Assembly (NCBI RefSeq): GCF_900155685.1
Contig: NZ_LT732548.1
Location: 461,232 to 525,231 of the forward strand
Direction of reading: 5' to 3'
Origin: Paenibacillus bouchesdurhonensis
Lineage (GTDB): Bacteria; Bacillota; Bacilli; Paenibacillales; Paenibacillaceae
Length of the DNA: 64,000 nucleotides
A program made the position numbers and the translations under genes. Below, one piece after another: positions 1 to 64,000 of the stretch (the stretch's first letter is position 1; each line of letters opens with the position of its first letter). The notes under the pieces are model-generated. The model was not told the DNA's origin, did no database searches, and worked only from the letters and a program-made list of their open reading frames with translations.

Positions 1-2
1 CG

Positions 3-1202
3 GCCACCGCCATATTGGAGCTGCAGGCGGATGGCTGCCGACGCTATGCTGGCGGATACAGTGATTATCGCCAGCAAAAGGAGCTCGAGCGGCGCACCCA
101 AATGACGCTATACAAGAAGCAAGAGCAGGAGCGTCAAGCCCTGAAACAGTCCATTCGGCGTTATCAGGAATGGTTCCACCAGGCCCATCGGGCCGCTCGC
201 GCCGACAATTTGGATGTGGCCATTACAGCCAGCTTCTATAAGGCCAAGGCGAAGAAGAATATTTCCCGTTATCATGCGAAGCAGAAAGAGCTTGAGCGCC
301 TGGAACGGGATCGGGTAGAGAAGCCCCGGGAAGCGAAAGTGCTCCAAATGAATCTGCAGGACGGAGCGTTTGCCGCATCTACTTTGTTGCGGATGAACGA
401 TGTAGGATTCGGCTACGAGCACGCTGCTGGAGGGAGTGGACGCGACCAGTTGTTCAATCACCTTAGCCTGGAGGTTGAACGGGGCGATCGGGTCGGCGTT
501 CTAGGGCCGAATGGAGCGGGCAAATCTACTTTGTTAAAACTGATCACGGGACAGCTTGCGCCTTCTTCAGGAACAGTGGCTCTGCATCCGCAAGCTTCGA
601 TCGGGTACTTCGCCCAGGAGTTGAACAATTTGGAGGAGAGCCAGACAATACTGGACAGTCTGCTGGGATTGCCGGATATGACGCAATCGCATGCTAGGAC
701 AATTCTGGGCTGCTTCTTATTTTCCAGGGAAGAGGTATATAAGAAAATAGGAGATCTGAGCATGGGAGAGAAATGCCGGGTAGCATTTCTAAAGTTGTTT
801 TTTGGCGGATCTAATCTGCTAATTCTCGATGAACCGACCAACTATTTGGATATTGACACGCGAGAAGCGGTGGAAGAAGCGCTGTGTACTTACCCGGGGG
901 CGTTGATGATTGTAACCCATGACAGGTATTTGGCGCGAAAGGTATGTAATCGACTTCTATTGCTGGATAGACAGAAGGAACCCGAGTGGTTTCCGGGGAC
1001 GGTGGAGGAATATGAATCGAAGGATCGAAGCCAGCGGCTGGATGCGGCATCACAAGGTTTAGAAAATGAACGGGAGCGCTTGGAGCTGGAATTGGCGTTC
1101 TTGATAGGGCAGGAAGAACCGCCGTCCCCTGAAGAGCAGAATGAGCTGATGGCGGCGATCACTGAAATCCGCAGGCAGATCGGTGAGCTTCCTGAGATTT
1201 AA
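3..1202 (+). CDS. ABC-F family ATPase, C-terminal part (cut by left edge)
   Basis: The reading frame is open to the left edge, so the N-terminal ABC domain is missing. The visible part starts with the end of domain 1 (ending ..YAGGYSDY), then a charged linker arm of roughly 85 residues, then a complete second ABC domain: Walker A GPNGAGKS near base 505, signature LSMGEK near 757, Walker B LLILDEPTNYLD near 820 and the H-loop THDRY. There are no membrane segments, and tandem ABC domains joined by an arm are the ABC-F hallmark. ABC-F proteins act on ribosomes, as antibiotic-resistance ribosomal protection factors or as translation factors. The arm, which decides the subtype, cannot be assigned with certainty, so resistance is only a possibility. 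Confidence 0.85.
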   Translation, partial: ATAILELQADGCRRYAGGYSDYRQQKELERRTQMTLYKKQEQERQALKQSIRRYQEWFHQAHRAARADNLDVAITASFYKAKAKKNISRYHAKQKELERLERDRVEKPREAKVLQMNLQDGAFAASTLLRMNDVGFGYEHAAGGSGRDQLFNHLSLEVERGDRVGVLGPNGAGKSTLLKLITGQLAPSSGTVALHPQASIGYFAQELNNLEESQTILDSLLGLPDMTQSHARTILGCFLFSREEVYKKIGDLSMGEKCRVAFLKLFFGGSNLLILDEPTNYLDIDTREAVEEALCTYPGALMIVTHDRYLARKVCNRLLLLDRQKEPEWFPGTVEEYESKDRSQRLDAASQGLENERERLELELAFLIGQEEPPSPEEQNELMAAITEIRRQIGELPEI

Positions 1203-1579
1203 TAAAGGTTCGTAAAAGGATTCGATTATATTATCGAGTAGACATTCGAGTCCGAGTAGGCAGGGCCAACTGTATTTGTGGTACTAAAAAATACCGACAA
1301 TGGCAAGGCCCGCAACTTAGCTGGATTTCATGCTATTAAAAAGACTGAGCAGAGCCATATAAGGTGGTTTATCAGTTTTTAAGGGCATGAAATCCTTTTA
1401 TTACTTCCCAGCCCCTTCCATTCTCTTATATAAATATTAGAAATCCATCTATAATGAGTGGAAGCAGAAGTCCAGTCATTACAGCGATTCATTTGCTCCA
1501 AACGTTTAGGGTAGCAGAAACAAAATCAATCATGTCCAAGCACGATTTTGATCCGCACGGGTTGGCGTTCCTGCCTAGT
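1203..1579. other. 377-bp intergenic region with one inverted repeat
   Basis: It lies between the ABC-F gene and the convergent SMR-like gene. I see no convincing reading frame. It holds the inverted repeat listed at 1323-1395 and no run of T after a GC-rich stem, so no standard terminator is evident. Confidence 0.5.
1323..1395. repeat. Imperfect inverted repeat with GGATTTCATGC ends
   Basis: The left arm GGATTTCATGC (1323-1333) pairs with GCATGAAATCC (1385-1395). The pairing continues inward imperfectly (TATTAAAAAGACTGA against the complement of TCAGTTTTTAAGG), giving a 73-bp hairpin-forming unit. The same end sequence, ATGGATTTCATGT, bounds a 130-bp unit at 19588-19717, which suggests a dispersed non-coding repeat. 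Confidence 0.55.
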
Positions 1580-1924
1580 TTATCTAGCCAGCAAGTATAC
1601 GCCGAACAGGATAACGGCCACGCCGGCTAATTTAGTGGCTGAAATCGACTCGCCAAATAAGAAGTATGCAGGAATAAGAGCGAGAACATAGGCGAAGGCT
1701 TGCATCGGATAAGCTACGCTTAGGGGCAAGCGGGTCAGGACGGCGAACCATAGTATGGTAGCAAGCCCGTAGAGTGCTATGCCGCCGAGTATCATCGGGG
1801 ATAGAATGAGCTTATTCCATACGAGCCCGCCTGATCGGGTGAGTCCGATCTTGAAGAGAACTTGGCCTGTGACTAGCAACAGAATATTGCCAAGCAGCAA
1901 AACATAACTAATTGTTTTTTCCAT
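1580..1924 (-). CDS. SMR/EamA-like small membrane protein (putative lipid-sugar flippase subunit)
   Basis: 114 residues with four predicted membrane helices and the DMT-superfamily pattern (a G/P-rich helix with 'PLSVAYPMQA' and a C-terminal 'GVAVILFGVYLL'). The ribosome site AGGAGG lies 6 bases before the ATG. It overlaps the upstream DUF2304 gene by 17 bases and is last in a leftward operon of membrane glycosyltransferase genes. Members in such a context (ArnE/ArnF-like) move undecaprenyl-phosphate sugars across the membrane. That role is inferred from position; a small multidrug efflux protein is the alternative. Confidence 0.7.
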   Translation of the reverse strand: MEKTISYVLLLGNILLLVTGQVLFKIGLTRSGGLVWNKLILSPMILGGIALYGLATILWFAVLTRLPLSVAYPMQAFAYVLALIPAYFLFGESISATKLAGVAVILFGVYLLAR

Positions 1925-2255
1925 TAAGAGCCTCCTGAGCTTTAAGGATCGCCACTTCTTGGGTCAGACGAAGCACCTGGCTCGTCAGCTTGGTAATGAC
2001 AATCGTAAGATGAAGTATGAGGGAGAAGCAGAACAGCAGACCGAATAGGAAAAGAACGGCTGGAGGGTATTTGACGCCCATCTGCTCTGCAATCCACTCC
2101 ATGAATGATACATTTAATGAAAGAATCAGCAGCACGATGCTGAACAATATCCATAGCAGAGCATACTGCTCCTTGAGCCTTTGCCTTCTGACCAGCTCAA
2201 GAACGATGAGCAGAAAGACAACGGATATCGACACCGATAGTATGTTAATGAACAT
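1908..2255 (-). CDS. DUF2304 family membrane protein
   Basis: 115 residues with three hydrophobic helices and a charged C-terminal helix. The pattern LVRRQRLKEQYALLWILF near residues 24-41 is typical of DUF2304. Its ATG directly abuts the stop codon of the GT2 gene, so the two are translationally coupled. DUF2304 proteins are commonly found beside dolichol-phosphate-mannose-synthase-like GT2 enzymes and are thought to be their membrane partner. The molecular role is unknown. Confidence 0.75.
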   Translation of the reverse strand: MFINILSVSISVVFLLIVLELVRRQRLKEQYALLWILFSIVLLILSLNVSFMEWIAEQMGVKYPPAVLFLFGLLFCFSLILHLTIVITKLTSQVLRLTQEVAILKAQEALNGKNN

Positions 2256-2960
2256 CTATTTGATCACCGCCGTTCTATTATATCGCATTGCGCTCATAAT
2301 TACAGAGAGGGTAACCTTGATCATATAGTAGACCGATCTTGCGGGAGTGATGGAGGATCTGCCTGCTTTTCTCCGCCGCATTTCCGTGGATACCTCTGTG
2401 ATTTGGCAGCCATGGCGTTTGAGGTAGACGAGGGATTCCACCTCCGGATAATCGATCGGATAATAGGCTGCATACAAGTCGATGACCTTGCGCCCGGCCG
2501 CCCGAAAGCCGCTCGTTGTATCCGTGAAGCGCTGTCTTGTAAGAAGCGTAACTAGTTTGGAGAAAAAAATCATGCCGATCCGTCGCATATAAGATGAACG
2601 GTATGACGTCGATTTCAAGTATCTGGAGCCGATAACGAGATCGTAACAGGCGGTCTGATCGATCAATTTAGGCAGCTCCTCTGCCGGATGCTGTCCATCG
2701 GCATCCATTTGCACTGCCACATCATAGCCATGCATCTTAGCATACATATAACCCGTCTGCATACCGCCGCCAATCCCTACGTTGTAAGGCATGGTTAGGA
2801 CGCGGGCGCAGCTTGCTGCTGCGACCATTTCCGTCCGATCGGTGGAGCCGTCGTTGATGACGACAATATCCGCTTCCGGCACATGGGTACGGATATCGGC
2901 AATGACGGATGCAATGCTGCCCTCCTCATTATACGCCGGGATGATGATGAGAGTTTTCAT
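2256..2960 (-). CDS. GT2 glycosyltransferase (polyprenyl-phosphate glycosyltransferase type)
   Basis: 234 residues. The GT-A fold begins at once with IIPAYNEEGSIASVI, followed by VINDGSTDRT and the metal-binding region QMDADGQHP near residue 80. There are only weak hydrophobic stretches at the C terminus. Such enzymes load a nucleotide sugar onto undecaprenyl phosphate at the inner face of the membrane. The ribosome site AAGGAGG lies upstream of the ATG. The gene sits between a GT-C glycosyltransferase and DUF2304/SMR-like genes, consistent with a load-flip-transfer pathway. The sugar and acceptor cannot be read from the sequence. Confidence 0.88.
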   Translation of the reverse strand: MKTLIIIPAYNEEGSIASVIADIRTHVPEADIVVINDGSTDRTEMVAAASCARVLTMPYNVGIGGGMQTGYMYAKMHGYDVAVQMDADGQHPAEELPKLIDQTACYDLVIGSRYLKSTSYRSSYMRRIGMIFFSKLVTLLTRQRFTDTTSGFRAAGRKVIDLYAAYYPIDYPEVESLVYLKRHGCQITEVSTEMRRRKAGRSSITPARSVYYMIKVTLSVIMSAMRYNRTAVIK

Positions 2961-2977
2961 GAAGTCACCGTCCTCCT

Positions 2978-4264
2978 TTATCTCAAACCATTCTTAGAAA
3001 GCTTGTTGAAATACCCCAGAAGCTGTTCTATGAAATATGACCCAAATAGTATTAACAGAATCATGTTCGGATAGCCATACCGGTTAAAGGCGACGAAGGG
3101 AATATAAATAACGGTAAAATAGCCGAGGGCGGCAATTAACGGCAGCAGCTGCTTAGAGCGATGTTTAATCAGCGCCCAGCAGATGCCCAGCATATTGATA
3201 ATCATCAGGATTTTCTGAATAACATTCATGACGGGTCTGGTGATCGGCCAAATGGGACGAGAGTAGAAAGGATGGAAATACAGCTCCACCCATCGGCCGG
3301 CCGTGAACCAGTAGAGGTATTTTAACGGCTCGTGCGCAAATCCATATTTGATGATGTCGATGCCCTTCCGCACGGCCAAACGATCTGAGCCTTGAAACAG
3401 AGTCTCCGGATCGTATTGTGGATGGGCTTCAAAAAAATCCGACGGCGGCAGTTGTCCATGAATTCGTGCTCCGAGCAGAAAAGGACTGCCCCCCGAATTC
3501 GTGAATAATATAAACTCATGGAATGTAACCCAGTTGCGAATCCACCAGGGCGTGAGCAGCAGAATGTAAACCCCGGCCATAAGCAGGGTATATTTCAACA
3601 TAAGGCGCCACGGAATTTTATGTCTCCACCAGAGGACGAGGAACACAGCGGGATACAAGGAGGCATGGGGCTTGAAGTAAGCGGCCGCCGCGGTCAACAC
3701 TCCGAGCAGGATGTAATATCGAGCCATATTCCGTTCCAGGGCGATGAGTGTGACGCAAAGCAGGAGCAGGAGGAGTGTTCTGAAGGTCGATTCAGTCAGA
3801 ATGACACCGGAGGAGAAGTAATCCGGGAAATATAACGCACTTATCGTACAGGCGATCAGACCGGTGCGTGTCTTGAAGATGCGCTTGCCCAACCAGAAGA
3901 CGAGATAAATACATAGCACTTGCAGAGCGCATTGATACAGACGGAAAGCGGTGACCCCGCCGTCTTCTTGACCGAACAGGGCCATGAATCCGGCCAGTAT
4001 AAGCGGCAGCCCAGGCATGATGAAGGCTGAGGGCTTGTCTCCCGTATTATAGGCAAGCACGCCTTCGTTCAGCAGAAGGCGGGAGGTCTGAATATATTTG
4101 ACGTCATCGTTATTAGGCTTGAGAGGGTCGCCGAGAAAAAAGTAATCATTATAGACCAGAACGATAATACATGAAACAATGCCAACGAAAGCCATCAAGC
4201 CAGACAAATACACCTTGACTGGTCGGCTGGTCTCCCTTGATCGGAACAATAAGCTCAACTCCAC
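2978..4264 (-). CDS. GT-C membrane glycosyltransferase (ArnT/PMT-like, GT39/GT83 type)
   Basis: Multi-pass protein of about 428 residues. After the first helix comes a loop with 'NNDDVKYIQTSRLLL', which holds the paired acidic residues of GT-C enzymes, then 'PGLPLILAGFMALFG' and about ten further helices. It probably transfers a lipid-linked sugar on the outer face of the membrane. The frame is open to an ATG at 4405, but that extension is AT-rich and not family-like. I use the GTG at 4264, although no good ribosome site marks either start. It is the first gene of the leftward operon. Confidence 0.78.
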   Translation of the reverse strand: MELSLLFRSRETSRPVKVYLSGLMAFVGIVSCIIVLVYNDYFFLGDPLKPNNDDVKYIQTSRLLLNEGVLAYNTGDKPSAFIMPGLPLILAGFMALFGQEDGGVTAFRLYQCALQVLCIYLVFWLGKRIFKTRTGLIACTISALYFPDYFSSGVILTESTFRTLLLLLLCVTLIALERNMARYYILLGVLTAAAAYFKPHASLYPAVFLVLWWRHKIPWRLMLKYTLLMAGVYILLLTPWWIRNWVTFHEFILFTNSGGSPFLLGARIHGQLPPSDFFEAHPQYDPETLFQGSDRLAVRKGIDIIKYGFAHEPLKYLYWFTAGRWVELYFHPFYSRPIWPITRPVMNVIQKILMIINMLGICWALIKHRSKQLLPLIAALGYFTVIYIPFVAFNRYGYPNMILLILFGSYFIEQLLGYFNKLSKNGLR

Positions 4265-4433
4265 TCTAGAAAAATGTTCAAATATATATATAAACAAATT
4301 GCTGTGGTTTATATACGCATCGTTTATATAACTTATATTATGGGGAAATATGCCACAATTATAATTTGGTCTAGGTGGAAGAAAAAAAATAGTTGATAAT
4401 GTCATTTTGATTTGGTAAGCTTGAATAGAATTT

Positions 4434-4453
4434 GAGATTGATAATCATTATCG
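4434..4453. promoter_or_regulatory. Fur box upstream of the siderophore operon
   Basis: TGATAATCATTATCG at 4439-4453 matches the 7-1-7 Bacillus Fur consensus TGATAATnATTATCA in 13 of 14 defined positions. The longer 19-mer (4434-4452) matches the classic Fur box in 17 of 19. It lies about 145 bases before the first gene of an iron transporter operon, as expected for iron repression. Confidence 0.85.
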
Positions 4454-4596
4454 TTGTCTTTGCTTTGTTGCTATGTACTGTAGTGAAATATAGATAATTA
4501 TTTAAATAGCACATAAAAATATAACAAATATGATATTAATTTCACCAATTCAATAATTTGCTTGTCTATCAAGCTTTTATATCAAGGAGGATATGT

Positions 4597-5631
4597 ATGA
4601 AGAAGTCTATGTTTTTCAAATTAGTTGGTCTTATTGCAGTTCTGACTTTGATGTTAGCAGCTTGCTCAAATTCAAGTAATGAAGTAGCTAATAATGAGCC
4701 AAAACCTGCTGAATCCAATGGAAGTCAAGAGGTTACTGTGCCCACGACAGTTGAAATCACTGATGCCCATGGAACGGTTACTGTTCCTGTAAATCCAAAA
4801 AATGTAGTTGCTTTAGATAGCAGAACCTTTGAAACTTTAGCTGCTTGGGGAATTGAATTAGCAGCTGCTCCTAAGCCTGTAATGCCTGCGGACTCACCGT
4901 ATGTAGCTGATAATTCAGTTCAAGATATCGGAAACCATCGTGAACCAAATCTTGAAATTCTAGCAGCCGCAGATCCTGATCTTGTAATTGTCGGCCAAAG
5001 ATTTGCAGGTTTTTATGAAGATATAAAGAAAATAGTGCCAAATGCAGTTGTTATTGATCTTAATTTTGATGTTTCTGAGGCAGCTGCTACACCTGGAGAA
5101 AACTTAGTAAACGGACTTAAGAATTCTACACTCGCATTAGGTCAAATTTTTGATAAAAATGCAGAAGCTGAAAAATTAACAGCTGATTTTGATCAAGCGA
5201 TCGAAAAGGCGAAGTCTGCCTATAATGGAACAGATACAGTTATGAGTGTGATCGTTTCTGGTGGAAATATTGGTTTTTCAGCTCCTCATTCTGGTCGTGT
5301 TTGGGGCCCAATGTATGAAATTTTCGGATGGGTTCCAGCATTAGAAGTTGACAAATCTTCTTCAGATCATCAAGGTGATGAAGTTTCTGTTGAAGCGATT
5401 GCCCAAAGCAATCCTGATTGGATTTTTGTACTAGATCGTGACGCTGCGGTATCTTCTACAGAGGGTGCAACTCCTGCTCAAGACGTTATTGATAATTCGC
5501 CTGCCCTTAAAAACACAAAGGCTGTTTCTGAAGGAAAGATTGTGTATGCACCAGACGATACTTATACAAATGAATCAATACAAACTTATCTAGAGTTATT
5601 TGAGAATCTTGCAAGTACTTTAGCTAAGTAG
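4597..5631 (+). CDS. Siderophore ABC transporter substrate-binding lipoprotein
   Basis: 344 residues. A signal peptide ends in the lipobox LAAC with Cys23, followed by a Ser/Asn-rich tether and a TroA/FepB-type binding fold ('NPKNVVALDSRTFETLAAWGIE', 'EPNLEILAAADPDLVIVG'). It is closest in type to FatB/YclQ proteins, which bind catecholate siderophores such as petrobactin. The start is fixed by AAGGAGG 6 bases before ATG 4597; an upstream in-frame codon at 4558 lacks a site. It is the first gene of a four-gene transporter operon under a Fur box. Its AT-rich codon use contrasts with the flanking genes and suggests transfer. Confidence 0.92.
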   Translation: MKKSMFFKLVGLIAVLTLMLAACSNSSNEVANNEPKPAESNGSQEVTVPTTVEITDAHGTVTVPVNPKNVVALDSRTFETLAAWGIELAAAPKPVMPADSPYVADNSVQDIGNHREPNLEILAAADPDLVIVGQRFAGFYEDIKKIVPNAVVIDLNFDVSEAAATPGENLVNGLKNSTLALGQIFDKNAEAEKLTADFDQAIEKAKSAYNGTDTVMSVIVSGGNIGFSAPHSGRVWGPMYEIFGWVPALEVDKSSSDHQGDEVSVEAIAQSNPDWIFVLDRDAAVSSTEGATPAQDVIDNSPALKNTKAVSEGKIVYAPDDTYTNESIQTYLELFENLASTLAK

Positions 5632-5652
5632 TGTATAAAGGAGTATGAGGCA

Positions 5653-6666
5653 GTGCCGAAGAATATAATACAAATAAATGCTGGGGTTGAGAGCGCTCAA
5701 CCCCAGCGTTATAATCTCAATAAGATATGGACAAAACCCTTTATATTAGCGATTATAGTTGTTTTTATTTTAGGTATTATATCACTGTTTACTGGAGTTT
5801 ATGATATACGAGGGCAAGACGATGGAATGGAAATGTTCTTCATCACTCGTGTTCCAAGAACAGCTGCACTAATGCTGACTGGAGCTGCAATGTCAATGGC
5901 AGGACTTGTCATGCAGCTTATTACACAGAATCGTTTGGTTGAACCTACTACAACAGGAACGATTGAATGGGCAGGTTTGGGGCTTCTTTTTGTTTATTTG
6001 TTATTTCCAGCGCCAACTTTAGTCCTAAGAATGACGGGGGCAATCATTTTTTCTTTTATAGGAACAATGATTTTCTTTTTGTTTCTAAGAAGAGTTAAAC
6101 TACGCTCGTCTTTAATTGTTCCGATTATCGGGATGATGCTTGGAGCAATCATATCCGCGATTTCCACCTTTATTGGACTCGTTTTTCAAATGACACAAAA
6201 TATTGAAAACTGGTTTGTAGGTTCTTTTGCTGCGGTTCAGGTTGGAAGATATGAGTACCTATGGATCATTGTTGTTGTTACTTTATTTATTTTTATTTAT
6301 GCTAACCGATTGACTTTAGCTGGACTAGGAGAAGATGTTTCAACAAGTCTTGGAGTAAATTATAATAGGATCATTCTTATTGGTACTGGTCTTATTTCTT
6401 TTGCCGTTGGAATTGTTGCAGCTGTTATTGGAAATTTACCTTTTTTAGGTTTAATCGTACCGAATATTGTTTCCATGTATAGGGGAGATGATCTGAGGAG
6501 TAACTTGCCCTGGGTATGTGTGATAGGAATGGGCACGATAACTGTTTGTGACATCATTTCCCGAACAATTATAATGCCTTTTGAAGTACCTGTCTCTTTA
6601 ATACTTGGAACAGTAGGATCAGTCGTATTTATTGTTATTTTATTGAGACAGAGGAGGCTACGATGA
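5653..6666 (+). CDS. Siderophore ABC transporter permease (FecCD type), first
   Basis: 337 residues with about nine or ten membrane helices. Family patterns include 'RVPRTAALMLTGAAMSMAGLVMQLITQNRLVEP', 'GNLPFLGLIVPNIVSMY' and 'FEVPVSLILGTVGSVVFIVILLRQ'. The start is a GTG with AAAGGAG 9 bases before it. It pairs with the next gene to form a heterodimeric channel, like YclN/YclO. It has the same low-GC character as the binding protein gene 21 bases upstream. Confidence 0.92.
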   Translation: MPKNIIQINAGVESAQPQRYNLNKIWTKPFILAIIVVFILGIISLFTGVYDIRGQDDGMEMFFITRVPRTAALMLTGAAMSMAGLVMQLITQNRLVEPTTTGTIEWAGLGLLFVYLLFPAPTLVLRMTGAIIFSFIGTMIFFLFLRRVKLRSSLIVPIIGMMLGAIISAISTFIGLVFQMTQNIENWFVGSFAAVQVGRYEYLWIIVVVTLFIFIYANRLTLAGLGEDVSTSLGVNYNRIILIGTGLISFAVGIVAAVIGNLPFLGLIVPNIVSMYRGDDLRSNLPWVCVIGMGTITVCDIISRTIIMPFEVPVSLILGTVGSVVFIVILLRQRRLR

Positions 6667-7727
6667 ACGCATTAGAATATAGTAATAAAGAAAATTTCAA
6701 AATCGATTCTAGCCTTCATAATAAACATAGATCAGCCAGAGCTTTTCGTTCCAAGAAAGAAGAAAAACGTTATTGGATTTTGCTGATAGCATTGATTGCA
6801 CTGGGCATTTTTTCTTCGTATGGACTTTTGGTTTATAACAATCCGGTTCCAGTAGATTCTCCTTCTTTTATCCCGGTTGTTAAAAGAAGGCTGGTAGCTC
6901 TTGGTGCGATGATTATTGCAGCAATTTGTCAGAGTTTGGCGACCGTCGCTTTCCAATCGATTACGAATAATAGGATTATAACTCCTTCACTTTTAGGCTT
7001 TGAAGCACTTTACTCAGCAATTCATACGAGTACCATGTTTTTCTTTGGTGTTGGTGCATTTATAAGCTTTACTGGTGTTGGATCATTCATATTTCAAGTT
7101 GTCCTTATGGTTTTGCTGTGTTTGATCCTTTATGGATGGCTGCTTTCTGGAAAGTATGGAAATTTACAGATTATGCTTTTGGTGGGAATTATTATTGGAG
7201 TTGGGCTGAGGTCTCTATCCTCTTTTATGAGAAGACTTCTTGCGCCGTCTGAGTTTGATATTTTACAGGCAAGATTATTTGCTTCTGTCAATAATGCGGA
7301 TGCTGGCTATTTTCCTATTTCAATTCCAATTGTAATCATTGTAGCATTCCTTCTTTTTGCTTATTCCAAGAAATTAAATGTATTGTCACTTGGGAAGAAT
7401 GTCTCCCCTTCTTTGGGAGTTAATCATAAATTTGGCGTAATTTATGCTCTTGTATTAGTTTCTATATTGATGTCCATTTCAACGGCTTTGGTTGGACCAC
7501 TTACATTCTATGGATTTTTAGTTGCAACTTTGAGTTATCTAGCAGCGCCAACTTATGATCACAAATATATTTTTCCAATGGCTTTTGCTATCGGATTTTT
7601 GATAATAACGGGTGCATACTTTTTTATGTATCATGTATTCAATGCTCAAGGTGTTGTTTCAATTATTATCGAACTGTTTGGTGGAATAACATTTTTAATT
7701 GTAATCTTAAGGAAGAGGGCTCTATGA
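6663..7727 (+). CDS. Siderophore ABC transporter permease (FecCD type), second
   Basis: 354 residues. A hydrophilic N-terminal stretch of about 35 residues is followed by FecCD helices, including 'LATVAFQSITNNRIITPSLLGFEALY' and 'GPLTFYGFLVATLSYLAAP'. It overlaps the first permease by 4 bases (ATGA), indicating translational coupling. Together the two permeases form the membrane channel for the iron-siderophore complex. Confidence 0.92.
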   Translation: MNALEYSNKENFKIDSSLHNKHRSARAFRSKKEEKRYWILLIALIALGIFSSYGLLVYNNPVPVDSPSFIPVVKRRLVALGAMIIAAICQSLATVAFQSITNNRIITPSLLGFEALYSAIHTSTMFFFGVGAFISFTGVGSFIFQVVLMVLLCLILYGWLLSGKYGNLQIMLLVGIIIGVGLRSLSSFMRRLLAPSEFDILQARLFASVNNADAGYFPISIPIVIIVAFLLFAYSKKLNVLSLGKNVSPSLGVNHKFGVIYALVLVSILMSISTALVGPLTFYGFLVATLSYLAAPTYDHKYIFPMAFAIGFLIITGAYFFMYHVFNAQGVVSIIIELFGGITFLIVILRKRAL

Positions 7728-8476
7728 TAAAGATTGATAATGTTAGAAAGTTGTATACTGATGAGGTAAAAATAGGACCTTTGGATATTACAATACCAAA
7801 AGCTGGTCTTACTTCTTTAATTGGGCCAAATGGCGCTGGAAAGTCCACGACACTTATGATGATCGGAAGACTTTTGAATATGGATGAAGGCCAAATTACG
7901 GTCGCCAATATGGATGTTTCTAAAACTAAATCAGAAGACTTAGCAAAAGTCTTGACTATTTTGCGCCAAGAAAACCATTTTGTAACCAAGCTTACGGTTA
8001 GGCAACTAGCTGGATTTGGGCGTTTTCCTTATTCAAAGGGAAGATTAACTAAAGAGGATGAGGCTATTATTTCTAAATATATCGATTTTTTAGATTTGAC
8101 TAATCTGGAAGATAGATATTTAGATGAGCTTTCTGGTGGTCAAAGGCAAAGGGCATATGTAGCAATGGTTTTGTGTCAAGAGACTGAATATGTACTTTTG
8201 GACGAGCCTCTAAACAATCTTGATGTTGCTCGCTCTGTTCAAATGATGGAACATTTGAGGCATGCCGCTAATGAATTTGGAAGAACAATTCTGACTGTTA
8301 TGCATGATATCAATTTTGCAGCCAAATATTCGGATAGAATTTGTGCTATGAAAGATGGACAAATTGCCGCCTTTGGAACAGTAGAAGAGGTTATGAACCC
8401 AGAAGTTTTGACAAATATATTTGAAACGAAAATAGAAATTATCGATGGTCCATATGGACCAATAGCTGTTTATTAG
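7724..8476 (+). CDS. Siderophore ABC transporter ATP-binding protein
   Basis: 250 residues. Walker A is GPNGAGKS near residue 36, the signature is LSGGQRQR, Walker B is YVLLDEP and the switch His is in 'VMHDIN'. It has the FepC/YclP-type length and supplies energy to the two permeases. It overlaps the second permease by 4 bases (ATGA) and ends the operon, with two hairpin terminators behind it. Confidence 0.93.
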   Translation: MIKIDNVRKLYTDEVKIGPLDITIPKAGLTSLIGPNGAGKSTTLMMIGRLLNMDEGQITVANMDVSKTKSEDLAKVLTILRQENHFVTKLTVRQLAGFGRFPYSKGRLTKEDEAIISKYIDFLDLTNLEDRYLDELSGGQRQRAYVAMVLCQETEYVLLDEPLNNLDVARSVQMMEHLRHAANEFGRTILTVMHDINFAAKYSDRICAMKDGQIAAFGTVEEVMNPEVLTNIFETKIEIIDGPYGPIAVY

Positions 8477-8535
8477 CATTATTTAATTGACTCAACTTTT
8501 GCAGCCAAATCTCTAAACAAGAACCCAATCTATTC

Positions 8536-8570
8536 AACAGCTACTTCTATATAGTGGCTGTTTTGCTTTT
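8536..8570 (+). terminator. Rho-independent terminator of the siderophore operon
   Basis: AACAGCTACT (8536-8545) pairs with AGTGGCTGTT (8553-8562) around a 7-base loop, followed by TTGCTTTT. It lies 60 bases after the ATPase stop codon. Confidence 0.75.
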
Positions 8571-8581
8571 ATTGGAGCTAT

Positions 8582-8621
8582 AAAAAACACCGAATTTGCA
8601 ATCTTCATCCGGTGTTTTTTT
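8582..8621. terminator. Bidirectional terminator hairpin
   Basis: AAAAAACACCG (8582-8592) pairs with CGGTGTTTTTT (8610-8620). T runs on both strands let it serve the rightward siderophore operon and the leftward XRE remnant. Confidence 0.8.
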
Positions 8622-8679
8622 GGTAATTATATTAGGGGGTCTGCGTGATCAGACATTGAGCAAAACAGTGATTAAATGG

Positions 8680-8898
8680 TCACCAAGGGTTTCCACTAAT
8701 CTTCCATTCGTCTATTTCAGTAGGATCGACTTTACACAGCTTACATATTAACAATCCCAAGGGCATTCTCGGTATTTTCTTGCCATATTCAATGTTCTGG
8801 TAATGCCTTAAAGAGCAATCCATATAAGTTTGGATTTCATTGACAAGCGACTCTTGGGTGAAATTAGCTGCTTCACGGGCTTCTTTTAATTTTACGAT
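8680..8898 (-). pseudogene. Small XRE-type HTH reading frame without a normal start codon
   Basis: A 72-codon leftward frame encodes an HTH-like sequence: KLKEAREAANFTQESLVNEI, then 'SLRHYQNIEYGKKIPRMPLGLLICKLCKVDPTEID', which follows the XRE pattern of recognition helix, Y-x-x-IE-G and the final helices. A ribosome site TAGGAG stands 6 bases before the expected start, but the codon there is ATC, not ATG, GTG or TTG. It is either a pseudogene that lost its start or a gene using a rare ATC start. It is the remnant of a small repressor next to the acquired iron operon. Confidence 0.6.
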
Positions 8899-8952
8899 CG
8901 GTAACTCCTAATAGTCTTTATTATTAGATATTACCGAAGTATTTAATTAATT

Positions 8953-8974
8953 ATCACGACCTTTAGGTCGTGGT
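8953..8974. other. Isolated hairpin CACGACC-TTTA-GGTCGTG
   Basis: A perfect 7-bp stem (8955-8961 with 8966-8972), extended by a T-G and an A-T pair, around a TTTA loop and embedded in AT-rich DNA. No T run follows, so it is not a clear terminator. It resembles hairpins found at the ends of IS200/IS605 elements, but no transposase or second end is visible nearby. Confidence 0.4.
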
Positions 8975-9190
8975 GTAAACCTAACACTAAGAAAATAAAA
9001 AAGCCGATCGCAGGAGAAGACGGTTGGAGTAGGATCGTTCGTTTCAAACAAATCATGAATGTAAAAAATAATGGTTGCTCTGTTATTCATTTCTGAAATC
9101 AGTTGGATTATAATGAGGAAGGCAAAAACGTCCTGATTGTACAAATCAGATTACGAGGTGTCAATTTGATAAGAAATAAGGGGAGTCTAC

Positions 9191-9640
9191 TTGGAAAGAA
9201 CAGCACAACTTATCTTTGATCAATTGTTGATGCAATCCGGCAGCACGGTTTCTCTTGACGTTCGTTCTCGGTTTCCCGGGGGTCGTAATGTAGGTGGGAA
9301 ATACAGCATCGCCGATCACAAGGTCACGATGTATGTCGGAGAAATCAAGAAGCAATGCTTAAGTCTCTTTGGATCGCTTGAAGCTTTTCCGCAGGTGCTG
9401 CGCATCGTCTTCGCCCATGAGCTTGGGCATGCTGAGGATGCACATCTCCAGGAGCTATCGGATCTTCTGGATCACTGCGACAATGAGCAGGAGCGGAAGA
9501 GGATTGCTCTTCGCATCGAAGAGAATGCCTGGAACTATGCGAAGATGCTTATTCCTGAGGAAGATCAAAGTATGATGCAGACCGTCATCTACTACTCATT
9601 GAAGTCTTATCGCGAAGCCATTGCTGGCGAGATCGCCTAA
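9191..9640 (+). CDS. Putative zinc metallopeptidase (HELGH motif)
   Basis: 149 residues. HELGHAED near residue 77 matches the HExxH zinc site, and the later 'EENAW' could supply the third ligand. It has no signal peptide or membrane segment, so it is likely cytoplasmic. The start is a TTG with AAGGGGAG 6-7 bases upstream. It is a stand-alone gene between the iron operon and a convergent operon. I do not recognise a characterised homologue; its size is close to the catalytic domain of ImmA/IrrE-like peptidases, but no antitoxin or repressor partner adjoins it. Confidence 0.7.
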   Translation: MERTAQLIFDQLLMQSGSTVSLDVRSRFPGGRNVGGKYSIADHKVTMYVGEIKKQCLSLFGSLEAFPQVLRIVFAHELGHAEDAHLQELSDLLDHCDNEQERKRIALRIEENAWNYAKMLIPEEDQSMMQTVIYYSLKSYREAIAGEIA

Positions 9641-9672
9641 ATGGATCGCCATATACATTTATTAAGTCAAGA

Positions 9673-9707
9673 ATAGCCCCCGGCTGGAGAGCCGGAGGCT
9701 ATCTTTA
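9673..9707. terminator. Terminator between convergent genes
   Basis: ATAGCCcCCGGCT pairs with AGCCGGaGGCTAT around a GGAG loop (9673-9702), followed by CTTTATTATT. It separates the metallopeptidase gene from the convergent DUF4097 gene. Confidence 0.85.
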
Positions 9708-10661
9708 TTATTCAATCGTAATATTCCCAGAGGTAGAGCGAACTTTAATGATGTCATGGTTCACATTAGGCGAATCCGGCGACTTGATATTTCCTGAAGA
9801 AGTTCTCAGGTCGTATATGCCTTGAAATTCTGGATCGGCAGAAAGTCTCACATTTCCGGATTGTATCGTGATATCCACTGTGTCCGAACGCTGATCCTTT
9901 ATGGTGATATTGCCCGAAGTCGATTTAAAAGTTCCATTCCCAGTCCAGTTACCGACTTTAATGTTGCCCGAAGTCATCGCAGCCTGAATATCGCCTTGCA
10001 GGTTTTGAACTGTAAAATCGCCAGAGGTCATTTTGGAGGTTAATGAGCCCTGAAGATGATTAATCTCCACATTCCCTGAGGTTACCCTCAGCTCAGTGTC
10101 CGCCGCGATTTCCTCCAATGATATTTTGCCGGACAGTGCTCCTACTTGCAAGCGGTCGGCTTCTAGGTCTTTGCCTTCCAAATTCCCGGATTTCGTCTCA
10201 AGCAAAATTTCCTTGGCACGCAGTGCCTTGAAATTGCCATCGTTGGCCATCAGGTCGACAGTGATTTGATCCAGCGACTGTTCGGGATCGGCTAAAGCCA
10301 CCGTAATTTGCTGAGTGGTTGAATTAAAGCCGAAGCTGAGAAAAGAAATGACCCGTTCTTCCCTTAATTGAAGAGCTAAGCTCTGATTCGCAATCTTCGT
10401 CTCCATTAATTTGTCAATCGACTGTTGCGGCAGATTTCCTCTCGATTCTACATAGTTCGTACCATCGGGGCTCGCAATAAATTCAAGCTCAACATTATAA
10501 TCGCTATGGATGGAAAGGGACTTCAGCTCATTATCGCTAAACGTCCATTTCTGGGTATAGGGGGGCTGTTCTTCCCCGAAGTTGAAGCCTTGATAGAACA
10601 TCCCGCCAATGCCCAGAATGACGAGAATGGTCGCTATAAGGGTTAATCCTTTTTTATTCAT
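9708..10661 (-). CDS. DUF4097 family protein with SGN beta-strand repeats
   Basis: 317 residues. One N-terminal membrane helix (about residues 5-25) is followed by an extracellular beta-rich domain with a repeated T-S-G-N/D-(V/I)-x-(V/I) pattern, seen at least seven times in the C-terminal half (for example TSGNVEINHL, TSGDFTVQNL, TSGNIKVGNW). That is the DUF4097 parallel beta repeat. The start at 10661 has AAAGGAG 9-10 bases upstream and lies inside the end of the DUF1700 gene (8-base overlap). It is the last gene of a padR operon; such proteins are linked to envelope stress and antibiotic sensing, but the exact role is unknown. Confidence 0.85.
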   Translation of the reverse strand: MNKKGLTLIATILVILGIGGMFYQGFNFGEEQPPYTQKWTFSDNELKSLSIHSDYNVELEFIASPDGTNYVESRGNLPQQSIDKLMETKIANQSLALQLREERVISFLSFGFNSTTQQITVALADPEQSLDQITVDLMANDGNFKALRAKEILLETKSGNLEGKDLEADRLQVGALSGKISLEEIAADTELRVTSGNVEINHLQGSLTSKMTSGDFTVQNLQGDIQAAMTSGNIKVGNWTGNGTFKSTSGNITIKDQRSDTVDITIQSGNVRLSADPEFQGIYDLRTSSGNIKSPDSPNVNHDIIKVRSTSGNITIE

Positions 10662-11259
10662 TGGTATTGTCTCCTTTGGCGACTCGGACGTTCCATGCCC
10701 AATAAGACGCACTTAATTTAATAAGGTTCGAGTACAGATAACGCGTGGCGACGGCGAGAAGGATGCCGATGCCGATCATCGCCAGCACGGCAAAGGCTTT
10801 TGTAAGGTGAAATGCGTCGTTAAATATATACTCGAGAAGCAGGGCAGCAGGGCTCAGTATACCGGCAAGCGCCGTTACAGCGACAGCCAGGCCCAAGGCC
10901 CAAAATGCAGTCAGCAAGGGCAGCATAACCAGGTTAAGGAAGAACAGTCCGGTATAGACCGCTGAAGTCATCAACCGATGGCGATTGTTCGTTTTTGCCG
11001 CTGGGGCTGGAGCCGTCTGACCCTCGGGTCGGTCGCCGAACCAATATAATGGATGCTGAGGGTTAACCCGGTTTTCTAGAGCCTCCTGGGCCAGCTCAAC
11101 CGGATCACCCAGCTCACGGACAATATCTTCTTCCGTCCTGCCGTTCTGAAGTCCAAAAGCAAAATGGGCTTCATAGTCCTCCATCAACTCGCTGCGTTCC
11201 TCTGGGGGCAGCATCGATAAATGGGAGCTGAGCAATGAAATAAATTCGCTCTTCTTCAT
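10654..11259 (-). CDS. DUF1700/HAAS-type membrane protein
   Basis: About 201 residues. The N-terminal HAAS-like domain (MKKSEFISLLSSHL, EERSELMEDYEAHF, 'EEDIVRELGDPVELAQE') is followed by three or four membrane helices. The start is set by the 4-base ATGA overlap with the padR stop and a GAGAGG site upstream. HAAS proteins occur almost always with a PadR regulator and a DUF4097 protein, as here, and may act as a membrane partner in the same stress response. Confidence 0.87.
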   Translation of the reverse strand: MKKSEFISLLSSHLSMLPPEERSELMEDYEAHFAFGLQNGRTEEDIVRELGDPVELAQEALENRVNPQHPLYWFGDRPEGQTAPAPAAKTNNRHRLMTSAVYTGLFFLNLVMLPLLTAFWALGLAVAVTALAGILSPAALLLEYIFNDAFHLTKAFAVLAMIGIGILLAVATRYLYSNLIKLSASYWAWNVRVAKGDNTNE

Positions 11260-11585
11260 AGACGGTTTCCTCTCTCGATTAAATTGGATACGTTGCTCAC
11301 GAATCGTTTCCATTCAATCACCAACTTCTTCATGTGAATTTCCCCTTGGGGGGTCAGTTTATAATATTTGCGGGGAGGGCCCTCGCTCGATTCCTGCAAA
11401 TACGTTGTGCAATGCCCCTCGTTCACGAGTCTTCGCAGCAGTGGATACAATGCGCCTTCCGCCACTTCGATATGCTCGGAGACGGATTGGGCTAACTCAT
11501 ATCCATAGCGATCCTTCTCATGGATGAGTACTAGCACGCAGATTTCCAAGGCGCCTTTTTTAAATTGGATACTGATATCCAAATG
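11256..11585 (-). CDS. PadR family transcriptional regulator
   Basis: About 109 residues. It shows the winged-helix PadR pattern: 'KKGALEICVLVLIHEKDRYGYELAQSV', then 'GALYPLLRRLVNEGHCTTY' and 'GPPRKYYKLTPQGE'. I chose the TTG at 11585, which has AGAGG 9 bases upstream, over the ATG at 11603, which has none. It is the first gene of the padR-DUF1700-DUF4097 operon and probably represses it. PadR proteins of this short class often release DNA on binding small molecules; no ligand can be inferred. Confidence 0.88.
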   Translation of the reverse strand, partial: HLDISIQFKKGALEICVLVLIHEKDRYGYELAQSVSEHIEVAEGALYPLLRRLVNEGHCTTYLQESSEGPPRKYYKLTPQGEIHMKKLVIEWKRFVSNVSNLIERGNRL

Positions 11586-11683
11586 CCATCGCCTCTTTTT
11601 CATATATATTAGTGGTATTCTTAAGCTGACTTCCCTCTATATACTATCATCCAGTACTGAATAAAGCAAGATACCTAAAGTGG

Positions 11684-11711
11684 AAAAAAAGGCACCGCCC
11701 GGTGCCTTTTT
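11684..11711. terminator. Terminator hairpin GGCACCG/CGGTGCC
   Basis: GGCACCG (11691-11697) and CGGTGCC (11700-11706) are flanked by A7 on the left and T5 on the right, so the hairpin can act on both strands. It lies downstream of the YhfW-like gene (leftward) and upstream of the padR operon. Confidence 0.85.
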
Positions 11712-11753
11712 ACAGCTTGGTTCAGTCCGTGGATAATTCCATCCTGAGGATAG

Positions 11754-13319
11754 CTATGATCCGTTACCAGACTCTTGACTGAGTAGCGGCAGATTCTCTA
11801 TTGCCGGTCCTTCCAGCACTTCTCCTTTATAGTTGAATCTTGAGCCATGGCAAGGGCAGTCCCAGGAGCGTTCGGCATCATTCCATTCGACTTCGCAGCC
11901 AAGGTGCGTGCATGTCGTATCGACGATGAATAATCGGCCTTCGGCGTCTTTGTAACCGCCGGCTCGTTTGCCAAGATGCCGCACGACTCCTCCTTCATCG
12001 GTCTTTAATTCATCCGCCTTGCGGTGGATCAGTTCGATTTTCCCAGATACCCATTCTTTGGCTACATCCGCGTTTTGCACAGTAAAGTTCTTGATTCCGG
12101 GGTTTGCTTTGAAGCGGGAAGGCTTGTAAAGATCCGTAAACTTGTTGCCGTGTCCCATAATCAGATCGCGGAACACCAGGGCGGCTACTGTGCCGTTAGT
12201 CATCCCCCATTTCGCAAAGCCGGTTGCTACAAGCACATTACCCTCGTCCGCGGTGATTGCTCCGATATAAGGGACTTCGTCCAGCGTGATCAGGTCTTGG
12301 GTGGACCAGCGATAAGGAATGCGCTTGGCCCCGAAAAGCTGGCCGCCGAAACTTTCCAGCTCCTCGTAATGCTTGAACGTGCATTTGCCTTTTCCTGTTT
12401 TATGTGATTCTCCTCCGACCAGAATAACCTGTGTCCCTTCCAGCAGAGCTGATCTCAGGGAGCGCTTAGGTTCACCGCAATTAATGTACATGCCTCTCTC
12501 CAACGGGATTTCCGGCTCGATTGCAACCACATACGAGCGTTCGGCATGCAATCTCGTGAAGTAGAATCCGCCTCCGTCATAGAACGGAAAGTGGGAGGCA
12601 GAGATCGCATATTTGCAAGTAATGGTGCATCCATTCTCCGCCTTGAGCCGTCGCCGTCCATCTCCGGTATTGTCAGCTGCATCTTCCATTGTCGTATTCT
12701 CATAGAACACTCCTCCGTTGGCAATAATCGAGTCGACGAGGGCACGCAAGTAATGAAGCGGATGGAACTGAGCTTGATTTGGCAGCCGGATTGCCCCATG
12801 GACTGCTAGAGGGATCGGCAGTGATTCGCACCATTCACCAGGCAGGCCCAATTGTTCGTAAGCTTCCCATTCCTTGCGAAGCTGCTCGGCCTGTTCCTCG
12901 GAATCGGCATATAAATAAGCATCCTCCTGCTGCAATTGGCAGTCGATTTGATGCTCCTCTACCGTGGATCGTATGAACGAAAGGGCTTCCTCGTTCGCTT
13001 CGTAATATAATTTGGCTTCTTCATCACCAAAATGCTTGCGCAGCTTATCGTAGATTAGGCCGTGCTGGGCAGTGATTTTTGCCGTTGTGAATCCGGTGGT
13101 TCCGTCGAGAATTTGAGCCGCCTCCACTACGGTAACCTTAAACCCTGCTTTGGACAGAAGATAAGCGGTGGTAATGCCCGTAATTCCAGCGCCGATGATG
13201 GCGATGTCGGTCTGAACGTCCTTTTCAAGCTTGGAAAAAGCGGGCAAATCTGTGGTATGTCTCCACATCGATTGGGGGAACTGGGGCAATGCCCCCCGAT
13301 TGTATTCTTGGTTATTCAT
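11754..13319 (-). CDS. FAD-dependent oxidoreductase with C-terminal Rieske [2Fe-2S] domain (YhfW-like)
   Basis: 521 residues. The N-terminal DAO-type FAD domain has the dinucleotide motif IAIIGAGITGITTAYLLSKA near residue 40. The last 90 residues form a Rieske domain with the two ligand boxes CTHLGC and CPCHGSRF. This fusion matches YhfW of Bacillus subtilis in layout. It is cytoplasmic and probably an amine or proline-type dehydrogenase that passes electrons to the cluster; the substrate is unknown. ATG 13319 has GGAGG 6 bases upstream; in-frame codons at 13325 and 13322 are non-ATG. It is monocistronic. Confidence 0.9.
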   Translation of the reverse strand: MNNQEYNRGALPQFPQSMWRHTTDLPAFSKLEKDVQTDIAIIGAGITGITTAYLLSKAGFKVTVVEAAQILDGTTGFTTAKITAQHGLIYDKLRKHFGDEEAKLYYEANEEALSFIRSTVEEHQIDCQLQQEDAYLYADSEEQAEQLRKEWEAYEQLGLPGEWCESLPIPLAVHGAIRLPNQAQFHPLHYLRALVDSIIANGGVFYENTTMEDAADNTGDGRRRLKAENGCTITCKYAISASHFPFYDGGGFYFTRLHAERSYVVAIEPEIPLERGMYINCGEPKRSLRSALLEGTQVILVGGESHKTGKGKCTFKHYEELESFGGQLFGAKRIPYRWSTQDLITLDEVPYIGAITADEGNVLVATGFAKWGMTNGTVAALVFRDLIMGHGNKFTDLYKPSRFKANPGIKNFTVQNADVAKEWVSGKIELIHRKADELKTDEGGVVRHLGKRAGGYKDAEGRLFIVDTTCTHLGCEVEWNDAERSWDCPCHGSRFNYKGEVLEGPAIENLPLLSQESGNGS

Positions 13320-13502
13320 CAGCAACCTCCTCGAATAAGTACTTGTTCATCATTATTACCACGTTAGCTGGTAAATAAAGCATTGACGGGTGAAGGCATC
13401 CTTCTTTTTGCAAGGCGACGTAGTCCCTATTTTGCGCATTCGCATGAAAAAGAGTCCGTTAGCAAATAATGGGGATATGTTAAGGGACAGGAGCTGCCAG
13501 AC

Positions 13503-15383
13503 ATGAAGCGCAATCAATTTATCGGAAGAAGCAGACGCCAATCTCAAGACGAACGAAATAAAAGTGAAAGCGAGAACAGCAGCCATACCGATATGGGAGG
13601 CGAAATGGCTCGGAATCAGGATGATGCAAGCTCTCAGAGCAGTGCTAGCTATCAGCAACATGCAGGCGTACAGAACCATGCTGGATCTCAGCAAGCCGGC
13701 ACTCAGCAAACTGGCTCACAGGGCGCTTCAAGTTCGCAGAATGCACAACTGACGGGCAATAAGGTCATTTCTGGGGATTTGCAGCAGACAGTGCAGCGGA
13801 TTCAGCAAGAAACCGGAGATAGCGCGGATATTGTCATCCGTAAGATGAGTGTGAATGGACAGAAATCTGTTCCTATGGTTGTCATATATTTAAATGGATT
13901 AAGTGATCCAATGATGATCAATTCCTTTGTGATGGAGTCCATAACGGGCATGGAGCAAGAAGAGGCGAAGGATTCGGAGACTCTGCTGGATCAAATGAAA
14001 TCCCACTTTCTGTCCCTGGGAGAAGCCAACATAGTTTCGGAATGGAACGATGTTATTTTAGCTATCCTATCGGGGGATACAGCGATTTTTCTCGAGGGGA
14101 GCACTCGGGCCATCGTTGCCGGAACCCGGGGCGGAGAATGGAGGTCGATAACGGAATCAACCAATGAGCTGGTCGTTCGGGGGCCGAAGGACAGCTTTGT
14201 TGAGTCGATTGCAACAAATATATCTCTTATTAGACGGAGAATCAGGAATACGAATTTATGGCTGGAAACGATGAAGATCGGTGAAGTTACCCATACACAT
14301 GTGGCAATGATGTATATCAAGAGCATGTCTGATCCCAAGCTTATTGAGGAAGTCAGGGAGCGTCTTGCGAACATTCAGCTTAACGGGGTTCTGGAATCGG
14401 GTTATATCGAAGAGTTTATTCAGGATAAGACCTTTACTCTGTTTCCTACGATATACAATACGGAGAGGCCGGATACTGCGGCTGGTCATTTGCTGGAGGG
14501 ACAAGTAGTCATCATTGTGGACGGGACGCCGTTCGTCCTGATTTTGCCGACTGTATTCGGCCATTTCTTTCAATCTCCAGAGGACTATGCCCAGCGTTTT
14601 GATATCAGCATTCTCATGCGTATGATCCGCTATCTCAGCTTTATCGTGCTCGTGCTTGGCCCAGCCTTATATATAGCGCTGACGACGTTCCACTATGAGA
14701 TGATTCCCTCCCCTCTTCTGACCAGTCTGCTTGCTCAGCGGGAGGGCGTCCCCTTTCCAGCATTCGTAGAGGCCTTGTTGATGGAGGTTACCTTTGAACT
14801 GCTGCGCGAAGCTGGGCTGCGCATGCCTCGGGCTATTGGGCAGACGATCTCGATCGTGGGCGCCCTTATTCTCGGACAAGCGGTAGTTGAAGCAGGCCTC
14901 ATTACCCCTGGGATGGTCATCGTCGTTGCATTGACCGGGATCGCGAGCTTTGCGCCGCCCTCCTACAGCATAGCTGTGGCGGGCCGCTTGATTCGGTTTC
15001 TCTTCATGGTTCTGGCCGGCATGTTCGGCTTATATGGCATTACCCTGGGAATTCTTATGCTGGTCGTTCATATGAATAGCTTACGCTCTTTCGGCGTGCC
15101 GTATTTAGCCCCGATTGCTCCATTTGTTCCGAAGGATCAGAAGGATTCTTTACTGCGCATGCCTGCTTGGATATTAAGAACGCCGCCTAGCAAAATCAAA
15201 GAGCAGCATCAGATCCGTGAAGGGCGAAACAAAGACTCTATAGGAGCAAATCAACAGCAGGGTCAGCAAAACCAGCAAAACCAGCAAGCCCAGCAAAACC
15301 AGCAAGCCCAACAAGGCCGGCAGGGTCAACAGGATCAGCAGAGCCAGCAAGATCAACAAGGGGTTTCCGATCATGGTATATGA
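13503..15383 (+). CDS. Spore germination protein, GerA family A subunit
   Basis: 626 residues. A hydrophilic, Ser/Gln-rich N-terminal extension (about 90 residues) is followed by the GerA N-terminal domain (SGDLQQTVQRIQQETGDSADI, 'DTAIFLEGS'), about five membrane helices in the C-terminal half ('PSPLLTSLLAQREGVPFPA', 'MPRAIGQTISIVGALILGQA', 'FAPPSYSIAVAGRLIRF') and a Gln-rich tail. A subunits form the germinant-sensing ion channel of the spore inner membrane with the B permease and C lipoprotein encoded next. ACAGGAG precedes the ATG by 9 bases. The low-complexity ends are longer than in gerAA or gerKA of Bacillus. Confidence 0.95.
   Translation: MKRNQFIGRSRRQSQDERNKSESENSSHTDMGGEMARNQDDASSQSSASYQQHAGVQNHAGSQQAGTQQTGSQGASSSQNAQLTGNKVISGDLQQTVQRIQQETGDSADIVIRKMSVNGQKSVPMVVIYLNGLSDPMMINSFVMESITGMEQEEAKDSETLLDQMKSHFLSLGEANIVSEWNDVILAILSGDTAIFLEGSTRAIVAGTRGGEWRSITESTNELVVRGPKDSFVESIATNISLIRRRIRNTNLWLETMKIGEVTHTHVAMMYIKSMSDPKLIEEVRERLANIQLNGVLESGYIEEFIQDKTFTLFPTIYNTERPDTAAGHLLEGQVVIIVDGTPFVLILPTVFGHFFQSPEDYAQRFDISILMRMIRYLSFIVLVLGPALYIALTTFHYEMIPSPLLTSLLAQREGVPFPAFVEALLMEVTFELLREAGLRMPRAIGQTISIVGALILGQAVVEAGLITPGMVIVVALTGIASFAPPSYSIAVAGRLIRFLFMVLAGMFGLYGITLGILMLVVHMNSLRSFGVPYLAPIAPFVPKDQKDSLLRMPAWILRTPPSKIKEQHQIREGRNKDSIGANQQQGQQNQQNQQAQQNQQAQQGRQGQQDQQSQQDQQGVSDHGI
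15252..15361 (+). repeat. CAG/CAA-rich tract coding for a poly-Gln tail
   Basis: About 37 codons near the 3' end of the germination A-subunit gene are mostly Q with short repeats of QQNQQ, QAQQ and QDQQ. The near-tandem CAGCAAAACC and CAGCAAGCCC units are prone to slippage, so tail length may vary between strains. Confidence 0.75.
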
Positions 15384-15420
15384 GAAACACCGCTTATATC
15401 CTAGCAGGAGGACTGTCCAT

Positions 15421-16635
15421 ATGATGATGAAAAGGATGATAGGTGCCGCTTTGATTTTGTGCTGTGCTGCACTGTTAACCGGATGCTGGGATGCTCTTGA
15501 ATTGAACCGCCGAGCGATCGTGGCGGGTATTGGCATCGATCATACGCCTGAGGCCGAGGATCAATTTATGATCTCTTTCCAGGTCGTCATTGCCGATGAG
15601 ATTTCAGGCAAAACGGGACGTGGAGCAACGCCTACTTCAATCTACAACGGAACGGGGCGGACGATCAGCGGAGCAATCCGCAATGTTTCCCGCAAAGTGC
15701 CGCGTCTGACTTCTACGGCGCATGCCCGGCTTATTGTTATATCCGAGGCAGTTGCCCGTCGAGGCATTGCGGAGATTATGGACTTCCTCGATAGAGACTC
15801 TGATATTCGGCTGACGGCTGATGTGGTCATAGCGAAGGGAGACGTGAGGGCTAAAGATGTGGTAGCCACATTGATGCCGATCGGCAAAATTTCAGCGTAC
15901 TCCCTCTCGCAGAAGGTGGAGTTAGCATCGGGGCAATTGGGCGCCAACTATCAGATGGAAATCGACGATATTTTACGTGATTTGCTGACTCCGGGCGGAG
16001 GACCCGTCATTAATAGCCTAGAGGTGATTGGCGACGTAATTGAAGCGGGGAAGAAGAGCAACCTGGAGACTGTGGAAAGCTCCGGAATTGTTGTAGTTGG
16101 CGATTTGGCTATTTTTAAGGACGATAAGCTGGTGGATTGGCTAAATCGAGACGAGAGCCGAGGAATGGTATGGATCAAAAATAAAACGAAAAAGACGTCG
16201 CTGTTCATTGACTCCGATCGGGAATTTGGCGACATTGCGGTTGACGTGATTCGTTCCAAGACTGGCTTGAAGGCGCAGTTGAGCGATCCGTCGCATCCGG
16301 TTATGCAGGTTAGCGTTAACGCCTTATTGTCGATCAGGGAAGTCGATACCCATGTCGATTTGCGCAATCCCGAGGTGCTTCATTTTATAGAACAGAAGGC
16401 GAATGAGGTGATCGCTAAGGATCTGCGAAGTGTCGTCCAAAAAGCCCAATCGGCAAAAAGCGATGTCTTTCGCTTCGGAGAAGTGATAGAGCGTCAAAGC
16501 CCGACGGCATGGAAGGAAATCAAGGAACGCTGGGAAGATCTGTTCCCTCAACTGGAGGTCGAGTACAAAGTAAATTCAGTTATTCAAAATACGCAAATGC
16601 GGGATCGCTCCTTTAAGTATAATCAGGACTCCTAG
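15421..16635 (+). CDS. Spore germination protein, Ger(x)C family lipoprotein
   Basis: About 404 residues. A signal peptide ends with the lipobox LTGC, followed by WDALELNRRAIVAGIGID, the standard start of mature GerC proteins, and the Ger(x)C C-terminal domain. ATG 15421 has GCAGGAGG about 9 bases before it; in-frame codons back to 15373 overlap the A-subunit gene and would add a hydrophilic leader. It is the second gene of the operon and anchors to the spore inner membrane as part of the germinant receptor. Confidence 0.94.
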   Translation: MMMKRMIGAALILCCAALLTGCWDALELNRRAIVAGIGIDHTPEAEDQFMISFQVVIADEISGKTGRGATPTSIYNGTGRTISGAIRNVSRKVPRLTSTAHARLIVISEAVARRGIAEIMDFLDRDSDIRLTADVVIAKGDVRAKDVVATLMPIGKISAYSLSQKVELASGQLGANYQMEIDDILRDLLTPGGGPVINSLEVIGDVIEAGKKSNLETVESSGIVVVGDLAIFKDDKLVDWLNRDESRGMVWIKNKTKKTSLFIDSDREFGDIAVDVIRSKTGLKAQLSDPSHPVMQVSVNALLSIREVDTHVDLRNPEVLHFIEQKANEVIAKDLRSVVQKAQSAKSDVFRFGEVIERQSPTAWKEIKERWEDLFPQLEVEYKVNSVIQNTQMRDRSFKYNQDS

Positions 16636-16649
16636 GGAGGTGAGGCGCC

Positions 16650-17879
16650 ATGGAAAAGATCAAAATAACTCCCCTGCAAGTATTCGCGCTAATGCTGCTG
16701 TTCCAGCTCGGAACGGCACTCGTTGTCAATCTGGGACTGGAGGTGCATAAAGATGAGTGGCTGGCGATTTTGTTAGGCCTCGCTATCGGTCTTCTGCTTT
16801 ATGCGGCCAATTCCATGCTTTACTTATGGTTTCCCAAGATGCTTCCTACCGAGTATTTTAAAATACTGCTTGGCAAATACCTGGGAACGCTGCTTGGCAT
16901 CGTCTACACGGTATTTTTCCTGAATAAAGCGTCAAGGGATTTGCTAGATGGCGGGCTGCTGGTCATCTCTTCAACCTTACGTGAAACGCCACTGTTTATC
17001 GTTAATTTGCTTATGATGATTACTGTAGCTTATACATTGCATAAAGGACTTGAAGTTCTGGCGAGGACGGCACTGATCTTCATGGTGATCATTGTTGTGA
17101 TTGGTATGCTCAGTCTGCTGTTGATTGGATTTGCGAATATTATCGACATCAACCGGCTGCTGCCCATATTAGGAGACGGAATCGGGCCGCTGCTTCAATC
17201 GGTACCGCGAAAAAACTATCAGTTTCCCTTTGCTGAGGCTATTGCGTTCAACATGCTGCTGCCCTTTTTGAATGATGCCAAGAAAGGGGTTAGAGCTGGG
17301 TATTTGGCAATCGTTTTTGCCGGTTTTATTTTAAGCTTGACCGTAGCGATGACGATTTCCGTTCTAGGTGTCGATATTGCCGAGAGATCGCTGTTTCCCT
17401 TACTGGCAACGATCGGCAAAGCCTCGATATCTGACTTTATTCAGCGGCCGGACATATTCGTTGTGATGACGCTGATCATCGGCGTTTTCTTTAAAATCAG
17501 CATCTATTTTTATGCGGCGCTTGTCGGGATATCGAATATTTTCAACATCCCGTACCAGAAGCTCATATATCCTTTGACTCTCATTGTTTTGGCTTCGACG
17601 GCTTGGCTTACCCGATCCACTAGCGAGCACTTAATGAAAGGGAGCAAAGTGTTGTACTTGGTTGACCCCATATTTTACATTGTGCTGCCGCTTGTTGTTC
17701 TTATAGCAGCTATGGTCTACAAGCTCATTTCTCGTTTAAGAGCCGGAACCGGAGCTGCTTCCGGAGCTGGAGGGGGAGGTACTGCCAGCGGAGGGGGTAC
17801 TGGAGCTGAAGCTAGTTCCCGAGCCGGAGACGAAACTGCCGGAGGGGGCGCTGGCACTGGAGGCGCCGCTGGAAGCTGA
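16650..17879 (+). CDS. Spore germination permease, GerAB family (B subunit)
   Basis: 409 residues. Ten membrane helices of the APC-like spore germination permease fold occupy residues 8-360 ('ITPLQVFALMLLFQLGTALV', 'KNYQFPFAEAIAFNMLLPF', 'FVVMTLIIGVFFKISIYFYAAL'). This subunit binds the germinant. The last 45 residues are an unusual Gly/Ala/Ser/Thr-rich tail (AGTGAASGAGGGGTASGG...), encoded by the same 144 bases that encode the Ser-rich tail of the convergent gene. It is the third gene of the germination operon, 14 bases after the C gene, with an AGGGAGG ribosome site. Confidence 0.93.
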   Translation: MEKIKITPLQVFALMLLFQLGTALVVNLGLEVHKDEWLAILLGLAIGLLLYAANSMLYLWFPKMLPTEYFKILLGKYLGTLLGIVYTVFFLNKASRDLLDGGLLVISSTLRETPLFIVNLLMMITVAYTLHKGLEVLARTALIFMVIIVVIGMLSLLLIGFANIIDINRLLPILGDGIGPLLQSVPRKNYQFPFAEAIAFNMLLPFLNDAKKGVRAGYLAIVFAGFILSLTVAMTISVLGVDIAERSLFPLLATIGKASISDFIQRPDIFVVMTLIIGVFFKISIYFYAALVGISNIFNIPYQKLIYPLTLIVLASTAWLTRSTSEHLMKGSKVLYLVDPIFYIVLPLVVLIAAMVYKLISRLRAGTGAASGAGGGGTASGGGTGAEASSRAGDETAGGGAGTGGAAGS

Positions 17880-18134
17880 GGTGGCCGTGCCGGATGACGC
17901 TGCTGGGTCGCTAGAAGGATTTCGGGACTGCTTATAACTGCGATACAGGTCGGGTGCGACCAGAAGGAGCAGCAGCGCGCAGGCTGTCCATCTTTCCGCT
18001 CCTGTAAAAAAGGACTGCTGCCAATTTACGAAGACCGTATTCCATGGCAAGCCGACGCGAATGTCAATCCATATGCTGTATAGAACGCATAATAGGAGGA
18101 AGAGAATCGAAATGGCATATTTTTTCATAATCAT
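17736..18134 (-). CDS. Small membrane protein with Ser-rich C-terminal tail, antisense-overlapping the germination permease
   Basis: About 132 residues. Two hydrophobic segments (YAISILFLLLCVLYSIWIDI and WTACALLLLLVAPDLY) are followed by a tail of about 55 residues that is almost only Ser, Gly, Ala, Thr and Pro. I chose the ATG at 18134 (MIMKKY); the frame opens at 18155, and AAGGA sits between. It converges on and overlaps the GerAB-type gene by 144 bases over the low-complexity tails. The membrane half looks like a real protein; I recognise no family. It could have a germination or coat-related role by position only. Confidence 0.6.
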   Translation of the reverse strand: MIMKKYAISILFLLLCVLYSIWIDIRVGLPWNTVFVNWQQSFFTGAERWTACALLLLLVAPDLYRSYKQSRNPSSDPAASSGTATSASSGASSASAPSGSFVSGSGTSFSSSTPSAGSTSPSSSGSSSGSGS

Positions 18135-18271
18135 GGACGGTTCATCCTTTCTCATGTTTAATGATTTTATTATGGAAGAAACGCGGCATTCCCATACAGG
18201 GCTTGCTCTAATCCGATCGAATTGAACCTCTGCCAGCGGGACGCCATGCTTGACGAATCGTGTAATAAGAC

Positions 18272-18286
18272 TTATACTAATTCTAA
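18272..18286. promoter_or_regulatory. PerR box upstream of the PerR-like regulator
   Basis: TTATACTAATTCTAA matches the Per box TTATAATnATTATAA in 12 of 14 defined positions. It is 29 bases before the start codon of the Fur-family gene, which suggests autoregulation. Confidence 0.7.
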
Positions 18287-18314
18287 AAACAAATCGTAAG
18301 GAATGATTCTATAT

Positions 18315-18704
18315 ATGAAATCACTAAATTTAACGACGCAGCGTAAAGCGGTCTATGATGTTGTCCGCAACGCGGACGATCATCCGACTGCTGCGGAAGT
18401 GATGAATCGCCTAGTTGAACAAGGGTATAACTTTGCCTATGGCACAGTATACAATTCACTCCGATATTTAACCGACAAAGAGCTGATCCGGGAATTGAAG
18501 CTTGGCGAGGCTGCCAGCCGTTATGACGCCAAACTGGATGATCACCAGCATATTTTGTGCGAAGTATGCGGGAGAGTGGATGAAGTGATGACAAAGGTTC
18601 CGGAGAAGTGGAGTGCGTCGGTTGCCAAGGAGACCGGGTATGACGTGCATCATGCCCATGTTGTATTTGGGGGGGTGTGCCAGTCATGCAGGCAGAAGAA
18701 ATAA
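18315..18704 (+). CDS. Fur-family regulator, PerR-like
   Basis: 129 residues. After a winged helix come the sensing residues in the PerR order: HPTA (His near 23), 'AASRYD' (Asp), 'DHQHILC' (two His) and 'RVDEV' (Asp). The two zinc CxxC pairs are CEVC and CQSC. An Asp at the 'SRYD' position is what distinguishes peroxide-sensing PerR from Fur. It presumably represses oxidative-stress genes and is inactivated by metal-catalysed His oxidation. A PerR box lies just upstream. Its 3' end overlaps the following regulator gene by 19 bases. Confidence 0.88.
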   Translation: MKSLNLTTQRKAVYDVVRNADDHPTAAEVMNRLVEQGYNFAYGTVYNSLRYLTDKELIRELKLGEAASRYDAKLDDHQHILCEVCGRVDEVMTKVPEKWSASVAKETGYDVHHAHVVFGGVCQSCRQKK

Positions 18705-19501
18705 AGCAAAGAGTCCAGCCGGGAACCGTTGCCCCCTATAGACATCCTGGCAATGAGCTATCCTACAACGAGGAATTGATGGGCAGTATTCCGATGGCAT
18801 GCCCAACGACGCAGCGTGTCATCCTTGTCAGCCCATTTCCAAGCGAAATTTATGAGTTGGTTAGAGACTTGTCGGTGGGCTGCTTCGATGTCCTTATGTT
18901 CCACCATTGGGAACAAGGAATACGCAATGCATCGGCCGCTGATCTTGTCATTTTCGACCTGACATCCTATCGCGGCCAGGAAGAGGCGGCGTTGATCACA
19001 TCACGAATGCTGCAGGATCTGGAGAGCGTTCCGTCGCTGCTGCTCGTTAATGAAGCGATGTTGTCGCAAATGAATCAAAGCTTAATGAATTTGGAGCTTC
19101 TTGTTTGGCCGGCTTCACCGAACGAGATTTTGTATCATGTACAGCGAATCATTCGTACGAGCAATCATCGGCCAGCGGCTTCCAAAGCTTTGCCGGCAGC
19201 GAGCACAGTTATTTTCAAGGATCTATGGATTGATCGCAAGAAAATGCAGGTATATCGCGATGGCACAGCTATTGAATTCACGAAGACAGAGTACGAGCTG
19301 CTAATGAAGCTTCTGGATCATGAAGGGAGCGTCTTGTCCCGGGAAGAGCTGCTGGCAGACGTCTGGGAAACTTCGTTTACGGGCGGCAGCAATGTCGTAG
19401 ATGTTCATATCAAGAGCTTGCGCAAGAAGCTTGGCGACCGGGCGGTGAACCCGACTTATATTGCTACCGTTCGCGGGGTGGGATACCGACTGGCTGATTA
19501 A
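18686..19501 (+). CDS. OmpR-type winged-helix regulator with degenerate receiver
   Basis: About 271 residues. The C-terminal 95 residues form a complete Trans_reg_C winged helix ('GTAIEFTKTEYELLMKLLDH', 'LSREELLADVW', 'NVVDVHIKSLRKKLGD', 'IATVRGVGYRLAD'). The middle part is receiver-like (RVILVSPFPSEIYELVRDL, 'DLVIFDLTS'). It has a possible phospho-Asp in IFDLT but lacks the N-terminal acidic pair and the conserved Lys. No histidine kinase is adjacent, so it may work without phosphorylation. ATG 18686 lies inside the PerR-like gene, which implies coupling. The first 45 residues are unlike response regulators. Confidence 0.82.
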   Translation: MQAEEIKQRVQPGTVAPYRHPGNELSYNEELMGSIPMACPTTQRVILVSPFPSEIYELVRDLSVGCFDVLMFHHWEQGIRNASAADLVIFDLTSYRGQEEAALITSRMLQDLESVPSLLLVNEAMLSQMNQSLMNLELLVWPASPNEILYHVQRIIRTSNHRPAASKALPAASTVIFKDLWIDRKKMQVYRDGTAIEFTKTEYELLMKLLDHEGSVLSREELLADVWETSFTGGSNVVDVHIKSLRKKLGDRAVNPTYIATVRGVGYRLAD

Positions 19502-19990
19502 TGGGCATACTTGACAAGAGGCAGTCCCAGAAGTAATTTGTTCAAAGCAGGAACAGATGAAACGAGCAACACTCATTCACTTTTACGATGGATTTCATGT
19601 CGTTGGAGTAAAGGAAATTGCCAATCATGAATGGATTCTTGATTATAGCTGCATACAATCCATCTAATCCCTTAAGCAAGCATTCGTTTAGAGCATAATT
19701 AGATACATGAAATCCATTTATTGTGTGACCTGTATGGCAGGTTAGTATATCCAACAGTTTATATAGGAGGACTTAAAGAATGGGATGCAGGTAAGGGCGA
19801 AAATTGATTCCGAAGAAACAGAGAGCTTTTTGAAAGAAGCGGGGGGCACTCTGCCATCTATGATCACTTTCGGGACAGGCCCTTTTTTTGCGATTTCTTA
19901 AAGAGGAAAATATGCGGTTTATGTCGAATGTTAAAGCATAAACATTAAATATAAAGCGGGTCAATTTTTAAAGGAAAGGAACCTGTATAA
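19502..19990. other. 489-bp intergenic region with a hairpin repeat
   Basis: No convincing gene. It contains the inverted repeat at 19588-19717. A short frame at 19786-19902 starts with an ATG 16 bases after an AGGAGG-like site, but its spacing is poor and I do not support it as a gene. The promoter of the chemotaxis receptor presumably lies in the last 100 bases. Confidence 0.5.
19588..19717. repeat. 130-bp inverted repeat with ATGGATTTCATGT ends
   Basis: ATGGATTTCATGT (19588-19600) is exactly complementary to ACATGAAATCCAT (19705-19717). A nested pair, ATGGATT and AATCCAT, lies inside (about 19630-19662). The terminal motif also bounds the repeat at 1323-1395. The leftward reading frame that crosses it is probably spurious. 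Confidence 0.6.
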
Positions 19991-21232
19991 ATGAAAAATC
20001 GCATAACACTCTCTCTATTCCTTGCTAGTGTGTCAGTTGCCATCGTTCCTATTGCACTGATGTTAGTATGGAGTAATTCATCGTGGTGGGTCGTTGGTGG
20101 GATATCTGTTGCCGTTGCTCTGTTGGCAGCTTGGCTGCTTTCTCGGGGGATTACGGGGCCGCTCCATCGTTTGAGCGAGTCTATTCTACAGATCAGCCGG
20201 GGAGACCTGTCGGAGCGGGTAAGCGGCGCCAACCGGAATGATGAGATCGGCACGGTGGCGAAACGGCTTCAGGAGGCTGTCGATAATTGGAATGTTATGA
20301 TGGCAGAAATGCGGAAGGCGTCCAGCCAGGTTAACTTATCGGCAAACCAGCTATCAGCCAGTGCAGACCAAACGACCAAGGCGATCGAGCACGTAACCTT
20401 GGCGATTCAAGAGGTTGCGTCCGGTAGTGAACGTCAGATGCACAATATGGAAGAAGGCGTAAATGGGGTCGAGGATATATCGCGTCAGGCAGCGGCTATC
20501 TCGGGTCATATACAAGATGTGACTCAATCGATGGAGCAGACGACAGCGGTTGCCGAAGAAGGAAATACGTCCGTAATTAGCGTTGTAGAGAAAATTGAGC
20601 ATATCCACCAGACGGTGGACGAGCTTGGCGCAGTGATTCAAAATTTGAGCGAGCACACTGAGAATATCGGCGGAATCGTTGGCGTCATTACGGGAATCGC
20701 TCAGCAGACCAATTTGCTCGCCCTAAACGCTTCTATTGAAGCCGCAAGAGCGGGCGAGGAAGGCCGCGGTTTTGCCGTCGTAGCCGCTGAAGTTCGCAAG
20801 CTTGCTGAGGGATCCGAGAACTATGCCCATCAGATCGAGGATCTGATCAGCGGAATCCAGTCGGAGGTAAGGCAGGCGCTGGAATCGATGGAAAATGCAA
20901 AGAGGGGCGTGGAAGAAGGAATTGTTGCCGTCGATATTTCCGGCCGCAGCTTCTCGCGAATCCGCAGAGCTGTCCGGGGAGCCGCAGACAAGATCGAAGA
21001 AGTATCCGGAGCTGCCAAGGAATTGACGGCTGGAGCCGATAAAGTATCGGAAACGATATCCGATATACGCAACATCACGGAGGATGGCTCCGAGAACATA
21101 GGAACGATTTCGGCTGCTGCCGAAGAGCAGTTGGCTTCCATTCAGGAAATTGCCTCCTCTACAAGCCAGCTATCTTCCATCGCCAGACAACTGGAGGAAA
21201 TGGTCGGCAAGTTCAAGTTACAAAAGTCATGA
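19991..21232 (+). CDS. Methyl-accepting chemotaxis protein without an extracellular sensor domain
   Basis: 413 residues. Two closely spaced membrane helices (about 6-26 and 31-49) leave only a loop outside. A HAMP domain ('[22 protein letters not shown]') and the long MCP signalling helices follow, with the invariant tip [19 protein letters not shown] near residue 238. With no ligand domain it may sense membrane or redox state, or work with another receptor. AAAGGAAAGG precedes the ATG, and a strong terminator follows. It is monocistronic. Confidence 0.94.
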
Positions 21233-21262
21233 AATTGTAATAAAATAGGGGAGAAAAGACTA

Positions 21263-21309
21263 GGTTGTCCTGCGAGTCATTGTGAATGACAGTTGGACAG
21301 CCTTTTTTT
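21263..21309 (+). terminator. Terminator after the chemotaxis receptor
   Basis: GGTTGTCC (21263-21270) pairs with GGACAGCC (21295-21302), with an inner TCATT/AATGA stem, followed by seven T. Confidence 0.85.
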
Positions 21310-21431
21310 GTCGATGATACATTTCCGCTAATCTGTTTATGATTCGAAAGTTGGATGCATAAATGTTCCAGCGGGAATTCATTCTAACGAGAAAGATGCA
21401 ATAGAACGATTTACTTAGACCTCGGTGTCGT

Positions 21432-21471
21432 TTAAGCTAATGTTAAACAAAGCTGTTTAAAGATAGCTTAA
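21432..21471. promoter_or_regulatory. 40-bp nested palindrome upstream of the HemD-like gene
   Basis: The outer arms TTAAGCTA (21432-21439) and TAGCTTAA (21464-21471) enclose the inner arms TTAAACA (21443-21449) and TGTTTAA (21454-21460) around an AAGC loop. The two stems are separated by 3 bases on each side. It ends 13 bases before the start codon, next to the ribosome site, so it could be an operator or an RNA hairpin controlling translation. I do not recognise the cognate regulator. Confidence 0.6.
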
Positions 21472-21484
21472 GACGGGGGTAGAG

Positions 21485-22321
21485 ATGGTGGCTAGAAGAT
21501 TAGAAGGCAAGCGAATTGCGCTTACCGGGCCTCGCCGTGCGGAGGAATTAGGCAAGCTGATCGAGAATATGGGGGGGATTCCGTTATATCGTCCAGCGCA
21601 GGGAACTGTATTTTTGGATGATGAGAAGCTGCGCCAGGGCATTCAGACGTGGGTTAATCATCCGCCGGACTGGTCGATTTTTACGACGGGAATCGGGCTG
21701 AATGCATTGTTTGATATGGCCGAGGAGATGGGGCTTCTGGATGCATTGCTCGACAACCTCTCCAAGTCGCATATTGCCGCGCGAGGATATAAGACGGTAA
21801 ACGTATTGAAGAAGCGCGGACTGTCACCGCATGCCAGGGACGATGACGGCAGCACGGATGGACTGATCCGGGAGCTGGCCGCATATGATTTGAAGGATAA
21901 TACGGTTTTGCTTCAGCTATACGGCGATCCCGCCCCGAAGCTTGTAGCCTGGTTGGAGGAGCAGGGAGCCTCCTGCACGGAAATTTTGCCTTACCGCCAT
22001 ATTGCTCCGCCGGAGGAGGCCTTGGATCGGTTGTTATATGACATCATTGAGGCGCGTGTTGACGCCGTATCCTTCACAAGCAGTCCACAGGTGAGATTTC
22101 TGCTGGGATATGCAGAGCAGCAGGAGCGTCTCGATGATCTTATAACTGCGCTGAAGGGCTCGGTCATCGCCGTAGCCGTAGGGAAGGTGACGGCTCAAGG
22201 ATTATACGAAGCCGGTATTCCGCGTGTAGTGGCTCCAAAAGAGGAACGAATGGGCAGTATGATTGTCGAGCTGGCACGCTATTACGCTGGCGAAAGCGAT
22301 CCCCTGCTGGCAGTAAAATAA
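21485..22321 (+). CDS. Uroporphyrinogen-III synthase family protein (HemD-like)
   Basis: 278 residues. It has the two-lobed HemD fold pattern: 'LEGKRIALTGPRRAEELGKLIENMGG' at the start, 'DWSIFTTGIGLNALFDM', then 'EARVDAVSFTSSPQVRFLL' and 'VIAVAVGKVTAQGLYEAGI' in the second half. The family closes hydroxymethylbilane into uroporphyrinogen III for haem, sirohaem and cobalamin synthesis. No other tetrapyrrole gene is adjacent, so it is either a second, pathway-specific copy or a relative with a new role. A large palindrome lies directly upstream. Confidence 0.85.
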   Translation: MVARRLEGKRIALTGPRRAEELGKLIENMGGIPLYRPAQGTVFLDDEKLRQGIQTWVNHPPDWSIFTTGIGLNALFDMAEEMGLLDALLDNLSKSHIAARGYKTVNVLKKRGLSPHARDDDGSTDGLIRELAAYDLKDNTVLLQLYGDPAPKLVAWLEEQGASCTEILPYRHIAPPEEALDRLLYDIIEARVDAVSFTSSPQVRFLLGYAEQQERLDDLITALKGSVIAVAVGKVTAQGLYEAGIPRVVAPKEERMGSMIVELARYYAGESDPLLAVK

Positions 22322-22360
22322 CTCTTTGGCAGGGAACTTAACAGACAGGAGGAGCAAATC

Positions 22361-22999
22361 ATGAATAAGAAAAAAGCGCTGCTGATCGGAGATTACACTC
22401 ATCCTAAATTTTATCCCCTGCAAGGGGTGGATCGGGAAATTACCCATATTTTAAATGATCATTTTTCGGTACAATGTACAGAGAACAATCATATGCTCGA
22501 GGAAAGCAATCTGCAGTCGTTCGATCTATGTATTTCCTATCATGACAGTTGGAGAGAGAAGCTGTCTTCCAAGCAGACCGCGGGCCTTCTGTCTTGCATC
22601 AGCGGTGGACGGGGCCTGCTCATCCTTCATAACGGTATTGTATTGCAAAAAAAATATGAGCTTGCCCAACTTATCGGCGCCAGAAACACAACGCATCCGT
22701 CCTTGCGAAAATTAGAAATGCGCGTCGCTGCGACGGATCATGACATTATGCAGAATATTTCGGCTTTTGAGATTGAGGACGAGCCGTATCAATTTGAATT
22801 CGATCCGTTTAGCGAAACGACCGTCTTACTGGAATATGAGATGGATGGAGAATGGCACCCCGCAGCATGGGCGCATTCCTATGGGCTCGGCCGTGTAGTT
22901 TATCTGCTGCCGGGACGTGATCAGGCCGTATTCCAGCATCCGGAATATCGCAAGGTTGTGCTGCAGGCTGCGAAGTGGGCGGCTCGGTCGCCGGGCTGA
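22361..22999 (+). CDS. ThuA-like domain protein
   Basis: 212 residues. It has the class-I glutamine-amidotransferase-like ThuA pattern: 'KKALLIGDYTHPKF' at the start, 'FDLCISYHDSWREKL', 'GGRGLLILHNG' and a C-terminal 'GLGRVVYLLPGRDQAVFQHPEYRKVV'. ThuA proteins occur with sugar utilisation genes, but the biochemical role is unresolved. AGGAGGAGC precedes the ATG. It is 39 bases after the HemD-like gene and may be cotranscribed; a terminator follows. Confidence 0.82.
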   Translation: MNKKKALLIGDYTHPKFYPLQGVDREITHILNDHFSVQCTENNHMLEESNLQSFDLCISYHDSWREKLSSKQTAGLLSCISGGRGLLILHNGIVLQKKYELAQLIGARNTTHPSLRKLEMRVAATDHDIMQNISAFEIEDEPYQFEFDPFSETTVLLEYEMDGEWHPAAWAHSYGLGRVVYLLPGRDQAVFQHPEYRKVVLQAAKWAARSPG

Positions 23000-23065
23000 G
23001 ACTGCTTCAGTGAATGTAGGGTTGAAGAAAATCGATGTGACGAGATATAACGGATTGTAGATCCT

Positions 23066-23109
23066 AAAAAGGCCGGAACGCTGATTGGATGGGCGGGTTC
23101 GGTCTTTTT
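23066..23109 (+). terminator. Terminator after the ThuA-like gene
   Basis: AAAAAGGCCGGAAC pairs imperfectly with GGTTCGGTCTTTTT around a 17-base loop. Confidence 0.7.
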
Positions 23110-23144
23110 AAATCAGGAATAACAAAATGACGAGGTGGATATAT

Positions 23145-24554
23145 TTGACAACTTTTGATGGATGGGGCGTTTCGCCTGAGCTGATTCATACGTTACAGAG
23201 TCATGGCATTAGCCATCCGACGCCAGTGCAGCAGGAAGCCATACCTGTGCTGCTGGCAGGGGAGGACGTTATCGTGCAAGCCCAGACGGGAACGGGGAAA
23301 ACGTTAGCCTTTCTGCTGCCGATCATGGACAAGCTGAAGGCAGATCGTCCTGATGCGCAAGCTTTGATTATTACGCCGACGCGGGAACTGGCCATTCAAA
23401 TCACGGCGGAGGCACGCAAACTGGCGGCTGCCCGCGAAGGCATATCCATTCTAGCTGCCTACGGGGGACAAGATGTGGAGCGGCAGCTGCGCAAATTGCA
23501 AAATGGCACTCAGTTGGTCATCGGTACGCCGGGTCGTTTGCTGGATCATTTGCGCCGCGGCTCGCTTACGCTGGGAGCAGTGCGAATGCTGGTGCTTGAT
23601 GAAGCAGATCAGATGCTGCATATGGGATTCCTTGCCGAGGTAGAAGCAATTATCCGCATGGTTCCAAACAGCCGGCAGACGATGCTGTTCTCAGCGACGA
23701 TGCCGGATAACGTGAAGCGGCTTGCCAAGACTTACATGAATCGTCCCCGGGACATTCGGATTGCGGAAACCTCACGCATTACTCTGGACAGCATTCGGCA
23801 AATTGTTGTGGAATGCACAGACCGGGGCAAGCAAGGGGCATTAATCGAGATGATCCGATCTCATCGTCCGTATTTGGCGGTCATATTCTGCCGGACGAAG
23901 CGGCGGGCGAGCAAGCTCAACGAGGCTCTACAGGAGGCAGGCTTTGCTTCGGACGAGCTGCACGGCGATTTGTCTCAATCGAAACGGGAGCAAGTCATGC
24001 GGGCGTTTCGCGAAGCGAAGCTGGAGCTGCTTGTGGCTACTGATGTCGCTGCGCGCGGGATCGACGTAGAAGGCGTAACCCATGTATTTAATTATGATAT
24101 TCCTCAGGATGTGGACAGCTACATCCACCGGATCGGCCGTACCGGCCGAGCTGGCGAGAAGGGGGTAGCGATAACCTTTGCTTCCCCAAGAGACATCGAT
24201 GCGCTGCGTAATATTGAGCGAGGCATCGGTCTAAAGCTGGAACGGCAGCGCCAGGACAAGAGTGGAACAGCAGTCGTGGTAAAGGAGCAGACCGCAGGGA
24301 AGCGGGAGTCCAAGGATGGGGCCGGAAGAGGAAGAAGGCCGGAGGGCAGGAAGACGACAGGTGGAAAAACGAATGGAGGACGTCGGAGCTCTGGAAATGA
24401 GAGCAGTGGACGGGGGCGTACAGCCTCAACATCTGGACGGGCTCAGGGCGGTAAGAATGGAAGCGGAAGAGGCGGACGTGCTGACTCTTCTCCGCGGGGA
24501 GACGGCGGAGGCAGAAGCGGCGGAAGAGAACGCAGCGGGCGGCGAGGCCGCTAA
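23145..24554 (+). CDS. DEAD-box RNA helicase
   Basis: About 469 residues. All core motifs are present: Q motif near residue 26 (GISHPTPVQQEAI), AQTGTGKT, PTREL, DEAD (LDEADQM), SAT, and HRIGRTGR in the second RecA domain. The last 95 residues are a Gly/Arg/Ser-rich RNA-binding tail. I chose the TTG at 23145, preceded by GAGGTGG, which gives the family-typical LTTFDGWGVSPEL start, rather than the ATG at 23127. It probably unwinds rRNA or mRNA in ribosome assembly or cold adaptation, as CshA/DeaD-type helicases do. Confidence 0.93.
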   Translation: MTTFDGWGVSPELIHTLQSHGISHPTPVQQEAIPVLLAGEDVIVQAQTGTGKTLAFLLPIMDKLKADRPDAQALIITPTRELAIQITAEARKLAAAREGISILAAYGGQDVERQLRKLQNGTQLVIGTPGRLLDHLRRGSLTLGAVRMLVLDEADQMLHMGFLAEVEAIIRMVPNSRQTMLFSATMPDNVKRLAKTYMNRPRDIRIAETSRITLDSIRQIVVECTDRGKQGALIEMIRSHRPYLAVIFCRTKRRASKLNEALQEAGFASDELHGDLSQSKREQVMRAFREAKLELLVATDVAARGIDVEGVTHVFNYDIPQDVDSYIHRIGRTGRAGEKGVAITFASPRDIDALRNIERGIGLKLERQRQDKSGTAVVVKEQTAGKRESKDGAGRGRRPEGRKTTGGKTNGGRRSSGNESSGRGRTASTSGRAQGGKNGSGRGGRADSSPRGDGGGRSGGRERSGRRGR

Positions 24555-24661
24555 ATAGCGGTGCGTGAAAATGAAAGGCAACATAATGGCTCTAAAGTAC
24601 GTTTAAAGAGTAGATATATCGCCCCTACCTATGGGGAAGGGGGAAGAGGGGAGAGCGTAAA

Positions 24662-25510
24662 GTGAATTACCGGAAGATGTCGTTATCAGTGATTTTAGTT
24701 TGTTTGCTAGCAGCAGTTGTCATGACCGGATGCGGCAAGGCTGGCTCTACAAAGCCGGATAATTCTGGGGTTATAGGGTCTAACGTGAATCCGTCAAATG
24801 ACGGCGAGAATAAGGGAGCTGCCGAGGAGGAGCCGAAGGAAGGCACGGGGCAGGATGCTGAGCACAATGGGACGCAAGAACCGGGTGAAGGCTCTAGCAC
24901 AGTAGACAAGGCAGCGGCTGCGGATCCTGACAGCGTTGCCGTACTCGTCAATAAGGAGTTGGCCCTTCCAGAGGATTATGAGCCTTCTGATCTGGTTTAC
25001 CCGGATGTCCGCTTCATATTTAAAGAGAAGATCGAGAAGCGGATGATGCGAAGTGAAGCCGCCAAGGCGCTGGAGGAGATGTTCGCCGGGGCAGAAGCGG
25101 ATGGGGTCTACCTCGCAGGTGTGTCCGCCTATCGTTCCCACAGCACTCAGAGATCCTTGTTTAACCGTTACGTGGAGAGAGACGGAGAAGAAAAGGCAAA
25201 GACGTATAGTGCCGTTCCAGGGCATAGCGAACATGAGACTGGGCTAGCTATCGATGTATCGGGAAGCGATGGCAAATGCGCGGCCGAGGACTGCTTCGGG
25301 GGAACGAAGGAGGCCGAGTGGCTTGCACAGCAATCCGCTGAATATGGATTTATTATTCGTTATCCTGAAGGCAAAGAATCCATTACAGGCTATAAGTACG
25401 AGCCCTGGCATTTGCGTTACGTCGGCAAAGAGATTGCGGCGGATATTTTTGCAAGAGACATTACGTTAGAGGAATATTACGATGCGGTTCCGGTATCCGG
25501 GACGCCTTAA
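24662..25510 (+). CDS. D-alanyl-D-alanine carboxypeptidase lipoprotein (VanY-like, M15B)
   Basis: 282 residues. A signal peptide ends in the lipobox MTGC, followed by a long acidic low-complexity linker to about residue 85 and a VanY domain with zinc ligands in 'GHSEHETGLAIDV' and 'EPWHLRYVG'. It trims the terminal D-Ala from peptidoglycan stem peptides outside the membrane. A GTG start follows GGGGAGAG. A CCCC...GGGG hairpin (24623-24637) lies just before the ribosome site. Confidence 0.93.
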   Translation: MNYRKMSLSVILVCLLAAVVMTGCGKAGSTKPDNSGVIGSNVNPSNDGENKGAAEEEPKEGTGQDAEHNGTQEPGEGSSTVDKAAAADPDSVAVLVNKELALPEDYEPSDLVYPDVRFIFKEKIEKRMMRSEAAKALEEMFAGAEADGVYLAGVSAYRSHSTQRSLFNRYVERDGEEKAKTYSAVPGHSEHETGLAIDVSGSDGKCAAEDCFGGTKEAEWLAQQSAEYGFIIRYPEGKESITGYKYEPWHLRYVGKEIAADIFARDITLEEYYDAVPVSGTP

Positions 25511-25511
25511 G

Positions 25512-25749
25512 TTTCTAAGGGTTGGGCTCAAGCGCTATTCGGGCGAACGGATCGAGCTGGCTCAAGGAATAGGTTTGAGCGAAGAAATGATGGCTAAGCG
25601 GCGGCGAAGATTGGCGACTACTTTGCTGCGAACGAAGAGCCGTGCAAACGAGAACAAGAATTGCTTCAGGAATTATGGAGGGCCGGCGGCAGGAGCATCG
25701 CCATGCTTTGGCTCATATTCTAGTACCACTTGCCAACTCAACGCAATAA
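25512..25749 (+). pseudogene. DUF3243-type small protein, broken by two frameshifts
   Basis: Three frames join into one DUF3243-like sequence. Frame A reads LKRYSGERIELAQGIGLSEE and ends at AAG 25596-25598. Frame B, from 25604, reads AKIGDYFAANEEPCKREQEL and LLQELWRAGG. Frame C, from about 25690, reads EHRHALAHILVPLANSTQ and stops at 25749. The first junction is a GGCGGC duplication and the second a lost G after GGCGGC. DUF3243 proteins are about 80-residue Bacillota proteins with the IGDyL...LLkeLW pattern. A terminator follows directly, as for an intact gene. Sequencing error in the GC repeats is an alternative. Confidence 0.75.
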
Positions 25750-25759
25750 ACGGTTTATG

Positions 25760-25793
25760 AAAAAGGTGATTCCTTGGAGAATCCCCTTTTTTT
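25760..25793 (+). terminator. Terminator after the DUF3243 remnant
   Basis: AAAAGGtGATTC pairs with GAATCcCCTTTT around CTTGGA, followed by further T. Confidence 0.8.
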
Positions 25794-25826
25794 CATGCAA
25801 AATAGGAATGATCGCCCATAAAACAG

Positions 25827-25856
25827 TTGACAAATGATAATGATTATCAGTATCTT
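25827..25856 (+). promoter_or_regulatory. Promoter with perfect Fur box in its spacer
   Basis: TTGACA (25827-25832) and TATCTT (25851-25856) are 18 bp apart. TGATAATGATTATCA (25835-25849), a perfect 7-1-7 Fur palindrome, fills the spacer, so Fur binding would block RNA polymerase. It drives the ATPase and FhuF-like genes. Confidence 0.88.
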
Positions 25857-25943
25857 TAGAGCAGAGGATTTTTAGCTTAGATCATGGTCGGGTTATGTTC
25901 ATATAAATAATCAATATATCGTAATTCGGAAAGGGAGATCGTT

Positions 25944-26798
25944 ATGGTGGCATTAAATACATCCCACTTAAATATCGCTTATGGAGACCGTCTCATTGTA
26001 GAAGATCTGAACATCAATATCCCTAATGGGAAAATTACCGCTCTTGTCGGGGCTAACGGATCGGGGAAATCGACGGTGCTGAAGACAATGGCCCGGATTC
26101 TGCAACCTAAGGGCGGAGCCGTACTGTTGAACGGAAAATCCATTCATAAGCAATCGACCCGTGAAGTGGCGAAGCAGCTGGCAATTCTGCCCCAAAATCC
26201 GACGGCGCCTGACGGCCTAACGGTATATGAGCTGGTGTCGTACGGCCGTTTCCCGCACCAGAAGGGCTTTGGCAGCTTGAAATCAGAAGATAAGCAGGTT
26301 GTCGATTGGGCGATTAACGCCACCGGGATGAATGAGTTTGCGGATCGGGCGCTGGAACAGTTATCCGGGGGACAGCGGCAGCGGGCATGGATAGCTATGG
26401 CGCTTGCCCAGGAGACGGATATTCTATTTCTGGATGAACCGACGACCTTTTTGGATATGGCTCATCAGCTTGAAGTCTTGCAGTTGCTTGAGCAGCTGAA
26501 TGCGGAGTCCAGCCGAACCATCGTCATGGTCGTGCATGACTTGAATCATGCGGCAAGATATGCCCATCACATGATTGCAATCAAGAAAGGGCAAGCCATC
26601 GCAGAAGGAGCACCGGCAGAAGTGGTAACGTCCTCGGTTTTGCGAGAAGTATTTGGCATCGAAGCCGATATAGTAACGGATCCGCGCAGTGGGGTTCCGC
26701 TATGCCTTCCGTATGAATTGTACCGGGTAGCCGAAAGCAAAGGGCAGCTCCCGAAGAGCAGCGTTCTTACCGGTGAAAAGGTAGCCGCATATTTATAG
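25944..26798 (+). CDS. Iron-siderophore ABC transporter ATP-binding protein (FecE/YusV-like)
   Basis: 284 residues. Walker A is GANGSGKS, the signature LSGGQRQR, Walker B ILFLDEP and the switch His is in VVHDLN. It is about 30 residues longer than typical FecE ATPases at the C terminus. No permease or binding protein is adjacent, so like YusV of Bacillus subtilis it may energise several permeases encoded elsewhere. A perfect Fur box lies 95 bases upstream. AAGGGAG precedes the ATG. Confidence 0.92.
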
Positions 26799-26901
26799 CC
26801 GCTAAGGCATTTATGCAGCCGACCGCCGTCATGCAGCGAAGCGCCTCGCGCGGGAGCGGCGCGTGGTGCGAGAATACGGCAGGCCAAAGCAGGAGGAGAA
26901 T

Positions 26902-27711
26902 ATGGATCGACAGGCTATCGACTATCAATTTCTAGAGCAGCATTGTCACGTAGTCCGTGACTATAGAGAGCAGGCCATCTTCACGATGGAAGGGAAGGAC
27001 TTCCTAGACCGGCAATGTGCGGAACGGTTTCTGACTCAGTACCAAACCGAAATCAAGGGGCTCGATGTCCAGGTTGCAGCGACGTATTTTGCGGCAAGCT
27101 GGCGAGTTCTTTGCACGGCGCTGCATTATATGGTTTCATTAACGAGCTCTCGCTTAGACTTCAAATTGGAGAACTTAACGTTACAGATCGTCCTGGTGCG
27201 TCAATTTCCGACGATCTTTTTCGTGCTGCATGATGATGCAGAGCAGAAATGGCCCGAAGGGGATGCAAGCGAGTGGCGGGAAGAGCAACTGGGCTGCTTT
27301 TACAAGGAGACGCTGCGGCCGATTATGGAGGCGGCAGCCGACATATCCAAGCTTCCCGTAACACAGCTGTGGGGACAGCTGCCTCTGGGTGTGGTTTATT
27401 ATCTTCAGCAATTAGCAAACCGGTTGGAATCCGAGGAGCAGCGTGACCTGCTAAGGGAAGACTATGAATATGTAAAGACGATTTCGGCCGATTGGTTTGG
27501 TATTAAGCGTAATCCGTTTGTTCTAAAGGAAATTATGGTGGATAATCCCTATGTGCATGGCGAGAAGATGCCTTTAAAGCCGACGTGCTGTCTTGCCTAT
27601 CGAACGGATACAGGCCATGGATATTGCTATAGCTGCCCTAAGCTGACCAGAACGCAGAGGGAGCAAAAGCGGGCCGAACTGATGCAGCGCCAATTAGAAT
27701 CCAGTAAATAA
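26902..27711 (+). CDS. Ferric-siderophore reductase, FhuF-like (2Fe-2S)
   Basis: About 269 residues. The C terminus carries CCLAYRTDTGHGYCYSC, the Cys-Cys-x10-Cys-x2-Cys pattern that binds the [2Fe-2S] cluster of FhuF-type reductases. The N-terminal part is alpha-helical and family-like ('WRVLCTALHYMVSL'). It releases iron from imported siderophore in the cytoplasm. ATG 26902 follows AGGAGGAG. It is about 100 bases after the ATPase gene and presumably Fur-controlled with it; a terminator overlaps the stop codon. Confidence 0.88.
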   Translation: MDRQAIDYQFLEQHCHVVRDYREQAIFTMEGKDFLDRQCAERFLTQYQTEIKGLDVQVAATYFAASWRVLCTALHYMVSLTSSRLDFKLENLTLQIVLVRQFPTIFFVLHDDAEQKWPEGDASEWREEQLGCFYKETLRPIMEAAADISKLPVTQLWGQLPLGVVYYLQQLANRLESEEQRDLLREDYEYVKTISADWFGIKRNPFVLKEIMVDNPYVHGEKMPLKPTCCLAYRTDTGHGYCYSCPKLTRTQREQKRAELMQRQLESSK

Positions 27712-27734
27712 GCCGCCTCGAAGGGCGGCTTTTG
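27711..27734 (+). terminator. Terminator after the FhuF-like gene
   Basis: AGCCGCC (27711-27717) pairs with GGCGGCT (27724-27730), followed by TTTTG. It starts at the last base of the stop codon. Confidence 0.8.
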
Positions 27735-27749
27735 TCATGGGATTTTAAA

Positions 27750-28385
27750 TTATTCCTTAAGCGATTGCAAAGCATGCGCGATCGAGGTATCTCCCGCGAT
27801 CAAATTAAAGGCGGTGTTCTCCGTTTCGGGCAGCGTGAGAGCAAGGACGGCTGTCTGGGCTAGATCACCTCGTGAAATAAACCCCGAATGGGTAAATTCA
27901 TGGTGTACAGATACTTTGCCGATTGGTAATTCGTCCGTCAGTCCCACAGGACGTACGATGGTATGACAAAGCGTGCTCGCCTCGAGCACTTTTTCGGCCC
28001 GGCGTTTGGCTAATAAGTATGGTTTAAGAATTTTCGGCATTTGTTCTGGCTCCAATGTTCCCATAGAGCTTATAAGGACAAAACGCTTAACTCCGAGTAA
28101 TTGGGATTGCTCGATCAAGCGAACGGTTCCGAGATGGTCAATTTCCTCGGGATCGCATTTATCTCCTGCGCCGACTGCGCAAATGACGGCATCCGCACCG
28201 TCCAGACCTTCCGAGAATGCAGATCTTAAATCTCCGATATAAGGTGTAGCCCCCCATTCAAGTAATTTATTCCGCTGTGTCTCGCTGCGAACCAGCCCCC
28301 TTACCTTATAATTTTTCTTTTGAAGCGCTTTAACAATATGCCGACCTGTTCTTCCGTGTGCTCCCGCCACGAATACGGTGTACAT
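27750..28385 (-). CDS. NAD(P)-binding atypical SDR family protein (YwnB-like)
   Basis: 211 residues. The Rossmann start is MYTVFVAGAHGRTGRHIVKA, then 'VICAVGAG', 'GVKRFVLISSMG' and 'HTIVRPVGLTDE', the pattern of extended or atypical SDRs that lack a classic active site. It probably binds NADPH and may sense redox state or reduce a small substrate. I chose ATG 28385 (GGAGGG 6 bases upstream) over the open frame to 28457. It is divergent from the NADH oxidase gene, and the operators there may also influence it. Confidence 0.85.
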   Translation of the reverse strand: MYTVFVAGAHGRTGRHIVKALQKKNYKVRGLVRSETQRNKLLEWGATPYIGDLRSAFSEGLDGADAVICAVGAGDKCDPEEIDHLGTVRLIEQSQLLGVKRFVLISSMGTLEPEQMPKILKPYLLAKRRAEKVLEASTLCHTIVRPVGLTDELPIGKVSVHHEFTHSGFISRGDLAQTAVLALTLPETENTAFNLIAGDTSIAHALQSLKE

Positions 28386-28476
28386 GGGCAGCCCTCCGAT
28401 ATCTAGATGATATTGGTAATTCTCCCGAATTACAGGGTTATTTATCATTACCCGCACAAAAAAAATTGATAGCCTC

Positions 28477-28505
28477 TTGCAATGTGAAAAAGATCACACT
28501 ATAAT
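28477..28505 (+). promoter_or_regulatory. Sigma-A promoter of nox with palindrome TGTGAAAAAGATCACA in the spacer
   Basis: TTGCAA (28477-28482) and TATAAT (28500-28505) are exactly 17 bp apart. The palindrome at 28483-28498 fills the spacer, a repressor position. It fits Rex (11 of 14) and also the Fnr/CRP half sites TGTGA-N6-TCACA; its location argues for Rex. Confidence 0.75.
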
Positions 28506-28515
28506 AAGAGTCACA

Positions 28516-28533
28516 AGGTGAATGATTTCACAA
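28516..28533. promoter_or_regulatory. Rex-like operator 2
   Basis: AGGTGAATGATTTCACAA matches the Rex box TTGTGAAnnnnTTCACAA in 12 of 14 defined positions. It starts a few bases after the predicted transcription start. Confidence 0.7.
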
Positions 28534-28547
28534 ATACATTGCTTTTT

Positions 28548-28565
28548 AAGTGATATATTTCACAA
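28548..28565. promoter_or_regulatory. Rex-like operator 3
   Basis: AAGTGATATATTTCACAA matches the Rex box in 11 of 14 positions. It is 32 bp downstream of operator 2, about three helical turns, in the nox leader. Confidence 0.62.
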
Positions 28566-28624
28566 TAAACACCCCGATTTTTGAACAATATATAACATCG
28601 GGCGATTATAAGGAGGAAGAAATG

Positions 28625-29986
28625 ATGAGAGTAGCAGTTATTGGATGTACGCATGCAGGGACGGCAGCCATTGTAAATACAGCACAATTGTACCCCGAGG
28701 CAGAGATTACCGTATACGAGCGTAATGACAACATTTCCTTCCTGTCATGCGGCATTGCCCTATATGTCGGCGGCGTGGTCAAGGATCCCCAAGGATTGTT
28801 CTATTCTTCGCCGGGGCAGCTTGCGGAGTTAGGGGTAAAGACGAAAATGCTTCATGAAGTCATCTCCGTAGATACGGATCAAAAGGAGTTAACCGCGCGT
28901 AATTTAGAGACCGGGGAAGAGTTTGTAGATGATTTCGATAAGCTTATCGTGACGACGGGATCTTGGCCTGTTGTGCCGAAGTTTCCAGGGATCGAACTGG
29001 ATAACATTATCCTGTCCAAAAATTTCAATCATTCCAATATGATCATTGAAAAAGGAAGAGAAGCGCAAAATATCGTGGTGGTTGGCGCTGGATATATCGG
29101 CATTGAACTTGTCGAAGCTTTTCAGATGAATGGGAAGAACGTCACGCTAATTGATGCAGAGCAGCGGATCCTGAGCAAATATCTGGATGCGGAATATACA
29201 GATCTGATCGAGGATTCACTTCGCGAGCGGGGAATTGCGTTGGCGCTCGGCGAGAAGGTTGAACGTTTTGAAGGTGCTGATAGCAAGGTAACTACCGTCG
29301 TTACGGATCATGGACAATATGCTGCAGATGTCGTCATTCTGTGTATTGGCTTCAAGCCAAATACAGCGCTGCTGAAAGGGCAGGTCGATATGCTGGATAA
29401 CGGTGCCATTATCGTGGATGAGTATATGCGCACGAGCAAACGCGATGTATACGCGGCAGGCGATAGCTGTGCTATCTACTATAATCCGCTCAAAGACCAT
29501 GCGTATATACCTCTCGCAACTAACGCGGTGCGCATGGGAACCCTCGCCGCTCGCAACCTGGTATCTCCGACGGTGAAATACATGGGAACACAAGGAACCT
29601 CTGGCATTAAAATTTATGAGAATAATATTGCGGGAACAGGCTTGACTGAGACTGCGGCCAAGGAGGCGGGGCTTCAAGTGGATTCAGTACTTGTGACGGA
29701 CAGCTATCGTCCGGAGTTTATGCCTACTCACGAGCCGGTCATGCTGAAGCTCGTCTATGAGAAAGGAACAAGACGCATTCTTGGAGCCCAAATCATGTCC
29801 AAGGTAGACCTGACGCAATCGATAAATACGATCTCTGTATGCATACAGAACGACATGAAGATGGAGGAGCTTGCATTTGTGGATTTCTTCTTCCAGCCGC
29901 ATTTTAACAAGCCGTGGAATTTTTTGAACAGTGCCGGCTTGCAGGCGCTCCCCGAAGTGCCAGCGCGTGAAATCGTACATGCTTAA
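28625..29986 (+). CDS. nox: NADH oxidase, water-forming type (CoA-disulfide reductase family)
   Basis: 453 residues. VAVIGCTHAGTAAI (FAD site) and NDNISFLSCGIALYVGG, with the redox Cys at position 42, match Nox enzymes that reduce O2 to water with NADH through Cys42-SOH. A second dinucleotide motif is VVVGAGYIGIELVEAF. ATG 28622 is also possible (AGGAGG 5 bases away), but 28625 gives the family numbering and an 8-base spacing. It regenerates NAD+ in the cytoplasm. Three Rex-like sites around the promoter fit induction when NADH rises. Confidence 0.92.
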   Translation: MRVAVIGCTHAGTAAIVNTAQLYPEAEITVYERNDNISFLSCGIALYVGGVVKDPQGLFYSSPGQLAELGVKTKMLHEVISVDTDQKELTARNLETGEEFVDDFDKLIVTTGSWPVVPKFPGIELDNIILSKNFNHSNMIIEKGREAQNIVVVGAGYIGIELVEAFQMNGKNVTLIDAEQRILSKYLDAEYTDLIEDSLRERGIALALGEKVERFEGADSKVTTVVTDHGQYAADVVILCIGFKPNTALLKGQVDMLDNGAIIVDEYMRTSKRDVYAAGDSCAIYYNPLKDHAYIPLATNAVRMGTLAARNLVSPTVKYMGTQGTSGIKIYENNIAGTGLTETAAKEAGLQVDSVLVTDSYRPEFMPTHEPVMLKLVYEKGTRRILGAQIMSKVDLTQSINTISVCIQNDMKMEELAFVDFFFQPHFNKPWNFLNSAGLQALPEVPAREIVHA

Positions 29987-30029
29987 TTATCTTCTGTAAA
30001 TAGCACCCAATCCTAATCCAACGAGTATG

Positions 30030-30072
30030 GCCACTGCCGAGGGAGATACATCCTATGCGCAGTGGCTTCTTA
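30030..30072 (+). terminator. Putative terminator after nox
   Basis: GCCACTGC (30030-30037) pairs with GCAGTGGC (30059-30066), followed by TTCTT. The loop is long and the T run weak. Confidence 0.5.
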
Positions 30073-30081
30073 CCTGTCTAA

Positions 30082-30125
30082 CGTGACTTTTGTTACATTG
30101 TTGGCGCAGCAAGGCACGATACAAT
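30082..30125 (+). promoter_or_regulatory. Fnr-like site at about -41.5 and -10 box of the formate/nitrite channel gene
   Basis: CGTGACTTTTGTTACA (30082-30097) matches TGTGA-N6-TCACA in 8 of 10 positions. TACAAT (30120-30125) gives a predicted start near 30131, which places the site centre at about -41.5, the classic activator position. No good -35 box is present, as expected for an activated promoter. Confidence 0.55.
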
Positions 30126-30176
30126 AATGATGAAATAGAGATAGAGTAGTGTCTAGTTATAGAGGAGATGATAACC

Positions 30177-30998
30177 ATGGCTTATTACAAACCTCCGCAA
30201 ATCGCGGAAATAACCGTGGATACGGGAGTCCAGAAGGCACGCAATCCGCTTCTGACGGTGATGATATTAGGATTTCTTGGCGGAGCCTTTATCGCTCTTG
30301 GCTTTTTGCTCGATATTCGAGTGATCAGCAACGCGCCCCAGGAATGGGGAAGCATTGTTAATTTCATCGGTGCTGCCGTGTTCCCGATCGGTCTTATTCT
30401 CGTTCTGCTGGCGGGCGGCGAATTGCTTACGGGCAATATGATGGCTGTGCCGTTGGCACGAATGGCTAAGCGCATCACGACGCTGGAAATGCTGAAGAAC
30501 ATCGTGCTCATTACCCTTGCTAATTTTCTGGGAGCTGTCTTTGTCGCCTATTTCTTCGGGCATGTCGTCGGATTGACAGCCAGCGGCCCTTATCTCGATA
30601 AGTTAATTGCTATGGCAGGGCATAAGCTGGATGATAGCTTCCTGCAGGCCTTCGTATCCGGGATCGGCTGCAACTGGCTCGTTGCCCTTGCTGTCTGGCT
30701 GTCCTACGGCGCGGATAATATGAGCGGCAAAATTCTCGGCATTTGGTTTCCGACTATGGCTTTCGTTGCTATTGGCTTCCAGCACGTTGTGGCCAACATG
30801 TTCTTAATTCCGGCAGCGATCTTTGAAGGTTATTTCTCATGGGGAGATTATATTAGAAATTTCGTGCCTGTCTGGCTGGGTAATTTGACCGGCGGCGCAC
30901 TGTTTGTAGCGGGAGCCTACTGGACGGCTTATCTTAAGGATAAGGGCAAGCAGGTTAGTGCTAGCTCAGCAGCTGCTAACGGTCGAAAATCGGCTTAA
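30177..30998 (+). CDS. Formate/nitrite channel (FNT family, NirC/FocA-like)
   Basis: About 273 residues with six membrane helices. FNT patterns include 'GGAFIALGFLLDI', 'AGGELLTGNMM', 'GIGCNWLVALAVWLSYGADNMSGKILGIWFP' and 'GFQHVVANMF', where the GCNWLV helix break and His line the pore. It is a pentameric channel for formate or nitrite in the cell membrane. The ribosome site GAGGAGA precedes ATG 30177. An Fnr-like site upstream and a molybdo-oxidoreductase gene downstream suggest oxygen-limited metabolism. Confidence 0.93.
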   Translation: MAYYKPPQIAEITVDTGVQKARNPLLTVMILGFLGGAFIALGFLLDIRVISNAPQEWGSIVNFIGAAVFPIGLILVLLAGGELLTGNMMAVPLARMAKRITTLEMLKNIVLITLANFLGAVFVAYFFGHVVGLTASGPYLDKLIAMAGHKLDDSFLQAFVSGIGCNWLVALAVWLSYGADNMSGKILGIWFPTMAFVAIGFQHVVANMFLIPAAIFEGYFSWGDYIRNFVPVWLGNLTGGALFVAGAYWTAYLKDKGKQVSASSAAANGRKSA

Positions 30999-31251
30999 TT
31001 TACTAGGCGAAAATATTTTGCAGCGTAGGCCTTTCTCATAACCGACGGCATATTGCCGGGCGGAGGGAGAGGCTTATTTGCGTTCTATATCGGCGGATCT
31101 ATATGGAGAAGGGCTTTGATCGGCCCTGAATTGAGCCTTTACATCAATTTGCAAAGAGCTATATGATAGGTTTGATACAAGTAGATATCCAATAATAGAT
31201 TTGAGCATAATCCTTCGCTCACTGCATGTTTGGGAAAGGTGTGTATAAAGC

Positions 31252-33339
31252 ATGATTCACGAACAGAATGGAATATTTCCGGCTGTGTGTCCGCTCGATT
31301 GCCCCGACACCTGCGGCCTGTTACTGCATAAAGAAGATGGAAAAATCGTCAAGGTTGCTGGAAATCCAGAACATCCGATCACCAAAGGCGCTATCTGCAA
31401 TAAAGTCCGCAACATGACGGAGCGGGTATATCATCCAGAACGTATTCTCTATCCGCTCAGACGCATTGGCGCCAAGGGAGAGGGGAAATTTGAAAGGATT
31501 TCCTGGGAAGAAGCGATCGGGGAGATTGCCTCGAAATTTACGGAACTAATTCGGGAGCATGGCTCAGAGAGCATTATGCCCTACAGCTTCTACGGGAATA
31601 TGGGAGCGCTCAGCGTGGACGGCATGGATCGCCGCTTCTTCCATAGACTTGGCTCGACCCGGCTGGATCAAGGCATTTGCAGCGCGGCTGGCAATGTGGG
31701 CTGGAAGTATACAATGGGATTTATGGGAGGGACGAGCCCGGAGGACACGGCCAAGGCGAAGTTGTTCATCGTATGGGGACAGAATACGGTGAGCACGAAT
31801 ATGCATGCGTGGTCAATCATCGAGAAGGCGCGCAAGCAGGGAGCGAAGCTGGTCGTGATCGATGTGCATCGGAATCGAACCGGCGATCGCGCGGACTGGT
31901 TCATCCCACTGCATCCAGGAACCGATTCGGCGCTGGCGCTAGGCATGATGCATGTCTTGTTTGAGCAGGGGCTTGTGAATGAGGAGTTTCTTGCGCAATA
32001 CACGATTGGCTATGAAGAGCTCCGTGAGCATGTGAAACAATACACGCCGGACAAGGTCTCGGCGATTACGGGGGTGCCGGCGCAGCATATCGTGCAGCTG
32101 GCTCGGATGTACGGAGAGACGTCCCCTGCATTCATTCAAATCGGCAACGGACTTCAGCATCATGACAATGGGGGCATGAATGTCCGGGCGATTGTTTGTC
32201 TCCCTGCATTAACGGGGCAATGGCTTGTCGAGGGAGGCGGGGCGATCAAGTCAAATGGAGATTATGCAAAGTTCAATGGAGCCGCTTTGGCCCGTCCCGA
32301 TCTGCGTCCGAACCCGAATGTCCGGGTTGTCAGCATGAATCAGCTTGGCGAGACGCTGTTGTCCCTTGATCCGCCAATTCGCGGGATGTTCGTCTACTGC
32401 TCCAATCCAGCCGTGGTCGCACCGGATACAGATAAAGTAGAGCAAGGCCTGCAGCGTGAGGATTTGTTCACGGTAGTACACGATCTGTTCATGACCGATA
32501 CGGCCAAATATGCGGATATCGTCCTGCCGTCGACCTCGACCTTCGAGAATACAGATTTATATAAATCTTACTGGCATCACTACATTCAGCTTCAAGAGCC
32601 GGTTATCCCTCCGCAGGGCGAGAGCAAGAGCAATATGGAAGTGTTCAAGCTGCTTGCACAAGCCATGGGATTTGAGGAGGAGGCCTTTCTGGATACAGAG
32701 GAGGATATGGTTCGTCAGGCTTTGAATCACCCGGCTAACCCGTATATCGAGCATATTACGCTGGAACATTTGAAGGAGCATCGCTTCCTTAAGCTGAATA
32801 TGGAGCATCAGAAGCGTCATCTGGACAGCCTTCCAACTCCATCTGGCAAAATTGAGCTGTACTCACAGTGTATGGCCGAAGCGGGCCTTCCGCCGCTGCC
32901 AACCTATGTTCCACTCATTGAAGGTTATGACGGTGAACGGCGTCCGCGCAAGACTTCGCCTTATCCGCTTATGTTCATATCCCCGCCGAACCACAGCTTT
33001 CTGAACTCCACCTTCGCTAATGTGGAGAAGCTGGCGAAGCTGGAGAAGGATCCTATGCTGCAAATCCATCCCGAGGATGCCGAGGTACGGGCAATCTCGG
33101 ACGGGGACGAAGTGCTCGTCTGGAATGCCCGCGGCCAGTACCAGGCTACTGCCCAGGTGACAGAGAAAATGCTGCCGGGAACGGTGGTCAGCCAAGGCCT
33201 CTGGTGGGAGCGGGAGGGGAAGCGCCAGCGTGCAAATGCACTTACGCCGGAGCGCCTCTCCGATATGGGAAATGGAGCGACCTTCTTCTCGACTGTTGTC
33301 GAGGTAAAGCGTCAACGGAAGTGTGTGCCGAATAAATAA
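31252..33339 (+). CDS. Molybdopterin-dependent oxidoreductase (formate dehydrogenase/DMSO reductase superfamily, YyaE-like)
   Basis: 695 residues. The N-terminal [4Fe-4S] site is CPLDCPDTCG plus 'GAICNK'. Molybdopterin-binding segments follow ('FIVWGQNTVSTNMHAWSII', 'VVIDVHRNRTGDRADWFIPLHPGTD'), with a C-terminal dinucleotide-binding domain ('NHSFLNSTFANVEKL'). There is no Tat signal, so it is cytoplasmic, and no electron-transfer subunit is adjacent. The substrate is unknown; single-subunit relatives are annotated as thiosulfate-, DMSO- or formate-like enzymes. mobA and a TorD-type chaperone lie 6-7 kb downstream. Confidence 0.9.
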   Translation: MIHEQNGIFPAVCPLDCPDTCGLLLHKEDGKIVKVAGNPEHPITKGAICNKVRNMTERVYHPERILYPLRRIGAKGEGKFERISWEEAIGEIASKFTELIREHGSESIMPYSFYGNMGALSVDGMDRRFFHRLGSTRLDQGICSAAGNVGWKYTMGFMGGTSPEDTAKAKLFIVWGQNTVSTNMHAWSIIEKARKQGAKLVVIDVHRNRTGDRADWFIPLHPGTDSALALGMMHVLFEQGLVNEEFLAQYTIGYEELREHVKQYTPDKVSAITGVPAQHIVQLARMYGETSPAFIQIGNGLQHHDNGGMNVRAIVCLPALTGQWLVEGGGAIKSNGDYAKFNGAALARPDLRPNPNVRVVSMNQLGETLLSLDPPIRGMFVYCSNPAVVAPDTDKVEQGLQREDLFTVVHDLFMTDTAKYADIVLPSTSTFENTDLYKSYWHHYIQLQEPVIPPQGESKSNMEVFKLLAQAMGFEEEAFLDTEEDMVRQALNHPANPYIEHITLEHLKEHRFLKLNMEHQKRHLDSLPTPSGKIELYSQCMAEAGLPPLPTYVPLIEGYDGERRPRKTSPYPLMFISPPNHSFLNSTFANVEKLAKLEKDPMLQIHPEDAEVRAISDGDEVLVWNARGQYQATAQVTEKMLPGTVVSQGLWWEREGKRQRANALTPERLSDMGNGATFFSTVVEVKRQRKCVPNK

Positions 33340-33376
33340 GATTGCGCGATACTAAATAATTATTTTTATGTATAGG

Positions 33377-33398
33377 AAAGCCCGCGAGGGCTTTTTTC
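33377..33398 (+). terminator. Terminator after the molybdopterin oxidoreductase
   Basis: AAAGCCC-GCGA-GGGCTTT (33377-33394) followed by more T. Confidence 0.88.
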
Positions 33399-33517
33399 CT
33401 CCTTTATCGTTCATAACCGGATGAATCGAGCTGGAGCTCTCCGCGAAATCTAGGATATGACGATTTTTTGGCAAATTCCCTGAAGTGGTATAATAGGTAG
33501 TAGATCATTACGGGACG

Positions 33518-34054
33518 ATGGAAGGGATGGCAGCGCTCATGCCGGATGAATCGAATATGGCTCAGACTTCTAACCTATGGATTAGGCGATCCGAGATGAA
33601 GGATGCGGGCCAATTAATGAAGCTCGATGCATTGGTCTGGGACGGCAGGACAAGTCCTTCCCCCATCGCCTGGACATCACGGGAACAGTATTTGCAGCAA
33701 TGCCCGCCGGGCAGCCAGCTCGTTGCTGGAATCGATGGTCTAATATGCGGATACTTGGGGTTTGCCACACCGTCGGCGATGGCAAGCCATCGTCATGTGT
33801 ATGAGCTTCATGTGGCGATCCATCCTTCCTACAGGCGGCTTGGGATCGGCAGTAAATTGATGACAGCGATGAAGGAGTTGGCCGCAGAGGAGGGAATTCG
33901 GAAGCTCTGTTTGCGCGTGCTAAGCACGAACCCTTGTGCTATCGCATTTTATGAAAGCTGTGGATTTATGCTGCAGGGCAGGCTGGTTGCGGAGTACTGC
34001 ATAGAAGGTCAATATGTGGACGATATATTGATGTGGTATCCGATTATCGGCTGA
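33518..34054 (+). CDS. GNAT family N-acetyltransferase
   Basis: 178 residues or slightly fewer. The acetyl-CoA site is 'LHVAIHPSYRRLGIGSKLM' and the final GNAT motif 'NPCAIAFYESCGFMLQGRLV'. Several in-frame ATGs (33518, 33527, 33539, 33557) compete, and no ribosome site decides among them. The domain itself starts at 'LWIRRSEMKDAGQLM'. The substrate is unknown. It is a single gene. Confidence 0.85.
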   Translation: MEGMAALMPDESNMAQTSNLWIRRSEMKDAGQLMKLDALVWDGRTSPSPIAWTSREQYLQQCPPGSQLVAGIDGLICGYLGFATPSAMASHRHVYELHVAIHPSYRRLGIGSKLMTAMKELAAEEGIRKLCLRVLSTNPCAIAFYESCGFMLQGRLVAEYCIEGQYVDDILMWYPIIG

Positions 34055-34369
34055 TCCTTCCGCTTTATGATCCGATCCGACCCGACCGATCCAAGCGTCA
34101 GTTCAAAGCACATAGCATCCATAGAGACCCGCTTCCAGCGATTCCATTCTCTCGTTAACGAGCCTGCGGCAATCGCTCAGTGTCAGATTATATACATAAG
34201 GGCCGATAAGGGCGAACCTGCTTCCCAAGGCAGCTTTACGAATCGCCCGGACGGTAGTGCCTATGCCATTGAACTATTGGGAAGTTATCGGTATATTTAT
34301 AAGAAGAAAAATTGGATTAGAGCGTGGTTTGTTAAATGAGGTTCATCAAATAAGGAAAGGTTGATATTC
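34055..34369. other. 315-bp region between the GNAT gene and glnS, with an unsupported 90-codon frame
   Basis: A frame at 34067-34339 has no ribosome site and resembles no family I know. I looked for a T-box leader before glnS and found no AGGGTGGnACCGCG-like antiterminator. I do not see a clear feature here. Confidence 0.35.
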
Positions 34370-36079
<1,710 letters not shown>

Positions 36080-36098
36080 CCGCTGAATAGACCTGTTG

Positions 36099-36128
36099 AA
36101 CCCCCGCGTAAAGTACGCGGGGGTTTTG
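36099..36128 (+). terminator. Terminator after glnS
   Basis: AACCCCCGCGT pairs with ACGCGGGGGTT around AAAGT, followed by TTTG. Confidence 0.9.
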
Positions 36129-36294
36129 TGTTGTAAACTTTTATGGTATTGAATACAGGGCTCTACCTGTAGAAGTAGGCTGTTTGTGAGGCTGTAGCGG
36201 GATATTTTTAAAATTATTTTTAAAAGTTGTATTTTTAGGAAATAGTATAATATAACAAACCATAATTTATATTGACTCGATAGGAGGAGCTCAC

Positions 36295-36510
36295 GTGAAG
36301 ACATTAGATACGATTGCCCTTACACTGCTTATTATCGGCGGTATTAACTGGCTGCTGGTCGGATTGTTCCAATACGACTTGGTAGCCTCGATCTTCGGCG
36401 GGCAAGATAGCGCAGGCGCTCGGATTATTTATACGATCGTCGGAATTTGTGCTTTGTATTGCATCAAGTTTTTTGGCGGAACAGCGGTTGACAACAGAAC
36501 TGCGCGTTAA
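36295..36510 (+). CDS. DUF378 family small membrane protein
   Basis: 71 residues with two membrane helices. It has the family pattern TLLIIGGINWLLVGLFQYDL and 'IYTIVGICALYCI'. A GTG start follows ATAGGAGGAG. Its function is unknown; the family is common in Bacillota (YuzA-like). It has its own terminator. Confidence 0.9.
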   Translation: MKTLDTIALTLLIIGGINWLLVGLFQYDLVASIFGGQDSAGARIIYTIVGICALYCIKFFGGTAVDNRTAR

Positions 36511-36524
36511 TCGGTTCAAGGCAA

Positions 36525-36577
36525 AAAGAGCTGCCCCCTGTCCAGTGAATGGATGAAAGAAATCGGCAGCTTTTTTT
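36525..36577 (+). terminator. Terminator after the DUF378 gene
   Basis: AGCTGCC (36529-36535) pairs with GGCAGCT (36565-36571), with A5 before and T7 at the end. It also lies downstream of the convergent LacI-type gene. Confidence 0.75.
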
Positions 36578-36620
36578 GCGTTGCGCTGAAATGGGCTGAA
36601 TGAAGGAGAGCTCCAGTATT

Positions 36621-37598
36621 TCAAACGCTGGAACGTTCAACGATCTTAAATCCGAGCTCCCGAATGATCGTGCTGCCGGTGGGTTCGGTTATATGCTTGT
36701 AGACGATGCCGAAGGCCTCTGCGCCGATTTCATTCAGTCGGTTGTCGATCGTAGTGATGCCAAGCAGCCTGGAGATGGGCTGGTTATCCAGGCCGATGAT
36801 GGCAAACTCCTCCGGAATGTGTACGCCTTGGTTTTGAGCGGCAATCATTAGGCCAGCGGCAACCTGATCTCCCGTAATCAGAATAGCGCTTGGCGGGTTG
36901 TCCATAGCCATGATATGCTTCAGCAGTTTAGCGCCATCCTCGAGATGAAGGCAGTTGTCGAAGATCCAGGATTCACGGCTCTCCCCTTCAAGGGAAGCCA
37001 GGGTATCGAGGTATGCCTTGTGCCGGATAGCGCTGCTGGCGCTATTCCTGCGGTTGACCGTGTAGCCGATACGGCGGTGTCCTTTGTCCCATAAGTAGGT
37101 GAGTGCTTTTTGAAAGGAGGCATAATGATCGAAATAAACGCAGGACAAGGCTCGATCGCGTACTTCCTCACAGAGCGTAATGGGGCCGTACTTGGCATAT
37201 TTTTCGATTTGGTTCAAGGATAATGAACGTGAGACGACGATGAGTCCATCTACGATTTTATCTCTCAGCATGTGAAGTGCCTTGCGTTCCTCGTGAGCCC
37301 GATAGCCGGTCTGGAACAGCATCAGCTGGTAATTCACCTGCAATGCCTGCTGTCCGATCCCTTCCACGACCTTGCTAAAGTAGGCATTGTTGATTTGAGG
37401 GAGAATGACGCCGATCGTTTGCGTCGCTCCTTTGACCAGATTGACAGCGTTCATGTTGCGTGAATATTGCAAACGCTCGATGGCAGCTTCAACGGCTCTG
37501 CGTTTATCCTCTCGGACATAAGGATGATCATTCAGTACCCGGGATACCGTGCTGACAGACACGCCGGCAGCTTCGGCGATTTGCTTTATATTTGGCAC
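36621..37598 (-). CDS. LacI family transcriptional regulator
   Basis: 325 residues. The N-terminal LacI helix-turn-helix and hinge (NIKQIAEAAGVSVSTVSRVL) are followed by a periplasmic-binding-like effector domain ('TQTIGVILPQINNAYFSKVVEG', 'FAIIGLDNQPISRL'). The GTG start has GGAGGG 10 bases upstream. It probably controls a sugar utilisation gene in trans or the MFS transporter gene, which lies behind it in the same direction. The effector is unknown. Confidence 0.92.
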   Translation of the reverse strand: MPNIKQIAEAAGVSVSTVSRVLNDHPYVREDKRRAVEAAIERLQYSRNMNAVNLVKGATQTIGVILPQINNAYFSKVVEGIGQQALQVNYQLMLFQTGYRAHEERKALHMLRDKIVDGLIVVSRSLSLNQIEKYAKYGPITLCEEVRDRALSCVYFDHYASFQKALTYLWDKGHRRIGYTVNRRNSASSAIRHKAYLDTLASLEGESRESWIFDNCLHLEDGAKLLKHIMAMDNPPSAILITGDQVAAGLMIAAQNQGVHIPEEFAIIGLDNQPISRLLGITTIDNRLNEIGAEAFGIVYKHITEPTGSTIIRELGFKIVERSSV

Positions 37599-37776
37599 TG
37601 TAGGTGAACCCTCCCTTCATCCAATATTTTTGCGGTAAACATTTGATCTGAAATGCATTTCATAGTTTAAACTAAAGAAGCACCACAGAAAACAACGCTT
37701 TTGCTGTTTGGCGTAACCGGCTTGTAGCTGGGCGTGACGAGGCAGAGAGTTGTTTTCTTTTTTGTCGTGCTTTAGA

Positions 37777-37806
37777 AAAGTCCGGCGCTCCTTCGAGCAC
37801 CGGACA
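37777..37806 (-). terminator. Terminator of the MFS transporter gene
   Basis: On the minus strand, GTCCGGTGCTC and GAGCGCCGGAC form a stem around GAAG, followed by TTTT. It lies 11 bases after the MFS stop codon. Confidence 0.85.
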
Positions 37807-37816
37807 GGTCAGAGGC

Positions 37817-39034
37817 TTAAGGTTCTTCGGATAAAGGGATCGGCGAGTATCCGGCCTTGTAAATACGGTACCACATGGCGGCAAAGCCTGCTGCACCGAA
37901 TAAAGTGAATGCGACGCCGATCCGGTACATAATGACTGCCCCGAAGCTCTGGAACAGCCACCCGCCGAGGAATCCGGCGAGAATGAAAGCGAGGCCGCTC
38001 AGCGCAAAAGCATAGACAGCTTGTCCAGAGGAGCGTAAGGGACGAGGCAGCAGAAGGGCAGTCAACCGCGTGCCTACATAGAAGAAGCCGCCGAATGTCA
38101 CGGAATGGAGTACCTGGATGAAGATGATTTGCAATGGTGTAGAAGCCACCGACATCAGCTGCCACCGAAGAGCGAACAGGAGGCTGACAATCGTGATGCA
38201 AGCCATGAGATAGGTCATCCTGCGCTTTAGGAAGCGGTGCAGCAAAGTAAAGGCGCCTGCCTCAAATAGGGTGGACAGGAATACCGCCCCGCCGACCTCC
38301 AGCCGCGAGCTGCCCAAATCATTCATGAACAGCGGCATAAATATCGTATTAACGGCATTAGGAATGGAGACCATGACCCCAAACACAATGAAGGCGATAA
38401 AGTACTTGTTTTGCACGACCCGGGCAATCTCATACGATTTTAGCCAAGGCGTGTTCGTTGTCTTGCGAATGGACGGAAGCATGAGGGCTGATCCAATCGC
38501 CAGCATTAAAGTCATGCTGAACAGCAGAGAAATGCCGTTATGGCCAACCTGGTCAATGATTACGCCTGCGGTCAGGGCGAGCAAAGTCCAGCCTAAAGAA
38601 CCCCATATTCGATAAGTGCTGAATTTTAAATGGGTTCCTTCAATATACCCCAATACAAGGCTGTTGTTTTGCGATAACAGGGGGCTCTGGAAGAAGTACA
38701 GCAGAATCATCGTAAGATAGAGCATATTGTAGGTACTGACTTGGAACACCATGTGTCCAGCTATAAGCAAGCCTGTAAGCATAATAAGCAGTATAATCCG
38801 AATATTCTGAGAGCGGTCGCTTAGATATCTCCAGAATGGATGGGCAAAGAAGGAGACCAAAGGGGCAATCGCCATCAGGCTGCCAATCTCCAGCTTGTTC
38901 ATCCCCACGTCCAACAAATATAATTGGAAGAAGGCCGCGAAGATAACCATAGTCCCATAAATGAAAAAATTAAGCAGCCCTAAGGGCAGTAAAGAATTTG
39001 ACGGATTCTCAGTATAATTCCGCAAACGCGCCAT
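37817..39034 (-). CDS. MFS transporter (MFS_1_like/YwbF type)
   Basis: 405 residues with twelve membrane helices. The start is 'LGLLNFFIYGTMVIFAAFFQLYLLDVGM', with 'APLVSFFAHPFWRYLSDRSQ' as the conserved loop 2-3 motif and 'KFSTYRIWGSLGW' typical of the LacY-like MFS_1_like group. A TTG at 39025 fits the AGAAGGG site better than the ATG at 39034, which is only 1 base away from it. The substrate is likely a sugar or nucleoside but is not determined. Confidence 0.87.
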   Translation of the reverse strand: MARLRNYTENPSNSLLPLGLLNFFIYGTMVIFAAFFQLYLLDVGMNKLEIGSLMAIAPLVSFFAHPFWRYLSDRSQNIRIILLIMLTGLLIAGHMVFQVSTYNMLYLTMILLYFFQSPLLSQNNSLVLGYIEGTHLKFSTYRIWGSLGWTLLALTAGVIIDQVGHNGISLLFSMTLMLAIGSALMLPSIRKTTNTPWLKSYEIARVVQNKYFIAFIVFGVMVSIPNAVNTIFMPLFMNDLGSSRLEVGGAVFLSTLFEAGAFTLLHRFLKRRMTYLMACITIVSLLFALRWQLMSVASTPLQIIFIQVLHSVTFGGFFYVGTRLTALLLPRPLRSSGQAVYAFALSGLAFILAGFLGGWLFQSFGAVIMYRIGVAFTLFGAAGFAAMWYRIYKAGYSPIPLSEEP

Positions 39035-39183
39035 TCCCTTCTGTCCAAATCGATAGCTTATAATAAAATGATGGATACGTTCTCAATGTAACACATGGAC
39101 GAAAAAGGATACAAACCATCTTTTACCGTATTAACTGGAATATTACTAATTATAACCTTTCTTTAACATAAGGAGACGATAAG

Positions 39184-39822
39184 ATGGAATGGACGGCAAT
39201 TATTCTAGCTGGAGGCAAGTCGAGCCGGATGGGAAGGAATAAAGCTGTTTTGCCGTTGGGAGGGCAGACTGTCATTGAGCGCTTGATCATGGAGCTGCAG
39301 AAGGTTACCGAGGAGATCATCATCTCCTGTGGACAATCGGGCGATTATGCCGGGCTGGGCCTTCCAGTGCTGCCTGACATCTATCCAGAGTGTGGGCCGC
39401 TGGCCGGATTGCATGCCGGGCTTGCGGCATCGACTCACCGGTGGAATCTTGTCGTGAGCTGTGACATGCCCTTCATGAACGCATACTTAGCTCAATATTT
39501 GGCGGAGCGGGCTCTGGAGCTGGAGAGCCGGGGAGCTCAGGAAGGCGAGAGGGAAATCGAGGCGGTCATTCCCCGCGTGAACGGTCAACTGCACCCGCTG
39601 CTGGCCATGTACCGCCGCAGCGTATTGCCCGGCCTTGAGGGGACGCTGGGCGAGGGCTGCTTGAAGGTGCAGCAATGGACTTCAGGACTTGCAGCCAATT
39701 ATGTAACCGGGGAAGAGCTGAGCCGTGCCTCGGGCTTGCCCCCAGAGCAGCTTGTCTTTAATATGAACCGGCCGGAGGATTATCAAGCCGCGCAGTCTCA
39801 TTTTGAACAAAATAACAAATAA
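39184..39822 (+). CDS. mobA: Molybdenum cofactor guanylyltransferase
   Basis: 212 residues. The nucleotide-binding signature LAGGKSSRMGRNKAVLPLGG lies near residues 8-27, then 'PVLPDIYPECGPLAGLHAGL' and 'VVSCDMPFM' with the metal-binding Asp. It attaches GMP to molybdopterin to make the MGD cofactor used by the oxidoreductase at 31252. TAAGGAG precedes the ATG. Confidence 0.93.
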   Translation: MEWTAIILAGGKSSRMGRNKAVLPLGGQTVIERLIMELQKVTEEIIISCGQSGDYAGLGLPVLPDIYPECGPLAGLHAGLAASTHRWNLVVSCDMPFMNAYLAQYLAERALELESRGAQEGEREIEAVIPRVNGQLHPLLAMYRRSVLPGLEGTLGEGCLKVQQWTSGLAANYVTGEELSRASGLPPEQLVFNMNRPEDYQAAQSHFEQNNK

Positions 39823-39857
39823 AGAGGGAACTTAAACTTGTGGGCGCCTCTTTTTAT
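39821..39857 (+). terminator. Weak terminator after mobA
   Basis: AAAGAGG (39821-39827) pairs with CCTCTTT across a long loop, followed by T. It overlaps the mobA stop codon. Confidence 0.45.
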
Positions 39858-40085
39858 GCCAGTCGCAGAGTTAACCAAAATGTAAAATATATCATATAAA
39901 GCGTTTTCATTTGTGGAGTATAATGAAATTAGCGATACATGACCCCCTTAATCATGTGTCGGTATATGTCACTTGGATGATTTCCGAGCTAACAGGGAAT
40001 CATCTTTTTTTCAAAAAAGCGAGGCATAAACATTCACATACGAGCCTATACTTGTCTTATATTTCTTCGCAGGGAGATGACCAAT

Positions 40086-40781
40086 ATGACGATGTTGTTC
40101 AAAGAACCTGTTCAAGCATCGCCGGAACAAATCATTTGGCTGGAGCGTCGAGGCTGGGTATATGAACTGCTGATGGATTTTCTGAGCCGCCCGCCGCGTA
40201 TGTCTTTAATTGCTCAATGGCGGCAACGCGCCGAGCTCACCCACAGAATTCCTAACAGCAGAGGCGGCAAACGACTGAGAAGTTATTTGGAGAGCATACC
40301 CGAACAGCATTTTCGTAGTGTGTGCTATCAGGAGGCGGAGGAGTATAAACGGCTCTTTATGGGAAATCAGGCTGCGCTCATTCCATGTGAGGGGAAGTTC
40401 CGGGCTAAAAGGGACGGAGCCGATGCCTTTGCTTGTCTCTCTCATATCCGCAGCATGTATGCGGATAGCGGTGTAGTTTTTAATAAATTGTATGGTGAGA
40501 GCGACGATCATATCGCCATGGAGCTGGAGTTTATGGCGGTAATGGCAGAAGGGATGCGCAGCAGGGCAAATTCAAGCCATATGCGGCACAGCTGTTTGGA
40601 ACTGGCTGATACCCAAATACGCTTCCTCGAAATTCACTTGGTAAAATGGGCGCCGCGGTTCGCGGAGGAGCTGATCCGGGCAACGAAGAGTCCGCTGTAT
40701 AGCGGATTAGCTGAGCTGCTGAGAGAGTTCCTGGCCTATGACCTGGAGCAGCTTCGCAAGTGGAGAGCGGAAACAAGCTAG
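40086..40781 (+). CDS. TorD/NarJ-type molybdoenzyme chaperone
   Basis: 231 residues and all-alpha. TorD-family patterns are 'YELLMDFLSRPPR', 'EAEEYKRLFMGNQAALIPCEGKFR' (the conserved E-Y-x-x-L-F-x-G...P-x-E/C core) and 'HIAMELEFMAVMAEGM'. Such chaperones hold the apo-enzyme for cofactor insertion. AGGGAG is 9 bases before ATG 40086, so I prefer it to ATG 40077, which is only 1 base from the site. The partner is presumably the molybdopterin oxidoreductase 7 kb upstream, since no reductase is adjacent. Confidence 0.85.
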   Translation: MTMLFKEPVQASPEQIIWLERRGWVYELLMDFLSRPPRMSLIAQWRQRAELTHRIPNSRGGKRLRSYLESIPEQHFRSVCYQEAEEYKRLFMGNQAALIPCEGKFRAKRDGADAFACLSHIRSMYADSGVVFNKLYGESDDHIAMELEFMAVMAEGMRSRANSSHMRHSCLELADTQIRFLEIHLVKWAPRFAEELIRATKSPLYSGLAELLREFLAYDLEQLRKWRAETS

Positions 40782-40838
40782 CTTTGATTAGTAAGCTCAT
40801 CTGCGTACAAAGTATATATCATTTTAGGAAAAAAGAAA

Positions 40839-40893
40839 GGGACGATCCGCCAAGGTGCTGCATGTATGCCGCCCGGCAGATCGTCCCTGTTTG
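40839..40893 (+). terminator. Terminator after the TorD-type gene
   Basis: GGGACGATC (40839-40847) pairs with GATCGTCCC (40879-40887), with inner GCC/GGC pairs, followed by TGTTTG. Confidence 0.75.
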
Positions 40894-41008
40894 ATATTCA
40901 CGGATACGTTATAATATATAGGAGGAGTATTTAACATTTTATTAGGAAGAAAGTTAGGGATCATGTAGAATAGAACTACTGCAGCATACTGTGTAAAGGA
41001 GTACAACC

Positions 41009-42517
41009 ATGAGACGTGGATTACAAATTTTAATTATCGCCGCCATACTTATTGCTTTTTATTATTTTGGATTCGGCGTCTTCGGCAAATTCGGAGGTAC
41101 CCTGGTCAGTATTTTTCAGACCTTGACTGTCATTACGATTGGTTTTGCGATATTTATGGAGAATCGAAACCCCTCGAGTACCGTGGCATGGATTCTGGTG
41201 CTGGGTCTGCTTCCGGTTGTTGGCCTTGTTTTTTATTTCCTGTTTGGCCAAAACTACTTTAAACGCCGGAACTTCGATAAAAAAGCGGAAGAGGATCGCA
41301 AGAGCTACGAGCGCATCGATAATAATGCTTATATGCTGCCTAGAGATTTATCGCAGTTCACGCCCGAGGAGCAGCGGCTGCTTCAGCTGTCCCAGCGATT
41401 GGCGCGGACGCCCTTTTCGATGGCTACTCGGACAAAAGTGCTGACGAACGGCGAGGAGACCTTTTCTTCGCTCTTAAGGGAACTGAAGAAGGCTGAGCAT
41501 CACATACATATGGAGTACTATATTTACCGGGCCGACGACATCGGGCGGGAAATCCAAAAGACCCTGATGGAGAAGGCCAGGGCCGGGGTTGAGGTCAGGT
41601 TTATGTTCGATGCGGTCGGCAGCATCGGGCTGCCGAAGTCTTTCATCCGCGAGCTGGAGGAGGCCGGGGTTAAGGTCGGCATTTATGGACAAGTCCGATT
41701 TCTAGCCTTATCCAGCCGTGTAAACTATCGGAACCACCGAAAGATCGTCGTGATCGATGGGAGGACGGGGTTCATCGGCGGCTTGAATGTAGGAGATGAA
41801 TATTTAAGCCGCAGCAAAACGTATGGCTTCTGGCGGGACACGCACATGCTCGTCAAAGGCGAGGCGGTTCGTTCGCTGCAAATTATTTTTCTACAGGACT
41901 GGAAGTATGTTACCGGGGAGACAATCATGTCTCTGCCTTATCTGTCTCCCGAGCTGGAAACCGGGTGCGGCGGTGCGGTGCAAATTGTGCCTAGCGGCCC
42001 TGATAATGAAAGTCGTACGTTGAAAAACATCTTCTTCTCGATGATGTCTTCAGCCAAAAAATCGATCTGGCTGGCGACACCGTATTTCATTCCTGATGAT
42101 GATATATTTACGGCGCTCAAAATAGCGGGCTTATCCGGGCTGGACGTACGGATTCTATTTCCGGCCAAGCCGGATAAATGGCTTCCGTTCTTGGCTTCGC
42201 ATTCTTATTTTCCGGAGCTGCTGGAAGCTGGGGTGAAAATTTTCGAATACGAAAAAGGCTTCCTCCATTCCAAGCTGCTTATTGTCGATGGAGAAATCGC
42301 CACGGTGGGTACGGCCAATATGGACATGCGCAGCTTTCACTTGAATTTTGAGGTAAATGCTCTGCTCGTGCGGAGCGACAGCATTGCGCAAATGGTTAAA
42401 GATTTTGAGCGGGATTTATTGTTTACGAAGCAAATCGAGTACAAGGAGTTTATGGAGAAGAAGCTGTTCGTAAGGTTTATGGAGTCTGCGGCACGGCTAT
42501 TCTCTCCATTGTTGTAG
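41009..42517 (+). CDS. cls: Cardiolipin synthase
   Basis: 502 residues. Two N-terminal membrane helices are followed by two phospholipase-D HKD motifs: HRKIVVIDG near residue 242 and HSKLLIVDG near 421. It joins two phosphatidylglycerols to cardiolipin at the membrane. AAAGGAG precedes the ATG. The length is typical for Bacillus-type Cls. It is monocistronic. Confidence 0.95.
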   Translation: MRRGLQILIIAAILIAFYYFGFGVFGKFGGTLVSIFQTLTVITIGFAIFMENRNPSSTVAWILVLGLLPVVGLVFYFLFGQNYFKRRNFDKKAEEDRKSYERIDNNAYMLPRDLSQFTPEEQRLLQLSQRLARTPFSMATRTKVLTNGEETFSSLLRELKKAEHHIHMEYYIYRADDIGREIQKTLMEKARAGVEVRFMFDAVGSIGLPKSFIRELEEAGVKVGIYGQVRFLALSSRVNYRNHRKIVVIDGRTGFIGGLNVGDEYLSRSKTYGFWRDTHMLVKGEAVRSLQIIFLQDWKYVTGETIMSLPYLSPELETGCGGAVQIVPSGPDNESRTLKNIFFSMMSSAKKSIWLATPYFIPDDDIFTALKIAGLSGLDVRILFPAKPDKWLPFLASHSYFPELLEAGVKIFEYEKGFLHSKLLIVDGEIATVGTANMDMRSFHLNFEVNALLVRSDSIAQMVKDFERDLLFTKQIEYKEFMEKKLFVRFMESAARLFSPLL

Positions 42518-42572
42518 CTTGTTCTGGGCTCTTTCGGTAGACCCGAGATCGACGATAATAAGGAGGGGCAAT

Positions 42573-43601
42573 ATGGGAAATACATCCGGACGCAAAAGTG
42601 AGCATATTCGCATTTGTCTGGAGGAGCAGGTAGGCGCAGAAGGCGTCCTGACCGGGTTTCAGAAATATGCTTTTCGGCATAATGCGCTTCCTGAATTGAA
42701 CTTCGATGAAATCAGCTTGAAGACAGCTTTCTTGGGAGCTGCTGTCCGGACACCGTTCTTGATCAGCTCGATGACTGGCGGAAGCGAGCTCGCTGGAGTG
42801 ATCAATGAGCGCCTTGCTGAAGTTGCGGAGCAGCGCGGCTGGGCATTGGGCGTAGGCTCTGTCCGGGCGGCGGTCGAACGGGAGGAGCTGGCGGCCACGT
42901 TTGCTGTGCGCAGCAAGGCGCCCACAATTCCCGTTATCGCCAACTTGGGTGCCGTTCAGCTGAATTACGGCTTCGGGGTAGAGCAATGTATGCGAGCGGT
43001 AGACATTGCCGGGGCGGATATGCTGGTGCTGCATCTCAATGGGCTGCAGGAAATATTTCAGCCCGAGGGCAATACTGCATTTCATGGTGTGCTGGCTCGG
43101 ATTGAGGAGCTGTGCAAGAAGCTGCAGGTTCCCGTTGGGGTGAAGGAAGTCGGCTGGGGGATCGACGGCGCGACCTCGAAGCGGTTATGTGACGCGGGTG
43201 CCGCATTCATTGATGTGGCAGGCGCTGGCGGAACGTCCTGGAGCCAAGTGGAGAAATTCCGCAGCGCTGATTCGGTGCGGCGCAGCGCAGCGGATGCATT
43301 TGCGGATTGGGGCATTCCTACCGCCGAATGCATCCGCGAAGTACGGACGGCGGTGCCGGACGTCGCTCTGATCGGCAGCGGGGGCCTGAACACCGGTGTA
43401 GACGCGGCCAAAGCGCTGGCGCTTGGCGCGGATCTGGCCGGGTTCGGCCGGGCGCTGCTGGAACCAGCGGTGCAATCGGTGGAGGCGCTCGATGCGCAAT
43501 TGGAGCGCGTCGAGCTGGAGCTCCGCACCGCTATGTTCGGGATCGGCGCTGGCAATATTGCGGCGCTGAAGGGTACGGCGCGGCTGGTGCGCCGGGAATA
43601 A
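42573..43601 (+). CDS. fni: Isopentenyl-diphosphate delta-isomerase, type 2 (FMN)
   Basis: 342 residues. RKSEHIRICLEEQV starts the enzyme, then 'SSMTGGSELAGVINERLAEVAEQRGWALGVGSVRAA', 'HLNGLQEIFQPEGN', 'VGVKEVGWG' and 'IDVAGAGGTSW'. This is the TIM-barrel type 2 enzyme that interconverts IPP and DMAPP using reduced FMN. ATG 42573 follows AAGGAGGGG. Its presence fits bacteria that lack type 1 Idi. Confidence 0.93.
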   Translation: MGNTSGRKSEHIRICLEEQVGAEGVLTGFQKYAFRHNALPELNFDEISLKTAFLGAAVRTPFLISSMTGGSELAGVINERLAEVAEQRGWALGVGSVRAAVEREELAATFAVRSKAPTIPVIANLGAVQLNYGFGVEQCMRAVDIAGADMLVLHLNGLQEIFQPEGNTAFHGVLARIEELCKKLQVPVGVKEVGWGIDGATSKRLCDAGAAFIDVAGAGGTSWSQVEKFRSADSVRRSAADAFADWGIPTAECIREVRTAVPDVALIGSGGLNTGVDAAKALALGADLAGFGRALLEPAVQSVEALDAQLERVELELRTAMFGIGAGNIAALKGTARLVRRE

Positions 43602-43763
43602 ACGATATTTCGATTAATTCCGATACGTTTACACAGATTTCCATTGCGTTTCTGGGTTTTCCCCCTTATATTGGAACTAGAAGCTGATTTACCGGTACGA
43701 CACCAGGAGACGATGCTTGGAACGGTAATGAGCCCAGGAACACAAACTAGGGGGGATTTTGAA

Positions 43764-44324
43764 ATGAAACCATCGATTTGGAAATGGAGTACTCGCACGG
43801 TCGTAACGATCGGCATCGGTGCAGCGCTGTACGGAGCGACGAGCTGGATCGGCATTTCGATCGGCATGAACACGCAGCTGCGGCCTTCGATTGCGCTGCT
43901 GGCGATCTTCGGGGCGCTATTCGGCCCGATCGTAGGATTTTTTGCCGGCTTCCTCGGCCATGTCATCAATGATTTTATTACGAATGGCACCGTTTGGTGG
44001 GGGTGGGCGCTCGGCTCAGGAATTACCGCCGCCTTCATGGGACTGATCTATTTAGCCAAAGGCTTTAATCCGCAGGACGGAGAGATTCGGAAGGTGCATA
44101 TCATACAATTTATCGTTTATGGCATCATCGGAATATTTGCAGCCTTGGCTTTCTCGTATTTGTTTGATATTTATGTCATGGGCGAGCCTGGCGACAAGGT
44201 CGTCGTTCAAGCGATCGTCGCAGGGCTTGCGAATACAGCCGTCTTTTTCATTCTGGGCATTCCGGCCGTATGGGCTTATGCAAAACGCAATCGGAATGAT
44301 ACGAACCTGAGTGTAGACAGTTAG
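43764..44324 (+). CDS. ECF transporter S component (UPF0397 type)
   Basis: 186 residues with five or six membrane helices. 'TVVTIGIGAALYGATSWIGI', 'LAIFGALFGPIVGFFAGFLGHVINDF' and 'TVWWGWALGSG' match UPF0397-type S components, often annotated as riboflavin-type. It binds the vitamin or other small substrate; the substrate is not proven. GGGGGGA precedes ATG 43764. The 162-base leader has no riboswitch I can recognise. It is the first gene of a complete ECF operon. Confidence 0.87.
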   Translation: MKPSIWKWSTRTVVTIGIGAALYGATSWIGISIGMNTQLRPSIALLAIFGALFGPIVGFFAGFLGHVINDFITNGTVWWGWALGSGITAAFMGLIYLAKGFNPQDGEIRKVHIIQFIVYGIIGIFAALAFSYLFDIYVMGEPGDKVVVQAIVAGLANTAVFFILGIPAVWAYAKRNRNDTNLSVDS

Positions 44325-44338
44325 GAGCTTATGTCTTT

Positions 44339-46084
44339 ATGCAGCCTGTGATTTCATTTCGGAACTTTAGTTTTCGTTATAAGAAGCAGTCGAAGCCGAC
44401 TTTGATCAACATCAATCTCGACATCCTTCATGGCGAGAAAATATGGATCGCCGGGCCAAGCGGCTCCGGCAAGTCAACATTAGCCCATTGCATCAATGGG
44501 CTAATTCCCTTTTCCTACAGGGGGGAGATTTCAGGGGAGTTATATCTAAACGGGCAGCCCGCGGCTTCGCTTGGGATTTTTGAACGGAGCCGCTCCGTAG
44601 GAACGATCCTGCAAAATCCGGATGCCCAGTTCGTAGGTCAGACGGTAGGAGAAGATGTCGCTTTCCAAATGGAGAATGAGGCGATACCGCAGTCTGAAAT
44701 GCAAGCCAAGGTTATTTCTTCGCTGGATATGGTAGGCATGCTGGCTTATGAGTCGCAGGGGCCGCATGATTTGTCAGGCGGCCAGAAGCAAAGTGTATCG
44801 CTTGCCGGAGTTCTGACGACCCAGGCGGATATTCTGTTGTTCGATGAGCCGTTGGCGAATTTAGACCCGGTCAGCGGAGTGCGTGCCATGGCGCTGATCG
44901 ATGATATCCATCATCGCAGCGGCAAAACGGTAATAATTATTGAGCATCGAGTGGAAGATGTGCTGGAGCAGCCGGTGGATCGGATCGTCGTCATGGACGG
45001 CGGGGAGATCGTAGCCGTAGACAGTCCGGAGAGAATGCTAGCTGACGGCATATTGCCGAGGCATGGACTTCGCCAGCCGCTCTTTCTGGAGGCGCTAGCT
45101 TATGCCGGAGCTTCCGCGGCTGAATGGAGTCATTTGGCTCTGGCTCATCCGAAGAGCTCGGACGCAAGTATAATGAAGCCAGCCGAGCTTGAGGAGCTAT
45201 GTATAAATTTGGAGGAATGGATTAGTTCCATCCCGTCAAGCCCCTTGCGGGACAGCGTGCAGACCGATCCGCTGCTGGAAGTGAGGGATGTTACATATGC
45301 TTATTCCGGGGGACGGAATGTCGTCCGGGACGTTTCTTTTCATATCAATGAAGGCGAAACGGTAGCTTTGCTTGGCAATAATGGGGCAGGAAAATCCACG
45401 TTGTCCGGCCTGATTACCGGACTAATGAAGCCCCGTTCGGGCGAAATCACTTTGCGGGGCGAGAATATAAATGCCTGGTCAATCCGCCGCCGGGGCGAGC
45501 GCATCGGCTATGTATTGCAAAATCCACACCAGATGATTACGCAGCATATGATCCGCGATGAAGTAGGGCTTGGCCTCGTCGCTCGCGGCGTAGCAGCGGA
45601 GGAACGAGAGGAGCGAATCAGCGAGGCGCTGCGCGTATGTGGGCTGTATCCGTACCGGAACTGGCCTGTGTCTGCACTTAGCTTCGGACAGAAGAAGCGC
45701 CTGTGCATCGCCTCCGTACTTGTACTGGATCCGGCTCTCATTATTTTGGATGAACCGACGGCAGGGCAGGATTTCCGCCACTACACTGAGTTCATGGGCT
45801 TTATTGAACAGCTCGCGGCTCGGGGGACGGCTTTTTTGTTCATCACCCATGACATGCATTTGGCTCTGGAATATGCGGATCGTGCAGTTGTTCTGGCCGA
45901 TGGGGAAGTCATTGCCGCTGATAGGGTTGCTGCCGTACTGTCGAATGATGAGGTGACGGGCAGGGCACGGCTGCGGGAAGACAGCTTGTCCCGGTTTGCC
46001 AAAGCCTGCGGCTTACCTGAGCCAGCCCGTTTAGTACAGGCTTTTCTTACGGTAAAAAAGGGGGTGCAGCACCCTCATGAGTAG
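44339..46084 (+). CDS. ECF transporter ATPase, fused double ABC domain
   Basis: 581 residues with two complete ABC domains in one chain. Domain 1 has Walker A GPSGSGKST, signature LSGGQKQ and Walker B ILLFDEP. Domain 2 (from about residue 318) has GNNGAGKST, LSFGQKK and LIILDEP. The middle part is a linker with a DUF3744-like position. It combines the A and A' ATPases of an ECF transporter, as in YkoD-type systems. It starts 14 bases after the S gene and overlaps the T gene by 8 bases. Confidence 0.93.
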   Translation: MQPVISFRNFSFRYKKQSKPTLININLDILHGEKIWIAGPSGSGKSTLAHCINGLIPFSYRGEISGELYLNGQPAASLGIFERSRSVGTILQNPDAQFVGQTVGEDVAFQMENEAIPQSEMQAKVISSLDMVGMLAYESQGPHDLSGGQKQSVSLAGVLTTQADILLFDEPLANLDPVSGVRAMALIDDIHHRSGKTVIIIEHRVEDVLEQPVDRIVVMDGGEIVAVDSPERMLADGILPRHGLRQPLFLEALAYAGASAAEWSHLALAHPKSSDASIMKPAELEELCINLEEWISSIPSSPLRDSVQTDPLLEVRDVTYAYSGGRNVVRDVSFHINEGETVALLGNNGAGKSTLSGLITGLMKPRSGEITLRGENINAWSIRRRGERIGYVLQNPHQMITQHMIRDEVGLGLVARGVAAEEREERISEALRVCGLYPYRNWPVSALSFGQKKRLCIASVLVLDPALIILDEPTAGQDFRHYTEFMGFIEQLAARGTAFLFITHDMHLALEYADRAVVLADGEVIAADRVAAVLSNDEVTGRARLREDSLSRFAKACGLPEPARLVQAFLTVKKGVQHPHE

Positions 46085-46904
46085 AACGGGAAGCTTGTAT
46101 GTGGAGGGGAATTCGTTTTTTCACCGGATGGACGGGGCGGTCAAACTGATCCTGCTGCTGAGCTGGACGGTTGTCACGTTTCTATTCCTTGATTTGCGAA
46201 TTTTTGCCGTGATGCTGACAGCAGGAATCGTCATGCTGCTAACGACTGGGATACCGCTGAAGCGGATGTCGTTTCTCTTTTGGATATTGACGGTGTTTAC
46301 GGTGCTGAACAGCGTGTTTATTCTGCTTCTGACCCCGCGGTTCGGGACGACTCTGACAGGCAGCGATACAGCGCTCATACCGATCGGCTATAATACGATC
46401 AACCAGGAAACACTGTTCTATGTGCTGACGTTATCGCTAAAATATTTGACCCTGCTGCCCATCACGCTATTATTTATATTTACGACGCACCCGAGCCGTT
46501 TTGCTGCGAGTCTTAACAAGCTGGGCGTACCGTATAAAATGGCCTATGCCGTGAGTATTGCATTCCGCTACATTCCCGATTTGACGCAGGAGTTCCGGAC
46601 AATTCTGAATGCGATGCAGATGCGCGGGCTGGGTATTTCGCGGGGGGATGGAAGCTTGCGGAGGCGGGTGAAAAATCTTTCTTTGATTGTCGTGCCCCTG
46701 CTGCAATCCTCCCTTCAGCATATCGAGTCGATATCGGATGCGATGGATTTGAGAGGGTTCGGCACAGGCCGCACGCGCTCCTGGTATATGTGCACCGTGA
46801 TGACTATCGCCGATAAACTGGCGATTCTGTTGTGTGTGCTGCTGCTCGGTCTGGCGGTATTTCTAAAGCTGCAAATATTCCGCGGATTCTGGTATCCGTT
46901 TTGA
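46077..46904 (+). CDS. ECF transporter transmembrane T component
   Basis: 275 residues. Membrane helices are followed by the coupling motifs 'ALQMRGLG'-like (NAMQMRGLGISRGDG) and 'DAMDLRGFG', the two Ala/Met-Arg-Gly motifs that contact the ATPases. The ATGAGTAG overlap couples its translation to the ATPase gene. It completes the S-AA'-T transporter. Confidence 0.92.
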   Translation: MSRTGSLYVEGNSFFHRMDGAVKLILLLSWTVVTFLFLDLRIFAVMLTAGIVMLLTTGIPLKRMSFLFWILTVFTVLNSVFILLLTPRFGTTLTGSDTALIPIGYNTINQETLFYVLTLSLKYLTLLPITLLFIFTTHPSRFAASLNKLGVPYKMAYAVSIAFRYIPDLTQEFRTILNAMQMRGLGISRGDGSLRRRVKNLSLIVVPLLQSSLQHIESISDAMDLRGFGTGRTRSWYMCTVMTIADKLAILLCVLLLGLAVFLKLQIFRGFWYPF

Positions 46905-46943
46905 ATATGTAAGAGCAAAGCAGGATATTCCACAGGGTTGTCC

Positions 46944-46972
46944 TTGAAATATGGCCGGGGTATATGTACTAT
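46944..46972 (+). promoter_or_regulatory. Promoter of the interrupted ychF gene
   Basis: TTGAAA (46944-46949) and TACTAT (46967-46972) are 17 bp apart. They lie about 50 bp before the ychF start codon, which has GAGGAG as its ribosome site. The host promoter is therefore intact at the prophage border. Confidence 0.65.
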
Positions 46973-47026
46973 GATTGAAGAAGATAAGAAGCTGAGCAAT
47001 TACTATAATGAGGAGTTGTCATTCAT

Positions 47027-47071
47027 ATGGCTTTAAAAGCAGGGATCGTAGGTTTGCCGACGTTCTCGTGA
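47027..47071 (+). pseudogene. ychF: 5' fragment of ychF interrupted by the prophage
   Basis: ATG 47027 begins MALKAGIVGLP, the invariant start of the ribosome-binding ATPase YchF (next residues should be NVGKST). After the Pro codon the sequence changes, giving T-F-S-stop at 47071. Everything from the P-loop on is absent. A ribosome site and a promoter lie upstream, so a 14-codon peptide would be made. The rest of the gene should lie beyond the right end of the prophage. Confidence 0.85.
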
Positions 47072-47075
47072 GAGA
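47050..47075. other. Left prophage attachment junction (attL)
   Basis: Host sequence GTAGGTTTGCCGA would be followed by ACGTCGG in an intact ychF; here it continues CGTTCTCGTGAG. The crossover is thus at about 47056-47063. The recombinase gene ends only about 15 bases further on, the usual layout next to an att site. The exact core cannot be fixed without attR. Confidence 0.75.
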
Positions 47076-47079
47076 TAAA

Positions 47080-48546
47080 TCAACCAAGCCAAGTAACGAC
47101 AACTTCCTCCCCGTTCATTATCTCTATCTTATCAATCAGTTTTCTTATGGATTGCTTAACCACCAATCTATCCTCAGAAGTTATATATTTCTTTTCTTTC
47201 TTCGCCTTGTGGATAACTCTTTCTTCCTTCTTTTCTTGCCCGTTATTCGGAACTTCAAGCATGCACTCCAGTTCTCTTCGCTCTCCCTGGACTCTTTCAG
47301 TTGCAATTTTTAGGTCATGTGCAGTTATTAGATCATCATTGTATGCGTCTATTTGTTTCTGCATTTTTTTGTCCAACTTAGCAAGTTTCGATTTTATTAT
47401 ATTTATATCCAGTGTTTTCTCTTTTGTTTCCGAAATAAGAATTTTCAGTTTTCCGGGCGCTGATTCGGATAGAGATATTATTTCATTCACTATCAAAGTC
47501 TCTAGCATATCCCTTTTTACATAATGATGATAACAATTACTTTTTTTAAGGTATCCGTCACATAAATATTGATAGTGTATATTTTCTTTCTGATTTCTTT
47601 TGGAATAACTTCTATTCATTTTGCCATTCATTTTATTTCCGCAATGCCCGCAAACGACTAGACCAGATAAAAGGTAACGATCATTGCTCATGTGTTTACC
47701 CACTGTTTTTCTACTTTGAAACAAAGCCTGTAGCCTTTCGAATGTGTCTCTGTCTAGTATAGCTGGATGATTGTCTTCTATCCTTATCCATTCCTCTTCT
47801 GGCCTTGTTATTACCTTCGTGCCTTCCTTATATGTTTTGTTGTAAACAAAATCTCCAACTAGTGTTTCTCTTTGGAACAATTCTCTAAATGTTTTGTCGC
47901 TCCATTCGTTTCCATCTTTTGTTTTTACACCTTCGACCATATTCCAATTTTGTATTATTCTCCTTGATGGAATTCCGGATATCAAGTCTGCCGCGGCTTT
48001 CTTTATCAATAATGATTCCTCTATGTTAAACACCATTTCACCATGCTTAACATCATAGCCAAAACACGGCCTCGTTATAATCTTCTTATTATTCTTTATA
48101 TTTCTAGCTATTGACAACATGTTATCACGCACACGTTCTGAAGTACGTTCACGTTCGAATTCCGCCACCATACCAAGCATCTGCAATACTAATCTGCCGG
48201 CTGGGGTAGATGTATCAAATCCTTCTGTGGCAGATACGAAGTTGTAATTATGTTTATTGAAATATTCATTAAGAGACAGTATGTCAAACAGTTTCCTTGA
48301 CAACCTATCTAGTTTTGTAGTGAGAACGATACCTCCCTCGGCATTCTTTTTAACATAGTCTAACATTCTTGTTATTTCTGGACGATTTAAATTTTTTGCG
48401 CTATATCCATCCTCAATGAAAAAAATGGGTTCATCCCAACCCATAGCTTTGCAGTAAGCAGTCATCCTTTCCATTTGTTCGGTCAGTGAATTTCCTTTTT
48501 CCGCCTGTTCCTCTGTACTCACTCTTGGATAACCCAATACCCTCAT
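47080..48546 (-). CDS. Large serine recombinase (phage integrase)
   Basis: 488 residues. The N-terminal resolvase domain has the nucleophile Ser10 (GYPRVSTEEQ) and the arginines in 'TTKLDRLSRKLFD' and 'FERERTSERVRDNM'. A recombinase domain follows, then the zinc ribbon (VVCGHCGNK...YLCDGYLKKSNC) and a C-terminal coiled-coil rich region. Large serine integrases recombine short attP and attB sites without host factors; excision needs a directionality factor, not yet identified here. Pro7 replaces the usual Cys or Ala before RVS. AGAGGTGA is 9 bases upstream of the ATG. The 3' end points at attL. Confidence 0.95.
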   Translation of the reverse strand: MRVLGYPRVSTEEQAEKGNSLTEQMERMTAYCKAMGWDEPIFFIEDGYSAKNLNRPEITRMLDYVKKNAEGGIVLTTKLDRLSRKLFDILSLNEYFNKHNYNFVSATEGFDTSTPAGRLVLQMLGMVAEFERERTSERVRDNMLSIARNIKNNKKIITRPCFGYDVKHGEMVFNIEESLLIKKAAADLISGIPSRRIIQNWNMVEGVKTKDGNEWSDKTFRELFQRETLVGDFVYNKTYKEGTKVITRPEEEWIRIEDNHPAILDRDTFERLQALFQSRKTVGKHMSNDRYLLSGLVVCGHCGNKMNGKMNRSYSKRNQKENIHYQYLCDGYLKKSNCYHHYVKRDMLETLIVNEIISLSESAPGKLKILISETKEKTLDINIIKSKLAKLDKKMQKQIDAYNDDLITAHDLKIATERVQGERRELECMLEVPNNGQEKKEERVIHKAKKEKKYITSEDRLVVKQSIRKLIDKIEIMNGEEVVVTWLG

Positions 48547-48561
48547 TTTAAAATGTCACCT

Positions 48562-49215
48562 CTATTTGTAGAATGGTTTGAAATGTCCCATGTAGACACC
48601 ATAAATTGCGAATTCACTTGGGAGTAACTCGCGTGTTTCATAATCGCTGTTTTCTGGAATCAACTTCATAGTCGGGGAACCTTCTGTCCACTTTATTCTT
48701 TTTAGCATTCCGTCCTCTTGGTCATTGATGGCCGCGACTACAATCTGCCCGTTGAAATCAGCCCAGTTAGTTTTCTTAATATAAACTATATCCCCGTCAT
48801 CGATGCCAGCGCCAACCATACTATCTCCCTTTACTTTAAGGGCGAAATCAGGTTGCGATTTACCTAGTAAAGGATATAAAACATATTCAATAATGTTTTG
48901 TTCGGCAAGCAAACCATCACCAGCACATATCGTCCCAACTAAAGGGATCATAGCTTTCTCTGTTTGATCGCTTGATTTAAATGTTGGATCAATCTCCGCC
49001 TTACTAACCATTAGAAAGTCTGCCATTCTCTGGATACTTCCGGGTGTCGCTAGTGTTTTTTCATTTATATAATCTGATATAACGCTTGTGGATAGACCAG
49101 TTCCTTCTGCCAATTCTTTTTGGCTCATGCCTTTCCTCTTTAAAACTGATCTTAAATTCAATGCAATACCTTTAATTAATTCTTTTTCAACCTCAGTATA
49201 TTTTTTTCTCGCCAC
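48562..49215 (-). CDS. Phage repressor, CI/LexA-like (XRE HTH plus S24 peptidase)
   Basis: 217 residues from GTG 49215, which follows GGGAGG; an upstream in-frame TTG at 49239 has no site. The N-terminal XRE helix-turn-helix is SQKELAEGTGLSTSVISDYI. The C-terminal S24 domain has the cleavage site Ala98-Gly99 (ICAGDG), catalytic Ser132 (GDSMVGAG) and Lys172 (GMLKRIKW). It should repress the early promoter and self-cleave with RecA during the SOS response. It lies 15 bases upstream of the recombinase gene on the same strand. Confidence 0.93.
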   Translation of the reverse strand: MARKKYTEVEKELIKGIALNLRSVLKRKGMSQKELAEGTGLSTSVISDYINEKTLATPGSIQRMADFLMVSKAEIDPTFKSSDQTEKAMIPLVGTICAGDGLLAEQNIIEYVLYPLLGKSQPDFALKVKGDSMVGAGIDDGDIVYIKKTNWADFNGQIVVAAINDQEDGMLKRIKWTEGSPTMKLIPENSDYETRELLPSEFAIYGVYMGHFKPFYK

Positions 49216-49267
49216 TTTATTTTTCCTCCCAAATATCAACTTTTCTAACTAAAGTATGTATATATCC

Positions 49268-49296
49268 GTTATAAACTAATTTCACTTTGATTTCAA
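49268..49296 (-). promoter_or_regulatory. Leftward promoter of the repressor gene
   Basis: On the minus strand, TTGAAA (49296-49291), 17 bp, then TATAAC (49273-49268). The -10 region runs into CGGATA, a half-operator-like sequence, which would permit autoregulation. Confidence 0.7.
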
Positions 49297-49305
49297 GTAG
49301 AAAAT

Positions 49306-49320
49306 TACGTTAAAAACGTA
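49306..49320. promoter_or_regulatory. Perfect palindrome TACGTT-AAA-AACGTA
   Basis: A 6-3-6 inverted repeat directly abuts the -35 box of the early promoter and lies between the two divergent promoters. It differs from the CI-type repeat at 49326, so it may bind the Cro-like protein or another regulator. Confidence 0.6.
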
Positions 49321-49349
49321 TTGACAATCCGATATTAACGGATTATTAT
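49321..49349 (+). promoter_or_regulatory. Early rightward promoter with operator in the spacer
   Basis: TTGACA (49321-49326) and TATTAT (49344-49349) are 17 bp apart. The inverted repeat AATCCGATATTAACGGATT (49326-49344) covers the whole spacer. The same 19 bases occur again inside the cro-like gene at 49573. Confidence 0.82.
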
Positions 49350-49379
49350 GATCATAACAAACGAAAAAGAGGTGAAATC

Positions 49380-49616
49380 ATGTTCCAAATCACACTCAGA
49401 GCAGCGAGGGTTAATAAAGGTTACACCCTAGAGTATGTGGCTGAAATCGTGGGTAAAACATCGAAAACCATAGCTAAGTATGAGAAAGACTCTACAAACA
49501 TTCCAAGAAGATTGTTTGTAACTCTGGCTAGGTTGTATGGTGTTCCCGAAGAAATGATTTTTTGCGGCAAGGAATCCGATATTAACGGATTTGCTAGAAA
49601 AACAAAAGTATCGTGA
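49380..49616 (+). CDS. Cro-like XRE family regulator
   Basis: 78 residues. The helix-turn-helix is TLEYVAEIVGKTSKTIAKYE, with 'IPRRLFVTLARLYGVPEEMI' after it. AGAGGTG precedes the ATG. It is the first gene of the early operon, opposite CI, the usual position of Cro. Its 3' end (codons for ESDINGF) contains the exact operator repeat, so the DNA has a regulatory as well as a coding role. Confidence 0.88.
   Translation: MFQITLRAARVNKGYTLEYVAEIVGKTSKTIAKYEKDSTNIPRRLFVTLARLYGVPEEMIFCGKESDINGFARKTKVS
49573..49591. promoter_or_regulatory. Second copy of the 19-bp operator, inside cro
   Basis: AATCCGATATTAACGGATT is identical to 49326-49344. Its centre is 247 bp downstream of the first copy. A distant intragenic operator could allow CI looping or a roadblock, as with the downstream operator of lactococcal phage TP901-1. 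Confidence 0.8.
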
Positions 49617-49626
49617 GGTGCAAAAA

Positions 49627-49779
49627 ATGGGGAAAACTCTACGAATTGTAAAGAACATCGTCATTGACAACAGAGGGAACGTAGTTGGCGATGACCCTCG
49701 CAAGTTCTCCACGATCACCAATCGATGCAAAGAAGTTTCGGCTTACTTGGAAACAGGTAAGTTGCACAAGGTTGTATAG
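49627..49779 (+). CDS. Small phage early protein
   Basis: 50 residues, basic and soluble, with no family recognised ('NIVIDNRGNVVGDDPRKFSTI'). GTGAGGTG precedes ATG 49627. It is 10 bases after cro and 15 bases before the antirepressor gene. Confidence 0.6.
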   Translation: MGKTLRIVKNIVIDNRGNVVGDDPRKFSTITNRCKEVSAYLETGKLHKVV

Positions 49780-49794
49780 AAAGGAGTAACCAAA

Positions 49795-50553
49795 ATGAAC
49801 CAAACGCAAATATTTAACCATCCACTGTTCGGAGAAATTAGAGCAATTGAATTAAATAGCAAACCGTATTTTGTTGGAAATGATATTGCCAGAGCGCTTC
49901 ATTATGCGAGACCACATGAGGCTGTGTCGTCACACTGCAAGGTGGCGGTAGGTTACCGCATCCTTACTAATGGCGGGGAACAAGCAACTAAGATCATCCC
50001 CGAAGGAGACGTATACCGCCTAATTGTTAAAGCAGCAGATCAATCACGAAATCCCGAAATCAAAGCAAAGGCAGAACAATTTGAGAAATGGCTATTTGAC
50101 GAAGTGATTCCAACGATACGGCAACACGGCGCTTACCTCACACCATCCAAGATCGAAGAGGTACTACTCAATCCAGACACAATCATCGACCTGGCTACAC
50201 AGTTAAAAGCAGCTAGGGAAGAGAATGAGAAGCAGAAACCACTCGTAGCATTTGCAGAAATTTGCCTACAGTCTAGCGACTCAATAAAGGTTAGAGACTT
50301 GGCGCACTCGCTTAGTAGTCATGGTATTACAATCGGTCAAAACAGACTCTTTGAAAAGTTACGGGAGTGGGGTTTGATTAGTCAGAAATCCACGGAACCG
50401 ACACAGCGGGCAGTTGAGCAAGGACTGTTTGAGGTTGTCACCGGGGTAAAGCAGAAGCCTAGCGGAGAGCCGTTTACATGGCGCACACCTTACGTAACAG
50501 TTAAAGGCCAAGTTTATGTAACGGATCGCCTGAGAAAAGAAATGATTGCTTAG
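49795..50553 (+). CDS. Phage antirepressor (BRO-N plus KilAC domains)
   Basis: 252 residues. The BRO-N domain covers about residues 1-110 (NQTQIFNHPLFGEIRAIEL, 'FVGNDIARALHYARPHEAV', 'FEKWLFDEVIPTIRQHGAY'). The C-terminal KilAC/ANT domain has 'IKVRDLAHSLSSHGITIGQNRLFEKLREWGLI'. Such proteins counteract repressors or control lytic entry. AAAGGAG precedes the ATG. Confidence 0.9.
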   Translation: MNQTQIFNHPLFGEIRAIELNSKPYFVGNDIARALHYARPHEAVSSHCKVAVGYRILTNGGEQATKIIPEGDVYRLIVKAADQSRNPEIKAKAEQFEKWLFDEVIPTIRQHGAYLTPSKIEEVLLNPDTIIDLATQLKAAREENEKQKPLVAFAEICLQSSDSIKVRDLAHSLSSHGITIGQNRLFEKLREWGLISQKSTEPTQRAVEQGLFEVVTGVKQKPSGEPFTWRTPYVTVKGQVYVTDRLRKEMIA

Positions 50554-50566
50554 AAAGGAGTAGCCC

Positions 50567-50749
50567 ATGAACCAAGACCCACGATCCAAACGGATTAGCA
50601 GAATTGAAATAGCTATACTCATCGCCTTTACTCTTGTAATCGCGGTAAACGCTTGGACGGCAATCGACAAGTACAAGCTCAATAAACGGTATGAGAAGTC
50701 CATAGAGCAGTTGGAAAGCTTTGAACAAGAACTTAATAGGAAGGAGTGA
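50567..50749 (+). CDS. Small single-span membrane protein, phage early region
   Basis: 60 residues. A membrane helix at about 15-32 (IAILIAFTLVIAVNAW) is followed by a charged helix that may form a coiled coil (YEKSIEQLESFEQEL). AAAGGAG precedes the ATG. No family recognised. Confidence 0.65.
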   Translation: MNQDPRSKRISRIEIAILIAFTLVIAVNAWTAIDKYKLNKRYEKSIEQLESFEQELNRKE

Positions 50750-50753
50750 GGAA

Positions 50754-51125
50754 GTGAGCCAACCTAAAAAAGGAACGTGGGCTGTGGACTATGGCAAGGT
50801 CAACCTTAAAAGCTTGATCATAACCAACGATCCTGAATTATACGAAAAACAGAAGGCCAAAGGAGAAGTAGCAGTGTTGTTTGAGCCTTCTGTACTTGAA
50901 GAGATGAAAGCGGGGCAAGGAGTTGTTTACTTAGTGGGGGTGAATGAAATGAACCAATTAACAGAGGATCGTGTAAGGGAGATTGTGCGGGAGGAAATGG
51001 AAAAGGAAGCTACCGCAGTAACGATAGCTCCAGTCTTTTCGGCTGATGTCTGTAGGGATGAAATTGCAAAGCAACTTGAAGAGGCTATTTCAAAAGCTAC
51101 TGCTCGGACGAATGCAATCTCTTGA
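50754..51125 (+). CDS. Hypothetical phage early protein
   Basis: 123 residues from GTG 50754, which follows AAGGAG by 7 bases and the previous stop by 4. The first half is mixed alpha/beta and the second a charged helix with LTEDRVREIVREEMEKEA. No family recognised. The 3' end overlaps the opposite-strand gene at 51097 by 29 bases. Confidence 0.65.
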   Translation: MSQPKKGTWAVDYGKVNLKSLIITNDPELYEKQKAKGEVAVLFEPSVLEEMKAGQGVVYLVGVNEMNQLTEDRVREIVREEMEKEATAVTIAPVFSADVCRDEIAKQLEEAISKATARTNAIS

Positions 51126-51324
51126 TTAACTCGATCGTGAATTTCTGGTTTTGTTCCAGAAGTGATACTGACAATGAACCAAGGAGAGTACCGAGTTTAC
51201 TATTGAAACCTTCATCTAGTTCGTTAATTTCTGCAACAGCACTTTGTAAATCTTCGTGAATAGTTTTCAAGGCTTGAAGATTTAACTCTGCTGCGATTTT
51301 ATCAATGTCATTAATATTCAACAT
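51097..51324 (-). CDS. Small coiled-coil protein encoded against the early operon
   Basis: 75 residues and almost wholly helical (IDKIAAELNLQALKTIHEDL, then 'SVSLLEQNQKFTIELIKRL'). GGGAGGTG lies 2-3 bases before the ATG on the minus strand, a convincing site although tightly spaced. It is the only leftward gene between cro and the right edge, so it needs its own promoter and could be expressed in the lysogen. Function unknown. Confidence 0.65.
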   Translation of the reverse strand: MLNINDIDKIAAELNLQALKTIHEDLQSAVAEINELDEGFNSKLGTLLGSLSVSLLEQNQKFTIELIKRLHSSEQ

Positions 51325-51392
51325 TACACCTCCCTTCTATTTCCAATATTCGACAGGGAGCGCACAAATCCTATACGGAAAGGAATGATTAT

Positions 51393-52136
51393 GTGAATCA
51401 ATTACAAAACAAAACCACGATTAGCAGCTTGGAAGTAGCTGAAATGATGGAGATTAAACACTATCAGGTTCTTGAAAAGTTAGAAGGTACCAAAACAATC
51501 AAGGGGATCATCCCTACAATGACTGACCATAAAATTATGGTGAGTGAATATTTCATCGAATCCAGTTATACAGATGCAAGCGGTCGATCTAACAAGTGTT
51601 ATGAGCTTACTAAAATGGGATGTGAGTTTCTGGCGAATAAGTACACCGGAGAAAAGGGGATTCTGTTCACCGCCAAGTATGTTAAGCGATTTAACGAAAT
51701 GGAAGAAGCCCAAGCGGTTAGTCTTACAGGCTTAAGCCCGCAGCTTCAAATCCTTATCCAACAAGAACAACAGATAAAGCAAATCAAAACACAGGTTGAC
51801 ACATTAACTAATGGCTTAACCGCTACACCGGATCATACAAAAGTGGTGCAGCGAGTAAATGAGTACGCCAGATGGACAAGGACAGGGCATAACGAAGTTT
51901 ACAACAAAATCCATGACGTTATGAAAGCTCGTTTTGGGATCGACGTAAAAGCACGAGTCGAGAATGAACGCGACAGAATCAATCATGAATACTTCGAACG
52001 CACAGGGAAGCATTACAGCCTGTCTACGTTAAAGGGCAAAGTGAACGGAATTGACGTTATGGTTCGCATGGGTGTGTTGGACAAGTTTAACGAAATCTTG
52101 GTCGGCATGCTGGCAACAGTGAAGAAAATTAGCTAG
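51393..52136 (+). CDS. Rha-type phage regulatory protein with ORF6C-like C-terminal part
   Basis: 247 residues. The N-terminal Rha/pRha domain has TISSLEVAEMMEIKHYQVL, 'YFIESSYTDASGRSNKCYELTKMGCEFLANKYTGEKG'. A coiled coil and a C-terminal domain with 'YARWTRTGHNEVYNKIHDVM' follow. Rha proteins regulate phage development, often as antirepressors. GTG start with AAAGGAATG upstream. It is the second regulator of this class in the operon. Confidence 0.85.
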   Translation: MNQLQNKTTISSLEVAEMMEIKHYQVLEKLEGTKTIKGIIPTMTDHKIMVSEYFIESSYTDASGRSNKCYELTKMGCEFLANKYTGEKGILFTAKYVKRFNEMEEAQAVSLTGLSPQLQILIQQEQQIKQIKTQVDTLTNGLTATPDHTKVVQRVNEYARWTRTGHNEVYNKIHDVMKARFGIDVKARVENERDRINHEYFERTGKHYSLSTLKGKVNGIDVMVRMGVLDKFNEILVGMLATVKKIS

Positions 52137-52149
52137 GGAGGTATAGGCC

Positions 52150-52314
52150 ATGAGACCAGATGCAGCGGAAATTTTAAGAGTCACTTTTCAAAACTTACTA
52201 GATCGTAAGGTCACCCCGGAGCTAATGCAAGACTTCATAGACCGCTCACGGCGCTACCACACCGGGAAAGATGAACTGCTTGCAGTGTTGGACGAGCTAG
52301 AAAAACAAATCTAA
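52150..52314 (+). CDS. Small phage protein, 54 residues
   Basis: MRPDAAEILRVTFQNLLDRK starts an acidic helical protein. It has a clear site (TAGGGAGG) ahead of the ATG, 13 bases after the Rha gene and 22 before the next gene. No family recognised. Confidence 0.65.
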   Translation: MRPDAAEILRVTFQNLLDRKVTPELMQDFIDRSRRYHTGKDELLAVLDELEKQI

Positions 52315-52336
52315 ATCAAATTAGGAGGAATATCAA

Positions 52337-53191
52337 ATGACAGTTAAAGGATGGAAAGGTTTCGACAAAGATTTGAAATGTCGCGATATGCAATATGAGG
52401 TAGGCAAAACATTCGAAGAACCGGAAGCGGTCGCTTGTAGTGAAGGGCTTCACTTTTGCGAGAATCCACTAGATGTATTTGGTTATTACCCACCTGCTGA
52501 TAGTAGATACGCCGAGGTTGAGGGCGATGGTCAGTTATCCCGTGACGGTGACGATAGCAAAGTAGCGGCGACACGTTTACACATTAAAGCAGAGATTGGG
52601 CTTCCCGGACTTATAAAGGCTGGCGTCGATTATATCAAATCAAAAGTAGATTGGGACAATGCGAAAGAGTCCAACACAGGCAACCGTAGCGCAGCAACCA
52701 ACACAGGCGACTGTAGCGCAGCAACCAACACAGGCAACCAGAGCGCAGCAACCAACACAGGCAACCGTAGCGCAGCAACCAACACAGGCAACCGTAGCGC
52801 AGCAACCAACACAGGCAACCAGAGCGCAGCAACCAACACAGGCGACTGTAGCGCAGCAACCAACACAGGCGACTGTAGCGCAGCAACCAACACAGGCAAC
52901 CGTAGCGCAGCAACCAACACAGGCAACCAGAGCGCAGCAACCAACACAGGCAACCGTAGCGCAGCAAGTGTAGAGGGAAAAGAGTCTGTAGCGATGGCAA
53001 TTGGTTACGAAAGCAAGGCTAAAGGCGCTATGGGATGCTGGATCGTCCTGGCAGAGTGGGAAGAGGGTGACGAAGGATATCACATTACAGATGTGCAAAG
53101 CGCTCATGTCGATGGTGAGAGAATCAAGCCGGATACATGGTACATGCTTAAAAACGGTGAGTTTGTGGAGGTTGAGTCAAATGAAGATTAA
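52337..53191 (+). CDS. DUF7666-like phage protein with nonapeptide beta repeats
   Basis: 284 residues. The N-terminal domain (about 1-112) includes MTVKGWKGFDKDLKCRDMQY and 'CSEGLHFCENPLDVFGYY', a layout seen in phage DUF7666 proteins. Eleven repeats of N-T-G-(N/D)-(R/C/Q)-S-A-A-T follow, then a degenerate unit and a C-terminal 'ITDVQSAHVDGERIKPDTWY' cap. The repeats probably stack into a beta solenoid. The fourth and fifth repeat positions vary in three fixed pairs (NR, DC, NQ). Function unknown. A GGAGGA site precedes the ATG. Confidence 0.82.
   Translation: MTVKGWKGFDKDLKCRDMQYEVGKTFEEPEAVACSEGLHFCENPLDVFGYYPPADSRYAEVEGDGQLSRDGDDSKVAATRLHIKAEIGLPGLIKAGVDYIKSKVDWDNAKESNTGNRSAATNTGDCSAATNTGNQSAATNTGNRSAATNTGNRSAATNTGNQSAATNTGDCSAATNTGDCSAATNTGNRSAATNTGNQSAATNTGNRSAASVEGKESVAMAIGYESKAKGAMGCWIVLAEWEEGDEGYHITDVQSAHVDGERIKPDTWYMLKNGEFVEVESNED
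52673..52969 (+). repeat. Eleven tandem 27-bp repeats within the phage gene
   Basis: Units of 27 bp, nearly identical apart from codons 4-5 (AAC CGT, GAC TGT, AAC CAG), in the order NR DC NQ NR NR NQ DC DC NR NQ NR. Near identity of the DNA indicates recent expansion by slippage or recombination. All six frames stay open here, which produces spurious frames. Confidence 0.95.
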
Positions 53192-53285
53192 TGGAAAAGA
53201 ATGGTCGATCCTTCCGTTAGAAAAGAAACTCGCAGCAATCAGCAATGCAATTGATACAAACAAAACACCATACAAAAGGAAGTGA
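53181..53285 (+). CDS. Small phage protein, 34 residues
   Basis: ATG 53181 overlaps the end of the repeat-protein gene by 11 bases. GGAGGTTG lies 6-7 bases upstream. The product MKINGKEWSILPLEKKLAAI.. is basic with an amphipathic helix. No family recognised. Confidence 0.5.
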   Translation: MKINGKEWSILPLEKKLAAISNAIDTNKTPYKRK

Positions 53286-53289
53286 GGGC

Positions 53290-53502
53290 ATGAGCAACGT
53301 CAATCTATTTTCAATCCGCTTAAAAGGCCGTGAGTTGATCGTAGCGGACAGGCCCCGGGGCAACTTGATGATTTATCCACCGGGACACACCGCTCCGTCT
53401 ATCAAGGTACACAGCGTATTTGACATCATAGCCTTGCGAGATTTACTTAACGATGCGTTTCCACCGGAGGACTTTAGGTATGATCCAGTGCGCCGGGTGT
53501 GA
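53290..53502 (+). CDS. Small phage protein, 70 residues
   Basis: Starts MSNVNLFSIRLKGRELIVAD with GTGAGGG just upstream, and ends in a helix 'VHSVFDIIALRDLLNDAF'. Beta-rich first half. No family recognised. It overlaps the next gene by 23 bases. Confidence 0.6.
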   Translation: MSNVNLFSIRLKGRELIVADRPRGNLMIYPPGHTAPSIKVHSVFDIIALRDLLNDAFPPEDFRYDPVRRV

Positions 53503-53650
53503 GAGAGAAGCCTTGTATGAAGTCTACAAAGACATTAAGCAGCCGCACTGTTTGGAGCACATGTTAGAAGCTATTGATTGCAACGAATTTGTATATGTTA
53601 GGAGGTTGGATGAACTTGCAACTAAAAGTCAGGATCGCGGCGAAGGATGA
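53480..53650 (+). CDS. Small Cys/His phage protein (zinc-ribbon-like)
   Basis: 56 residues from ATG 53480 (CCGGAGG 9 bases upstream). MIQCAGCEREALYEV and 'HCLEHML' supply C-x2-C and H-C-x2-H, enough for one metal site. It overlaps both neighbours in other frames, which is typical of compact phage operons. Confidence 0.6.
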   Translation: MIQCAGCEREALYEVYKDIKQPHCLEHMLEAIDCNEFVYVRRLDELATKSQDRGEG

Positions 53651-53978
53651 TTTTGCGTCACGGTATGCGCTGGCGCTGGTAGGTGGTCGGTATGTAGACG
53701 GGAAGCATCCAAATTCGAGTTTCAGAACCACGCACACAGAGGCGATTATGACCGTGTGTTACGGAGATTGGAGGAAGAGAATGCAGCATCTAACAAAGGC
53801 GCTAACCGATCTAAAGCAGCTCCAAGAAGATATCCATTGCCAGTCGGTGGGACACGCCTTGTGCGCAATGGGAGAATTTATAACCCATGGCACCTTGGAT
53901 AGTGTTATAGCCAACTTGGAGACAGTGGAACAGGTGCTAGAAACGAAGAATGACCACGGTTGCCGCCGTGATCACTAA
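53610..53978 (+). CDS. Hypothetical phage protein, 122 residues
   Basis: Starts MNLQLKVRIAAKDDFASRYA after AGGAGGTTGG. The N-terminal part is alpha/beta and the C-terminal half helical ('LTKALTDLKQLQEDIHCQ'). No family recognised. It overlaps the previous gene by 41 bases. Confidence 0.6.
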   Translation: MNLQLKVRIAAKDDFASRYALALVGGRYVDGKHPNSSFRTTHTEAIMTVCYGDWRKRMQHLTKALTDLKQLQEDIHCQSVGHALCAMGEFITHGTLDSVIANLETVEQVLETKNDHGCRRDH

Positions 53979-54038
53979 GACACTTTCAAATAAATTGTTA
54001 CGGACACAATAACACAAAAATTAGGAGGTTGTAAAGCT

Positions 54039-54941
54039 ATGAGTTTTGATGATCATTCCCCGATTAATTATAACGACTATTTACCATCGGCACCAGAAGC
54101 CCGTTCTGTGGCTCATGAAATGGTGGCAACAAGGCAAAGTGAACAGGTAAAGGCAGCTCTATTTTCTGCTAAACAATTTCCGAGAGATCAGCAATTATCT
54201 TTTAACCGAATTATGCAAGCTTGTCAGCGGAAGAAGCTTGCGGAGGAAGCGGCATATGAGTATCCAAAGGGTGGAAGTAGAGTTTCGGGGCCTTCCATCC
54301 GCTTAGCCGAAGTTCTAGCGCAGAATTGGGGCAACATGGAGTATGGCGTGATTGAACTTGAGCAAGTTAACGGAGTTTCGAAGATGGAAGCCTACGCCTG
54401 GGATATTGAAACGAATACACGGCGTTCAATGATATTCAATGTAAAGCATGAACGGAAGGCCAAGGGGCGCATTGATAAATTAGACGATCCTCGTGACGTT
54501 TATGAGCTAACTGCCAACATGGGGGCGCGGCGTGTCCGTGCTTGCATCCTTGGAGTTATCCCTGGCGATATTGTCGATGCAGCTATGGAGCAGTGCAAAC
54601 AAACTCTCATCAATGGTTACGACGAGCCATTAGCAGATCGCGTAAGAAATGCGCTCCTTAAATTTCAAGAGAAATACGGAGTCACTAAGGAAATGGTTGA
54701 GGAGTTTTTGGGATGCAGTCAGGATTCGTTCACCGAAAACGACTATTTGCGACTGGGCGGCGTATGGAAGTCTCTAACGGACAACATGGCTAAACGAGAG
54801 GATTATTTCAACTTCGGCAAAGTTCATGTTGCTACGAATACAGAAGAAGAATTTATAAAGGCTCAGGCCGAAGCTGCTGAGAAAGTTAAAAAGGGCGGTG
54901 GTAAGGATGATCCTAAACAATCAGAATTACCACTCGACTGA
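54039..54941 (+). CDS. Putative phage recombination protein (candidate single-strand annealing protein)
   Basis: 300 residues. I cannot place it in RecT, Erf or Sak by eye. Features: a helical start with 'RQSEQVKAALFSAKQFPRDQ', a core 'YPKGGSRVSGPSIRLAEVLAQNWGNMEYGV' with an Arg/Lys-rich strand region 'RSMIFNVKHERKAKGRID', and an acidic tail ending [11 protein letters not shown], like SSB-interacting tails. It lies directly before a PD-(D/E)XK exonuclease and SSB, the RecE/RecT position. TTAGGAGG precedes the ATG. The role is inferred from order only. Confidence 0.6.
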   Translation: MSFDDHSPINYNDYLPSAPEARSVAHEMVATRQSEQVKAALFSAKQFPRDQQLSFNRIMQACQRKKLAEEAAYEYPKGGSRVSGPSIRLAEVLAQNWGNMEYGVIELEQVNGVSKMEAYAWDIETNTRRSMIFNVKHERKAKGRIDKLDDPRDVYELTANMGARRVRACILGVIPGDIVDAAMEQCKQTLINGYDEPLADRVRNALLKFQEKYGVTKEMVEEFLGCSQDSFTENDYLRLGGVWKSLTDNMAKREDYFNFGKVHVATNTEEEFIKAQAEAAEKVKKGGGKDDPKQSELPLD

Positions 54942-55707
54942 GGCGAATCAACATTACTGGTCAAACAGCCAATACAAAGAGTTCCTTGAATGCGAAGCGC
55001 GGGGCATGGCGAAGTTGCGAGGGTGGGCCGAACCACCTTCGGAAGCTTTGCTAGTCGGTTCTTATGTCCATGCGTACTTTGAAAGTAAAGAAGTATTCGA
55101 GCAATTCAAATCTGAAAATCCTGAAATCATAGCTTCTAAAGGTGCTAATAAGGGGAATTTGAAAAAGGAATTTCAGAGAGCAGATGAACTTATACGAACT
55201 ATTGAAAACGACCCACTATGCATGTTTGTCCTTCAAGGCCAAAAGGAAGTTATTTTAACGGCTGAATTTGCGGGGGCAAAGTGGAAAGTGAAAATGGACA
55301 ACTACGCACCGGATCGTAATAGGTTTTCGGACATTAAGACAGTACGAGAAATACAAAAAGAAACCTGGGATCCCAATAACGGCTATGTGACGTTTGTGGA
55401 GGCTAGTGGCTATGTAACCCAAATGGCACTCTACGCAGAGATTGAACGGCGTGTACAAGGGCGTGACGGATGGATAGAACCCATTATAGTAGCTGTTTCA
55501 AAGGAAGACCCACCAGACAAGGCTGTAATCTCTATTAATGGTTATGACATTCAACGGGAACTGGATTTGATAGAAATGAACATGCCTCGTTTGATAGAGG
55601 TTAAATCCGGACGAATTGAGCCCGACCGCTGCGAAAATTGCCGTTACTGTCGTGAGACAAAGACATTGAACAAAATCGTGCATTACACGGAACTTATCAA
55701 TCAATAG
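54907..55707 (+). CDS. PD-(D/E)XK exonuclease-like protein (RecE/DUF3799 type)
   Basis: About 266 residues. '[13 protein letters not shown]' (conserved His), '[14 protein letters not shown]' with the catalytic Asp, '[13 protein letters not shown]' for the D-x-K strand, then a Tyr-rich helix '[15 protein letters not shown]', follow the lambda-exo/RecB-like nuclease fold. Four Cys near the C terminus (CENCRYC) could bind metal or an iron-sulfur cluster. It processes double-strand ends for annealing. The start overlaps the previous gene by 35 bases; GTG 54898 is an alternative. Confidence 0.82.
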
Positions 55708-55718
55708 GAGGAATTCCA

Positions 55719-56129
55719 TTGCTTAATAGAGTGATCCTTATCGGGAGGTTAACCCGAGATCCTGAATTGAGATATACCCCTTCTGGTGTGGCTGTTACTC
55801 AGTTCACGATTGCCGTGGACAGACCGTTCACATCGCAGGGCGGAGAGCGAGAAGCGGATTTTATTCCGGTCGTAACTTGGAGACAACTGGCTGAGACGTG
55901 CGCGAATTACTTGCGTAAGGGTCGCCTCACAGCTGTTGAAGGACGCATTCAGGTACGGAATTACGAGAATAGCGAGGGTAAGCGCGTATACGTGACAGAG
56001 GTCATTGCTGATAACGTGCGTTTCCTGGAATCGAACCGGGACGACAAACGAAGTGGCGGGCAAAGTGAACGGGATCCATTCGCAGACGATGGTAAACCGA
56101 TCGATATACCGGATGATATGCCTTTCTAG
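55719..56129 (+). CDS. ssb: Phage single-stranded DNA-binding protein
   Basis: 136 residues. OB-fold start [20 protein letters not shown], then '[11 protein letters not shown]', '[23 protein letters not shown]' and the acidic tip DIPDDMPF that recruits partner enzymes. The start is a TTG with AGGAGG 6 bases upstream. It coats ssDNA in phage replication and recombination. Confidence 0.95.
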
Positions 56130-56144
56130 GAGAGGGGTGATCAT

Positions 56145-56564
56145 ATGTTTGACTTTGGTCTCAACTCATATTCCAAAGAACAGCAATTAGGTAGGCGGCG
56201 CGAATCTAAAACGCCTTTGCGAGACCGGAAGCAGAATAAAAACGAGGACAAGGAGCTTACAAAGGAACAGGTACGGGCAGTGGTAAAGAAGCGCGACGGG
56301 AATTGGTGCTTGCTTAGCGGCAAGCCCGGCCCCGGACTACATTTGCACCGGGTTAAATATAGCGGCATGGGCGGAGGTGGTGGCAAGTACGAGGTTTGGA
56401 ACTGTGTGCTGCTATCCACTCAAATGCACGATTTGGTGCATTCCAATAAGAAATACTGGATGCCGCGGCTACTAATCTATTTGCAAAATATGAAAGATGG
56501 CAAAGACACAAGCAAAATTTTGAGCGAGTTACGGAATAAAGCGACTGAGCGGGTGGTGACATGA
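56145..56564 (+). CDS. HNH-type nuclease-like phage protein
   Basis: 139 residues. 'VKKRDGNWCLLSG', 'LHLHRVKYSGMG', 'NCVLLSTQMHDLVHSNKKYW' match the order of an HNH/ββα-metal fold (His-His, Asn, His). Only some zinc-finger Cys are kept. It may nick or cut DNA in recombination; its position between ssb and the initiator fits many siphoviruses. GGAGAGGGG precedes the ATG. Confidence 0.78.
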   Translation: MFDFGLNSYSKEQQLGRRRESKTPLRDRKQNKNEDKELTKEQVRAVVKKRDGNWCLLSGKPGPGLHLHRVKYSGMGGGGGKYEVWNCVLLSTQMHDLVHSNKKYWMPRLLIYLQNMKDGKDTSKILSELRNKATERVVT

Positions 56565-57403
56565 AAGAAGCTTACTACTTTTCGCATGACAGCAATGCGC
56601 GACACGATCCAAAGATTACCGCGATGCGTGGCGTGTATGGTTCGGAAGGTTACGGCTGGTACTGGATGCTAGTTGAAATGATGCGAGAATCCCAAGGCTA
56701 CAAGCTAGATATGCATTCGAAATACACTTTTAATGCATTTGCATTGCAATTGCAGACTGATAGCACAAAGGTTGAACAATTTGTGCATGATTGCATACAT
56801 GAATTTGAACTGTTTGAAGCAGATGAAACACATTTTTGGAGCGCCTCATTACTTCGCAGAATGGATATTCGAGAGCAATTATCTGAGGCGCGCCGAAAGG
56901 CCGCTAAAGCTAGATGGAACAAGGGAAAGCAGCCAACTAGTGATGGTGAAGAAAATGCAGAAGGTATGCAAATGCATAGCAATAGCAGTGCTAATGGAAT
57001 GCAAGGAAAGGAAAGTAAATTAAATAAAAGTAAAAGAAAAGAAAGTAATAAAGATATATATACGCCTGAATTTGAATCTTTCTGGACTGAATATCCTCGC
57101 AAGATAGAAAAACAAGATGCAGCAAAGACATTCAACAAAATAGTCAAAGAAGGCGAAGACCACGCTGTCATTATTCAATGCGCTAAGAATTACAAGGCAG
57201 AATGCAAGCGACTTAAAACAGAACAGCGATATATAAAACATGCCAAGACCTTTTTGAATGAGGGAAGATACAAAGATTACCTGGAAGGAGGGGCCGGGGT
57301 TGGAGAGCTTCAAAGAAGTGATGAAGGGGTTCAATCTGGAGGATATCAGGAAGAGAGCGAGTTTGATTTCCTCGACCGCCAAAACAGAACAGGCACCCAT
57401 TGA
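56561..57403 (+). CDS. Phage replication initiator-like protein (DUF4373/DnaD-like)
   Basis: 280 residues. The N-terminal Lin1244-type domain has 'FSHDSNARHDPKITAMRGVYGSEGYGWYWMLVEMM', a linker rich in Lys/Ser follows, and the C-terminal part 'FESFWTEYPRKIEKQDAAKTFNKIVKEG' resembles replisome organisers. It probably binds the phage origin and recruits the loader encoded next. It overlaps the HNH gene by 4 bases and the loader gene by 104 bases. Confidence 0.82.
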   Translation: MKEAYYFSHDSNARHDPKITAMRGVYGSEGYGWYWMLVEMMRESQGYKLDMHSKYTFNAFALQLQTDSTKVEQFVHDCIHEFELFEADETHFWSASLLRRMDIREQLSEARRKAAKARWNKGKQPTSDGEENAEGMQMHSNSSANGMQGKESKLNKSKRKESNKDIYTPEFESFWTEYPRKIEKQDAAKTFNKIVKEGEDHAVIIQCAKNYKAECKRLKTEQRYIKHAKTFLNEGRYKDYLEGGAGVGELQRSDEGVQSGGYQEESEFDFLDRQNRTGTH

Positions 57404-58097
57404 TTACAAATGCAAGATATGCCGGGATGAAGAGGTCGTGTTAAAACGGCGTGAGGATGGATCGGAATATGCGATGGATTGCGAGTGTAAAAAGGAACGC
57501 CGGGCTGAACGCCTGATGAAGTCTAGCAAGATAACGTCAAAATTCCAATCTAGGACATTTAACAGTTTCAAGCTAGATGGCAGACCGGAGACCGTGAAGC
57601 AAGCGTATGAAGCAGCTTGGAATTACGTTAAGGGGTATCCGAAGCGAGAGGAAAAAGGGAGCGTCGCCTTGCTTGGTCGCCCCGGATGTGGAAAAACACA
57701 TCTTCTCATGGCGATATCAAACAACTTGATTTCAAAAGGAGTGGGCGTGATTTACTTCCCTTGGGTCGAGGGGTTCAACGAGCTTCGCAACAATCTGGAT
57801 TCTCTTGACGATAGAATCCGGGTTCTGCAACAAGCGGACGTGCTTTTCCTGGATGATCTTTTCAAAGGACAAGACAACACTCCTGAAAAGCGGCCTACTA
57901 GATTCCAACTTGAACAGCTATTCGCAATTATCAATTATCGCTATCTAGAAGATAAGCCTATCCTGATCAGTTCGGAAAAGACTATATCGCAGTTATGCCA
58001 AATGGACGAAGCGATAGGCAGCCGCATAAACGAAATGTGTCGAGACTACAAAGTAACCCTAACAGGTGGAATAGAGCTAAATTACAGACTGCAATAG
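57300..58097 (+). CDS. DnaC-like helicase loader (AAA+ ATPase)
   Basis: 265 residues. A Cys cluster (CKICRDEEVV, CECK) near residues 37-60 is followed by an AAA+ domain: Walker A GRPGCGKTHL, Walker B VLFLDDLFKG, sensor 'ILISSEKT'. It loads the replicative helicase. TTG 57300 follows GGAGGGG; this puts the first 104 bases inside the initiator gene in another frame. An open frame back to 57258 has no ribosome site. Confidence 0.88.
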   Translation: MESFKEVMKGFNLEDIRKRASLISSTAKTEQAPIDYKCKICRDEEVVLKRREDGSEYAMDCECKKERRAERLMKSSKITSKFQSRTFNSFKLDGRPETVKQAYEAAWNYVKGYPKREEKGSVALLGRPGCGKTHLLMAISNNLISKGVGVIYFPWVEGFNELRNNLDSLDDRIRVLQQADVLFLDDLFKGQDNTPEKRPTRFQLEQLFAIINYRYLEDKPILISSEKTISQLCQMDEAIGSRINEMCRDYKVTLTGGIELNYRLQ

Positions 58098-58106
58098 GAG
58101 GTAACC

Positions 58107-58346
58107 ATGGAACACATTGACGATTACGAATTGTTCGACAAGGACTTTGCGGAATTTGTTCGCCGGGGACGGGAAGCATTTGGATTTGATGCGGAAGAAG
58201 TAGCCCAGGACACAAGTCGGAGCTGGGATGAACGGATAAGAGCTACAGCAGAGATATTGCATAAAGAGAGGGGTGCGGAAATTGCCTACAGGTTACAGGA
58301 TGGAAACACAGTTCGTATCCCGAAGGAAAATTTACTTAGCCTGTGA
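58107..58346 (+). CDS. Small acidic phage protein, 79 residues
   Basis: MEHIDDYELFDKDFAEFVRR with TAGGAGG upstream. Helical, acidic, no family recognised. It overlaps the next gene by 47 bases. Confidence 0.6.
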   Translation: MEHIDDYELFDKDFAEFVRRGREAFGFDAEEVAQDTSRSWDERIRATAEILHKERGAEIAYRLQDGNTVRIPKENLLSL

Positions 58347-58539
58347 AGAACTAAATTTTGTTTGGGACAGGACGGAGGTTAGCAATTTCCGCAACATGTG
58401 GGATGACGGGAAAAGTATACGCCAAATAGCCGAGGTCTTAGGTCGAGACCCAGACGAGGTTTTGATACTGGCAATAGATCAATCGAAGCGTGATCTGATA
58501 CAACCACGAGACGGCGGATTACTAGGAAGAATGGCGTAA
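58300..58539 (+). CDS. Small HTH-like phage protein, 79 residues
   Basis: The segment NMWDDGKSIRQIAEVLGRDP resembles a helix-turn-helix of sigma/resolvase type. The probable start at ATG 58300 has only a weak AGG-rich site; the frame is open to 58273. Late-gene or origin regulator is a guess. Confidence 0.55.
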   Translation: METQFVSRRKIYLACEELNFVWDRTEVSNFRNMWDDGKSIRQIAEVLGRDPDEVLILAIDQSKRDLIQPRDGGLLGRMA

Positions 58540-58554
58540 AGGGAGGGCGAGGAC

Positions 58555-58743
58555 ATGAACCGTTGTAAGATGCCGAAGTGCAGAGGGGTTGCAACGAAAA
58601 CATGGGCGATGATGGGTTTGTGTAAACAGTGTCATGCGGATATCAAGAAAGAAACGAACTTATTCTATAGCGGAAAGATTCTGGCAAATGATCGGGTTTT
58701 TCATAAGAAATTGCAGATGGCAAAAGGGGAGAGGATTGTATGA
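58555..58743 (+). CDS. Small Cys-rich phage protein (zinc-finger-like)
   Basis: 62 residues. MNRCKMPKCRGVATKT with C-x4-C and later CKQCH give a four-ligand metal site. GGGAGGGCGAGG lies upstream. It overlaps the resolvase gene by 4 bases (ATGA). Confidence 0.65.
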   Translation: MNRCKMPKCRGVATKTWAMMGLCKQCHADIKKETNLFYSGKILANDRVFHKKLQMAKGERIV

Positions 58744-59288
58744 CACGTTTTGTAGGGATAGACCCGAGTACAAATACCGGGGTTGTGGAGTTAGATGCAC
58801 TAGGCAACGTTATTCGCGAGGAAGAGATCACACTCGAAACCGGAATGCACTCGACAGTAGCTGAGATAAGGAAATACGGAAAAGAGATAGTTAACTATTT
58901 AGAGCAAGATAGCCTAGTTTGCGTGGAAGGCTTCTCCTTCAACTCCAAAGGGCAAGCGGTTAGCACGCAATACGGAATCGGATATGCGATTAGGTTTGCA
59001 TTGATCGAGCGTGGGATGGTTTGGATCGAGCCAACACCGAGCCAAGTCAAAAAGTATGCAACGGGCAAAGGGAATGCTCACAAAAGCGAGATGATTTTAC
59101 CCTTGTATAAACGGTGGGGATACGAGCATAAGTCAGACAACGTGCGAGACGCATTTATTTTAGCTCAGATCGCACGGGCGGTGCGAATGGACACAGCAGA
59201 TACTAAACAGCAGAAAGAGGTTGTAAAAGCCATCCTAGAGCCTCAGGAAACGAAAGAAAAATCGAAGAAATCTAAGAAGGCGGTGTAA
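58740..59288 (+). CDS. RuvC-like Holliday junction resolvase
   Basis: 182 residues. RNase H-like fold with the first catalytic Asp in FVGIDPSTNTGVV, Glu in 'LVCVEGFSFNSKG', and the last acidic pair in 'KSDNVRDAFILAQIA'. 'PTPSQVKKYATGKGNAHKSEM' is typical of RuvC. It resolves recombination and replication branches before packaging. The C-terminal tail is Lys-rich. Confidence 0.9.
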   Translation: MTRFVGIDPSTNTGVVELDALGNVIREEEITLETGMHSTVAEIRKYGKEIVNYLEQDSLVCVEGFSFNSKGQAVSTQYGIGYAIRFALIERGMVWIEPTPSQVKKYATGKGNAHKSEMILPLYKRWGYEHKSDNVRDAFILAQIARAVRMDTADTKQQKEVVKAILEPQETKEKSKKSKKAV

Positions 59289-59291
59289 AGC

Positions 59292-59513
59292 ATGCAGATG
59301 GTTATAAGATTTCTCGTTTGCTTGGGTTTAGCCTTAATACCAGTAAGTTTCTACATGTTCGTGTTGGGCGTGTTTTTGAATAAGGAATCGGCGGTGATTG
59401 CTGGGATGAATGTAGTAATTGGAATTATGTCAATTGCTCTCATTCCAATGTACAAGGCAGAGGCGAAGAACATCTGGCGAAATATCAAACGTAACTTTTG
59501 GAAAGGGAGATAA
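59292..59513 (+). CDS. Small two-span membrane protein, phage
   Basis: 73 residues with helices at about 4-28 and 34-53, then a basic tail (NIWRNIKRNFWKGR). No family recognised. It could be a membrane anchor or superinfection-exclusion factor, but nothing in the sequence proves it. Confidence 0.6.
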   Translation: MQMVIRFLVCLGLALIPVSFYMFVLGVFLNKESAVIAGMNVVIGIMSIALIPMYKAEAKNIWRNIKRNFWKGR

Positions 59514-59515
59514 AC

Positions 59516-60058
59516 ATGGACATTGTAAAACTATACAACATGCAAAGAGAACTAGACGAGAGGATTATAAAGCAACACGGGCTGGAAGGGCAGGACTTAT
59601 TGCCGCAAAAGATTCTAGCGTTGCAAGTGGAGCTAGGAGAATGCGCAAATGAATGGCGAGGTTTCAAGTATTGGAGTAAAGACCAGCAGCCGCGATATAT
59701 AAAAAATTCAATTGCATTCGCCAATCCCGGAGGTCCATTTGAATACACAACCTACCCACTCCTAGAAGAATACATTGATTGCCTACACTTCATTTTGTCG
59801 ATTGGCATTGAAATTGGAATCGATATTTATGAATTCGGATTTGTAGCAGTGGTGGACGCAACAACTACCGATACATTTCTCTCAGTTTTTGAAAAGATAA
59901 GCGAATTTTCTTACACCCCTGACTCTTGGAATTATGAGGGGATGTTCAATAGCTTCGCTGGACTTGGTAAAATGCTTGGCTTCACTTGGGAACAGATCGA
60001 AGAGGCATACATGAGCAAAAATTCGGAAAATCATAGGAGGCAAGACAATGGGTATTGA
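59516..60058 (+). CDS. dUTP diphosphatase, dimeric (MazG-like fold)
   Basis: 180 residues. 'MQRELDERIIKQHGLEGQDL' opens the all-alpha dUTPase; 'ALQVELGECANEWRGFKYW' carries the E-x2-E metal ligands and 'LLEEYIDCLHFILSIGIE' the E-x2-D pair. It removes dUTP and supplies dUMP during replication. GGGAGATAAAC precedes ATG 59516. The last residues, HRRQDNGY, reappear at the end of the next gene. Confidence 0.9.
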   Translation: MDIVKLYNMQRELDERIIKQHGLEGQDLLPQKILALQVELGECANEWRGFKYWSKDQQPRYIKNSIAFANPGGPFEYTTYPLLEEYIDCLHFILSIGIEIGIDIYEFGFVAVVDATTTDTFLSVFEKISEFSYTPDSWNYEGMFNSFAGLGKMLGFTWEQIEEAYMSKNSENHRRQDNGY

Positions 60059-60698
60059 GAGGCCAATATATATATGTCAATGCGGTTGCGATGAGGAAAT
60101 ACCTTATTCACCAAGACATCAATATCCATCAAAAAAGCCTAAATATAAAGTCGGTCATTTTCATCGTAATAAGTTTTTTCTAAATCGAAATACAATCGAA
60201 AATGAATACAAAAAGGCTGGAAGTGGGGCGAAGTTGGCGGAGAAATATGGTATTACTCCAGTCGCAGTTTACAACATGCTGAGGAAAATAAAAGCTTCAA
60301 CCATACCTAAGGAAGAGCTTGCTGAACCAAAACAAAGGACAGGTAGGTATTGGGAATTGAAATGTCTTGATTTTTTGGAAGGGGCCGAGGATTTTTCAGG
60401 AATGGACTGGCGATCTCCATTCGATTTGATATTTAACGGATATAGAGTGAATGTAAAAGTCTCTAACCCAGTAAATCAAGGAAAAACATGGACATTTAAT
60501 ACAAGATCAAAACAACAGATAGATTACTTTTTGTGTATTGGGCTTAACGAAAGTGGAGAAGTCGAAAAGTTGTATTGGATACCATCTGACAAGGCGAAAA
60601 AACAAACAACTATCAGACGTGGTTCAAAAACCAAATATGACGAATATGCAACAACATTTGAATTATTAAACCACAAACGCCAAGACACAGGATATTAA
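60048..60698 (+). CDS. Putative PD-(D/E)XK homing-type nuclease with HTH
   Basis: 216 residues. The N-terminal part has a Cys/His start ('CQCGCDEEI') and an HTH-like 'GAKLAEKYGITPVAVYNMLRK'. The C-terminal domain 'GRYWELKCLDFL', 'SPFDLIFNGYRVNVKVS' matches E...D...(V)xK of restriction-type folds. It begins within the last codons of the dUTPase gene and ends in HKRQDTGY, nearly the dUTPase tail HRRQDNGY. The AT-rich composition fits a freestanding mobile nuclease. GGAGGCAAGAC precedes the ATG. Confidence 0.65.
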   Translation: MGIERPIYICQCGCDEEIPYSPRHQYPSKKPKYKVGHFHRNKFFLNRNTIENEYKKAGSGAKLAEKYGITPVAVYNMLRKIKASTIPKEELAEPKQRTGRYWELKCLDFLEGAEDFSGMDWRSPFDLIFNGYRVNVKVSNPVNQGKTWTFNTRSKQQIDYFLCIGLNESGEVEKLYWIPSDKAKKQTTIRRGSKTKYDEYATTFELLNHKRQDTGY

Positions 60699-60856
60699 TA
60701 ACACGCCGTCTGAGCGCCAAGAACGCTGATTCTAGCGACTTACAGATCGAATGAGTATAAATGGAAGGGTAGAGACTTAGAGGGGCTTAAACAAGCTCCC
60801 AGGACGCGCGCAAATGTAAAGCTGAGTTTTCGGGGAAGAATAGGAGGTTGAAAAAG
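60699..60856. other. 158-bp structured gap after the nuclease gene
   Basis: The only sizeable gap in this part of the operon. It contains the hairpins CGCT-GATTCT-AGCG and GGGGCTT-AAAC-AAGCTCC. No reading frame and no T run are seen. It could be part of the inserted element or a small RNA. Confidence 0.45.
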
Positions 60857-61705
60857 ATGGATAAAGAGACTATTCATGTCGGGTTATACGGTGGAAAAGG
60901 GTTGTTCGGGGGCAAAGAAAAGCCGCTGGAAGCCAGTGTCATACATTGCGATAAACACAGCAAATGCTCTTATTACAATAATAATCAATGTCTAAGAGTG
61001 CGGAGCTTCGGCGGTATGGGGTGTAAATTCGGACGAAATACGACTCATACGGGGTATACCAGCCGAGCGAGGAAATACGGAGAATTCAAGGCTCAATGGC
61101 AGGGTCATGAATGCTATGGAAAATTGAATTATCCACCTAGAAAGTTGGGTTTGGTCAATGGTTATGTGGTATTTCCTTACCCTCATATCAAGATTTCAGA
61201 AGAGGAAGGATATGAGGTTGAATCTCCTTTTCTATTCGCAAGTGACGGAGCATTTATACAAGAACGGTATTTCACGGTGGAACTGATTCGGAAGATATGC
61301 CTGTTTAGACCACAAGCGGTTTTTGGTGGAGAAATAACAGATTATCAAAACAAGATTGTTCCCTTGTTTCTCTCGCACCTGAAGGAAGTTATGCCGGTAA
61401 GGTATCAAGAATATATCCAAACTTATCCTAGCGAGGAGCAAAGCATTAGTTATGTGGGAAGAAGGGCGAAATTGAAAACCGTAGCACCATCCAAGGTTAA
61501 TTATGAATCTTCGCAATACCCACAGTTCAACGAGGCGTGGAATTGGGACGGGGAACGATTGATATATGAATCAGGCAATCTAAGTGGATTCAAAGTGATA
61601 AAAGATTACACCATTGAAACTTTAAGCATCATTCCAGGCGATCAGTCCATTATCACCATTACGAGCAATGATCAAGTAACGGATAAAACTGTATTTGTTG
61701 ATTAA
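60857..61705 (+). CDS. Hypothetical phage protein with N-terminal Cys cluster
   Basis: 282 residues from ATG 60857 (AGGAGG 9 bases upstream). 'CDKHSKCSYYNNNQC' and 'GGMGCKFG' give four Cys near residues 31-57, a possible zinc site. The rest is mixed alpha/beta with aromatic-rich stretches ('YVVFPYPHIKIS', 'YPQFNEAWNWDG'). No family recognised. It resembles conserved early proteins of unknown function in siphoviruses. Confidence 0.65.
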   Translation: MDKETIHVGLYGGKGLFGGKEKPLEASVIHCDKHSKCSYYNNNQCLRVRSFGGMGCKFGRNTTHTGYTSRARKYGEFKAQWQGHECYGKLNYPPRKLGLVNGYVVFPYPHIKISEEEGYEVESPFLFASDGAFIQERYFTVELIRKICLFRPQAVFGGEITDYQNKIVPLFLSHLKEVMPVRYQEYIQTYPSEEQSISYVGRRAKLKTVAPSKVNYESSQYPQFNEAWNWDGERLIYESGNLSGFKVIKDYTIETLSIIPGDQSIITITSNDQVTDKTVFVD

Positions 61706-61717
61706 GGAGGACTGAGC

Positions 61718-61891
61718 ATGTTAGGTAAAGCAAGTGAAATCAAAATATCAGACGCTCTCAAAGGCGCTGGATCGGTAAGAGGATGGATAAATGATCATCC
61801 AACGGCAATGGTCGAAGATATTAAAGTAGCTGCTACAGAGGACGGAGATTATTTTTACATCATTTTCAAGGAGGCTAAAGAGGATGAATAA
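61718..61891 (+). CDS. Small phage protein, 57 residues
   Basis: MLGKASEIKISDALKGAGSV, ending in an acidic helix 'IIFKEAKEDE'. AAGGAGG precedes the ATG by 7 bases, and the stop overlaps the next start (ATGAATAA). No family recognised. Confidence 0.65.
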   Translation: MLGKASEIKISDALKGAGSVRGWINDHPTAMVEDIKVAATEDGDYFYIIFKEAKEDE

Positions 61892-62069
61892 GCGGCAGCG
61901 GAAGAAAGTGCGAAAAAAGGCTGCAATTCAACATTACAAGGAATCAGGAGAAGACTTACTCCATTGCGAACAGTGCGGAAAAAAACTTGATGTGCTGAAT
62001 GAATATCACTGGAAATGGGGTACATGTGGCAGTTATTGCTACGGGAAATTAGTAGGAGTCTATTACTAG
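61884..62069 (+). CDS. Small zinc-ribbon-like phage protein
   Basis: 61 residues. A basic N terminus (NKRQRKKVRKKAAI) is followed by CEQC and CGSYC, a four-Cys knuckle. It overlaps the previous gene by 8 bases and has AAGGAGG inside that gene. Confidence 0.7.
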   Translation: MNKRQRKKVRKKAAIQHYKESGEDLLHCEQCGKKLDVLNEYHWKWGTCGSYCYGKLVGVYY

Positions 62070-62080
62070 GAGGGATACCC

Positions 62081-62392
62081 ATGAGTAACCATATAGACCG
62101 GATACAAGAAGTTAAAGACTTAACAGAATATGCAGAAAGAAATACATGCAGCGCAACAATGGTTCCGACAGAAGCGTTAAGAGCGCTCCTATCCGAATAT
62201 AAACGACTACAAACGATCATAGAGACACAAGGTAAATTGATTGAATCATATCAGCGGATTGAGATGGACATGGAAAGCGATCACGTACAACTGTTGGAGC
62301 TCATAAAAAGGAATGAGTTATGCACACACATGAGAAAGACAGAAACTTATAAACTCGTTGATTCTGCTTTATCCCACCTGAAAGGGGAATAA
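62081..62392 (+). CDS. Coiled-coil phage protein, 103 residues
   Basis: Helical throughout with heptad-like 'ALLSEYKRLQTIIETQGKLI' and 'MESDHVQLLELIKRNEL'. TAGGAGGG precedes ATG 62081. No family recognised. Confidence 0.65.
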   Translation: MSNHIDRIQEVKDLTEYAERNTCSATMVPTEALRALLSEYKRLQTIIETQGKLIESYQRIEMDMESDHVQLLELIKRNELCTHMRKTETYKLVDSALSHLKGE

Positions 62393-62416
62393 ACAACAGA
62401 GAGGGGAGAGAAGAAC

Positions 62417-63226
62417 GTGAGCGTCGTATCTCCACTGATTTGGTTTGGTGGAAAGGGGAAGCAAGCCGAGCGCATCATTAACAAAATGCCAGCTCATAAG
62501 GTTTATATTGAACCGTTCGGCGGAGCTGCGCACGTGATTTCCCAAAAGCCAAGAATCAACCACGAAGTGTACAACGACATAGACGGGATTGTTGTGAACT
62601 TCATTATGCAAAGCATAGAGAATACGGAAAGATTGATTGAAAAATGCGCTGCGCTTCCTTATAGCAGAGAGCTTTATGAGAAGTGGCGGCGCGAGGAGCT
62701 CCCTTCGGATCCGTTAGAAAAGGCAGTCCGATTCTTTTATCTCAACCGCTCGGCCATCTCGAAAGGAAACGCGGAACAAGTGCCGCGGACAGGATGGAGA
62801 CATTCAACAACATCAAGTCAAAATCCATCAAAGGGGTATGCGAACGCTTGCCAACGAATAAGGGAATTCGCTGAAAGAATGAAAGGCGTAATGATTGAAC
62901 GATTGGACTTTAGAACAATAATCGAGAAATACGACTCAGAAGAAGCGCTGTTCTATGTGGATCCTCCATACGTTGGGCGTGAAAAATTCTATGCTGGTGG
63001 TTTCGCTCTAAATGATCACTATGAACTAGGTGAGATGTTGAATAAATGCAAAGCGAAAGTGATTGTCTCGTATTACGAGGATCCGATCATCCATGAGTTG
63101 TATGGGAATTGGAATATCGAGCGTCACGAAGCATTCAAACAGGCTGTAGGCGATCAAAATGTAGGCGGCAAGGCAGAGGAGCTTTTGATTATGAATTTTG
63201 ACAATGGCCAGCTAACTCTATTTTAG
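62417..63226 (+). CDS. Dam-type N6-adenine DNA methylase (D12 class)
   Basis: 269 residues. Class D12 motif order: 'LIWFGGKGKQAERII' (AdoMet entry), 'YIEPFGGAAHV' (motif I), a target-recognition part with 'FFYLNRSAISKGN', and 'FYVDPPYVG' (motif IV). It methylates adenine in a short DNA site, perhaps GATC as in Dam relatives, though the target is not readable from sequence. No endonuclease is adjacent, so it probably protects phage DNA or regulates expression. GTG start with GAGGGGAG upstream. Confidence 0.92.
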   Translation: MSVVSPLIWFGGKGKQAERIINKMPAHKVYIEPFGGAAHVISQKPRINHEVYNDIDGIVVNFIMQSIENTERLIEKCAALPYSRELYEKWRREELPSDPLEKAVRFFYLNRSAISKGNAEQVPRTGWRHSTTSSQNPSKGYANACQRIREFAERMKGVMIERLDFRTIIEKYDSEEALFYVDPPYVGREKFYAGGFALNDHYELGEMLNKCKAKVIVSYYEDPIIHELYGNWNIERHEAFKQAVGDQNVGGKAEELLIMNFDNGQLTLF

Positions 63227-63243
63227 AGGGGAGAGGTAAAGAA

Positions 63244-63462
63244 ATGAAAAGACAACCAAAGTATAAGAAATCAGGATTAAAACCCGGCGATCAAGTGGTG
63301 ATGCACACCTGTTATGAATCGCGGAAAGAAAAATACAAGGATAAGGTATGGACGGTAGAATCTGAGCCTTGGGATTTGTGCGGATCGGAAGTAGTGCGTC
63401 TGGATGGTTTTAGTGGTGGTTTCGCTACGGAATATCTCAAAAAGGTTAGAGGGGAGAGGTGA
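63244..63462 (+). CDS. Small beta-barrel-like phage protein, 72 residues
   Basis: Basic start then 'GLKPGDQVVMHTCYESRKEKYKDKVWTVES' and 'GFATEYLKKV', a KOW/SH3-like strand pattern. GGGGAGAGG precedes the ATG. It ends four bases into the GTGA that precedes the next gene. Confidence 0.65.
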   Translation: MKRQPKYKKSGLKPGDQVVMHTCYESRKEKYKDKVWTVESEPWDLCGSEVVRLDGFSGGFATEYLKKVRGER

Positions 63463-63467
63463 AAAGG

Positions 63468-63938
63468 ATGTCTGAAAAAGGAAGCTATGCACATGTAGGA
63501 TTACCGGGGTTAGGTCAGTTATTTGCTTATGTAGAGGGGAAGCCGCTGGAGGAAGAAAAACGCGATTTAGAAGCGGATTTGAAGGTACTGACAATCATAC
63601 CTAAAGATCCGAGGGGGCCCGTTAACATGGTGCATGACGTTGTAGCTCCTCATGCGCTCCGTAGAGCCATTGAAGCAGAGCGGCAGCTTACCGAGAAGGA
63701 CGCAATCATACAGCGTGAATACGCTTTGAAGCACGAGGCATACAACAATATAACTCGCGCACATGAAACGATGGCGGACAATGCAGAAGAAATCGCCAAT
63801 CTACGTAAAGCGCTAGAAATACAACAGAACTATCTCATGGAATTAAGAGACGTTACACCTTACGAGCTATATCAAGAGCAGATAACGAATGTTTTAAATG
63901 AGTCTAACGCTGCTTTAGGGGAAGGGGATAAGGAATGA
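63468..63938 (+). CDS. Hypothetical phage protein with coiled coil
   Basis: 156 residues from ATG 63468 (GAGAGGTG upstream). After a glycine-rich start comes a long helical part with 'AEEIANLRKALEIQQNYLM'. No family recognised. It overlaps the next start by 4 bases (ATGA). Confidence 0.65.
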   Translation: MSEKGSYAHVGLPGLGQLFAYVEGKPLEEEKRDLEADLKVLTIIPKDPRGPVNMVHDVVAPHALRRAIEAERQLTEKDAIIQREYALKHEAYNNITRAHETMADNAEEIANLRKALEIQQNYLMELRDVTPYELYQEQITNVLNESNAALGEGDKE

Positions 63939-64000
63939 ACTATTACATTCTTAGTCTTAAGTGGTCAGAAGGAAAAGGCGAGTACGTTTGGTGGCGTCCA
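63935..64000 (+). CDS. Start of a phage gene, cut by the right edge
   Basis: ATG 63935 with AAGGA upstream opens MNYYILSLKWSEGKGEYVWW.., still open at the edge. Similar starts occur in short early phage proteins of unknown function. Confidence 0.6.
   Translation, partial: MNYYILSLKWSEGKGEYVWWRP

Follow-up and report, generated by a model that had tools for sequence, protein, structure and literature searches.

A serine-integrase prophage within the 5' coding end of ychF in Paenibacillus bouchesdurhonensis appears to supply the gene with a new in-frame start

Results

The left junction and the prophage

The window (the whole stretch of DNA analyzed, 64,000 nucleotides, G000:C7:461232-525231) contains a point at which host DNA gives way to phage DNA inside the start of ychF (Table 1). 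The interrupted frame, which is preceded by a GAGGAG ribosome site, reads M A L K A G I V G L P T F S stop, with its ATG at 47027-47029 and its TGA, codon 15, at 47069-47071. The host gene upstream of it is presumably CbiQ-like (the T subunit of an ECF transporter). Our reading of the window agrees with the preliminary description of the locus, in which a host promoter-like site, a ribosome site and MALKAGIVGLP run into phage DNA, with the qualification that the promoter hexamers, taken alone, are no better than shuffled sequence (1 site found, against a mean of 0.9 with sd 1.0). A ychF match was present in 39 of 39 genus genomes, and in 28 of 28 non-lysogen loci of the genus that were examined (L042-L070 minus L062) the gene begins with an unbroken MALKAGIVGLPNVGK. 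This comparison with uninterrupted genes therefore confirms that the abrupt change of sequence at the stub is a real insertion.

Table 1. Features of the left junction and adjoining prophage (window coordinates)
Feature	Position	Strand	Basis
Host gene upstream of the stub, 275 aa	46077..46904	+	ORF; similar 275-aa ORF immediately before the unbroken ychF of L042
Native ychF promoter-like site, TTGAAA-17-TACTAT	46944..46972	+	Identical hexamers and spacing ahead of the P. oralis stub
Left-over ychF 5' stub, MALKAGIVGLPTFS plus stop	47027..47071	+	Direct reading of the window
ATCGTAGGTTTGCCGA, 16 bp common to attL and attR	47045..47060	+	Both junctions read
Probable crossover dinucleotide GG (bases 1 and 2 of codon 9)	47051..47052	+	Analogy with P. 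oralis and the Fux382 MAG
Left part of the prophage	47053..64000	.	Runs past the window to C7:552835
Large serine recombinase (integrase), 488 aa	47080..48546	-	Resolvase, Recombinase and Zn_ribbon_recom domains; phrog_95 integrase, E 2.1e-106
HTH and S24-peptidase (CI/LexA-like) phage repressor, 225 aa	48562..49239	-	Domain and PHROGs matches

The stub stop and the 3' end of the integrase gene are eight bases apart. The large serine recombinase reported earlier beside the junction was borne out, as its product carries all three diagnostic parts of that class, i.e., the Resolvase catalytic domain, the recombinase domain and the zinc ribbon. The native ychF promoter-like site is now severed from ychF and directed at the 3' end of this integrase gene, and a search of 46850-47300 showed no terminator-like site. 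Transcription from the orphaned host promoter at attL might, in addition to the effects discussed below, read into the integrase 3' end and damp integrase expression in the lysogen, a proposal that follows from this arrangement of sites and that we consider unlikely.

The prophage measures 44,553 bp between the two inferred crossover points, and its left part has a G+C content of 0.431, lower than the 0.524 of the left host flank. A PHROGs scan of 20 phage proteins identified terminase subunits, portal, major head protein, tail terminator, tape measure, amidase/endolysin, anti-repressor, repressor and integrase, with no match of any kind for 4 of the 20; the terminase, portal, major head protein, tape measure and amidase/endolysin genes lie in the part of the prophage outside the window. 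These gene modules point to a temperate siphovirus-like phage. One prophage protein (window 52337-53191) contains many tandem SAATNTGN/SAATNTGD repeats. In addition, a CRISPR-like array of five ~32-nt repeats was observed just downstream of ychF (L005:2977-3274, G000:C7 about 554287-554584). Self-targeting of the prophage by this array was considered and rejected: the best matches of its 4 spacers covered 19-22 of 32-38 positions, which was taken as chance without a shuffle control.

The right junction and the rebuilt ychF

The right end of the prophage lies beyond the window, ~44.5 kb from the left junction, and there the DNA continues with the VGKST of ychF. It reads AAGGGGTTGTTAATAT-ATG-CCACTCTCTTGTGGTATCGTAGG-TTTGCCGAACGTTGGAAAATC, which translates as MPLSCGIVGLPNVGKS and then onward to the end of the protein. 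The resulting full ychF (C7:552811-553911, with the start ATGCCACTCTCTTGTGGTATCGTAGG) encodes 366 aa and is stop-free inside; the ribosome site, the ATG and the initial codons all come from the right end, and the frame is continuous into ychF. The rebuilt protein scored 531.5 bits against TIGR00092 (cut-off 279.2, profile positions 1-368), with the match spanning C7:552811-553908. Because a search of the genome with this profile gave 4 matches, of which 1 exceeded the curated cut-off, a second full ychF was not found elsewhere in the genome. In the right arm of this prophage, no terminator-like site was found between the last phage gene and ychF.

The empty-site relative L042 carries a 275-aa gene followed by an intact ychF, and this ychF is identical to the right flank at 974 of 1075 bases; the left host flank matched L042 at 153 of 202 positions in an ungapped comparison. 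The rebuilt YchF begins with MPLSC, the native type being MALKA, and would differ from the native type in its first five residues alone. The cysteine of MPLSC occupies a place at which the solved YchF structure 1jal also has cysteine.

Both junctions support the earlier proposal that the 5' end of ychF is the attB of a serine-integrase prophage. The left junction, by itself, would also suggest a gene-breaking switch, in which the prophage inactivates ychF and excision in response to a host signal turns the gene on, like the switches in comK, sigK and spsM. This was how the locus had been described, with the P-loop and all later parts of ychF lost. The right end argues otherwise. With the prophage in place, it carries an uninterrupted ychF reading frame that has a start and a ribosome site of its own, and for the coding frame the broken-gene model is refuted at the sequence level. 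As judged from the DNA, ychF is intact in the lysogen at the coding level, with a leader and start codon supplied by the phage.

The crossover point

Large serine recombinases use a two-base crossover core. In the window, the exact exchange point is masked by the 16-mer common to attL and attR; therefore, the earlier placement of the insertion after codon 11 counted bases that merely look like host sequence, and while an insertion in ychF was correctly recognized, the crossover is better assigned to codon 9. This assignment was made by analogy with two related lysogens. In P. oralis, attL reads TGTGGGT and attR TGTAGGC, with TGTGGGC in L069, its nearest uninterrupted relative in the ychF gene-body tree; in the Fux382 MAG, attL reads GTGGGAC and attR GTCGGTC, with GTGGGTC in its nearest relative, L066. 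L069 and L066 serve here as stand-ins for the host sequence. In both lysogens the host base stands to the left of GG in attL and to the right of GG in attR, so the exchange took place within GG if these relatives represent the host. We infer the same GG for the window, which is consistent with the shared 16-bp stretch; its right partner is at G000:C7:552835-552836, outside the window. By window numbering the GG falls in codon 9; the rebuilt P. oralis protein lacks one codon, so that there it is codon 8. The ychF junctions as a whole fall within codons 7-12.

Related integrases, lysogens and unsplit attP sites

Searches for related integrases covered 40 genus genomes, 392 order genomes, genome contigs (27 loci) and viral contigs (19 loci). 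Seven distinct integrases, the window's included, were 61-100% identical to the window integrase. A readable MALKAGIVGLP stub stands beside four of them (window, P. oralis, the Paenibacillus MAG Fux382 and the IMG/VR locus L117); in P. macquariensis a contig end cuts the site at the core and the remaining sequence reads GLPTFP, and the IMG/VR records L116 and L118 are trimmed ahead of the site. All four readable right ends are in frame, with the starts MPLSC (window), MPLSC (Fux382 MAG), MSLSC (P. macquariensis) and MLSC (P. oralis). P. oralis has attL and attR on one contig. The other two related lysogens, P. macquariensis and the Fux382 MAG, each have them on two different contigs, so that one continuous prophage was not seen there. 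The P. macquariensis contig L090 (NZ_FTNK01000048.1) ends exactly at the core GG, which could reflect the presence of excised and integrated forms together in the DNA.

A pattern scan of viral contigs found two unsplit attP sites, in IMG/VR contigs L157 and L158, whose integrases are 51% identical to that of the window. In both, a small gene precedes the leader, the ATG and LSCGIVGLPN, and the integrase comes next, encoded on the opposite strand; the ychF-type start is in frame in each. The ychF start is therefore carried by the phage and not created by integration. By analogy with these two contigs, the attP of the window phage should read as an unbroken MPLSCGIVGLPTFS. That the frame is kept at every readable right end and in both unsplit attP sites, despite the divergence of the arms, further opposes a gene-breaking switch, which we regard as very improbable.

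The nine integrases (the seven together with L157 and L158) formed one clade with a FastTree support of 1.000, in a tree of 29 of the 31 sequences (L074 and L093 could not be extracted). Among 18 order-level matches, 16 had 47% identity or less, and a GIVGLP-like stub was absent from the loci of all 16, the contigs of L076 and L079 ending within 40 bases past the integrase. At least seven of these distant integrases end, by eye, inside a gene that we take to be manganese catalase-like. Two sister-group integrases, L084 and L086 (G272:C1:5651964-5653391 and 5688447-5689874), have equal scores and zero tree distance and lie ~36 kb apart; the same ~32-base stretch follows both, and a longer target-gene end is present beside one of them. 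A cultured phage with the window integrase was not found, all 1268 matched records having less than 60% identity, the best of them near 34%. Separately, the ychF of one genus genome (G030:C1:5253728-5254826) gave two overlapping matches owing to a frameshift or sequencing error in mid-gene, apparently unrelated to a prophage.

The leader and promoter-like sites of the phage arm

The phage arms vary in sequence and by one codon in length, yet the frame is kept. TATAAT occurs 40-58 nt upstream of the conserved CTCTCTTG in 6 of 6 arms (4.3-8.7% of shuffles each), and TTG lies 16-18 nt above it in 5 of 6 (0.25-0.88% of shuffles each), Fux382 being the exception; the 40-58 nt slot was picked after inspection of the arms, so these percentages are flattering. 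In the right arm of the P. bouchesdurhonensis prophage taken alone, promoter-like sites were no more frequent than in shuffled sequence (3 sites, against a mean of 2.0 with sd 1.2). The leader motif GG[AG]GTTGT is present in 4 of 6 arms and missing from L157 and L158. It was found in 30 of 58 native ychF leaders compared to 1 of 930 ORF starts, counts that refer to stretches of 35 and 25 nt and to an ORF set that includes spurious and some doubled ORFs. The 58 leaders come from the 62 loci of L159-L220, from which L194, L195, L196 and L198, 600-base pieces without GIVGLP[NTI], were dropped.

The ychF-like frame could in principle be a by-product, if the integrase requires an attP resembling attB and the frame arises without selection on coding. 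The attP is indeed ychF-like also to the right of the crossover (GLPN, GLPT), in a part that is noncoding for YchF after integration. Against this, the arm retains a ribosome site as well as the ychF-type leader in most arms, and we judge the by-product explanation to be quite improbable.

The origin of the phage arm

The N-termini of ychF in the family are of two types, with 66 LKA and 32 LSC genes among 98 full-length genes; the LSC count takes in the four lysogens and another four genes (L153-L156) that had been selected by pattern. In a gene-body tree built without the N-terminal end, the four lysogens fall singly within LKA groups. The tree requires 10 changes of the LKA/LSC label, or 6 with the lysogens set to LKA, while shuffled labels average ~27 with a minimum of 19-20; the six remaining changes are therefore not due to these lysogens. 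Switching of the YchF N-terminus between LKA and LSC was also observed within genera (L153-L260). In one genus, the upstream DNA is common to the LKA genes and largely not to the LSC genes.

CTCTCTTG is identical in 6 of 6 phage arms, a count that is partly circular, since two arms were found by, and all were excised with, a pattern containing TCTCTTG. It occurred in 0 of 20 native LSC genes in a sample chosen without the pattern. Family-wide, 8 of 394 genomes match, namely the four lysogens and four others without sign of a prophage (G394, G483, G486 and G499, with the ychF start TCTCTTGYGG). These four were considered as lysogens and rejected, with an integrase relative at E 1e-30 in 0 of 4 in a search run without a positive-control genome. 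Only one base between ATG and TGC differs between G394 and G471, of the same genus, and together with the lack of integrase relatives in that search this makes natural variation a simpler reading than lysogeny; old integration scars could still lie behind these four starts.

Judged by these comparisons, the phage arm has the appearance of a ychF 5' end that was captured: it is of the LSC type, which is native to other genera, and it resides within LKA-type hosts. The conservation of CTCTCTTG fits a captured ychF start that is held by the integrase, and common phage descent could keep it as well.

Discussion

Altogether, our results favor, with a probability of about 0.9, a temperate phage of ~44.5 kb with a serine integrase that inserted at GG in codon 9 of ychF and whose double-use attP rebuilds a complete in-frame ychF. 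The DNA itself shows the two junctions and the reading frame, a single full-length ychF, and an in-frame start of this kind in the relatives. According to this model, the attP would have two uses, as the integrase site and as a 5' end for ychF, bringing a promoter-like element, a ribosome site, an ATG and the opening codons of an alternative YchF N-terminus. Integration would yield a 14-codon host stub at attL and, at attR, a complete in-frame ychF with MPLSC replacing MALKA. A promoter in the last 100 phage bases would probably drive ychF in the lysogen, and the YchF with the swapped N-terminus would be expected to function. Upon excision, the native leader and N-terminus would return. The preliminary suggestion that excision would switch YchF on is at odds with a lysogen in which ychF is complete and has a phage-supplied start: excision would exchange a leader and an N-terminus, not mend a broken gene, and it may alter the promoter strength and the first five residues.

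The model can be extended to regulation, if ychF is intact in both states and the difference between the two promoters lets lysogeny and spontaneous excision set the level of YchF. The phage exchanges the entire leader, and published cases, as far as the accessible parts of these reports go, lend the idea some support: the prophage of pneumococcal ST320 alters the -35 sequence of ychF, and its integration is reported to be accompanied by less ychF mRNA (PMC6375853), and an element in dusA brings a new promoter that was measured to be weaker (PMC8409611). Selection simply for harmlessness to the host would account for the same anatomy, and we hold such a regulatory role to be possible at somewhat less than even odds.

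A broader hypothesis concerns the whole phage clade. Its attP would be a captured ychF 5' end (the leader, start and first codons of LSC-type Paenibacillaceae), kept both as an integrase site and as coding sequence. Each lysogeny would then place a conserved ribosome-associated ATPase under a phage promoter and give it a foreign N-terminus, and past integrations may have spread LSC and LKA ends across the family. We offer this hypothesis tentatively and consider it somewhat unlikely to hold as a whole.

The locus illustrates that a left junction inside a gene does not prove loss of the gene, and a natural misreading is hereby corrected. It also provides a serine-integrase example of a phage that gives its host a new start for the gene that it splits. 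YchF has been tied to leaderless mRNA and to translation under stress in the available parts of the literature, and in these bacteria the level or the N-terminus of YchF may depend on lysogeny. The pneumococcal phages upstream of ychF hint either that control of ychF brings a benefit or that the site is just a safe one to occupy. Finally, since the attP arm is a recombination site and a gene start at once, it might serve for in-frame tagging.

Serine-integrase elements inside host genes include A118 in comK, skin in sigK and SP-beta in spsM, and these genes are broken while the element is integrated. The ychF prophage is likewise a serine-integrase element inside a host gene, but here the gene stays unbroken. 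The serine recombinase catalogue PMC10083194 does not mention ychF in the available main text. Titles and abstract beginnings of the open-licence literature yielded no published account of a serine-integrase prophage splitting ychF, and for ychF together with integrase and attB they yielded the pneumococcal cases alone. In Streptococcus pneumoniae, prophages are described just upstream of ychF in 19A ST320 (PMC6375853), in the group PPH005 (PMC8637289) and as the satellite PhiBM6001.4 (PMC10383233). In so far as the accessible text of these reports describes them, integration swaps the sequence ahead of ychF in those cases too, but their attB is intergenic, the coding sequence is untouched and the integrase of PPH005 is listed as a tyrosine integrase (PMC8637289). 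The use of ychF as an attB, described earlier as unusual, is thus less so in view of these published neighbors; the insertion within the coding part does set the present prophage apart.

The closest parallels to the anatomy described here are elements that replace the 5' end of their target gene. The original paper on one of them, SXT, is said to be that of Hochhut and Waldor from 1999. As described in the available parts of two reports, SXT in prfC and IMEVchUSA3 and other islands in dusA are such elements (PMC8409611, PMC4482086). They resemble the ychF prophage in that the insertion lies in the 5' end of a conserved housekeeping gene and an in-frame N-terminus comes from the element; insertion inside the 5' coding end and an in-frame start supplied by the element were both found here. 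The present case differs in its use of a large serine recombinase, in being a phage, in targeting ychF and in the small size of the replaced coding piece, 8-9 codons in addition to the leader. The replacement of a 5' end is thus already known; the present case is set apart by its serine integrase, by an insertion point inside the ychF coding sequence and by a double-use attP that is kept across a phage clade.
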